Shown: positions 1-40,321 of the stretch, piece after piece
Numbering within the stretch: the stretch's first letter is position 1
Layout of the letters: every line of letters starts with the position of its first letter
IMG/VR virus record: IMGVR_UViG_3300041964_000090
Coordinates: 1-40,321 of that record
Strand: one strand, 5' to 3'
DNA: 40,321 bases
Origin: a virus
The notes under the pieces: generated by a model
The model's database searches: none
What the model saw: only the letters and a program-made list of their open reading frames with translations
Told to the model about the DNA's origin: nothing
Position numbers and translations under genes: made by a program

Positions 1-559
1 ATCGCTCACTGCACGCATTGAGTCCGGTGATGAGGGTCAGTATACACTATTCACTTCTCCCTCCCCATATGTCGACTCTTCATCACTGAAGACGAAATAA
101 ATCTCAACATGAATTCACGCCGTTATTCGACTTCGGCGGTCTCGGTTCGCGCGCGTGCGCGAATAAACCCCCGCTTTAACCCATGTTCGCTTTGAATATT
201 GCGCGATCATAGTAATTGCTTAGTAGTGCCAATAACTTACCTAACTCATCCCGTAGTAATGTCGAGAGGAATGGATTGCTTGGTGGCTAGGGTTTCTAGT
301 ACTGCCGTCTTGCTTCGTCAAGTTGTGGATCAGTCTATACATAAAATTCTTCCATAAACTCGTCGCTTACTGCGCCAACCGTTCAAATCACTGCCACCGC
401 ATTTGATACTCGCTGCATCACAACAAACAACCGCGTCTTTCATCAAGTCGGTCCATGAAGAGAGGGGAAGTTTCGCTGCTACTAAGTTATCGTTCAAACG
501 ACCGAACATCTTCCGCCCGGCTAGACCGCGAAAGTATGGTATAAACGGTATAGTCCCCT

Positions 560-812
560 TAGTACCAATCGTCTCCTGATTGTCAGGTACGAAGCCCATC
601 ATTCGTAAATTCCTTAGGCAAAGTTGCTCCGGCCTTTCTGTGGAGGCCGGTCGCACTTAACTCGTGTTGAAGTCGCGTGCACGTTCTTCTTGTTCTGCCG
701 CACGGTTTAAATCGCGTCCCGATTACGTATGGTTCAGGTCTTATGAATACATTCCACCATCTGTATCTTCAACATCCGTAATATCCATCCAACCTGTTGT
801 TTCGTCTGCCAT
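560..812 (-). pseudogene. Noisy copy (pass 1) of the small protein gene at 14525-14779
   Basis: The start region TCTGCCATATAAGTCT at 806-820 matches the clean start at 14779. Indels break the frame. It is a sequence-quality copy, not an independent gene. Confidence 0.6.
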
Positions 813-885
813 ATAAGTCTTCCCATTCCGAAAATAAATATTGGTCCACCTTCTATTACCCCGGAAATAGCCTGTATTATTATGC

Positions 886-2921
886 CTATTGTACGGAACC
901 GTGGAACCTGTCAAATTCTCCTAACGGAACCGTGGATGGTCTACACATCCGAATGTTAGAAGAACCAGTAAGTTACCCTTGTTCTCCATCACCTCATCAT
1001 ATACCCAACGAGATAAATAGTTCGTTTTTCCGGTATATTTGCCCCGTGCAAGAAAGTTCTGCCGGTAAGATATGGGGCTGGAGCCTGAAACCCGGAACTC
1101 ATTAGCAGTGAACCGAGCAATACGAGTATCGATTGTTCTCAGGGTTGTTTCTTGGTGTGACCTCGATAATAAATCTCGTAATCATCCGCGTTAACCAGTT
1201 CCCGCGGGGAGGTAATCCGAATACCCCGAAGTCACCCACTCGATAACTCTTGCGCATAGAAGAACCATCCGCATTAACATGCCCTCCGCCACTGGCATAC
1301 TTAATGGCCGACCGGCAGACGTCTGCTGCTTGGTGGTACCTATCTACGTTTTTTTCTGGTCAAACCCGGGTATTGCCGCATATCCGCTGGACCGTGACTA
1401 GTATGGGGCTGGGCTTCATCACCAGACGAAGCTCTTTGCGCCTGTCTTGTGGTTAAGAAGAACCGAAGGGGCATGGACCCGACGAGTGGTAATTTCCAGT
1501 AGATGTTGGCATACGGGCGAATCCGTGTCGGGTACATACATTTGCAAACGAGTTCTCGGCCCATTCGGGTATTGCTCCAACCATTCCAGCTTCAATGGAA
1601 CGCTGCAGGAGCAACTTGCCTCCTAGAAATCCTGCCGCGATAATGTCCCTGTATCATTAGCCCTGACACCCAAGAAGCAGAAGGATATCTAGCCAGCACC
1701 CTTGCGTTGCATGTATGTTTACCTTGTTGACCTGAGTTTCTGTTTGAGTTGGTACTCGATGAATTCCGAGTTTTACGATGGTCCATGTAAGAGCCGTGTC
1801 TGTCCTTGTCGTTATAACGTTAGTCTCTTTCAAAGGATCGCCCACGGACGGTGATAGCCCTCGGCATCGTGACATTATCTGGACGTGGGTAATCATTCGA
1901 TCTGTCCTTTCATCCAAAAACCCGCCGTCCTATACATAGGTAATCCATATTTCCGTCTCGATTGCCGGATTAAAATGTGATATGTCCGGTTAGTCTGAGT
2001 CTAGAATATGAGTTCAGATAGTGTTGTTATCATGCGGTTAATGGGCACCCAATTCCGAGCGCGACCGATTTCGACACTGGTCTGTGGCGCGGGTGCGCGA
2101 CGCTCATCGGCGCTGATGCGCGATAGTTCGAGGCAGAGGCGATGAGTTGGGAGGGGGTGGATTATCCCCTCCGCCGCCACCGCCCACGCCGTCTCATCGG
2201 GAGGGAGGTGGGGGGTCTCCCCACCACCGCCACCGCCGCCGCCACCGCCGCCGCCTCCGCCGCCGCACCGCCGCCGCCACCGCCAACCGCCGCCGCCACC
2301 TCGTCACCTTTTGGTCTTCGGTGGAAGCGTCGATTTCCATTTCCCCTTTTTTCAACGGGATATCGTCGGCCGGTTTGTGCCCGTGAGGGACAAGGATTGT
2401 GACGACATGGGCTTTGGTGAATGTGTGGGTGGGGGTTACGGGACCAGAATGATTGCTGGGGTTCGCGGATGTAGGACCAAGATAGCATTCGGAACTTTCG
2501 GTGGAGATAATGTGGGTGCCTGTTTTACATAGGAATCCGGGTGAGAACGTTCTGGTGGGTGGTAACCGGGGTGGCGGTGGCGGCGCTAACGGTGGGGGCG
2601 GCAGCCGGTCCACAGGTATAGGCTGTAGGTAAAGGCAGGGACAGGATACGATCTGATCAGTCGATGTGTAGTGCCCGTCCCTGTTGTGGTGTTAATGCTT
2701 GATTGTGCCCCATCACCCACTGCCATGCCCATGTTTACTCTCGGTTGTATAAGATATCGAGTATCCTTACCGCCGTTGCTTAGATGCCAACAGGCACATT
2801 ATAATTCGGGTCGTCGTAACCTCGTAATCTCAGCAAGACCACTCCCTTAGTTCATAGAGGTACCAGCGGTGTTTAGTTTTGGTGCCGGCCTAGGGGTCTC
2901 GCAGACAATTGGAAGTGGCAC
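886..2921 (-). pseudogene. Noisy copy (pass 1) of the 716-residue PPC/polyglycine gene
   Basis: It runs from the match to the stop at 14851 to the match to the GTG start at 17001. The GCC/ACC-rich polyglycine tract is recognisable at 2215-2300 and the second, shorter tract at 2165-2200. Frames are broken throughout. ORFs rich in Arg, Ala or Pro here are frame shadows of that tract. Confidence 0.8.
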
Positions 2922-2942
2922 AATTTCATCCCGTACTGATAA

Positions 2943-2985
2943 TGATTAAAAAGCAGCAGGGGCGGAGACCACAGCGGCTACTCCC
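2943..2985 (-). terminator. Degraded copy of the terminator at 17027-17063
   Basis: A noisy version of the AGCCGCTGTGGT / ACCACAGCGGCT stem is visible next to an A-run. It is part of pass 1 and has no independent meaning. Confidence 0.5.
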
Positions 2986-3013
2986 CAAAACGGCGTCGCC
3001 CGTGGATATGCGA

Positions 3014-4322
3014 TTGCGGCAGCTATAAGAGATACCCCCGTTAAGCCGACAACCGGGATAAGCATCCGATGGCAGGATGATGTTGCGTTGGTATTCAACC
3101 ATTCACCTCCTCTTGTTCGAAGTCTGGTACGGTGTAGGGCGTCTACTTTAGGAGTACAAGGTTCGCTGCTATGTGAGATAAAAAATTTTTAAAGAGGCCC
3201 AGCTTCTGCTGTCCTTCGCGTTTACCGCTCGAGACTACGAACATTGCTACTCAATTGGTGAATAACCGCAGCATTTCAGGTGCGCGGATTCTTCATTTCA
3301 ACGTGCGTGGCGAAGTGCCATCGCATAACTTTCGGCGCGTCGTTGCCATAGTGGACCGAAGTCCCCGTGTACCACGTCTTGGAGATGTTCACAGTGCTTC
3401 TTTATTAGGAAGTATTATGGGGACGGCATGTTGTGTGCCCAGCAACGATAACCTCCAAATCGTCTACACGCTCAACTGTTTACAAGTTGTTTCAACGTCA
3501 GAACACCAGCCCAAAAGAACCACCTGAACCATCCTGGCACTTACGGCAGGATAATGCTCCAAGGTTCAACCCCCTGACTCAAGACCGTTCGCCTTACACA
3601 TCAACCGCAACTGGTACACCCAAACGCTCGCATTCAACGAACACCGGACCCCCTGCGACAAACTACGAAAGTAATCCGCCCTACACGACACCCCGTAGTT
3701 GCAACGTAGGATGGACCCATTCTGTTCGTAATGTGTGACACGGATACACGCCAACCGGATGCCGCCTATGGTGACTTTGTACGCTCGAGGTCCCGCAGTA
3801 GCCGTAGTCCACAGAGCGCGCTAGCGTTCCACAGAACAATTACATACCATGGCACCTCGGAGTAATGGTCACCGACACGCACGCGGCAACTGAACGGCAC
3901 CCACCACAGCCTTCCGTAACTGATGAAGGCGAGGTTGAAAAGGCTATCGGCGAAGACCGCAGCGCTTCCGCTTCAGGTCACTCGAGCGGAGTCGAATCTT
4001 TTTTGAGCCTTAACCGTTGTGCGCATACCGAGGGCGAGACCATCCCTTTTTTGGCGCTCCGATATAACTGCATCGCTATGGCATGTTGTATCCCTCATCT
4101 ATCTGTGCCGCCTATTCACCGGGACGTCAACTCTACGATATTCGACACGGTATGTGTTGTTCCGTAGCTATATCAAGGCGTCTGACTTCTAAAAGTACGT
4201 TCTGCCCGATATTACGGCACTTCAGAGTAGTAATCTCTTGCTTATCCGGGCTGTGGCTTAACAGTAGTGAGTCCAGGGCCCAACGCGTTGACACGGCGCC
4301 ATAACTCCTGAACGATCGGCAG
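3014..4322 (-). pseudogene. Noisy copy (pass 1) of the FN3-tube gene
   Basis: It matches 17097-18431 end to end. The stop region is near 3014, and the start-codon position reads CAG instead of CAT at 4320-4322. Several indels per 100 bases destroy the frame. Confidence 0.8.
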
Positions 4323-4349
4323 TTCAAACCCTATTGATTTTATTCTTTC

Positions 4350-4455
4350 TGCCTCTTGCGTCTTCCGTGTCTCATCGTGATGTGCGTCCGAGCTCATCGT
4401 GAGTCTTCCGGACATCTTGTCTTCCGGACTCTCTTGGGTCTTCCGAGACTCATTT
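4350..4455. repeat. Noisy copy (pass 1) of the 21-bp hairpin array
   Basis: Degraded copies of GAGTCTTCCGAGACTC can be seen between the tube copy and the 140-residue gene copy, matching the five-unit array at 18464-18568. Confidence 0.7.
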
Positions 4456-4476
4456 TGCACAGCCCGCGTTTTTTAT

Positions 4477-4888
4477 TGCATCGTTCTGACCCGCTGTAGA
4501 CTGATGCTGACTCATCTGTTCTACCGGAACAGTTCAGTCATCCGGCTTTGACACGTCCACACGCATAATCGCCTGCCGCCCGCACTGGCACCACCCTCCG
4601 TGAAACCGTTGCATTCGGAGAGATAACGCAATGCTTCACTATCCCCATCATCAAGTTTGCCTCCATTTGGACGCTATCACACAATACGGTCCTGAACCAA
4701 CGATTTGCAAACGAACGGTTCACTTCATTGCTTCGTGGAGAACATATATCGGGAACAATAGTCAAAACGTATACCTGGAATCACAATAATCCTGATGAGT
4801 TTCTTCTGCTGGTATAATTGACCCACTATCTTCCAATCCTGTAAACGATGTGGGTGTAGTTATTCGAGTTTTCTGAAGTCTTTGCCAT
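4477..4888 (-). pseudogene. Noisy copy (pass 1) of the 140-residue gene
   Basis: It is nearly identical to 18598-19020 apart from single-base losses, many in short homopolymers (for example one C lost from CCCGCCCGC). The frame is broken. Confidence 0.85.
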
Positions 4889-4902
4889 TCAATTCTCCTG
4901 AT

Positions 4903-5349
4903 TATAAACTCGTCAGTGGTTACTACTCAATGACAGTAGTTGGACCACGCGTATTTTGGAGACGATGATACGACTCAAGGGTCGGAAATCGCATATCCGC
5001 CAACCGCCGTTGCCGCCACCGTGCGATGTCTCTCAACGTTTTGCGTTTTTTCAGTTCTATCGCCTAATAAAGCCTTCGCTTCAACGGATTGTCCCTGTTT
5101 TTCAGCCGGGTATCACCACTCTGAGCGTCAAAGACGTAAATCTTGATACCTAATCTCACTAATAGTCTAAAGATGTGCCTAAAGATTCATCAATGATGGC
5201 GTCCTCATAAGAAACACAAACAAGTCTTGAGATTCGGCTCTGATATTGCTTCCGGTCATCCGTTTCTATTCTCCGATGAGTTGTTCGCATAATCAAGTCT
5301 CGGTATTCTCCACGTGGTGTGACTTTTTGAATACTGTTTACGAGTGCCA
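4903..5349 (-). pseudogene. Noisy copy (pass 1) of the tail-terminator-like gene
   Basis: It matches 19038-19508, including the GTG start region at about 5349. Single-base deletions split it into short ORFs. Confidence 0.85.
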
Positions 5350-5804
5350 CTATATATCTGCTCCTAAACCTCTTAGTGTATGTTCAATATCTCTTCCCAC
5401 CCACGCTCTATGCGACTATCCGGCTTCCACATTGATGAACGGTCTTGCGGATATGGTCGTTGCCTTCCTGTGACAGCCATAGGGTCAGCCACCCCATGAC
5501 AATCGTGTCTCCCCGTAAAACTAAAGCACTACCCGGAACACCGGTCGCAAAGCGTCGCAGCCTTCTTCATCGCCCCGGTATCCGTCACGGAGGCGTCTTT
5601 GCTTTTGACACGGCGTTGTCTTGTTTGGGGCTGAATATCATCCCACGGGTCCCCGTCGGACCTCCGCGTTCAAAGTCAGCCTTGATGTGACGCGATATAC
5701 CTTGCAGCCGCCATGACGCGTTTCTTGAACGGCGCTCAAGGAAACAGCAGTTCTTGTAACCCGACGGACTGCTCTGACTCCTGCAGTTCAAGCAGGTCTA
5801 ACAT
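5343..5804 (-). pseudogene. Noisy copy (pass 1) of the virion morphogenesis gene
   Basis: It matches 19496-19993, with the start codon and GGAGG site kept at 5802-5816. Single-base deletions break the frame. Confidence 0.85.
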
Positions 5805-5805
5805 G

Positions 5806-6138
5806 TTATCCTCCACCGCGTCACATACCAGAGTGCCTCTACGGAATATCTTGAACTTCTCGTAAAAGTTCTCGGATGGTAAAGAAATCTTATCGTCACA
5901 AACTTCGTATTCCTCAGTCCATGATATTCTCGTAAGAAACCTGAAACCGTAGGTTGTGCATTTTGTGGGTCTACAAGGTCTCTGGGAACAAGACGTTGTA
6001 AGTCTGGTCATCGTTATGATGACACCTTCATCGTTGATTGTCAAACGAAAGCGTATTGCCGTATTGCTTGATTGTGTAATCAATATACGCCGCTCTTCAT
6101 CACGTTTATCTCCCAATCATCACGGAAAAAGCAGGCAT
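5806..6138 (-). pseudogene. Noisy copy (pass 1) of the 117-residue neck gene
   Basis: It matches 19995-20348. The start region GCAGGCAT ends at 6138. The frame is broken by indels. Confidence 0.85.
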
Positions 6139-6893
6139 ACGAAGTCTCTTCCGCCGCGGTGTCCCGTATAGGAGGGATAAACGATCGCCGAACAAAGAAC
6201 CAGTCTCTGGCTGCCTCTTCCCGAGTGGATTGACTATCTGTACCCCCTAACCACCCATGCCACTCCTCGCTCTTCTAAAGATACAGCCCCCGCATCTACC
6301 CTCTGGTGCTGCACTCGTCACGTATCTGTACCTGTTCCTGCTGATAGCCACACCCTCTTTGCGTGTCTTCGATCGGACCGTAAGTCAGGTAGTAAACGTG
6401 GGATTGCTAACAGAGCAATTATGGAGATTGCCGCAATTCCCGCCGCAGTGATAGAGTAACGCTGCTCAGCGTTCGTGCGCGTAGTGGATAGATGCATATG
6501 CCGCCCGAAGTGGTTGTGCACTAGTATCGTTTAGCAGTGTATCTCTATCGCGATGCCACGCGGGGTCCATATCTCTCACGACGCCGTGCCATTCGTGCGA
6601 CTCTTGAGATTCCGATGCGAAGCATAAACATCCGTCTTGCAACGTCATAGATTTCTGCCGGGTGTTGTTGTTCGCTCACCGATCACACACATCCATTCGC
6701 CCGCGGATTCCGGCTGAGTTGCTCGACTTCTGTCGCGCGTTTACTCAAGTTCTTGCGCATTTCGCAGCTACGTCAGTCAGGCTCGTCCGTACCAGCCATT
6801 GTGCGATATATGACAGTTGCTTATCAGTATGAACGCGTTTCTGATATCCTCCGATCTCCAAAACCTCAGATTACGCGTTCATTGTGTAGCTAT
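6138..6893 (-). pseudogene. Noisy copy (pass 1) of the connector-like 267-residue gene
   Basis: It matches 20348-21151. The 20-bp inverted repeat near the gene start is recognisable but damaged at 6833-6888. Confidence 0.8.
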
Positions 6894-6931
6894 GAGAGTG
6901 CCCCTGACTTACATCGTTACTGGTAATTGGC

Positions 6932-7017
6932 GGACTCGGAAAGACCTATATAAGTCGAAGCGGTATGGCGGTCTCCTGTGCATTGTACGAGTCGTGAAGA
7001 GCCGCCGACGCCACGTT
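6932..7017 (-). pseudogene. Partial noisy copy (pass 1) of the 178-residue gene
   Basis: Only the 3' end of the gene (matching about 21190-21275) is present, because the sequence turns back on itself at 7017. Confidence 0.8.
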
Positions 7018-7033
7018 GTCTTCGGCGGCTCAT
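7001..7033. other. Fold-back junction 1, palindrome with no spacer
   Basis: The forward arm ends GAGCCGCCGACGCCAC and is followed at once by GTTGTCTTCGGCGGCTC. The second is the exact reverse complement of the clean sequence GAGCCGCCGAAGACAAC near 21260-21276. There is no loop or linker between the arms. The clean sequence runs on past 21276 without any such palindrome, so this fold is not a property of the genome at that place. Confidence 0.85.
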
Positions 7034-7098
7034 TCAAACGACTCGTACATTGGCACAGAGACAGCCTACGCTCGACTTATTTGGTCTTTCGCGAGCAG
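7018..7098 (+). pseudogene. Partial noisy inverted copy (pass 2) of the 178-residue gene
   Basis: This is the mirror image of the preceding fragment: the 3' end of the same gene on the opposite strand, directly after the fold. Confidence 0.8.
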
Positions 7099-7133
7099 CC
7101 AAATTTACCAGAACGTGTAAGTCAGGGCACATC

Positions 7134-7925
7134 ATGCTACGATAATGACCGGCGTAGTCTGAGGTTTGGGAGGTCTCAGAATACGCGTTCATTTTTGATA
7201 CTGCAACTGTTCATATATCCGCTCAAATGCAGTACGGAAGAGCTCTTGTTCTGGTATCGTCTCCCGAAAGTGCGAAAGAACATGAGTTTAGCGCGAATAC
7301 GCTGCGCTGCATCGTATCCTCATTTGTCGTAGGGATGGTTTTTCGGGTGGAGACTAAACACCCGTCCAGACTGAAATTCGATTTCGATAGCATGGACGGA
7401 TGTTTATGCTCGCATGTCGGAATCTCATGGGCGACTCGAATGACAGGCTTCGAGAAGACGTTACTGGACCCGCGCTGGCTCGGCATATAGAAAACTGCTG
7501 AGACTGATCCTTGTGCACAACTACGTGGGCGACTATGCCAATCTATCCTACCGACCAGTTAGCTGATGATGTCGCGTTATCGATCACTGACACTGCGGGG
7601 TATTGAGGCGGCTAATCCTCCATAATTGCTCTGTTAGGCAATACAACGATAACTAAACTGACGTTAGGTCCTATCGAAAAGACACGCAAAGAGGGTGTGG
7701 ACTATAAGCAGTACAGGGTCAGCGACTTCCGCCGCGAGTGAAGCAATGAAGGGTGTATCGTGTGTTGCTGTATCTTAGAAGAGGCGAGGAGTGGCATGGG
7801 TGGTTTAGGGGGCGTACATATAGTCAATCCCACTCGGGAAGAGCCCAGAGACCCTGGTTCTTGTTCGGCAGATGTTTTATCCATCCTATACGGGACACCG
7901 CATGGGGCGGAAGAGACTTCGCTAA
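7134..7925 (+). pseudogene. Noisy inverted copy (pass 2) of the connector-like gene
   Basis: The start ATG at 7134 and the TAATG stop/start overlap at 7923-7927 match the clean gene at 20348-21151. Internal deletions break the frame. Confidence 0.85.
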
Positions 7926-8274
7926 TGCCTGCTTTTTTCCGTGATGATTGGAGATAAACGTTGATGAAGAAGCGGCGTATATTGATTACACAATCAAGCA
8001 ATACGGCAATACGCTTTCGTTTGACAATTCACGATGAAGGGTGTCATCATAAATGATGACCAGACCTTACAACGTCTTGTTCCCAGAGACCTTGTAGACC
8101 CACAAATGCACACCTACGGTGTTTCAGGTATCTCCTTACGAGAATATCATTGGACTGAGGAATAAGAAGTTTGTGAACGATAAGATTTCTTATACCATCC
8201 GGAGAACTTTTTACGAGAAGTTCAAAGATATTCCCGTAAGAGGCATTCTGGTATGTGACGCGGTTGGAGGATAA
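7925..8274 (+). pseudogene. Noisy inverted copy (pass 2) of the 117-residue neck gene
   Basis: It matches 19995-20348 in reverse, with the stop at 8272-8274. It differs from the clean copy by only a few indels. Confidence 0.85.
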
Positions 8275-8762
8275 CATGTTAGACCTTGCTTTTGAACTTG
8301 AAGGAGTCAGAGAAGTCCGTTCCGGTTACAAGAACTGGCTGTTTCCTTGAGCGCCGGTTCAAGAAACGCGTCATGGCGGCTGGCAGGTCATATCGCGTCC
8401 AAATCAAGGCTGACTTTGAACGCGGAGGTCCCGAAGGGACCCGTGGGATGATATTCTGCCCCAAACAAGACAACGCCGTGTCAAAAGCAAAGACGGTCCT
8501 CCGTTGACGGATACCGGGCGATGAAGAAGGCTGCGACCGCTTTGCGACCGGGTGTCCGGGAGTGCTTTTAGTTTTACGGGAGACAGATTGTCATGGGTGT
8601 GGATGACCCTCGTATGGCTGTTCACCAGGAGGCAACGACCATATTCCCGCAAGACCGTTCATCAATGTGGAAGACGGAGCATTGTCGAAATAGAGCGTGC
8701 GGTGGAAGAGATATGAACATACACTAAGAGGTTTAGGAGGCAGATATAAGTGGCACTCGTAA
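8275..8762 (+). pseudogene. Noisy inverted copy (pass 2) of the virion morphogenesis gene
   Basis: It matches 19496-19993 in reverse; GGAGG and ATG are kept at 8267-8277. Single-base deletions break the frame. Confidence 0.85.
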
Positions 8763-9207
8763 CAGATATTCAAATAAGTTCATCACCACGTTGGAGGAAT
8801 ACCGAGACTTTGATTATGCGAACAACTTCATCGGAGATGATAGAAACGGATGACCCGACGCAATATCAGAAGACGAATCTCCAGACTTGTTTTGTGTTCT
8901 TTATGAGGACGCATCATTGATGAATCTTTAGGCACATCTTTTAGACTATTAGTGAGATAGGTATCAGATTTACGTCTTTGACGCTCAGAGTGGTGATACC
9001 CGGCTGAACACGGGCACATCCGTTGAAGCGAAGGCTTATTAGCCGATAGAACTGAAAAACTACGCAAACGTTGTGAAGCATCGCACGTTGGCGGCAACGG
9101 CGGTTGGCGGGATATGCGTTTTTCCGACCCTTTGAGTTCGTATCATCGTTCTCAAATACGCGGTGGTCACTACTGCTATTGAGTTAGTAACCACTGACAG
9201 AGTTAAT
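8750..9207 (+). pseudogene. Noisy inverted copy (pass 2) of the tail-terminator-like gene
   Basis: It matches 19038-19508 in reverse, with the GTG start at 8750 and the stop near 9205. The frame is broken. Confidence 0.85.
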
Positions 9208-9223
9208 AATCAGGAGAATTGAA

Positions 9224-9560
9224 ATGGGCAAAGAATCAGAAAACTCGAATAACTACACCCCACATCGTTTACGGATTGGAAGATAGTGGGTCAATTATAC
9301 CAGCAGAGAAACTCATCCAGGATTATTGTTGATTCCAGGTAACGTTTTGACTATTGTTCCCGATAATGTGTCTCCACGAAGCAATGAAGTGAACCGTGCG
9401 TTTGCAACTCGTTTGTGTCAGGTCCGTGTGTGTGTGTATAGCGTCCTAAGGATGGCATTCTGAGTTGGGGATAGGAAGCAAGTGCCGTTATGATCGCCGT
9501 TGGCTACGGGTTCTCAGTGGGCCTGCGAGATATGGTGCGGGTGTAGTGTATAATGCAGGT
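9224..9560 (+). pseudogene. Noisy inverted copy (pass 2) of the 140-residue gene
   Basis: It matches 18598-19020 in reverse from the ATG at 9224. It is clear to about 9410, then quality falls sharply. The end is approximate. Confidence 0.7.
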
Positions 9561-9792
9561 GGAGATACCTGTTTCCGGAGATAATATATATTCAGCTTGC
9601 CAGCGATCGCGGGATGTTCGTCTGATTTTTATTATATCGACGTGCTTTGTGGCAATTTGAGTCTCGAATGACGCAAGATGATGTCGCGGTTGTAGCTATG
9701 TGCGCGGAAGCTCAAGAAGAGTCCTCGGTATATACATAGATGAGTCTCGGATGTCCTTGTGTAATGTTTAGTTAAGTGTAATTGGGGTTTGA

Positions 9793-11060
9793 ATGTGGCT
9801 GGTGGTGGAATGGGATTAGAGGGGTGAGACCGGTCGCTCTAGGTTACTACAGCCAAGTTTTTTGAAAGTGTTTACGTCCGTTGGACCGGATTTGCGGCAG
9901 AACGTTATTGTATTTGCAAAGCACTGGTTATTTCGTGTCGATCATCAGCACCGTGTCGAATAGCGGTATGAGGGGTCGACCGTGATAGGCGGGCTCTGTT
10001 GTTGAGATCAATCTTGCAAGTGAGGTATTTTTTTGAGTGCCAACATTTTAGGTGGCTAATCGTATCGCAATAACGGGTTGGCGAATTTTTGATTTGATTT
10101 CGCGGCCGTGGGTCAGGGTTTCGGTAGCGCCTGCGGTAGGCGCAGAGAGCCGTTCAAATCGCCTCACAGTTACGAAGGCGTGTGGTGCCGTGCTGGTTGC
10201 CGGGACGTTCGGTGTCATTTCTCCCGAAGGTCCTTTGGGTAAATTGTTATGTGGATCCTTGGAGCTCCGGTCTACGCTTTTGGAGGGTTAAGACAAAGTT
10301 TAGTCCATCCCCCGTGCCCCTTGAAGTCTACGTTGGGAGGGTGAAAAGGATATATGTACGTACATTGGGGCCGTCTTCGTTGCAACTACGCTGTCGGGTA
10401 GGCGACTGACCTGGGCGTCGATAGACGCAGACCGTCACGGTGTTCCGTGAAGGCGATCGTTTGGGGTTTCACCTGTTGGACGGTAGGACGGGTAGCGTGA
10501 CGTCTTGATACTGCGGGGTTGATACGCTTGAGATCTTTACCGGCCGGTTGTGCCCTATGGGGCTGGTCGGTCGGTATGGCTGGTGTGAAGGACGTTGTAA
10601 TCTTCAGTGATTTTCAGGGTGCGAGTAGACAATTGGACGGTTTTACGTGGCATGGGTATCTATTGACTGGCTTGGTGGCGTGGGTGGGGGGGTTGCACTC
10701 TGTGTACTTCCCTCAGTACCGGGAGTTCATTGCTTCTTCGGTCAATCGCGATTCGGACCCGTAGGGTTTGACGATGCTATTCGCCCATCGCAGTGGAATT
10801 GATAATCCAGCGCACCTGAAATGGCTACCGGGTGTGCATTGGTTGTTGGAAGGTTCGAGCGGGATTTTCCGCCGTTGGACTGCCGTGCGGTTAACCGCTA
10901 TCATGCAATTGTTTCTTTACTCCTATATGACGCCTTCTCGGGACAGATCTCGAGAGGGAGTGGTAAGGGTGATACCACGCCTCATCATTCCTCCATCGGT
11001 TTCTTTCCCGGGGTTCCGCGAACGCGGGGATCCTCCCCCCCCCTCTTAAGCCTGCCGTAA
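9793..11060 (+). pseudogene. Noisy inverted copy (pass 2) of the FN3-tube gene
   Basis: It starts in GGGTTTGAATG (9786-9795) and ends at GCCGTAA (11054-11060), matching 18431 and 17097. The best-preserved part is 10160-10260. It is heavily corrupted elsewhere. Confidence 0.75.
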
Positions 11061-11156
11061 CATCGAATAGCTAGGCGAAGCGTTTTGGGAATAGCCCGCT
11101 GTGGTATCCACGCCCACTAGCGTCTTGTTTTTCATTTTTCAGAACGAGTTGGATTC

Positions 11157-13085
11157 CTTGTCGCGGTCATACTAGTGCCGGAACTATATCTTACTCGCAT
11201 GGTCAATATATGAACTAGGGAGTGTAGTCTGGCTGAGTTCTACAGGTTGACGTCGTCCGTAGAGTTGGGCGGTTGCTTTACGGTAACGCGCAGGGATGGT
11301 TATCGGATTGTCGTAGACATCACCTAGTTCATGGGCTAGGCTGGGGGTGGAGGTGGATTCTCAGCAAGACTTTTCACCACAACAGAGCACCGGGACATAC
11401 ATCACGTTGGTTCCTGTTCGTATCCAGGTCAGACAGGTTCCTTACCCGGTCCGTTGTGCTGTCCGCGCGCCCCCCCGTTCTCCGTGCGCCGCCTCCGCAT
11501 CCCACGGTTCATCCTTCCTGTACGTATCCTGTCCGTGCCGCTGCTGTAATACTGGCTAACTTGCGGCCTGTTTCGACTTGGGGGGGAGGGCCGGAATTTG
11601 TATATTGGTACATTCCCGTCTCCATCATTTGATTGGTAGAAAAGGTTACTCCATCTCCATGCTATCCATGATACTTCCTCCCCGCAAATCCTAGGTTCGT
11701 TTGGCCTTTCGTTTCCGGGTTGGGATATTTACGGCTCGACGAGTCACGTTGATAAATGGGGAAATGGTACGCGTCGCCTTCCACCCGATATATATAGGTG
11801 GACGGACGGTGGCGTGCCGGCGGGGCGGTGCGCGCGTGGCGGCGGCGGTGGCGGCGCGGTGGGCGGCGGGAGGGGCGGGGGTGGGACCGACCCCCCACCT
11901 CCCCCTCCCGATATGACGGCGGGGGCGGGCGGCGGTGGTTTTCCACCCCTCCACCACTCCACCTACGCCGCTGCCGCAGTTACGTGAAAAATGATACCGT
12001 TTGAGGTCCGCGCCACCCGCGCCTCCTGTTCCGGTGCTAGATATAGGCTGGCGATACGTTGGTGGGGCATTTATATGATGGAGAGATTCAAGACCGGTGC
12101 TCCTTTCTCTGGACGGGCGTTAGGTAGGTATCTGGGGTTCCGCTCCATCGTGAAGAACTTGGATTACTATCGTTTAGTTCGCGGTGTGTTGTTTTGAGGA
12201 TGTGGTACCCACCTAGATTTGATCGGACGAGGGAGCAACCCGTCCGGCGAGTCCTTGTTTGGTATTCGTGTGTCATATTTATGTATAGAGATGAGTACAG
12301 TACTTAAACCTCGATTCGTCTGTTAAGTCGACCTCCGTTCGTTTTTCCATCATCTAACGTATTCTCCGCTCTGAATTCGCTTATGCGGGCGCCAGGGTGT
12401 TCCGGTTGATGTGTGGCTGTCAGGATTTTGTAACTGGGAATATGTTCGGAGTGTGGTCGGTGTGTGCGCACGAGAGAATGGGTTGATTTTTGTGATTGAC
12501 CCGAAGGGCGTGTTCCGGGGTTTGGGATGTTCCCGTATGAGTACCGTTTTGCTTCGGCTGTCGGGTTATGTCATCCCGTCAGGTCAAGCTCAGAGGACGA
12601 GCAGGTAAACTTACTCCTAAGACTCCGTGGGTTGACTCCCCAGTATATCTCCGTCATGCGAGATGGCGAAGAACTGGGTCTGGTTATGTTTTTTTTGCGG
12701 TGTGTGGTATTCTATAGAAGTTTCTGTCTGCCCCGTTGCCTTGTATATGAATGGATGGGTATGATTGTTATTCGTGCGGCATGAGTGATCGAGCGCGGTT
12801 CGGCACGTAGTCCGTTGACGCCACCCAGTTATTTCGCGGATGTGAATGTTTTTATCGAGCACACCAGAACTATCCTGTGTTTTGATAATCGTAGGATCGT
12901 TTCTCGATTTTGTATGCTAGTGCTATACCTAGACAATTTCGTCCGAAATGCGTTCTGATAGACTTTGTGAATATTCGTACTGATCTCGGGGTTTTGATGA
13001 AAGGGGATGGATAAAGGTAAGGTAGGAGGGTGTTATGGATGGAAAGTAATCCTCTCGTTAACTGGTTTTAGTGTATGTGCCTAGG
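11157..13085 (+). pseudogene. Noisy inverted copy (pass 2) of the 716-residue PPC/polyglycine gene
   Basis: The order is kept and the polyglycine tract appears as GGC/GGT-rich sequence at 11815-11880. Both ends are approximate because error density is high. Confidence 0.7.
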
Positions 13086-13156
13086 GAAGGGGCAATGTAT
13101 ATTAATAAAGGCTCAGTCGGTAATTGTAGGATGTCCTATATGTGTGCGATTGAGAA

Positions 13157-13420
13157 TGAGTGGATACATTCATCAGGTTGGTTGGTATGACGGATTTGAT
13201 GATACTGATGGTAGGTAAATTTTGATAGTTTTTTCCGGACCATCAGTTATTGCGGATCGCGTTGAATCGTGCGCAGTTTTGCTAACGGCGGATTTTTTAG
13301 TTTGCGTCATGGACAAGTCTCCCCCTCGTCGGGCAGGCGTTGGTACATATGCGGGAGGTACTTGTTGATAGTTCAAATGACTTCTGTAGATGGACTTAGG
13401 TATATACCGGTCCAGACCCG
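13157..13420 (+). pseudogene. Noisy inverted copy (pass 2) of the small gene at 14525-14779
   Basis: GATGATACTGATGG (13197-13210) and GCGGATCGCG (13251-13260) match the complement of about 14675-14745. The end is not resolvable. From 13420 to 13930 nothing recognisable remains beyond a mirror of 13960-14520. Confidence 0.6.
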
Positions 13421-13929
13421 TCGTCGCGGTCGTTCGAGCAGAAATTGTGCGAGGGGAACGAGAATGCGGGGCGGCCGGTTTTACTTCATGCCGTGTGGTT
13501 ACTGTTGAACTTGGTTAGTTTCTTGTTGTGAGCGAGTTGGCGTGCGGCGGCAGTGATATCGGTGCGATTAAGCGACGAGTGTATGTATCTTTTTGATAGT
13601 CTGTTCATTCTTTGTCGATGCACTGACGGATGGTGTTGTTTACAGGGCTTCATTAGATGGTTCGGGTAATTTTTCTTACTTTGGTTGAGTTGAGAAGGAT
13701 GGATAGTGCCTCTCGCTTTTCGGTGATTCGCGCCATTTGCAATCGAACATGGTGTTTTGGCTGGTTTAGCGCATAGCGTGCGATCCAGAGTTTCTCCGGC
13801 CAAGAAGTTATAGGTACTTGGTCGTCGTGTTGAGATTTTTGCTTCGCTTTGTGAGATTGTGTTCGCCTATGCTGACGTGGATTTGGTTAGCATTCCTCGA
13901 TCAGAGTCCTGCCGGTATGCATGCGATGC

Positions 13930-13975
13930 GTTCGCGCTCTTCTACTTCTTCGGGAGGAGGAGTATATGTTTATCG
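13930..13975. other. Fold-back junction 2, between passes 2 and 3
   Basis: Symmetry between 13187 and about 14740 puts the second centre near 13955. The right arm (about 13975 on) resembles the start of the window: both contain GCATTGAGTCCG, at 17-28 and at about 13980. About 30 bases around CGGGAGGAGGAG (13951-13962) have no evident counterpart on either arm and could be a leftover adapter or hairpin linker. Noise prevents an exact boundary. Confidence 0.55.
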
Positions 13976-14520
13976 CTGAAGCATTGAGTCCGAAGGAATC
14001 TTCGAGACAGGCTATTCACTTCTCATCGTCCAGATTGGCGAACTCTTCTTCACTAAGTCTCGTTATTAGCGCATCAAGAATAACAACCTAAGCGGTAGCA
14101 CTACGGCCGGCTAGATGCGGGCCCGCGGCGCGTTTTTAGCCCCTGTTAACCCCATGTCCATGGTTATGGAACGATTCAATAGTAATAGCGAGAGATATAG
14201 CCATTAATTGCCTATCGCTTCATTTTATTGACTGTCTTTTTCTCGTTCATATGCAAGTAGGGCAAAGTTTCATAACTTCCCGCTTGCTTCGCAATTTATT
14301 GAACAGACTTTACTTCAAAGGCCGTCAGAACGTCGGTCGCTTAAAGTAGCATCGTTCATCAAGCCTGCCGCATAGATCTCGCTCTAACAAACGAAACCGA
14401 TTCATATCAACAAACTTCATCCTCGGCTGGCCGTTTAGCAGCAGACTATGGTTTTCGTCCTAATACTCCGTACTCTTGTCCTGCCGCCCTTGACAGAGAT
14501 GAGGTATGATTAACGTAATA
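13960..14520. other. Low-quality start of pass 3; no gene seen
   Basis: This stretch aligns loosely with 1-560 (for example GCGCG, then TTTAACCCATG-like text at 150-190 and 14130-14155) but both versions are noisy, so the true sequence cannot be recovered here. No frame stays open with recognisable protein. Clean sequence starts at about 14520. Tail-chaperone and tape-measure genes would be expected further left in a genome with this order, but they are not visible. Confidence 0.7.
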
Positions 14521-14524
14521 TTCT

Positions 14525-14779
14525 TTAGTACCTATCGGCTCCCGTGTGTGGTCCAGTTGAACCTAATCCTAACATGGTAGTTGGAGGTGGCTTCTGTGCA
14601 CCGCATGTATTGGGGAGGGCCTTGTCGCCCTTAGCCTCCTTTTTGAAGACCTGTGCCTTTTCTGCCGCACGTTTAATCGCGTCCGCATTAACGGATGGTT
14701 CAGGACTTAACGTAATACCTTCACCATCAGTATCATCAACATCCGTAATACCATCCAACCCTGTTGTTTCGTCTGCCAT
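14525..14779 (-). CDS. Hypothetical protein, 3' end unreliable
   Basis: The product is not recognised. The best start is the ATG at 14779 (MADETTGLDG), with GGAGAC four bases upstream; an in-frame ATG at 14791 has no such site. The first 53 or so residues are acidic and then Lys/Ala-rich, like a short helical protein. The last 30 residues are unlike the rest and lie where base quality collapses, so the true C-terminus is probably lost to a frameshift. It follows the 716-residue virion gene by about 70 bases. A tail-assembly chaperone is possible at this position but nothing in the sequence proves it. Confidence 0.5.
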   Translation of the reverse strand: MADETTGLDGITDVDDTDGEGITLSPEPSVNADAIKRAAEKAQVFKKEAKGDKALPNTCGAQKPPPTTMLGLGSTGPHTGADRY

Positions 14780-14850
14780 ATAAGTCTCCATTCCGAAAAT
14801 AATATTGGTCCATCCTTCTATTACCCCGGAATGAGCCTGTATTATTATGC

Positions 14851-17001
14851 CTATTGAACGGAATCCGTGGAACCTGTCACGATTCTTCCTACGGAACCGT
14901 GATGGTCTACACTATCCTGAATGTTATAAGAACCAGTAAGTACCCTTGTTCCATCACCTTCATCATATACCCAACGAGATAATAGTTCGTTTTCCGGTAT
15001 ATTTGCCCCGTTCAAGAAAGTTCTGCCGGTAAGATATGGGGCTTGGAGCCTGAAACCCTGAACCTCAAAAGCAGTGAACCGAGCAATACGAGTATCATAA
15101 TACTCAGGGTTTGTTTCTGGTGTGCCTCGATAATAAATCTCGTAATCATCCGCGATAACAGTTCCCTGCGGGGGAGTAATCCGGAATACCCGGCGAAGTC
15201 CTCCCGCGCTCGATAACTCTTGACGCAAGAAGAACCATCCCGCATTAACATCCCCTCCACCACTGGCATACTTAATGGCAACCGGGGCAGACTGACTTCT
15301 TCTTTTGATTAACCAATCTACGTTATTCAGGTCAACCCCTGTTATTGCCGCCATATCCGCATGACCGGTGACTATTATGGGGCTGGCTTCACCAACGAAG
15401 GCTCTTTGCGCCTGTCTTGTGGTAAAGAAGAACCGGAGAGGGTGCATGGACCTGACGGAGTTTGAAATATCCAGAATGAAGTTGGCATTACGGTCTATCC
15501 TTTCGGGAACATACATTTCAAACGAGTTCTCGCCCATTCGGGTAATTCTCCAACCATTCGCATTCAATGGAACGCCAGCAGGAGCAACTCCTCCAAGTAA
15601 TCCTCCCGCGATAATTGTCCCTGTATCAATATCCCTGACAGCCCAATAATCATAAGGATATAAAGCGGCAGGCACGCCTTTGCGAATCAGTAGCGGAGTA
15701 AATACCGTTTGTTGACCTGGATAAACGATAGGAGGTCGAATGAACTCGAAGAATACCGAGGTTTTAACGAATGGTCCAGAAAGAGCCGTGTCTGTCTTGT
15801 CGTATAACGATATTCTCATTTCAAAGGAATCGCCCACGGACGGGTTGAATCCCTCGGCACGATACATTATCTTGACGTGGGTAATCATCGAACGATTCTC
15901 ATTCATCCAAAACCCGCCGTCTATACGATAGTTATCCATAGTTTCCGTCACGAATGGTGCCGGATAAAAATGTTGATAAGTACCGTTAGACTGATACAGA
16001 GAATAAGGAGAACCGTTCTTGAATATCTCAATCTTATAATTGGCACCCACTTCCGTATCGCTGCCTATATCGAGCACAGGTTCAGGAGGCGCGGGTGGCG
16101 CGACCTCAATCGGCGCTGATGGCGGCGGATAGTTCGGAGGCAGAGGCGTAGGTGGAGATGGTGGAGGGGGTGGATTATCCCCACCGCCGCCACCGCCCCC
16201 GCCGTCATCATCGGGAGGGGGAGGTGGGGGGTCGTCCCCACCACCGCCACCGCCGCCGCCACCGCCGCCGCCACCGCCGCCGCCACCGCCGCCGCCACCG
16301 CCACCGCCGCCGCCACCGTCGTCATCCTTTTTTTCTTCGGGTGGAATGGCGTCGAGTTCCATTTCCCCATTTTTCAACGTGAATCGTCGTGCCGTAAATA
16401 TCCTTTCGGTTTCCGGTTTGGCAATAAGTCCTCCCGTGGATGGTGCGGGGAAGGATGTATCTTGCTGATAGATTGGAGTGGTGTTTACGGGACCGCTAAT
16501 GATTCTTGTGGGAGTCGCGGATGTACCAATATACAATGCCGGAACCGTTACGGAGTATCTGGCACCGATTAGTTTAGCCTGTTTAAGCAGAGGAATCCGG
16601 TAAGGAGACGTACTGGATGGTGGTACCGGGGGTGGCGGTGGCGGCGCTACGGGAGGGGGCGCAGCCGGTCCACAGATAAAGGTCAGGGTAAAGGAACCTG
16701 TCTGTCCTTGATACGAACTGGAACATTCGATGATGTATGTTCCCGGTGCTCCTGTTGTGGTGTTAATGCTTGATGTGTTGCCACCATCACCCACAGCCAT
16801 GCCCATGTTACTCGGGTTGTATAAGACAATCCGAGTATCCATACCTGCCGAGTTCATGTATATGCCAACAGGCACATTATATTCGGTCGTCGTAAACTCG
16901 TAGAACTCAGCCAGATAACCACTCCCATAGTTCATAGAGTGACCATGCGAGTTAGTTATTGTTCCGGCAAGTGTTTGACCGCAGACAATTGGAATAGGCA
17001 C
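14851..17001 (-). CDS. Virion-associated protein with PPC-like domain and polyglycine/polyproline hinge
   Basis: The protein has 716 residues and a GTG start; the only ribosome-site candidate is a weak GGGATG. Residues 5-110 resemble a bacterial pre-peptidase C-terminal (PPC) beta-sandwich: CGQTLAGTI at the start, then TRIVLYNP, and YIIECSSSYQGQTGSFTL at the end. Residues 111-130 are proline-rich. Residues 229-255 are 27 glycines in a row flanked by aspartates, followed by a six-proline run, eight glycines and five prolines. The remaining 420 residues look like beta-rich domains without a recognised family. It lies directly downstream of the tube-like gene behind a terminator, so it is probably a tail or adhesion component. 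The hinge would give a long flexible or rod-like spacer between two globular parts. The glycine codons are GGC/GGT-rich, so the count may vary between genomes or be miscalled. Confidence 0.8.
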   Translation of the reverse strand: MPIPIVCGQTLAGTITNSHGHSMNYGSGYLAEFYEFTTTEYNVPVGIYMNSAGMDTRIVLYNPSNMGMAVGDGGNTSSINTTTGAPGTYIIECSSSYQGQTGSFTLTFICGPAAPPPVAPPPPPPVPPSSTSPYRIPLLKQAKLIGARYSVTVPALYIGTSATPTRIISGPVNTTPIYQQDTSFPAPSTGGLIAKPETERIFTARRFTLKNGEMELDAIPPEEKKDDDGGGGGGGGGGGGGGGGGGGGGGGGGGGDDPPPPPPDDDGGGGGGGGDNPPPPPSPPTPLPPNYPPPSAPIEVAPPAPPEPVLDIGSDTEVGANYKIEIFKNGSPYSLYQSNGTYQHFYPAPFVTETMDNYRIDGGFWMNENRSMITHVKIMYRAEGFNPSVGDSFEMRISLYDKTDTALSGPFVKTSVFFEFIRPPIVYPGQQTVFTPLLIRKGVPAALYPYDYWAVRDIDTGTIIAGGLLGGVAPAGVPLNANGWRITRMGENSFEMYVPERIDRNANFILDISNSVRSMHPLRFFFTTRQAQRAFVGEASPIIVTGHADMAAITGVDLNNVDWLIKRRSQSAPVAIKYASGGGDVNAGWFFLRQELSSAGGLRRVFRITPPQGTVIADDYEIYYRGTPETNPEYYDTRIARFTAFEVQGFRLQAPYLTGRTFLNGANIPENELLSRWVYDEGDGTRVLTGSYNIQDSVDHHGSVGRIVTGSTDSVQ

Positions 17002-17026
17002 AATTTCATCCCGTTCTGAATAATGA

Positions 17027-17063
17027 TAAAAAAGCCGCTGTGGTCGTGGATACCACAGCGGCT
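17027..17063 (-). terminator. Rho-independent terminator after the tube-like gene
   Basis: A perfect 12-bp stem (17033-17044 with 17052-17063, AGCCGCTGTGGT) has a 7-base loop. It is followed on the minus strand by a run of six T. It would end or reduce transcription between the tube-like gene and the 716-residue gene. Confidence 0.9.
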
Positions 17064-17096
17064 ACTCCCCAAACGGCTTCGCCGTGATATTCGATG

Positions 17097-18431
17097 TTAC
17101 GGCAGGCTATAAGAGGTACCCGCGTTAGCCGGAACAACCGGGATAGCAACCGATGGCAGGATGATGTTGGCGTTGGTTTCACCATTCACCACCTCAATAT
17201 CGAAGTCTGTACCGAGAACGGCGTCATACATAGGAGTACAAGTAACTCTTTGCATGATAGCGTCTCTTCCCGCAACAGGCTGTCCAACGGCGGAATATAC
17301 CGCTCGATACAACCGGACATTCAACTCATTGATATAACCGGCAGCATTTTCAGGTGCGCTGATTCTCAATTCCACTTGCGATGGGCGAATAGCCATCGTC
17401 AAACCATACGGCGCGACCGTTGCCGAAGATTGACCGAAGTACGCCTTGAACTCACGGTCTGTGGAGAAGTACACAGTGGCTTCCATACGAACTTCCGAGC
17501 CACGGCTATAGTGTCCCATGCCACGATAACCGTCCAATTCGTCTACTCGCTCCAACTGTTTATCAATGTTGATTTCAACGTCCTGAACACCAGCCCATAA
17601 AGAACCGTCCTGAACCATCCTGGCACTTACGGCAGGATAGTGCTCAAGCGTATCAACCCCCGCTGTATCAAGACCGGTATCGGCTTCCACGTCATACCGC
17701 AACTGGTGAACACCCCAAACGTTCGCATTCACGAACACCGGACGGTCCTGCGTCTTTCGTACCGAAAAGGTAAGTCGCCCTACACGACAGCCCGTAGTTG
17801 CAAAGTAGTATGGACCCTTCTGTTCGGTAATTGTGAACGGGATAAAGCCAAACGTATTCTTCCAAAGGTGACTATTACGCGCGGGAGGTCCCGCAATAGC
17901 CGTAGTCACAGGAGCGCCAAGCGTTCCACATAACAATTTACCCAATGGACCTTCGGGAGTAATGTTCACCGACACGTCACCGGCAACCTGAACGGCACCC
18001 ACAACAGCCTTCCGGAACTGTGAAGGCGAGTTGAAAAGGCTATCGGCGAATACCGCAGGCGCTTCCGTTACAAGGTCACTCGAAGCGTATTCTAATCTTT
18101 TTTGAGCCTTAACCGGTTGTGCGAATACCGATTCGAGACCAATCCCGATTTTTGTGGCGGCTCCGATATTAACTGAACTCAATGGCATGATTGTATCCTC
18201 ATCTATCTGTGCCCGCCTATAACCGGGCGTCAACTCTACGATATTCGACCACGGTGATGTTGTTCCCGTATCTATATCAAGGCGTCTGACCTTATAAAAG
18301 TACGTTCTGCCCGATATTACGGGCACATCAGAGTAGTAAACTCTTGCATTATCCGGGGCTGTGGCAAACAGTGTGAAGTCCAGGTCTCCAACGCCGTTGA
18401 CACTGCGCCATAACTCCTGAACTATCGGCAT
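17097..18431 (-). CDS. Probable tail tube protein with N-terminal FN3-like domain
   Basis: The protein has 444 residues. The first 75 resemble a fibronectin type III domain (VYYSDVPVISG, YFYKVRRLD, SPWSNIVELTPGY). From residue 82 (MPLSSVNIGAATKIGIGLES) the sequence changes to a pattern typical of major tail tube proteins: a small start domain mentioning the virion-wide component, then long beta-rich segments. The ATG at residue 82 has GATGAGGAT six bases upstream, so a shorter product of about 363 residues could also be made; the first ATG at 18431 has only a weak AGGGG. The gene lies after the tail-terminator-like gene, where tube genes usually sit. No sheath gene is seen beside it, which favours a siphovirus. 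A tube subunit or another abundant tail protein would both fit. Confidence 0.6.
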   Translation of the reverse strand: MPIVQELWRSVNGVGDLDFTLFATAPDNARVYYSDVPVISGRTYFYKVRRLDIDTGTTSPWSNIVELTPGYRRAQIDEDTIMPLSSVNIGAATKIGIGLESVFAQPVKAQKRLEYASSDLVTEAPAVFADSLFNSPSQFRKAVVGAVQVAGDVSVNITPEGPLGKLLCGTLGAPVTTAIAGPPARNSHLWKNTFGFIPFTITEQKGPYYFATTGCRVGRLTFSVRKTQDRPVFVNANVWGVHQLRYDVEADTGLDTAGVDTLEHYPAVSARMVQDGSLWAGVQDVEINIDKQLERVDELDGYRGMGHYSRGSEVRMEATVYFSTDREFKAYFGQSSATVAPYGLTMAIRPSQVELRISAPENAAGYINELNVRLYRAVYSAVGQPVAGRDAIMQRVTCTPMYDAVLGTDFDIEVVNGETNANIILPSVAIPVVPANAGTSYSLP

Positions 18432-18463
18432 TTCAAACCCCTATTTATTTTATTTTCTGTCCT

Positions 18464-18568
18464 CTTGAGTCTTCCGAGACTCATCTTGAGTCTTCCGAGA
18501 CTCATCTTGAGTCTTCCGAGACTCATCTTGAGTCTTCCGAGACTCATCTTGAGTCTTCCGAGACTCAT
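18464..18568. repeat. Five tandem 21-bp repeats, each a small hairpin
   Basis: The unit CTTGAGTCTTCCGAGACTCAT occurs five times with period 21, with the GAGTCT starting at 18467, 18488, 18509, 18530 and 18551. Each unit folds on its own: GAGTCT pairs with AGACTC across a 4-base loop. The array fills the gap between the 140-residue gene and the tube-like gene. It has no unique spacers, so it is not a CRISPR array. It could act as RNA processing or stability hairpins, a weak terminator array, or a protein-binding site. Confidence 0.95.
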
Positions 18569-18597
18569 TTTGCCACAAGCACGCGCGTTTTTTATTT

Positions 18598-19020
18598 TCA
18601 GTCGTTCTGACCCGCTGTAGACTGAATGGCTGAACTCATCTGTTCTACCGGAACAGGTTCATCATCCGGCTTTGACACGTCACCACGCATAATCGCCTGC
18701 CCGCCCGCACTGGCACCACCCTCCGGTGAAACCGTTGCATTCGGAGAGATTAACGGCAATGCTTCACTATCCCCATCATCAAGTTTGCCTCCATTTGGAC
18801 CGCTATACACACAAATACGGTCCTGAACCAAACGATTTGCAAACGAACGGTTCACTTCATTGCTTCGTGGAGACACATTATCGGGAACAATAGTCAAAAC
18901 GTTACCTGGAATCAACAATAATCCTGGATGAGTTTCTTCTGCTGGTATAATTGACCCACTATCTTCCAATCCGTAAACGATGTGGGTGTAGTTATTCGAG
19001 TTTTCTGATTTCTTTGCCAT
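18598..19020 (-). CDS. Hypothetical neck/tail-region protein
   Basis: The protein has 140 residues and no recognised domain. The N-terminal half is compact (THIVYGLEDSGS, LLLIPGNVLTIVP) and the C-terminal half is Gly/Ser/Asp/Pro-rich and probably disordered. An AGGAGA site lies a few bases upstream of the ATG at 19020. It is 17 bases downstream of the tail-terminator-like gene and is followed by the tandem hairpin array, so it probably belongs to the same neck/tail transcript. Confidence 0.75.
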   Translation of the reverse strand: MAKKSENSNNYTHIVYGLEDSGSIIPAEETHPGLLLIPGNVLTIVPDNVSPRSNEVNRSFANRLVQDRICVYSGPNGGKLDDGDSEALPLISPNATVSPEGGASAGGQAIMRGDVSKPDDEPVPVEQMSSAIQSTAGQND

Positions 19021-19037
19021 TTCAATTCTCCTGATTA

Positions 19038-19508
19038 TTAAACTCTGTCAGTGGTTACTAACTCAATGACAGTAGTTGACCACCGCGTATTTTGAGAACG
19101 ATGATACGAACTCAAAGGGTCGGAAAAACGCATATCCCGCCAACCGCCGTTGCCGCCAACCGTGCGATGCTTCATCAACGTTTTGCGTAGTTTTTCAGTT
19201 CTATCGGCTAATAAAGCCTTCGCTTCAACGGATTGTGCCCTGTTTTCAGCCGGGGTATCACCACTCTGAGCGTCAAAGACGTAAATCTTGATACCTAATC
19301 TCACTAATAGTCTAAAAGATGTGCCTAAAGATTCATCAATGATGGCGTCCTCATAAAGAACACAAACAAGTCTTGGAGATTCGTCTTCTGATATTGCTTC
19401 CGGGTCATCCGTTTCTATATCTCCGATGAAGTTGTTCGCATAATCAAAGTCTCGGTATTCCTCCAACGTGGTGATGAACTTATTTTGAATATCTGTTACG
19501 AGTGCCAC
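19038..19508 (-). CDS. Putative tail terminator / tail completion protein
   Basis: The protein has 156 residues. The start is GTG at 19508, preceded by AGGAGG nine bases upstream, and it overlaps the end of the virion morphogenesis gene. The sequence is a mixed alpha/beta fold with a central LLVRLGIKIYVFDA strand pair and a C-terminal VIELVTTDRV strand. No named family is certain. Its place, after the morphogenesis gene and before the tube-like gene, is where the tail terminator sits in many siphophages. The function is inferred from position and size. Confidence 0.6.
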   Translation of the reverse strand: MALVTDIQNKFITTLEEYRDFDYANNFIGDIETDDPEAISEDESPRLVCVLYEDAIIDESLGTSFRLLVRLGIKIYVFDAQSGDTPAENRAQSVEAKALLADRTEKLRKTLMKHRTVGGNGGWRDMRFSDPLSSYHRSQNTRWSTTVIELVTTDRV

Positions 19509-19993
19509 TTATATCTGCCTCCTAAACCTCTTAGTGTATGTTCAATATCTCTTCCCACCGCACGCTCTATTTCGACAATGCTCCGGTCTTCCACATTGAT
19601 GAACGGTCTTGCGGGAATATGGTCGTTGCCTTCCTGGTGAACAGCCATACGAGGGTCATCCACACCCATGACAATCTGTCTCCCCGTAAAACTAAAAGCA
19701 CTACCCGGAACACCCGGTCGCAAAGCGGTCGCAGCCTTCTTCATCGCCCCGGTATCCGTCAACGGAGGACCGTCTTTGCTTTTGACACGGCGTTGTCTTG
19801 TTTGGGGCTGAATATCATCCCACGGGTCCCCTTCGGGACCTCCGCGTTCAAAGTCAGCCTTGATTTGACGCGATATTACCCTTGCAGCCGCCATGACGCG
19901 TTTCTTTGAACCGGCGCTCAAGGAAACAGCCAGTTCTTGTAACCCGGAACGGACTTCTCTGACTCCTTCAAGTTCAAAAGCAAGGTCTAACAT
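19496..19993 (-). CDS. Phage virion morphogenesis / tail completion protein (gpS or HK97 gp10-like)
   Basis: The protein has 165 residues from the ATG at 19993, chosen because GGAGG lies five bases upstream; an in-frame ATG at 20014 lacks one. It shows the usual pattern of this family: an amphipathic N-terminal helix, KKRVMAAARVISRQIKADF, a basic linker with W, LTDTGAMKKAA, then a beta segment ending in VHQEGNDHIPARPFINV. The HQ.G and RPF motifs are typical. These proteins help complete the tail or join it to the head. The start abuts the preceding neck gene and the end overlaps the next gene, which suggests translational coupling. Confidence 0.8.
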   Translation of the reverse strand: MLDLAFELEGVREVRSGLQELAVSLSAGSKKRVMAAARVISRQIKADFERGGPEGDPWDDIQPQTRQRRVKSKDGPPLTDTGAMKKAATALRPGVPGSAFSFTGRQIVMGVDDPRMAVHQEGNDHIPARPFINVEDRSIVEIERAVGRDIEHTLRGLGGRYKWHS

Positions 19994-19994
19994 G

Positions 19995-20348
19995 TTATCC
20001 TCCAACCGCGTCACATACCAGAATGCCTCTTACGGGAATATCTTTGAACTTCTCGTAAAAAGTTCTCCGGATGGTATAAGAAATCTTATCGTTCACAAAC
20101 TTCTTATTCCTCAGTCCAATGATATTCTCGTAAGGAGATACCTGAAACACCGTAGGTTGTGCATTTTGTGGGTCTACAAGGTCTCTGGGAACAAGACGTT
20201 GTAAGGTCTGGTCATCGTTTATGATGACACCCTTCATCGTTGAATTGTCAAACGAAAGCGTATTGCCGTATTGCTTGATTGTGTAATCAATATACGCCGC
20301 TTCTTCATCAACGTTTATCTCCCAATCATCACGGAAAAAAGCAGGCAT
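19995..20348 (-). CDS. Putative head-closure (stopper) or head-tail joining protein
   Basis: The protein has 117 residues (MPAFFRDDWEINVDEEAAYID). The start is the ATG at 20348, sharing one base with the stop of the connector-like gene (TAATG), so translation is probably coupled; an upstream in-frame ATG at 20519 lies inside that gene and is rejected. It has an alternating beta pattern (FQVSPYENI, KISYTIRRTF, IPVRGILVCDAV). The family was not recognised. The role is inferred from position between the connector-like and virion morphogenesis genes. Confidence 0.65.
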   Translation of the reverse strand: MPAFFRDDWEINVDEEAAYIDYTIKQYGNTLSFDNSTMKGVIINDDQTLQRLVPRDLVDPQNAQPTVFQVSPYENIIGLRNKKFVNDKISYTIRRTFYEKFKDIPVRGILVCDAVGG

Positions 20349-21151
20349 TAGCGAAGTCTCCTTCCGCCCCTGCGGTGTCCCGTATAGGAGGGATAAAACA
20401 TCTTGCCGAACAAAGAACCAGGGTCTCTGGCTGCCTCTTCCCGAGTGGGATTGACTATATGTACACCCCCTAAACCACCCATGCCACTCCTCGCCTCTTC
20501 TAAAGATACAGCAACACAAGATACACCCTTCATTGCTTCACTCGCGGCGGAAGTCGCATGACCCTGTACCTGCTTATAGTCCACACCCTCTTTGCGTGTC
20601 TTTTCGATAGGACCTAACGTCAGTTTAGTTATCGTTGTATTGCCTAACAGAGCAATTATGGAGGGATTAGCCGCCAATACCCCCGCAGCAGTGATAGATA
20701 ACGCTTCATCAAATGCTATCTGGTCCGGTAGTGATAGATTGGCATATCCGCCCAACGTAGTTGTGACACAAGGATATTGTCTTAGCAGTTTTCTATATGC
20801 CGAAGCCAGCGCGGGGTCAATATCTTCTTCTCGAAGCCTGTCATTCGAGTCGCCCATGAGATTCCGAATGCGAGCATAAACATCCGTCCATGCAACGAAA
20901 TAGATTTCTGGACGGGGTGTTTGTTCTCCACCCGAAAAAACCATCCATTCGACAAAGAGGATTCCGGGATGAGAGCCAACGTATTCGGCGCTTAACTCAT
21001 GTTCTTTCGCACTTTCGGGAGGACTTACCAGAACAAGAGGCTCTTCCGTACTGCCATTTGAGGCGGATATATGAACAGTTGCATTATCAATAATGAACGG
21101 CGTATTCTGATACTCCCAAAACCTCAGAATACGCCGTTCATTATGTAGCAT
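20348..21151 (-). CDS. Putative head-tail connector/adaptor protein
   Basis: The protein has 267 residues. The ATG at 21151 has AGGGG about eight bases upstream. The middle has NLMGDSNDRLREEDIDPAL followed by AYRKLLRQYP, a pattern of short acidic and helical stretches seen in connector proteins of the gp6/gp15 type. The N-terminal part (NTPFIIDNATVHISA, LVLVSPPESAKEHEL) looks like a beta domain, and the C-terminus is basic (GHRRGGRRLR). The first 60 coding bases form a perfect inverted repeat, listed separately. It is followed with one-base overlap by the putative stopper gene. The function is moderately supported by order and weakly by sequence. Confidence 0.6.
   Translation of the reverse strand: MLHNERRILRFWEYQNTPFIIDNATVHISASNGSTEEPLVLVSPPESAKEHELSAEYVGSHPGILFVEWMVFSGGEQTPRPEIYFVAWTDVYARIRNLMGDSNDRLREEDIDPALASAYRKLLRQYPCVTTTLGGYANLSLPDQIAFDEALSITAAGVLAANPSIIALLGNTTITKLTLGPIEKTRKEGVDYKQVQGHATSAASEAMKGVSCVAVSLEEARSGMGGLGGVHIVNPTREEAARDPGSLFGKMFYPSYTGHRRGGRRLR
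21091..21143. promoter_or_regulatory. Perfect 20-bp inverted repeat at the start of the connector-like gene
   Basis: TAATGAACGGCGTATTCTGA (21091-21110) is the exact reverse complement of 21124-21143, with a 13-base loop. It begins eight bases inside the gene, so the mRNA would carry a very stable hairpin just after the start codon. This may limit translation initiation or protect the transcript. It is present, though damaged, in both noisy copies. Confidence 0.9.
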
Positions 21152-21189
21152 GATAGTGCCCCTGACTTACATCGTTATGGTAATTTGGC

Positions 21190-21726
21190 TTACTCGGAAA
21201 GACCAATATAAGTCGAAGCGGTAAGGCTGTCTCCTGGTGCCAATGTACGAGTCGTTTGAAGAGCCGCCGAAGACAACAGTTTACCAGCAGTACCCGTAGC
21301 GACCGTACACAAGAACAAGGCAACTGCTGCCGCCCAGTTTGTACCACCAGAGTTCGTAAAAGTTACGTTGTTCGATGTTGCGCGCCAGTCACCCGTAACC
21401 TGAGACATTGTGAAACCAGTCACCGTCGAAACAGCCTGTCGAGCATAACCGGTTCCCGTAACTTCCGTAATCGTGGCGAGTGTATCGGCTTCCGCGCCAA
21501 CAGCAGTTTGACGCAATCCGAAGTGAAGGTTAGCAGGCGGTGCTCCAAAACCAGCGTAGTCGGTATCAAAGTACGCCGACAACATGGCTTGCTCCCCTTC
21601 GTCATGTAGCAGATTGCCAACGTCCGAACCTTCCCACAAAATGTCGCCACGATAATTGCGGTGCTCGAAGTTCCAATAACTTCGCCAAAAACCCTGCGGC
21701 TTAAGAATACCAAGTTCTCTTAGCAT
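21190..21726 (-). CDS. Putative virion structural protein
   Basis: The protein has 178 residues. The N-terminus (MLRELGILKPQGFWRSYWNFEHRNYRG) is aromatic-rich; residues 45-90 include LLHDEGEQAMLSAYF; the C-terminal 80 residues are beta-rich with repeated Thr/Ser/Gly and FTNSGGTNWAAAVALF, ending in APGDSLTASTYIGLSE. This kind of C-terminal pattern appears in small phage structural or decoration proteins, but I cannot name a family. AGGAG lies seven bases upstream of the ATG. It follows the giant repeat protein across a 211-base gap with a strong hairpin. Confidence 0.65.
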   Translation of the reverse strand: MLRELGILKPQGFWRSYWNFEHRNYRGDILWEGSDVGNLLHDEGEQAMLSAYFDTDYAGFGAPPANLHFGLRQTAVGAEADTLATITEVTGTGYARQAVSTVTGFTMSQVTGDWRATSNNVTFTNSGGTNWAAAVALFLCTVATGTAGKLLSSAALQTTRTLAPGDSLTASTYIGLSE

Positions 21727-21775
21727 GTTTAACTCCTGTAATCCATGAAAACATTTTTATATCGCTTGGACCTGA

Positions 21776-21816
21776 GCGGGAAGCGTAGTTTTCGATAATA
21801 CGGCTACGCTTCCCGC
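21776..21816. other. Strong 13-bp hairpin in the gap before the 178-residue gene
   Basis: GCGGGAAGCGTAG (21776-21788) pairs perfectly with 21804-21816 across a 15-base loop. There is no T-run after it on either strand, so it is not a standard terminator. It may be an RNA processing site or a weak terminator. The remaining sequence from 21727 to 21937 shows nothing else. Confidence 0.8.
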
Positions 21817-21937
21817 AACGCCCCCGCTCCCACGCCGGTTGCAGATAACGTCAAAGGGACCGGCGAACCCGATGACGAAAGGCAGTAAAATTGAAACCTT
21901 CATTTACCAATAACAAGGTTCGTACTTTTTCTTCATG

Positions 21938-24900
21938 TTAATAACTTTCTCCACGTCTTCCGCATCTTCTTGGACTATCATTCAATGTTTCTTCTCCGTC
22001 TGAACGTTTATATGAGCGTTCATCATCCCCTCTTCTGCCATAGCGGGGGGAATCGCCACGATGGTGCGAAAACTCTCCCGTATGTTCGTGAGTATCATCT
22101 GCTTGTGGACCACGCCGAGTGTCTCGCACAATCATATACACACGTAAAGTTTGACCTATTACCGGTAAAAGGGTCGTAGGTCCGACAAAACCATCAACAA
22201 TCGCCATAACATCCGTACCCGTATAAACAGGAGCGAATGCCTGACCATCCAATAAACCGTCTTCTACCGGCAGAATGATACCGGTATCACCTTCCCATTG
22301 ATGAACTACGTCACCGGCATAGGCGACAAACAGAACCTCAATCCCTGTATCTTCTGGTGAAAGCGCGGCGAAAGACTCCGCGAAGTCTTGACTGATAACA
22401 ACAACGCCCCGTAATAACTCGGCACGTCCTGCTTTGTCATCGGTCTCGATTTCAGCACTAACAAGCACGCCATTGGTAACAACCTCGCTATAAACCAGAC
22501 CGTCATACCCCGCGCTATCCACGAGGATGTTATGTGATAGCGCGGTTTCATTCGCAATAGTTGTTGACAACGCCTCACTAATGGAAATAATAGTGGTTCC
22601 AAACGCACCCGCATTCATAACCGAAGTAGTCGTGCTACCAGTCACAGCCTTAAGGGTGGAGGCAAGACGCAGTGTCTCATTGCGAGACAAGGTATCTCGC
22701 GCTACTGTTCTCGCCTTTGCAATGGAACCGTTGAATGTTTCGTCTTTACCGGTTGTCTCATCTTCAAGACCAATAACAGCCATCAATGTCGCTGATGGTA
22801 TATCTTCTTCGGCATAACTCGAAACGTCGTCAACACTAATGACAACTAAACCAGTAACGCCTTCTTCATCCGAAAAAGATTGGTTATCAATAATATCCGT
22901 TATGGTAATGATGGGTATGGATAGATTTGTATCCCTGACAACAACCGTGTCAGTTGCACCGGTATCCACCCGAACAATACCAAGTTCTCGTGCTGACTCG
23001 AAGGGTGTGAAGACTTCACCCTGTACTGCCGCCACAGCAACGACGGATATACCTCGTTCACTCTCATCGCTCACAAAGGAATCACCCGTATTCGCCGTGA
23101 TTACCAATGCTGACAACCCGACCGAAACAGGATTCAATGACGAAGCAGAGGTCACTCCGGTTATCGTCTGTATGTTTGAAAGAGGCAGTCCCGTTTCGCT
23201 AAGATTAGCCTGGTCATGCGTGTCGGTAATGGTAACAAGGTCCATTCCGGTTTCCGCAATCGGTATATCTGCGGTTGCCGTTGCCCCTGTGAGGGCGGAT
23301 AAGACCGTTCCTCGTTCTGACTCCTGTGCTGAATAAAACTCGTGATGATTCGCCGATACAATTGCAATATGAGTTCCCGTGACAGCGAATGCTGTTATCG
23401 GAACAACCTCACTACCCGACACGGCAGATAGCACAAATCCTGTTGGTTCAGTGCTATAAAGAGTATCGGATATAGCCAATACCGAGTTAGCGACCGTCGC
23501 TAAGGTGTCGTTGTACCCCGCAACGTCAGGTAACACTCCCGGCGTAGTGACAAGGCTTACGACGCCTCTGAGAGTGTCCTGTCTGCTTGTCGTGTCAGAT
23601 ACGCGGGCAAAAGTCGTGGATACTACCGACCCGACAGTATCCGCCGCTGATAATGTATCTGAAACACCTGAGTGAATGATACCTATGGAGCCGGTGCTGC
23701 CACTGCCGAAAGATGTGCTTTGTTCTCCCGCCTCGACCAGCACCATAGTTCCGGACGTATTGTCAACGAATGATTGATTATCAGTTCCTCCCGCAGATGT
23801 GATTACTAACGGGTTCGGAACAGGTGTGTCTTTCCAAAGAGAACCATCCGTACTTCCAATAAGGACAAATAACGACTCAGGTTTACCCGTGTCATTAACA
23901 ACCACCGTATCTGATTTAAGAACGGCGGATACGAGAAGTTGTACGCCTGTATACGCGTCATTGCGGTTTACCGTATTAGTGGAACCGGTCAGGGAACGTA
24001 TATCAAATCCCGTATTGACAACAGGTAAAACCGAACTACTGGAAGCGCCCGTGATGACAATGATGAGCGAGCCGCTTGTCGCGGGTGTAAGGTTTACAGA
24101 TGATTGTGAGCCAGTTAATGCGGTTAATAGTTGACCAATATTAGGTTCGGATAGGAACGTTGTATCTCGACCAACGAGACCATTTTGTGCTTGAACGGTC
24201 ACACCCCTGAGCACATCGCTACGACCTACCGAATCTTGCTGTGCCAGAGCCGACTGAACACTGACAATCGTACCGCCAGAATCCGAACGATTAATATTAT
24301 CTTGACCACCAACCAGAACAAGTGCGGTATTACCCGTTGCGGCAGGTGCAAGGGTTGTCGTTGTGGTAACGCTATGAGTAACAAAGGGTTCATTACCATT
24401 CAGAGTTTCGTTAAAGACGCTTCTCTGATAACCAACGGTGGTAACAACGTTTACAGTAGTGCCATTTGTAGCCTGTGAAAGTATTACGGAGGTCTGAGCG
24501 CCGGTAACACTCACAAGAATCTGACCGACAACAGGCTCGGTAGTCTGAATGGTGTCTCGCGTCACTACTGAAGCGCGAATAAGTCCAGGGGTGGCGTTCG
24601 TATCGGAATGAAATTGAGTGTCAACTACCGCACTAAATACCGTGGCGGTGGTGCCGCGATTAGTGGAGGCTGTATACGACTCGTCATCTATGGCAACGTT
24701 TGTTATTACCGAAGGGTTTGACGTATGGTCTACAAATGCCTGGTTATCCGAAGAACCCGAAACGACCGCGATGTTAGCAGACGCTAAACCGGTCGTTTGG
24801 AATACCACGGAATCGCTACCAGCCGTCGCGGAATTAGCGATAAGACCTCTGCCGACTTCTCCATAGGCAACTGATTCCCCAAAACCGACAAGATTAACCT

Positions 24901-27250
24901 GTGAGGCAAGGAGCACTCCGCGACCTTGTTCAGCCGCATAGGAGTGGTCGTTTGTGACAACTGGAACCTTTGCGGTTGTGCCGGTTGAATCTCTTGCCAC
25001 GTATTGTTCCGAAACGCCAATAACGGCACGTCCGGTTGTGCCAACAATATCCGTAACGCCACCTATCTCCCCAATGCCCCCTAAACCGGTCTGTATTGCC
25101 CCTACAGCGCCCACAGACTCCTGAGCGACTAAAGTATCGTTCCCCGCCCTTAAAGCCGCTACAAGGGCGACTATGGGCTTTTGCGTATCATTGCGTACCG
25201 AAGTGTTGTTGGCGACGGTAAGGGCAAGGAGTGTTATGTTTCGGTTGAGGTCTCTTCGGTTTACGGTGTCGGTACCGGTTATGGCGTTTTGCGTCTGAAT
25301 AATAACGCCACCAGAAGCCGGTGTGAGTGTGGCTGCCGATTGCGCGGCATTCAAAACCAGAACTGTTGCCCCAACGCGGTTCACATCGTTTCGGGAAACC
25401 GTGTCGGTTCTTCCTGTAAGTGCGAACGCTATCGTGCCTGTGGAAGCGTGTGCCGAGACGAGTTCGGTGCCAACCCCGGTTACTGCGCGGGCTATTGTCG
25501 CCCGTCCGGTTTCGGAATAAGCGACTGTATTTCCCGGAGGCGTTGTTTTTGCACTGAGAAGGGTTCCGGTTTGTGTGTCAACTCTTCCCACAACGTCGGT
25601 TCTGCCTGTTAGGGAGAGTAATGAGTTTGCGGTCTGTTGTGTTTGCAGGGTAGCCGATGATGTAGCACCCGTAAGAGCCTTTACAACTTGAGCGCGAGGT
25701 TCCGACGCAGTGACGGTATTAGCACTACCTGTCAATGCCTTAGCGAGCGTACCGGTAGTTTCAATATAAGCGCCACCAGACGTACTCCCGGTAAGAGTCG
25801 CCAATCCTACCGCTGTGTTGTCTCGGTGCTGTCTTGTATCTGTCCTGCCTGTCAAAGCAAGTAGTGTTGTGGCGCGCGATGTTTCCGAATATGCTTGCGT
25901 TTGTGTAGTATTGCCTGTTTGAGCAAGCAGTGTGACGGGTTTGTTTCTATCGAAATGCGTGACGGTTTCGGTAGCAATACCATTGAAGGTTAGCAGGTTA
26001 CTACCCCGATTCGGCTCCGAATACGTGGTTCCTACAGTATCGGTGGCACCTGTTGCCACCAGCAGTGTTCCGGCGAGATTCGTTTCGTTATAATTGACAG
26101 ACTGAGTTGTGTTTCCGGTAAGCGCCAGAAGTAATCCGCCTCTATCGGGTTCTTGTATGGTAGCGCCTGCCGCCATTGTCGCGTTGAGAACGAGTACGTT
26201 ATTCGGTCTATTCGTTTCGTTGTGAGTTTGTGTGTTAAATCCTGACGCATTCAGAATGAGAAGGTTATTAGGTCTTGCCAGTTCTTGAAAGTTGGTAAGA
26301 ATCTGTATACTGTCAATGTGTATGACGTTATCAAGGGAGTTATTAACACCATTCGTAAAACGGACTATGTAAGCGTTTCCTATTACAATTTGCGAAGCAG
26401 GGATGACCACATCACGCTGTACCCATGAGGTGCTTCCTGGGGCGAATGTATCTCCAAGTGTTCCGTTGACGTGGATGTTTACAGGAACGGTGGCTGTCTT
26501 GTTACCGCTTCTGTAACGTGCGCGATACCGAAGGGTCATGTTGGTATCGTGCGCTATAAAACGCTGTTCTATGAAAGAAGAACCGAGGTTCAAATAAGCC
26601 CATTGCGTACCGTCAAACCCTGTGGTTGCGGTACCTGCAAAAGATTGTCCAGACTTTGTAATACCCGCATGGGCGGTGGTAGCCGCGTTTCCTGTACCGG
26701 AGTAAACCCACGAGCCATCATTGGGGTTCCATGTGGCAGCAGCAACCACGGGAGTCTCGAAACCGGAGTTATCAATGGTGGTAATACCACGAGTACACCT
26801 TACGTTATCAATAAATGTGCTCCGGTCTAAACCTGCCGCCAACTGCGTTTCAAACCGGATAACACGGTCGCCAGCCGCAGGCTGTATGCGAACAGAGATG
26901 CGGTTAAAACGTTGAGCAGGGTAAGTATCCCTGAAGTTATCGGAATAGTAAACCTCTACTCCGTCAACATAGATACGAAATGGGTGACTGTTATTACCGT
27001 CCGTATCGTTACGGCGGCGCATGGTGACAAATATTTCCCACGGAGCACCATCGAAGTTCAGTGTTTGCTCTATGGACGCGTTCTGCTGCAACACAACGAA
27101 CTGCGAGCCGACAGGCGTGGTGCCTACATACGTTGTGTTGGCATTATTAGCGTGTCGAACATTACCTGTACCTGTCCAACCAGTAGGCACTGTGGAGGTA
27201 AACGTTGCTACTGCGGGAGACTCAAATGAGCCATTTGTAAAATCAGGCAT
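21938..27250 (-). CDS. Giant repeat protein (1770 residues), probable head or tail fibre
   Basis: Residues 1-155 and 156-325 look like two beta-sandwich domains of the carbohydrate-binding type: NGSFESPAV...GWTGTGN and then NSGFETPVVAAATW...GSWVYSGTGN, both ending with a strand before IDNV or IDSI. From about residue 328 to 1705 a degenerate repeat of about 22 residues recurs some 60 times: a hydrophobic strand such as TLLALTG, a Thr/Ser/Asn stretch, then a polar turn such as ETNRP or EPNRG. This regular two-strand pattern suggests a long beta-solenoid or fibrous rod. The last 60 residues are strongly charged (DDTHEHTGEFSHHRG, RRGDDER). AGGGGA lies eight bases before the ATG. It sits between capsid and neck genes, so a head fibre or an attachment fibre is likely. 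No chaperone or catalytic motif is seen. Confidence 0.85.
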   Translation of the reverse strand: MPDFTNGSFESPAVATFTSTVPTGWTGTGNVRHANNANTTYVGTTPVGSQFVVLQQNASIEQTLNFDGAPWEIFVTMRRRNDTDGNNSHPFRIYVDGVEVYYSDNFRDTYPAQRFNRISVRIQPAAGDRVIRFETQLAAGLDRSTFIDNVRCTRGITTIDNSGFETPVVAAATWNPNDGSWVYSGTGNAATTAHAGITKSGQSFAGTATTGFDGTQWAYLNLGSSFIEQRFIAHDTNMTLRYRARYRSGNKTATVPVNIHVNGTLGDTFAPGSTSWVQRDVVIPASQIVIGNAYIVRFTNGVNNSLDNVIHIDSIQILTNFQELARPNNLLILNASGFNTQTHNETNRPNNVLVLNATMAAGATIQEPDRGGLLLALTGNTTQSVNYNETNLAGTLLVATGATDTVGTTYSEPNRGSNLLTFNGIATETVTHFDRNKPVTLLAQTGNTTQTQAYSETSRATTLLALTGRTDTRQHRDNTAVGLATLTGSTSGGAYIETTGTLAKALTGSANTVTASEPRAQVVKALTGATSSATLQTQQTANSLLSLTGRTDVVGRVDTQTGTLLSAKTTPPGNTVAYSETGRATIARAVTGVGTELVSAHASTGTIAFALTGRTDTVSRNDVNRVGATVLVLNAAQSAATLTPASGGVIIQTQNAITGTDTVNRRDLNRNITLLALTVANNTSVRNDTQKPIVALVAALRAGNDTLVAQESVGAVGAIQTGLGGIGEIGGVTDIVGTTGRAVIGVSEQYVARDSTGTTAKVPVVTNDHSYAAEQGRGVLLASQVNLVGFGESVAYGEVGRGLIANSATAGSDSVVFQTTGLASANIAVVSGSSDNQAFVDHTSNPSVITNVAIDDESYTASTNRGTTATVFSAVVDTQFHSDTNATPGLIRASVVTRDTIQTTEPVVGQILVSVTGAQTSVILSQATNGTTVNVVTTVGYQRSVFNETLNGNEPFVTHSVTTTTTLAPAATGNTALVLVGGQDNINRSDSGGTIVSVQSALAQQDSVGRSDVLRGVTVQAQNGLVGRDTTFLSEPNIGQLLTALTGSQSSVNLTPATSGSLIIVITGASSSSVLPVVNTGFDIRSLTGSTNTVNRNDAYTGVQLLVSAVLKSDTVVVNDTGKPESLFVLIGSTDGSLWKDTPVPNPLVITSAGGTDNQSFVDNTSGTMVLVEAGEQSTSFGSGSTGSIGIIHSGVSDTLSAADTVGSVVSTTFARVSDTTSRQDTLRGVVSLVTTPGVLPDVAGYNDTLATVANSVLAISDTLYSTEPTGFVLSAVSGSEVVPITAFAVTGTHIAIVSANHHEFYSAQESERGTVLSALTGATATADIPIAETGMDLVTITDTHDQANLSETGLPLSNIQTITGVTSASSLNPVSVGLSALVITANTGDSFVSDESERGISVVAVAAVQGEVFTPFESARELGIVRVDTGATDTVVVRDTNLSIPIITITDIIDNQSFSDEEGVTGLVVISVDDVSSYAEEDIPSATLMAVIGLEDETTGKDETFNGSIAKARTVARDTLSRNETLRLASTLKAVTGSTTTSVMNAGAFGTTIISISEALSTTIANETALSHNILVDSAGYDGLVYSEVVTNGVLVSAEIETDDKAGRAELLRGVVVISQDFAESFAALSPEDTGIEVLFVAYAGDVVHQWEGDTGIILPVEDGLLDGQAFAPVYTGTDVMAIVDGFVGPTTLLPVIGQTLRVYMIVRDTRRGPQADDTHEHTGEFSHHRGDSPRYGRRGDDERSYKRSDGEETLNDSPRRCGRRGESY

Positions 27251-27596
27251 ATCGAGTTCCCCTTAAAATGGAAAAGCCGACCATCCGGGACGTGTACCCC
27301 GAAGTGTCGGCTATACGATTACCTGTGTTCAACTTAATGCCGTCCAGACCCGCGCGAGCCAATACCGTCACCACACGACCTGGATTGAAACGAATACCAA
27401 CCCTCACACCGAAGATGATTCGGGCGATAAGTAGAACTGCCCGCACAATGCCTGTGTAAGCCCTTAGAACGGCTGTATGAAGCCGTGAGGTGCCTTTAAC
27501 GACCACTCCCATGTTGGAGGCGTCATTGCACGAATGCCGGTCTTTTTGGCGATAGACCAGTCGTGTTATTGTGCCGGTTGTTTCCTGATAATTCAT
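27243..27596 (-). CDS. Small hypothetical protein, possible membrane segment
   Basis: The ORF is 117 codons long, overlaps the start of the giant repeat gene by 8 bases and begins just after a terminator. No good ribosome-binding site precedes the ATG. Residues 45-65 (LRAYTGIVRAVLLIARIIFG) are hydrophobic with Arg residues; the rest is basic. No family is recognised. It could be a real small protein read through the terminator, or an ORF within a leader for the giant gene. Confidence 0.4.
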   Translation of the reverse strand: MNYQETTGTITRLVYRQKDRHSCNDASNMGVVVKGTSRLHTAVLRAYTGIVRAVLLIARIIFGVRVGIRFNPGRVVTVLARAGLDGIKLNTGNRIADTSGYTSRMVGFSILRGTRYA

Positions 27597-27607
27597 GGCA
27601 TTGGGAG

Positions 27608-27650
27608 TTAAAACAACAAAACGGTAGGAGTGGACCCCCTACCGTTTTGT
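27608..27650 (-). terminator. Rho-independent terminator downstream of the capsid genes
   Basis: A perfect 13-bp stem (27616-27628 with 27638-27650) has a 9-base loop. It is followed on the minus strand by TGTTTTAA. It would reduce transcription of the giant repeat gene compared with the capsid genes. Confidence 0.85.
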
Positions 27651-27674
27651 GAATGCCTTATTTGGGCGTTTTTG

Positions 27675-28031
27675 TTACCGCTTTTTGTCGTTCGAGGAGC
27701 GACCATCGGTAGGAGCCTTCTCGTCGCCCAGGTCCTTATGCTCAGGTGCGGTCTTCTGAGGATTCTTGGACTCTTCGTCCTTCTTCTTCTCTTCTGCGTC
27801 TGTTTGAGCACTTGCGGCGCTCTGAGTGGTGAATCCACCCAACCGGCGCATTTCTGTTTGCAGTGCCGCTAACTGCGTTTCAAGGCTTTCGCGCAACAGT
27901 TGCTTCTGAATCGGGTCATCGCCAACCAATTCGGCTTCGGACGGCAGTGCTTCGATAGTGGTATAGGTCTGTCCCTGGTGAACAATACCGCCGCCCCCAC
28001 GAATCACTTCTTCCATTTCTTTACGTGTCAT
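27675..28031 (-). CDS. Hypothetical protein downstream of the major capsid gene
   Basis: The protein has 118 residues. The first part (EEVIRGGGGIVHQGQTYTT) looks like a small folded head; residues 45-70 (KQLLRESLETQLAALQTEMRRL) form a likely helix or coiled coil; the rest is Lys/Asp/Glu-rich and disordered. Its position just after the capsid gene resembles head-completion or accessory capsid genes, but no family is recognised. A terminator follows at once. Confidence 0.7.
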   Translation of the reverse strand: MTRKEMEEVIRGGGGIVHQGQTYTTIEALPSEAELVGDDPIQKQLLRESLETQLAALQTEMRRLGGFTTQSAASAQTDAEEKKKDEESKNPQKTAPEHKDLGDEKAPTDGRSSNDKKR

Positions 28032-28063
28032 TTTTTATACCTTTCCCATATTAAGTAGTTCTG

Positions 28064-28097
28064 GATATACCGGATAAGCCTTCTCATCCGGTATATC
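28064..28097. other. 12-bp hairpin after the major capsid gene
   Basis: GATATACCGGAT (28064-28075) pairs perfectly with 28086-28097 across a 10-base loop, 18 bases after the capsid stop. No T-run follows on the minus strand. It probably stabilises or processes the capsid mRNA 3' end. Confidence 0.8.
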
Positions 28098-28114
28098 GTT
28101 CATTGGGGGCTTGA

Positions 28115-29209
28115 TTAACCTACGGTCAAACAAGCACTGGCAGCCGGATTCTTCTTACGCGGGAATCCACGGGCAACAGCCCAGAGGATGATACCCGGTG
28201 GGTTCAAACGGCTATCCGCCAGAGTCGCATAACCGACAGGACCCTCGGTAGGACCATCAAACGTACCAAACGGCAGGTCAACGTAGTTGTAGAACTGCGT
28301 TTCGGTAACGATACCGTTAGCAAAGTCCCACACATCGGCGTCGTTGTCGAAAGCGGCGCTCGTAAGAACCACCTTGTTTTCCGGCAGGAACCGCTCGGAA
28401 GCGATAGCGCCAGAATACGCCTGAACGTTTGTCACACCGTCGTACAGTTCAATCGTCAGGTTCAACACCTGTTGAGCCAAACCAACCATCAGGGTATCGT
28501 TCAACAGTGCGGTGTTACCCACGGCGACGTTGATACGAGTCACCAATTCCATCTGATTGCGGAACTCCGTGCTACGGGTCATGTTACGGAACGCCGTGGT
28601 GCTCATCGTAATACGGTCATACACCACACCGCGAACGCGACCATTCGCAACAACCGTTTGAATATCCGTCACCGGAGTGGAAGCAGGGTTCGACCACGGA
28701 GTAGCCGCCGTAACCTTGAGGTCTGCGGGCATTCCCCACGTCATATCCTGCAAACGGATACCGAACCGGTCATAAGTACCGGAGTCCGTTGCCATCGAAC
28801 ACAGCAACATTTCCATACGGTCTTCAACGCCACGGATAAGACCGCGAAGCGTGCTGACCATATAGTTCTCGAACTCGCGACCTTCTCTTGCGTTCGCAGC
28901 ATTGGCTTCGATACGCTCCAAAAGGTTAATCTGACGCTGACCAAAGTGCCGACCGTGTTTCAGGTTCGGAATCTTGGTGCTCGTGTAGACGATACGACCA
29001 CCGGACTTCACAGGGGCTTCCTGGTCGTCCGCAATCAACTCAGCAGCACTGACTTCGCCAGTGATACGAGCGATGATTTCTTCATCCGCAGCCGGTACAC
29101 GAGGCACACGTCCTAAGAAGAGACGGTTATTGGCAGGAGTATCCTCCAAAATCTCTTCAAGCAACGTTTGCACTTGCAAAGTGGCGAGCGGTCCAATCCC
29201 TGTAGGCAT
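28115..29209 (-). CDS. Major capsid protein, lambda gpE family
   Basis: The protein has 364 residues, the usual length for the gpE/HK97-fold capsid family. Characteristic features are an early DTPANNRLFLGRVPRV region, the P-loop-like turn region VKSGGRIVYTSTKIP, GREFENYMVSTLRG, and DRITMSTTAFRNMTRSTEFRNQM in the middle. The C-terminal half is beta-rich and ends GIILWAVARGFPRKKNPAAS. AGGAGA lies a few bases before the ATG. It follows the decoration-like gene, as in lambda (protease, D, E). It should be among the most highly expressed products. Confidence 0.9.
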   Translation of the reverse strand: MPTGIGPLATLQVQTLLEEILEDTPANNRLFLGRVPRVPAADEEIIARITGEVSAAELIADDQEAPVKSGGRIVYTSTKIPNLKHGRHFGQRQINLLERIEANAANAREGREFENYMVSTLRGLIRGVEDRMEMLLCSMATDSGTYDRFGIRLQDMTWGMPADLKVTAATPWSNPASTPVTDIQTVVANGRVRGVVYDRITMSTTAFRNMTRSTEFRNQMELVTRINVAVGNTALLNDTLMVGLAQQVLNLTIELYDGVTNVQAYSGAIASERFLPENKVVLTSAAFDNDADVWDFANGIVTETQFYNYVDLPFGTFDGPTEGPVGYATLADSRLNPPGIILWAVARGFPRKKNPAASACLTVG

Positions 29210-29242
29210 TTCTTTATTCTCCTATTTATCTTTCATTAACGA

Positions 29243-29723
29243 TTAGAATCCGCCCGTTACACGGATACGTGGGAATGCTGTAGCAACAGCCGGGACCCAA
29301 CCTGCGACGTAAGCGCCACCGGTCACGATTTTGATTCTTTCCTCGAAGACCATTCCACCCTCGATTGCTCCACCGGGCGTATCGCCTTCGCCGTCATCCT
29401 CGGCAACAGACCAGTTCATAATGAAGCACGTCCACGAGTAAGGGTCTGACGACCATCCGTTGCAGCCGGGTCATAAGGACCGTACTTGAACTGATTCGGT
29501 CCAGCCGCAGTGATTTGCGAAATAACAGTACCGAATGGTGCATACCGAACACCAGCCGGAATAACGCTACCATCAATCAAGGTGATTCCACCAGCACCCG
29601 CCGCAGGAACGTATCCCAAGCGAATGTAGTACCCGCCATCTTGAACTCTGGATTACCGTCCGCAGACGCCTCGGTACCGCGCCCGTATCCGCCAGCATTA
29701 ATATTTCTTTGTCCAAAAGCCAT
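29243..29723 (-). pseudogene. Decoration-like head protein, broken by two single-base deletions
   Basis: Three frames read in succession give one coherent 160-residue protein: MAFGQRNINAGGYGRGTEAS..., then QDGGYYIRLGYVPAAGAGG..., then FIMNWSVAEDDGEGDTPGGA... ending in RIRVTGGF. Frames change near 29643 (TTCAAG where TTCCAAG would restore the frame) and near 29425 (GCTTCATT where GCTTTCATT would). TAGGAGA precedes the ATG at 29723. Its place between protease/scaffold and gpE-like capsid is that of the lambda decoration protein gpD; the sequence itself is not clearly gpD. Since both lesions are single-base losses at short runs, like the artefacts elsewhere, a consensus error is more likely than true decay. 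Confidence 0.75.
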
Positions 29724-29756
29724 TTTCTTAGTCTCCTAATGTTCGCGTTAAGCGCA

Positions 29757-31667
29757 TTACTCGGCGTTAGCCTCGCGCATACGAGCCGCCTGCTCTTCGA
29801 TATTCTCCCCTCGCGGGAGTTTGCCAGCAGTTTGAGACTGTCTGGACTCTTGCAAAATCCGCTTTGCCTCGGAACGATACTCGTCCCGTGTTTTTCCACC
29901 CTGCGCGGCTGCGGTGCGCCGTGCCGACTGCTGAATCAAGCCCGCTGTATCCTGTCGCTCGGTACGAGGACCAGCAGGAGCAACCGCGTCACCACCATCC
30001 GGATTCAGAACCGTCTTATCAGCCAACGTCTTATTCCGAGCAGTTTCTTCCTGAATCTCTTGCGATGTAAGACCCTGAGTACGCCGCAAAGCCTGGTCCG
30101 CGTTAATGGTTCCTGGACCATGAACACGGTTGTACTGCTTGGCGTATTCCTGAGCCAAACCTTGCCGATATTCCTTGCCAGCCTGAGCCTCTTCGAGCAT
30201 TCGCTGTAAGTCCGTAATATTCGTCACACCCGCCTGTTCCAACACAGCGACCAAAGGCGAAGCGGCAACAACAGGGGCTTGCTGAACAGGAACTACAACC
30301 GGAACCACAGTCCCCGTCCCCTCCGACCCCACGCCCGCTGGTGCAGGCTCGTTATTATCCAACCCTTGCGCGGTAGGCACTTCCGGCTCTTGTGGAGCGG
30401 CGTCTCCGCTTCCCGCGTCAGTCTGCGGAACTTCTTCTTGCGGGACAGTTTGCTCCGCTTCCTGTTCGTTATTCTCCATGTTATTCTCCTGAATAGCCTC
30501 GTTCACTTCTGGTTCAACAACCGTCTCCACGTCCACGGTCTTTTCCTCTGCCGGTGTCGCATTTTCCACATCCGACTTAACGGTTTCCGAAGATTCTTCC
30601 GATTGCTCGGTTGGGACGTTGCGCGCAGGCGCGTTCAAACTCATTGCCACCGGAACCGGTTTGGAGCCTTGATTGCCCAAAGCCAGAAGTTTATCTTTTA
30701 GTTGTTTAATGCTCATATCGTCACCAACCTCTTCCAAAAGCGATAATACTTTAGGGTCACTAAGTAAATGACCGTAAGAATGTGCGAATTGCTGGAAGTT
30801 CTCACTCGGTAGATTCTGCGCCCTTTGAATAACCTTCCGGAATCCAGCGTTAGGAACAGCGCCGTCATATACCGCACTCGTTTCCGACAAACGGAAGTTT
30901 TCTAATCGGAAAGAGGCAAAGCCATTAGGTATCCCTTGAGCCAGTGCCGCGTCTCTTTCCTCGTCCGTCATCGAGTAGTCAGTGCCGGGATAATGTTCAC
31001 AGTCCCAATCGTTTTCAAGGTCCCTTCCGCAAACATTACACACAACCACACCGTACTCGCCATGATGAAGACCCACGGAAACATCAAATAGCGACCCGCT
31101 ATTAATCATCTTGTGCAAATCGTCGGTTGAAGGACCATTCGCACCATTCGGGTGAACACCACGGTCCATGAAGAAGGCGATACGCGCCCGGTGAACTTCC
31201 TTGCCCTCTTTGTCTACAAGGTGCTCATATAAGCCTGCATACGTTCGCCCATAAGGAAGTTCCGACTGGTGACTCATCCCACCTGTTCGGTGAGAGTTCA
31301 TAAAGGCAATGCCCGAAATCGCGTCGAATGCGATATTTCTCAAGGTGCTCGGTGCGTTATAACCATATCTATCCGCCATAAACGCACTGCTCGCCGCTTC
31401 GATTTCATGGACCCAAATATCCGTCAGTTCCAATGGGGTAGCGCCTTGTGGCTGTACCGACCTTACCCACTCCAAGTGCTCTTCCGGCGTAGAAGGCATA
31501 ACTCCCGTGGAACTAACAGAGATAACTCCCTGTTCTGAACCGTCAACTTCTTGTGTAACACCGCCTGTACCCCTGACCGATACCGGACAGGTATTGACGG
31601 AAAACTTCAAACCACTTACACGGTTACGTTGTTTACATTTATCGTTATTTAGACCGGGAATCGCCAT
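29757..31667 (-). CDS. Probable prohead protease-scaffold fusion
   Basis: The protein has 636 residues. The N-terminal half (about 75-290) resembles head maturation proteases of the XkdF/prohead type: FMNSHRTGG, RIAFFMDRGVHPNG, SLFDVSVGL followed by CNVCGRDLENDWDCEHYPG, a possible Cys-X2-Cys-X9-Cys-X-His metal site. From about residue 310 the sequence is low-complexity and rich in Glu, Pro, Val and Gln, then Ala/Gln-rich helical at 460-636 (YAKQYNRVHGPG, KRILQESRQ). Such a protease domain joined to a scaffold-like tail matches the lambda C/Nu3 layout. It lies between portal and decoration genes. A catalytic triad could not be assigned from sequence alone. Confidence 0.65.
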   Translation of the reverse strand: MAIPGLNNDKCKQRNRVSGLKFSVNTCPVSVRGTGGVTQEVDGSEQGVISVSSTGVMPSTPEEHLEWVRSVQPQGATPLELTDIWVHEIEAASSAFMADRYGYNAPSTLRNIAFDAISGIAFMNSHRTGGMSHQSELPYGRTYAGLYEHLVDKEGKEVHRARIAFFMDRGVHPNGANGPSTDDLHKMINSGSLFDVSVGLHHGEYGVVVCNVCGRDLENDWDCEHYPGTDYSMTDEERDAALAQGIPNGFASFRLENFRLSETSAVYDGAVPNAGFRKVIQRAQNLPSENFQQFAHSYGHLLSDPKVLSLLEEVGDDMSIKQLKDKLLALGNQGSKPVPVAMSLNAPARNVPTEQSEESSETVKSDVENATPAEEKTVDVETVVEPEVNEAIQENNMENNEQEAEQTVPQEEVPQTDAGSGDAAPQEPEVPTAQGLDNNEPAPAGVGSEGTGTVVPVVVPVQQAPVVAASPLVAVLEQAGVTNITDLQRMLEEAQAGKEYRQGLAQEYAKQYNRVHGPGTINADQALRRTQGLTSQEIQEETARNKTLADKTVLNPDGGDAVAPAGPRTERQDTAGLIQQSARRTAAAQGGKTRDEYRSEAKRILQESRQSQTAGKLPRGENIEEQAARMREANAE

Positions 31668-31712
31668 TGTTATTCTCTCTTATCTCTTCCGCAACTTGAT
31701 TAATGGGAGCGG

Positions 31713-33266
31713 CTATAATCTTCTGCGTTTCCCTTTGGACCGAACAAGTCTTACTTTAGAACGATTGTTCAGTCCGTTCCCATTATCAAGTTTGCCTAAG
31801 TTGTTGTTTTTTCTTCTTAAATCTCCATCAATTTTGCTTGCGTCGTCGTTATTTGGTAATTCTGGCTCGATTTTGTCGTTTGACGCCCTTCCTCGCTGTC
31901 CATTTACGGGTTGCTTGGAATCTCCAACCGCTTCTGTGCCGGTTATTTCTATGGAGGCGTCGTCTTGTGAAATCCAACCCTCATCGCGTTTGAACGCCGC
32001 AGTCTTCGCTTCGATACTTGCCGCTCTTGCCGCAGTAAGTCTTTCTTCCGTAGCAATTGCGTCAAACTCGAAGATAATATCCTGCATACGAACTTCTCGG
32101 TCGTACCCCATCGCCCATAATCCAACGTATAGGGAACGCTGGATTATATGCCGAGCCATATCTTGAAACCGCTTCAAGCCGCTATTGAAGATAGCCATCT
32201 GAACGGTGCCGTGAGTTTCAGTGGTACCTTCATTGCTTCCCATAAACACGGGAAGCATTTTAAGAGCAGCATAGATTTCCTTCTTACAAAGTTCGGCGAC
32301 ACCTGTAATTGGGAACGAAGTATTACCCCTGCTTTGAGAAGTCAGTTTAAGAAGGTCAAGGTGAGCAATGAGAGCGTCGGGGTCACGTTTCCCCTCCATT
32401 CGATATGCGTCAGCAAAACGTCGAACTTGTGCAAGCGCCCAGGCGAAGAACTCATCGTGGTAACGGACCCTCTCATCGGCGTCCATCTGTTCCCACGCTT
32501 TATATAACCCTTCCCATGACACTTCACCATCAATAAATCCCCAAGCAGAGTGGTGAAGGAATACCTGTAGTTCCTGATAGAATCTTAACCAGAACGGGAT
32601 AATTTGGAGAGCAGGAGCAACCGGCGCTCTACCATATAAATCATCATCCACGCCGATATAGGTGATAAGGTTTGGGTTAAGTTCTCTCCATCTTTCTTTT
32701 GCTCTGGGTTGTAACTGTCCGATTCTCCATCGTCGTCTATTCGTATCTTCTTCGTCATATCTAAACTCAATCGTGGTAGGTTCAACCGCGACAATATCAT
32801 CCAGACCATTCAATTCCGGGGTAAGAACGGTCTCGGCACACATAGCGCCCTTCATATAAGCCGATAACAAAAGGGTGTTGATAAAGGAGTTAGGACCACC
32901 CATTGCGCCGGGGATTTCACTATCCACACCCCGGTTGGCACGACCAAACATTTCATTGACAAGACGCGTCCCGTCAACGTCAATCTTGCCATCAGGGTGA
33001 CGCAGTTCCAAACTCCATCCAGGATTAGCAAGACGTAAGACGTTATGCAGTGCCAAGCCCACGTCTGGTGATATTTCGGGAAGAATGTCGAGCAGGAGAT
33101 AAGGGTCTATTGCCCACCAGTCAATGTTTTCCAGTGTTACCTGTACTTTAGACCGGCGTGGGATTCTGCCGCGCATTTCAGGAGGACCTAAAGTGGTTCT
33201 GCCAATTCCACCTAATCCCGCTGAAACTGCTTGAGATAGTATATTTGCGCTTCCTGCTTCTGCCAT
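31713..33266 (-). CDS. Portal protein
   Basis: The protein has 517 residues, the usual portal length. It has early TLENIDWWAIDPYLLLDI, a WSLELRHPDG region, then TIEFRYDEE, RRRWRIGQLQP and a helical part with AWGFIDGEVSWEGLYKAWEQM. Residues 330-380 include the stretch LLKLTSQSRGNTSFP, then ELCKKEIYAALKMLPVFMGSNEGTTETHGTVQMAIF, typical of DUF935/SPP1 gp6-like portals. The C-terminus is basic (RSKVRLVRSKGKRRR). It lies 13 bases downstream of the TerL gene, the normal place. It forms the dodecameric channel at one capsid vertex. Confidence 0.85.
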   Translation of the reverse strand: MAEAGSANILSQAVSAGLGGIGRTTLGPPEMRGRIPRRSKVQVTLENIDWWAIDPYLLLDILPEISPDVGLALHNVLRLANPGWSLELRHPDGKIDVDGTRLVNEMFGRANRGVDSEIPGAMGGPNSFINTLLLSAYMKGAMCAETVLTPELNGLDDIVAVEPTTIEFRYDEEDTNRRRWRIGQLQPRAKERWRELNPNLITYIGVDDDLYGRAPVAPALQIIPFWLRFYQELQVFLHHSAWGFIDGEVSWEGLYKAWEQMDADERVRYHDEFFAWALAQVRRFADAYRMEGKRDPDALIAHLDLLKLTSQSRGNTSFPITGVAELCKKEIYAALKMLPVFMGSNEGTTETHGTVQMAIFNSGLKRFQDMARHIIQRSLYVGLWAMGYDREVRMQDIIFEFDAIATEERLTAARAASIEAKTAAFKRDEGWISQDDASIEITGTEAVGDSKQPVNGQRGRASNDKIEPELPNNDDASKIDGDLRRKNNNLGKLDNGNGLNNRSKVRLVRSKGKRRRL

Positions 33267-33279
33267 AAAGAATTATTCC

Positions 33280-35409
33280 TTAAAAGATACCCAAACTCTC
33301 ACCACTTATAATACCGGAGTAGCCCATTTCGTCTTCATAATCACGATAACCATCGTAACTTCTGGCTCTTGGGTTTCTTCTTTCAAAAGCAGTGCCGGGT
33401 AAATCATCCGGCAGTGCTATATGACCCGCACTTCTTGCAATATTCGCGGATGATAAGCGGAATGAAGAGGCATGACTATCAGCAAACGCAAGGTTCAGAG
33501 CGTCAGCGTCATCCGGAGAACGACCGATACGTTTCTTGGTAACGACTTTGCGTTCAACGACACGGCGTCCGTGGTCATCAAGTGTCCACTCAGGTGCCTT
33601 TAACTGTTTTTCTAAAATATCCTTCGACTCTTTGGATAGTCTCGAAAGGTCTACACCGCCCTTTGCTGCAAGTGCCGCTGTGTGGAACCAGAGTTCGCTA
33701 CGCCGTTTGAAATACTTCTTACCGTCTCTGGCATTGGAACTGGCTCTTACCGGAACAAAGTTATAACCCTTCTTCTGGTCAACTACGCCACCGCCAACAC
33801 CATCGTCGTCAATCTTGCAACGAACAGAGGTAGGCTGCATTCCAATTTGCCCACCCCAATGAGCACATAAGTCTTTAAGGTGTCGTTCTGTGCGGTCTGT
33901 CAACCATCCGTTATAAGTTTCGTGGTCGAGAACCGCGCTGCCACGACGTATAATGAACGAAGTGTTGTCAGAACCTTCGCGAGCAACGTCACAACCTATT
34001 TCAACCGGTTCGTCTGGAATGGGCTGTTGTACCAATGCGTTTTCCCACATCATTTCGGTCCATACGGAGTTGCTACCCTGTGTTGGGAATAATCCGAGCA
34101 CACGAGATTCAAACAGGGGACCGGGGCGATACCAACGGGGATGATTCTCCTCGTTATCCGGGAATGCTTTATTGCCGGGAGGAGGATATAGGAAGTCGTT
34201 TACGGTAGCCTCTGAAGCCGAGATAGGGGTACACCACGGGTCGGCTCCACGTACCATATCGTCTACCCACTGCAACTGTACAGCGCCAGGGAATACCGGT
34301 GGTAAACCTTGTAATTCGGCAAGAATGTTGGGATGGTCGAGCGCGGATATACGAACAACGTCCCACTTACCGCCTTTATATTCTTGATATACACGGGAAG
34401 ATATGTTGGTAGGGTTAAAGATAGCCAACATATAGCGACCTTCGGACAACATCATACCGCTGGCAGCGTCCCAGAACGGGGCAAGGATACCGGTTGCCTC
34501 ATCGAACAGGATAAGCATGTGTTTATTGTGTCTACCCTGAAACGATTCAGCGTTAGCGGCTGTATATCCCAATGCGAAGTGTGCCGCATCGGTACCCATA
34601 TAAGGGGTCTTCGGTTGGATATAAGGGTTATCCGCCCATTGGGTACGAACTTCCTTCCATAGCACCTGAGACACCTGTGAGGCGGTAGGAGCGGTCGTGA
34701 GGGTTGTTCCGGGGTCAAAGCACATGAATGACCAGAGTACGAGACCGCCTGAAAGATAAGTATTGTGCTCGTACAGGTCGGTAAGATAGGTATGATATTG
34801 TGGAACTTCTACACCTACCGTTTGTTTCATCCCTGCGTAGTCAACGCCTCGAACTGCTTCCCATCTACATCCAGGTGGCGGTGCGTTATCGTTCCACTTC
34901 CCCTTGTATGTGCCCGTGGGGTCTGCGACGGCGATTCTGTCGCCCGCCTTAATCTTGATTACAGGGCACCACCCGACGCCATCCTTCCATAACGGGTGTT
35001 GGGCGTTTCTTTCTACCGTCTTTCCACTATCGGTGGTAACTTTGTATACTGCTTCTATCTTATTTAACTCGGCACGGGCACTTGTGACGATGTGGGTGCC
35101 AGTTATGGGGTCAATGGTCTTAACATCGAACCCTTTACCTACGAGGTCTCCGAACTGCCGTGGTTTTGACTCTCCGGGAAGTGTTATAACGTCGTCATGG
35201 GCAGCACACTTTCCGACTCCGTGGGAAGCAGGCACGAGTACGCGTCTCTTCCCCCCGTTAATGAGTTTTTGAGCGACTTCTATCTGCTTGCTCCACCACG
35301 TTACCGGTGAGCCATCAGCGTTTCTAAGGTTCTTGTGGATGAAAAAGTACGGGTCCTGCTGGTAAAGCCGCAGGAGTTTTTGACTCTTCAAACTCTTCAA
35401 TAAGTGCAT
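33280..35409 (-). CDS. Terminase large subunit interrupted by a mini-intein
   Basis: The ORF codes for 709 residues. Residues 68-216 are an intein (listed separately), and removing it leaves a 560-residue terminase. The joined exteins restore a Walker A motif, SHGVGK joined to TYLSGG. Walker B is ILFDEA (300-305), the coupling motif is IFNPTN (330-335), and the nuclease acidic residues are in GCDVAREGSDN (D474), KIDDDGVGGG (D534-536) and SPDDADALN (D633, D634, D636). This is the ATP-driven packaging motor and endonuclease. The ATG at 35409 overlaps the TerS-like gene by 86 bases; a downstream non-ATG start is possible. The portal gene follows 13 bases later. Confidence 0.9.
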   Translation of the reverse strand: MHLLKSLKSQKLLRLYQQDPYFFIHKNLRNADGSPVTWWSKQIEVAQKLINGGKRRVLVPASHGVGKCAAHDDVITLPGESKPRQFGDLVGKGFDVKTIDPITGTHIVTSARAELNKIEAVYKVTTDSGKTVERNAQHPLWKDGVGWCPVIKIKAGDRIAVADPTGTYKGKWNDNAPPPGCRWEAVRGVDYAGMKQTVGVEVPQYHTYLTDLYEHNTYLSGGLVLWSFMCFDPGTTLTTAPTASQVSQVLWKEVRTQWADNPYIQPKTPYMGTDAAHFALGYTAANAESFQGRHNKHMLILFDEATGILAPFWDAASGMMLSEGRYMLAIFNPTNISSRVYQEYKGGKWDVVRISALDHPNILAELQGLPPVFPGAVQLQWVDDMVRGADPWCTPISASEATVNDFLYPPPGNKAFPDNEENHPRWYRPGPLFESRVLGLFPTQGSNSVWTEMMWENALVQQPIPDEPVEIGCDVAREGSDNTSFIIRRGSAVLDHETYNGWLTDRTERHLKDLCAHWGGQIGMQPTSVRCKIDDDGVGGGVVDQKKGYNFVPVRASSNARDGKKYFKRRSELWFHTAALAAKGGVDLSRLSKESKDILEKQLKAPEWTLDDHGRRVVERKVVTKKRIGRSPDDADALNLAFADSHASSFRLSSANIARSAGHIALPDDLPGTAFERRNPRARSYDGYRDYEDEMGYSGIISGESLGIF
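34762..35208 (-). other. Mini-intein (149 residues) inside the TerL Walker A motif
   Basis: The element starts with Cys68 (CAAHDDVITLPG, block A) directly after SHGVGK and ends with His215-Asn216, followed by Thr217 as the +1 nucleophile. Block B is TTDSGKTVERNAQHPLW (125-141) with the conserved His138, and block F is VPQYHTYLTDLYEHN (202-216). No LAGLIDADG or HNH homing endonuclease is present, so it is a splicing-only mini-intein. Insertion separates Lys67 from Thr217 of the ATP-binding loop, so the motor would be inactive until splicing. Inteins at this site fit the known preference for invariant active-site motifs. Confidence 0.9.
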
Positions 35410-36040
35410 CTATCTCTTCTTCGCTCATTTCGTTAATCTTGCCGACCGCTGGAACGGTTTTCGCGTCACCTCCACCCTCCGTTTGTGCCAAGTCAATCTG
35501 AGGTGTTTCGGTTGCGCTACGAGACAACTTAGTAGCAATGTCAACCACTTTTGGAACATCGCTCATCGTCCACTTAGCAGGGGCGATAGTAACCGTCTTA
35601 CCATCCTCTTGAATCGTCTTTTGAGTAATGGGGAAGGCAAGCATTGCACGCGCCTTCTTCAATAACTCCTGCGACAATTCCCACTCTTCTTCCCGTTGGG
35701 CACGGCGACGATTCGCCCATTCTTCCGCTTCCTTGTCCAAAGCCTTCTGCTTGGCGACTTCGGAAGCACGAGACATGTATCTATCGTACTCTTTAACTCG
35801 TTCTATCCACTTAAACTTTTCTCGCCAGTCGTTCCATGTACCATTAGCGGTCATATTTCTGTCGGTACTATTCTTATACTTTCGATAGGCGGCATTAACC
35901 GACCGCCTTCCATTATCATCGCGAGTGTCTCTATACAGACAAAACGCGTTGAAGGCTTCGGCACTCTCGTTATCCAGGCGATTGAAACTAATGTTTTCAA
36001 GGTCGTCGCCCAAGACTTCTTTTTGTTCCGTAATGCTCAT
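35324..36040 (-). CDS. Putative terminase small subunit
   Basis: The protein has 238 residues. The start (ATG at 36040) overlaps the ParB-like gene by four bases (ATGA). Residues 17-60 have the pattern seen in DNA-binding small terminases and homologues (FNRLDNESAEAFNAFCLYRD, SVNAAYRKYKNS, WNDWREKFKWIERVKEYD), then a long basic-acidic helix (90-135), and an acidic C-terminal region that may contact TerL. It lies directly upstream of terL. The call is by order and general pattern; a specific family is not certain. Confidence 0.7.
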   Translation of the reverse strand: MSITEQKEVLGDDLENISFNRLDNESAEAFNAFCLYRDTRDDNGRRSVNAAYRKYKNSTDRNMTANGTWNDWREKFKWIERVKEYDRYMSRASEVAKQKALDKEAEEWANRRRAQREEEWELSQELLKKARAMLAFPITQKTIQEDGKTVTIAPAKWTMSDVPKVVDIATKLSRSATETPQIDLAQTEGGGDAKTVPAVGKINEMSEEEIDALIEEFEESKTPAALPAGPVLFHPQEP

Positions 36041-36702
36041 AGATTAAGACGCCTTCGGATTTCCGCTACAACGATTTCCTTGCTAATATCCGGTATCTGA
36101 CACTCTAACTCAGCCGCCATATCTTGTTTGAGTTTAAGTTCCCAATCCTTGAACTCTTGTCTTTCGAGTATGAAACGATAAGGTCCTACCGCCACTCCTA
36201 AGTCTTCCTCATCCCCTTCTTCGCCGGGTGATTCTTCATCGCCCAAATCCGGGTCTTCTTCCTCGGTTTCCTCGGCTTCCGGGATTGCGTCGAGTAATGC
36301 TCGGAGTTCCTCATCTGTCCATAAGCCCTCCAATGGAACCCCTTCGGCTTCCATCCGCTTGATAACCTCAATATCCCAACCTTCGGCAAGTTCCGCCGCC
36401 CTGTTATCAAACAACGCAATGCGTGCCTTCATTACCGGAGTGAGATTCTTGCGTCTGACAGCGATTACCTCATCACCATCCGCGTCAACGATTCGCACCT
36501 TTTCCAAGCCCGCCTGTCCAGCCGCCTCAATCGTGGCATTACCTGCCAACACAACATTCTCTTCGTCTATGAGAACAGAACGTCCAAAGCCAACCTCTTG
36601 AATGGCGTCAGCAATCGTACCGACGTTCCGAGGATTATGCACACGAGCATTAGCCGGGTCCGGTATCAATTCGCCTAAAGATACGATTGTTTCTTCCGCC
36701 AT
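36037..36702 (-). CDS. ParB-like nuclease domain protein
   Basis: The protein has 221 residues. Residues 5-90 match the ParB/Srx-like N-terminal domain: VSLGELIPDPANARVHNPRN, TIADAIQEVGFGRSVLID, VLAGNATIEAAGQAG. These carry the usual N-R-H and G-N(H)-AT positions. Residues 95-125 form a helical extension with ALFDNRAAELAEGWD; 145-180 is very acidic; 185-221 is a helical C-terminus. Such proteins often sit next to phage terminase genes and may act in DNA binding or nicking during packaging. It abuts the previous gene (TAAATG) and overlaps the next by four bases, so it is in one translational unit. Confidence 0.85.
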   Translation of the reverse strand: MAEETIVSLGELIPDPANARVHNPRNVGTIADAIQEVGFGRSVLIDEENVVLAGNATIEAAGQAGLEKVRIVDADGDEVIAVRRKNLTPVMKARIALFDNRAAELAEGWDIEVIKRMEAEGVPLEGLWTDEELRALLDAIPEAEETEEEDPDLGDEESPGEEGDEEDLGVAVGPYRFILERQEFKDWELKLKQDMAAELECQIPDISKEIVVAEIRRRLNL

Positions 36703-37257
36703 TTACTTAACGTCCTCGAAATAATGCCCCCGTCGTATCCACTGATTCGACCAGCCTATCAACTCACGGTGAGAGGCAGACATTTCAGCATAAGCGTCTA
36801 TCGTTTTCCGGTTGGGTTTAACTTGTAACATTTTGGAAGATTCGTGGATAGCAGAAGCAAACTCGGAAGCGGGTATTTGTACGGGAGGAGGTAATGACAC
36901 AATATCCCAACGACGACGAGCCTCAAGGTATTTCAATAACGCTCTAAGAACGGATTTTTTATCAGGACCGGTATCTTTGCCGATGTTCTGCTGGTATCTT
37001 CTGCCTATAGTAACCAGTTCAGCGTGAGTATCTCGCATATCAATCAGATGTTTCTCGTAAGAAGCGCCTTCCCCCTTTGGAAGTCTTCTGTTGATAACAT
37101 CCGCAACCACTACATTCGCGTATTCTGGTCCGAATGATTCGGTTTCAGGGTTTCCATCAGATACGGCAAGATAATCCGCACTCGCTTTTATGTGACGAAG
37201 CACGGAACGCAATACCGCATACCCCAAAGGACTCAAATCTTCCTTGATAGACGACAT
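36703..37257 (-). CDS. Hypothetical protein, first gene of the packaging/head operon
   Basis: The protein has 184 residues, mostly helical, with no recognised domain. It has LGYAVLRSVLRHIKASADYLAVSDG near the start and AYAEMSASHRELIGWSNQWIRRGHYFEDV at the end. AGGGAA lies nine bases before the ATG. A consensus-like promoter ends about 30 bases upstream of the start, and the ParB-like gene follows without a gap. It could be an additional packaging or DNA-binding accessory protein. Confidence 0.8.
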   Translation of the reverse strand: MSSIKEDLSPLGYAVLRSVLRHIKASADYLAVSDGNPETESFGPEYANVVVADVINRRLPKGEGASYEKHLIDMRDTHAELVTIGRRYQQNIGKDTGPDKKSVLRALLKYLEARRRWDIVSLPPPVQIPASEFASAIHESSKMLQVKPNRKTIDAYAEMSASHRELIGWSNQWIRRGHYFEDVK

Positions 37258-37288
37258 TTAATGTTCCCTAATAAATATTGCCATAAAA

Positions 37289-37318
37289 CGTATATTTATG
37301 TATTGAGTAATGTGTCAA
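37289..37318 (-). promoter_or_regulatory. Sigma70-like promoter for the packaging/head operon
   Basis: On the minus strand TTGACA (37313-37318) is followed after 18 bases by TATACG (37289-37294). The -35 is a perfect consensus and the -10 matches at four of six. It lies between the terminator at 37329-37366 and the first gene start at 37257. Confidence 0.7.
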
Positions 37319-37328
37319 CCCCTTGATA

Positions 37329-37366
37329 TAAAAATAACCCGATAAAGACCTAATCCTCTATCGGGT
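37329..37366 (-). terminator. Rho-independent terminator after the 107-residue gene
   Basis: ACCCGATA (37337-37344) pairs with 37359-37366 across a 14-base loop. It is followed on the minus strand by TTATTTTTA. It separates the small-gene region from the packaging/head operon. Confidence 0.8.
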
Positions 37367-37404
37367 ATTACCTACTGGTTATATTTTGACCGTTTTCCTA
37401 TAAT

Positions 37405-37728
37405 CTATAGGCTATCTTCGTCTTCGTTATCCTTGTGGCGCTTGACACGTCTTCCTTTATAGCGAAAGTATGCCCTTGCTCTCGCTCTCTCGACCTTTTC
37501 AATAAAGGCATAAATATCATCAAGGAACATCGTGCCGTTAATGATATTATTGACATTAAACTTACGACTGTACACCGCTTGGCGGCGAGTTTCGTGAGTA
37601 ACAGGGTTCTCGTGGTCATATTCGCACCGAATGCGGAACTCGTGAGCGTCATCTTCTTCTAATTCGAGTTTCCAGCCGGGTTTATATGCTACCTTAGCAA
37701 TCACTACCCAACAATCATCTAACGTCAT
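37405..37728 (-). CDS. Hypothetical protein, paralog of the 102-residue protein
   Basis: The protein has 107 residues. Its start (MTLDDC, then YKPGWKLE) and length match the protein at 38981-39289 (MTVDDC, YKSGWKFG); both also share a small helical part (DDIYAFIEKVERARARAYF against DKLYDLIEDIENCSRQNSF) and a following basic KG.R motif. TAGGAGA lies eight bases before the ATG. No function is known. The pair probably arose by duplication. Confidence 0.8.
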   Translation of the reverse strand: MTLDDCWVVIAKVAYKPGWKLELEEDDAHEFRIRCEYDHENPVTHETRRQAVYSRKFNVNNIINGTMFLDDIYAFIEKVERARARAYFRYKGRRVKRHKDNEDEDSL

Positions 37729-37740
37729 AAAAGTCTCCTA

Positions 37741-37782
37741 AAAAAGAAAGGGTGTACAACGATGGCACGCTGTACACCCTTC
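37741..37782 (-). terminator. Rho-independent terminator after the acidic paralog
   Basis: AAGGGTGTAC (37749-37758) pairs perfectly with 37773-37782 across a 14-base loop. It is followed by TTCTTTTTT on the minus strand. It is a strong canonical terminator. Confidence 0.9.
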
Positions 37783-37803
37783 TGCTCTTCCTGCGACCGT
37801 TGA

Positions 37804-38411
37804 TTAAGCGACGGTGAGTTCTCCCTCACCTGCATTCGGCGCTTCAACCTCTGGTTCAGTCTCGTCTCCACCAGTTTCCTCGCCCGGTTCCTCGACTACC
37901 GGTTCGCCACCGTCTTCGGCTACAACCGGTTCCGTTTCTCCACCAGTCTCGTCCACTACGGGGTCAGTTGCTTCGCCGGTCTCTCCACCGACTTCACCCT
38001 CTTCAACTACCGGCTCAGTCACCACCGGCTCGGTCTCGCCACCCTCTTCTTCACCCACTACCGGTTCAGGCATACCCGGCTCTTCTACCGGCTCTTCCGG
38101 TGCTGGTGCCGGTTCCACTTCGCCCGGTTCCGTCACAACCGGCTCTTCCGTCACGGGTTCCTCTGGCGCTGGTGCCGGTTCCGGGTCAGGGGTTGGGGTT
38201 GGCACAGGAGAGATTACCTCGTCCTCATCGGTAATACCCTGCGAAGAGTCCTGCTTCGCAATCGCTTCCAATTCTTCCAACAGGCTCTTGACTTCCTGGC
38301 TGTTCGGACGTGCCTTCAACAGACCAATAACCGCCAACAGTTTCTCGTCTTCCGAGCGTCCGCTTCACGGACCTTTGCTACCGCTTCCTTCAACGACTTG
38401 TAATTTGCCAT
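37804..38411 (-). pseudogene. Acidic Pro/Glu-rich protein with paralogous N-terminal module, one frameshift
   Basis: The ATG at 38411 (MANYKSLKEAVAKVREADAR) has GGAGGA upstream. The frame is lost near 38353, where CTTCCGAG lacks one C compared with CTTCCCGAG in the paralog at about 38590. Restoring it gives EDEKLLAVIGLLKARPNSQEVKSLLEELEAIAKQDSSQGITDEDE, closely matching the other copy. About 120 further residues are Pro/Glu/Val/Thr/Gly-rich (EPVVTEPGE and similar repeats), so the tail is disordered and strongly acidic. The single-base loss is probably a consensus error. Function is unknown. Confidence 0.75.
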
Positions 38412-38444
38412 CTTTTTTCCTCCGTCTGTTATTTTATTGGGACG

Positions 38445-38900
38445 TTACACGTCCAATTCGTCGTCTTCGTCTGTGATACCTGCCGCAGAGTCTTGTGCTG
38501 CCAACTCTTCCAATTCGTTCAGGAGTTCCTGGACTTCCTGTTCATTAGGACGAGCCTTCAACAGTTCGATAATCGCCAACAGTTTCTCATCTTCCCGAGC
38601 GTCGGCTTCGCGTACCTTCTGTACGGCTGCCTGTAGTTCCTTAAAAGTTGCCATCTGCTGTGCCTCCCACTTATTATTTTCTGCTGCGTGTTTATTAATC
38701 AGCCTACGCAGGCTTCTGACTGAGGAGCGTGTTAGCCCCTGTTCGATTTGTAAATCCGCGATTTGAGAAGATACTTCATACAGAGTATCCGTAATCTCGT
38801 CTAACCTACTCGTTAAATGGGCGTCGTCAAGCACACGCTGTTCGTCGCTTTGTGTAGCCAGCCACGCAACTATTTTCTGTAGGTTTGCTAACATAGTCAT
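38445..38900 (-). CDS. Coiled-coil protein with possible internal start, paralog of the acidic protein
   Basis: The ORF runs 151 codons from the ATG at 38900, which has GGAGG nine bases upstream. Residues 1-82 are helical (RVLDDAHLTSRLDEITDTLYEVSSQIADLQIEQG) and look like a coiled coil. At residue 83 a second ATG (38654, MATFKELQAAVQKVREADAR) has GGGAGG eight bases upstream, and from there the 69 residues match the N-terminal module of the neighbouring acidic protein. Both a 151- and a 69-residue product may be made. Function is unknown. Confidence 0.75.
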   Translation of the reverse strand: MTMLANLQKIVAWLATQSDEQRVLDDAHLTSRLDEITDTLYEVSSQIADLQIEQGLTRSSVRSLRRLINKHAAENNKWEAQQMATFKELQAAVQKVREADAREDEKLLAIIELLKARPNEQEVQELLNELEELAAQDSAAGITDEDDELDV

Positions 38901-38980
38901 TGAGACATACCTCCGATACCGCCATGCCACCACAGCGTATTAACAACCACAAGTGACCCATCTTCATTATGCCCCAAAGT

Positions 38981-39289
38981 CTAATAACTTTCCATAGCAA
39001 ATGTATCACTCATTCCGCCCCGAATGTACACACGCCCTTTGTGCCGGAAGGAGTTTTGTCTTGAACAGTTTTCAATATCCTCGATTAAATCGTATAACTT
39101 GTCAAGAAGGTCTCTCTTATCTGTCAATGCAGTCTCATCAAACGGTCTGCCATACAGGGTTTGTCTTCCTGTCCAATCCTTGAACTGGCACCACAAGCGG
39201 CTACCATGCTTGTGAGCGTCCACACCAAACTTCCACCCCGATTTGTAAGTGGTGTGCTCCAAAACGTGTCTGCAATCGTCTACAGTCAT
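38981..39289 (-). CDS. Hypothetical protein, paralog of the 107-residue protein
   Basis: The protein has 102 residues, with TVDDCRHVLEHTTYKSGWKFG at the start and a C-terminal basic SFRHKGRVYIRGG. The similarity to the product of 37405-37728 is clear over the first 20 residues and the last third. It is the first gene after the tRNA cluster; the ribosome-binding site is weak (GGGGT). Function is unknown. Confidence 0.75.
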   Translation of the reverse strand: MTVDDCRHVLEHTTYKSGWKFGVDAHKHGSRLWCQFKDWTGRQTLYGRPFDETALTDKRDLLDKLYDLIEDIENCSRQNSFRHKGRVYIRGGMSDTFAMESY

Positions 39290-39306
39290 TCTGTATACCC
39301 CGAAAA

Positions 39307-39377
39307 GCGGCGTGAGAGAATCGAACTCTCACAATCTGCTTGGAAGGCAGAGATTCTAACCGTTAAACTAACGCCGC
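39307..39377 (-). tRNA. tRNA-Gly (anticodon TCC)
   Basis: The 71-base sequence has a 7-bp acceptor stem (GCGGCGT with ACGCCGC), a TCTGC/GCAGA anticodon stem with loop CTTCCAA, and a T-arm GTGAG-AGTTCGATT-CTCAC-type. CCA is not encoded. It reads GGA codons. Confidence 0.92.
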
Positions 39378-39479
39378 GCTAAAAAACCATCCAAACACAG
39401 CATAAGCAACAGCGACGAGTATGAGTATACTCATCGCTATGATAACACACCCCACGCCATTGTCTGTGTGCCTGCCCAT
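39363..39479 (-). CDS. Possible small membrane protein (38 residues)
   Basis: An ATG at 39479 opens a 38-codon [13 protein letters not shown] followed by a hydrophobic stretch ([20 protein letters not shown]) that would form one membrane helix. The stop lies inside the tRNA-Gly gene. There is no clear ribosome-binding site. It also contains a perfect 14-bp palindrome, ATGAGTATACTCAT (39421-39434). It may be a real small protein or chance. Confidence 0.3.
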
Positions 39480-39524
39480 CATTGATATAATGCCCTAAAT
39501 CAAGGAGTTGCCAACTAACTCTAA

Positions 39525-39595
39525 GCACTGGACAGTCTCGAACCTGCAACCTGTTGTTTACAAGACAACTGCTCCACCAATTGAGCCACCAGTGC
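39525..39595 (-). tRNA. tRNA-Thr (anticodon TGT)
   Basis: The 71-base sequence has a 7-bp acceptor stem (GCACTGG with CCAGTGC), anticodon stem GTTGT/ACAAC with loop CTTGTAA, and a T-loop with GGTTCGAGA. CCA is not encoded. It reads ACA codons. Confidence 0.9.
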
Positions 39596-39610
39596 ATATA
39601 GTAGGTCAAA

Positions 39611-39680
39611 GCACCATGCAGTAATCGAAACTGCGTCACCAATTTACGAAAATGGCGTTCTACCACTAAACTAATGGTGC
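39611..39680 (-). tRNA. tRNA-Thr (anticodon CGT)
   Basis: The 70-base sequence has a 7-bp acceptor stem (GCACCAT with ATGGTGC) and T-arm GCAGT-TTCGATT-ACTGC. The anticodon stem CCATT/ATTGG has one T-T mismatch; its loop TTCGTAA gives anticodon CGT, which reads ACG. One base near the mismatch may be miscalled. Confidence 0.8.
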
Positions 39681-39688
39681 CTGAAACC

Positions 39689-40321
39689 TTAGAATATTCC
39701 GTCAAACTCTGCTGCAAGATTGTCAAACTTCGCAAACTTCGGTAGGAATGCCACTTCACCGTTCCCGTGGGACCGTTACGCTGTTTAGCAATGATAATCT
39801 CGGCTTCCTCAACCTCATTCTTACCGTCATCCTCTTCGTCCATCACGCTACCAGTAGCAACCATCTGCTTGCGCTCATAGTAGGCAGGACGATAGATGAA
39901 ACTCACAATATCCGCCTCTGCTTCAATCGCTCCCGATTCCCTCAAGTCCGAAAGCAATGGGCGCTTGTCCTCACGACGCTCTACCGCACGAGACAACTGA
40001 GACTATGCAATCACCGGTACCTTGAACTCGCGAGCGAGGTTCTTAACGCCTTTGACTATATCTGTTAGTTCCTGGTTCCGGTTCTCTCCATTACCCCTTT
40101 GCCGCCCGCATGAGTTGCAGGTAGTCAATAACAATCAAATCCAGACCGTGCCTTGCCGCAATCCTTCGACACCTTGAACGCATTTCGGATACCGTCAGGT
40201 CGGTACTGTCATCAATGAAAATCTGCGAATCCCATAGCCTATGTGTGGCGGATACAATATCTACCCATGCCGAATCATCTAACATGCCGGTACGAATGCG
40301 TTGAGCGTCTACGCGAGCCTC
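39689..40321 (-). pseudogene. dnaB: DnaB-type replicative helicase, C-terminal part, frame disrupted
   Basis: The coding part enters at the right edge of the window (EARVDAQRIRTGML), so the N-terminus is outside. It has Walker B region LIVIDYLQLM, then [65 protein letters not shown], and [14 protein letters not shown], ending [13 protein letters not shown] at 39689. Three lesions break it: an extra G in GGGG near 40100, an in-frame TAG at 40003-40005 where Leu is usual (VIA-stop-SQLSR), and a missing G near 39750 (AAGTGG where AAGGTGG restores frame). This is the phage replicative helicase. Being close to a contig end, the lesions are likely consensus errors, though decay cannot be excluded. 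Confidence 0.85.

Follow-up and report, generated by a model that had tools for sequence, protein, structure and literature searches.

The large terminase subunit (TerL) of a tailed phage very probably harbours an endonuclease-free class 1 mini-intein in its Walker A loop, with the course of splicing and the history that we propose below. The window, that is, the whole stretch of DNA analysed, is an entire IMG/VR virus record, linear and 40,321 bases long. Its minus strand carries a late module comprising small terminase, TerL, portal, major head protein, and neck and tail genes, within which the element occupies residues 68-216 of the TerL frame (Table 1). The initial annotation had placed a mini-intein here, between the Lys and Thr of Walker A, and its choice of ORF, coordinates and frame was right. 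Judged by sequence comparison, the element is a divergent new member of the known TerL Walker A inteins, a site and a kind that have both been published.

Table 1. Features of the interrupted terminase gene and its neighbours in the window
Feature	Position	Strand	Evidence
TerL precursor ORF, 709 aa	33280..35409	-	phrog_2 terminase large subunit, E 5.9e-25
N-extein, residues 1-67, up to and including Walker A ...SHGVGK	35209..35409	-	sequence, alignment
Putative class 1 mini-intein, residues 68-216, 149 aa, Cys1 to Asn149	34762..35208	-	HMM, alignment, model
Cys1, N-terminal nucleophile	35206..35208	-	invariant in intein alignment
Asn at block B:7 (T of TxxH), atypical	35005..35007	-	absent from 138 aligned block Bs
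Block B His (B:10, intein residue 71)	34996..34998	-	invariant in intein alignment
Gly in place of the usual Asp at block F:4 (intein residue 132), atypical	34813..34815	-	absent from 127 aligned block Fs
Penultimate His148 and terminal Asn149	34762..34767	-	invariant in intein alignment
C-extein, residues 217-709 and stop, first residue +1 Thr of Walker A	33280..34761	-	alignments
Small terminase	35324..36040	-	phrog_6299, E 2e-4
Portal protein	31713..33266	-	phrog_3753, E 4e-21

An interrupted Walker A motif and its empty-site relatives

The interrupted ORF is recognisable as a large terminase. Its phrog_2 match covers the part of TerL after residue 217, and residues G66, D303, E304, D474, D534, D633 and D636 occupy invariant columns; by the invariant columns of two TerL alignments, Walker B (LFDEA) and the acidic residues of the nuclease are intact in the C-extein. 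None of the Pfam terminase models matched the window TerL. A stretch of 149 residues interrupts Walker A precisely at the Lys67-Thr217 junction, opening with a Cys directly after ...SHGVGK and closing with ...YEHN directly before Thr217. When residues 68-216 are removed from the ORF in silico, the resulting product of 560 amino acids aligns in both of its extein parts with intein-free TerLs, a comparison that the initial annotation had called for, with 46-50% identity to the five nearest full-length sequences (46% for L017 of IMG/VR and 47-50% for the MAG loci L097, L098, L099 and L100). These empty-site relatives read H[SNA]VGKTH, as against HGVGK/C...HN/T in the window. An uninterrupted Walker A also occurs in five TerLs from phage records, namely vir525, Crosby, phiCD27, Molivia and, read separately from the other four, MT835568.

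Inteins at other places were seen in the course of these comparisons. One TerL relative (L061:1672-4293) has a large intein past Walker A, at the motif that aligns with TAP/T, and it ends in ...SGN/T instead of HN. The MAGs L192, L187, L178 and L190, which hold relatives of the window TerL, have inteins of their own in DnaB (at Walker A K/T), Dcd and GyrB.

Intein-like sequence and predicted fold of the insert

An intein HMM, built on the Hint portions of eight other, unrelated inteins, scored the insert at 31.3 bits; among 20,000 shuffles of its residues the highest score was 10.1 bits, so that the likeness to inteins goes beyond chance. In the curated libraries, Pfam Intein_splicing matched at E 0.042 (library of 24,736 models), two NCBIfam models, both for intein-bearing proteins, matched at E 0.001 (DnaB) and E 0.0045 (RtcB), and the only two PDB sequence matches, weak ones at E 0.08-0.09, were both to Pho RadA inteins. 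Taken alone, these library searches would argue only weakly for an intein. In an alignment with 19 IMG/VR P-loop inteins, Cys1, Asp5, block B His71, Gly77, His148 and Asn149 are conserved. Blocks B and F are joined only by a short linker, at the place where 19 aligned full-size inteins carry an insert, and block G is one residue shorter than in most inteins. No Pfam endonuclease model matched the insert; together with the length of 149 residues and the short B-F linker, this bears out the earlier statement that a homing endonuclease is absent, from which it would follow that the element can no longer home. Searches of phages and plasmids at E 0.1, and of IMG/VR with two queries, the entire protein and just the intein, found no relative of the window intein above about 25% identity, and it forms the longest branch of a small intein tree (FastTree). 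Most of the hits to a DNA pattern encoding HGVGKC, a hydrophobic residue and then Ala were primase-like proteins; none was a TerL.

The fold predicted for the insert is that of a Hint domain, as in class 1 inteins. AlphaFold gave pLDDT 86 and pTM 0.79 when supplied with an intein alignment, an input that biases the model towards the intein fold; the single-sequence model had a pLDDT of 35. When the PDB was searched with Foldseek, the 35 best matches were all inteins, with Ssp DnaB (E 1.3e-9, TM 0.81), Npu DnaB and Mtu RecA at the top. The Ssp DnaB and Mtu RecA mini-inteins (PDB 1mi8, 6frg and 3igd) have the predicted Hint fold in common with the insert at TM 0.79-0.81 by query length, although they reside in other host proteins and are 18-21% identical to it. 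The best viral fold match is TerL of Corynebacterium phage PotatoChip.

We give hardly any credence to the idea that these residues are a TerL-specific folded domain beside Walker A and no intein at all, which would account for the weakness of the matches to curated intein models. Intein HMM, splicing residues and fold are concordant, and Walker A could not form around a retained insert. Moreover, the TerL relatives, in which the initial annotation had suggested looking for the same 149 residues as a domain, lack such a domain in every case read. A group I or group II intron, or an assembly chimera, in place of a protein element is likewise extremely improbable. The contig does contain assembly artefacts (see below), but the insert lies outside the duplicated region, is in frame and free of stops, and is bounded by intein residues. 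An RNA intron was rejected because RNA folding was no better than that of shuffles (z -0.6) and Rfam gave no match.

Splicing residues and two atypical positions

The insert has a Cys nucleophile at position 1, and its terminal His148-Asn149 is followed by the +1 residue Thr217, as in class 1 inteins. The combination of hallmarks that marks class 3 (Trp at B:12, Cys at F:4, Thr at G:5 and a position 1 without nucleophile) was not found: Cys1 is present, F:4 is Gly, and Glu precedes the His-Asn pair. The set of splicing residues had been described as complete, which holds for the nucleophiles and for both catalytic His residues, but not for two assisting positions. Thr at B:7 is replaced by Asn, giving a block B of NAQH in which His71 is kept, and Asp at F:4 is replaced by Gly; the usual His of block F is present as His139. 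In tallies of fetched loci, whose counts are not independent, since overlapping loci and the sequences of the profile itself are among them, B:7 is Thr in 89 of 138 block Bs, Ser in 41, Ala in four, Glu in three, Gly in one and Asn in none, and F:4 is Asp in 119 of 127 block Fs, Cys in five, Ser, Asn and Val in one each, and Gly in none.

Thr at B:7 and His at B:10 are known assisting residues, and F:4, which is counted among the less conserved intein positions, is most often Asp, then Cys, then Trp (PMC4031507). With B:7 Thr and F:4 Asp both replaced, efficient splicing is not guaranteed. Engineered Asp-to-Gly changes at F:4 raise C-terminal cleavage in Mtu RecA (D422G), Npu DnaE (D118G) and gp41-1 (D107G), the effect in Mtu RecA being strongly pH dependent, with a more than 20-fold rise in cleavage rate from pH 8.0 to pH 6.0 (PMC9033041, PMC12245125). 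In the window intein, the two replacements may slow splicing, or favour C-terminal cleavage, relative to a canonical intein. Nevertheless, splicing is not necessarily impaired by an atypical assisting residue, since a phage RDF intein with a penultimate Gly does splice, and putting in His slows its splicing (PMC5050341).

Inteins at the same site in other terminases

By sequence, the insertion point corresponds to the 'classic' P-loop site TerL1-a of Kelley et al., which lies between the same Lys and Thr (PMC5050341). The TerL1-a inteins of mycobacteriophages and of a Kocuria rhizophila prophage are likened to the window intein by site and not by compared sequences, and their host TerLs belong to the terminase_1 group (PMC5050341), whereas the window TerL matches phrog_2. 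A search of IMG/VR with the pattern G-x-G-K-C-x-x-G-D-T found 111 stretches, and 75 motif ORFs, a part of them checked for completeness as inteins, were read from the 80 loci kept. In one TerL of the related phrog_5902 family (L212 of IMG/VR), the Walker A K/T site is likewise occupied by a class 1 intein, but one of full size: it carries an insert as large as an endonuclease, its block B reads SxxH, and F:4 is Asp. Inteins apparently of class 3, with neither Cys nor Ser at position 1 and with Cys at F:4, occupy the same TerL site in Streptomyces phage JustBecause, Microcystis phage Mwe-JY05 and Caulobacter phage phiCbK. In JustBecause (L005:625-2994) and Mwe-JY05 (L008:295-2955), whose records name no intein, we read Ala1, Cys at F:4, Thr at G:5 and a Lys/Ser site. 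The cyanophage Mic1 also has TerL inteins, for which splicing control over packaging has been proposed; they differ in being two in number, one with an endonuclease, and one of them sits in the nuclease domain (PMC7156551).

Gly at F:4 is natural in the TerL P-loop inteins of the Corynebacterium phages P1201, PotatoChip and Stickynote. The mini-intein of 134 residues in PotatoChip, Zion, C3PO and Stickynote is like that of the window in being of class 1, in its position at TerL Walker A K/T, in Gly at F:4 and in having no endonuclease. The TerL intein of P1201, of 358 residues and noted in its record as a hypothetical intein, is likewise of class 1 at Walker A K/T, with Gly at F:4. The context T[IV]GVE[VI] around this Gly is common to the Corynebacterium phage and window inteins, reading TIGVE[VI] in PotatoChip, Stickynote and P1201 and TVGVEV in the window. 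Given this recurrence, we dropped the notion that F:4 Gly is unique to the window intein or a sequencing error. For P1201, PotatoChip and their relatives there are records of complete phage genomes from bacterial hosts, so the residue appears compatible with infection. Both kinds of Corynebacterium phage intein are about 24% identical to that of the window, have SxxH versus NxxH in block B, and reside in TerL exteins without detectable similarity to the window TerL. A sister relation is unsupported by the small FastTree tree, and with identity this low and a tree that does not join the groups, the F:4 Gly may or may not be shared by descent. As an aside, the PotatoChip mini-intein (L335:2348-2749) and the full-size P1201 intein (L339:1501-2577) share this TerL site, are about 53% alike and form a natural pair without and with an endonuclease, both with Gly at F:4.

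Gene context and sequence quality

Next to the small terminase lies a ParB-like gene (36037-36702, minus strand; phrog_620, E 1.6e-21). Further along are a direct repeat of 135 nucleotides (38219-38353 and 38461-38595, 74% alike, 242 nucleotides from start to start) and three tRNA genes (Gly-TCC, Thr-TGT and Thr-CGT; 39306-39681, minus strand). At the right end, a fragment of a DnaB-like helicase (39700-40321, minus strand) is interrupted by an in-frame TAG and by a frameshift that follows ...LQLMRAAKG, lesions that reflect either sequence error or decay.

About 14 kb at the left end (693-14660) is an artefact, and much of it consists of error-rich duplicates. The stretch 14660-21270 recurs as a direct copy, rich in indels, at 693-7008 and in inverted copies at 7015-9513 and 10122-12111, a pattern such as a long read passing three times over one molecule would be expected to leave. 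The left 14.7 kb lacks ORFs of gene length, shows little codon periodicity and matched no Pfam model in any of the six frames; its poverty in ORFs is explained by the duplicated, error-rich sequence, and recoded stop codons were rejected as the cause. The duplication does not extend to the TerL region, and the TerL frame is clean. With long-read artefacts and a broken helicase in the contig, single-base errors or a defective phage nonetheless have to be considered.

A decaying intein that mostly cleaves rather than splices, in a defective or dying phage, is in our estimate quite unlikely. The loss of two assisting residues, the long branch of the window intein and the broken helicase would all suit such decay. 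Against this, the TerL frame is fully open with all of its TerL motifs intact, other late genes have long open frames, and F:4 Gly persists in Corynebacterium phages; the helicase lesions could be explained by uncorrected sequence of long-read type in the contig.

Proposed splicing and history

We propose that the 709-residue precursor would be unable to bind ATP, Lys67 and Thr217 being parted by 149 residues; the split makes a strong case for the initial annotation's view that splicing must precede ATP binding. The insert would fold as a Hint domain, whereupon Cys1 would attack the carbonyl of Lys67 (N-S shift), the N-extein would pass to Thr217 (transesterification), Asn149 would cyclise with the aid of His148, and an O-N shift would leave the 560-residue TerL with its SHGVGKT loop intact. 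The element is probably what remains of a homing intein after loss of the endonuclease. Imprecise removal of the element would kill an essential gene, which may account for its persistence, and with no endonuclease left it is probably kept by vertical descent.

We infer that splicing is most likely constitutive. The initial annotation had suggested that splicing could time packaging, a role put forward earlier for other TerL inteins, including those of Mic1 (PMC7156551, PMC5050341). A conditional intein, whose two atypical residues, F:4 Gly and B:7 Asn, would retard or gate splicing and so confine TerL maturation to a late stage or to particular pH or redox states, seems unlikely here. It would fit the cleavage promoted by engineered Gly at F:4, the same residue in the P1201 and PotatoChip TerL P-loop inteins, and the regulatory role already proposed for Mic1. 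Five terminase-type mycobacteriophage inteins, however, spliced readily in a reporter, which speaks against timing as the default, and the RDF intein tolerates an atypical assisting residue (PMC5050341). Similarly, there is only a slim chance that conditional splicing of a pH type times the maturation of the packaging motor and that phages of the P1201 type reached F:4 Gly independently.

Constitutive splicing remains the preferred reading of an element that adds a distant member without endonuclease to the TerL Walker A inteins, in a terminase family whose nearest relatives all have an empty site. Two seemingly separate groups of TerL inteins naturally have Gly at F:4, and would offer a test case for whether a residue that promotes C-terminal cleavage in engineered inteins may coexist with productive splicing in an essential phage gene.
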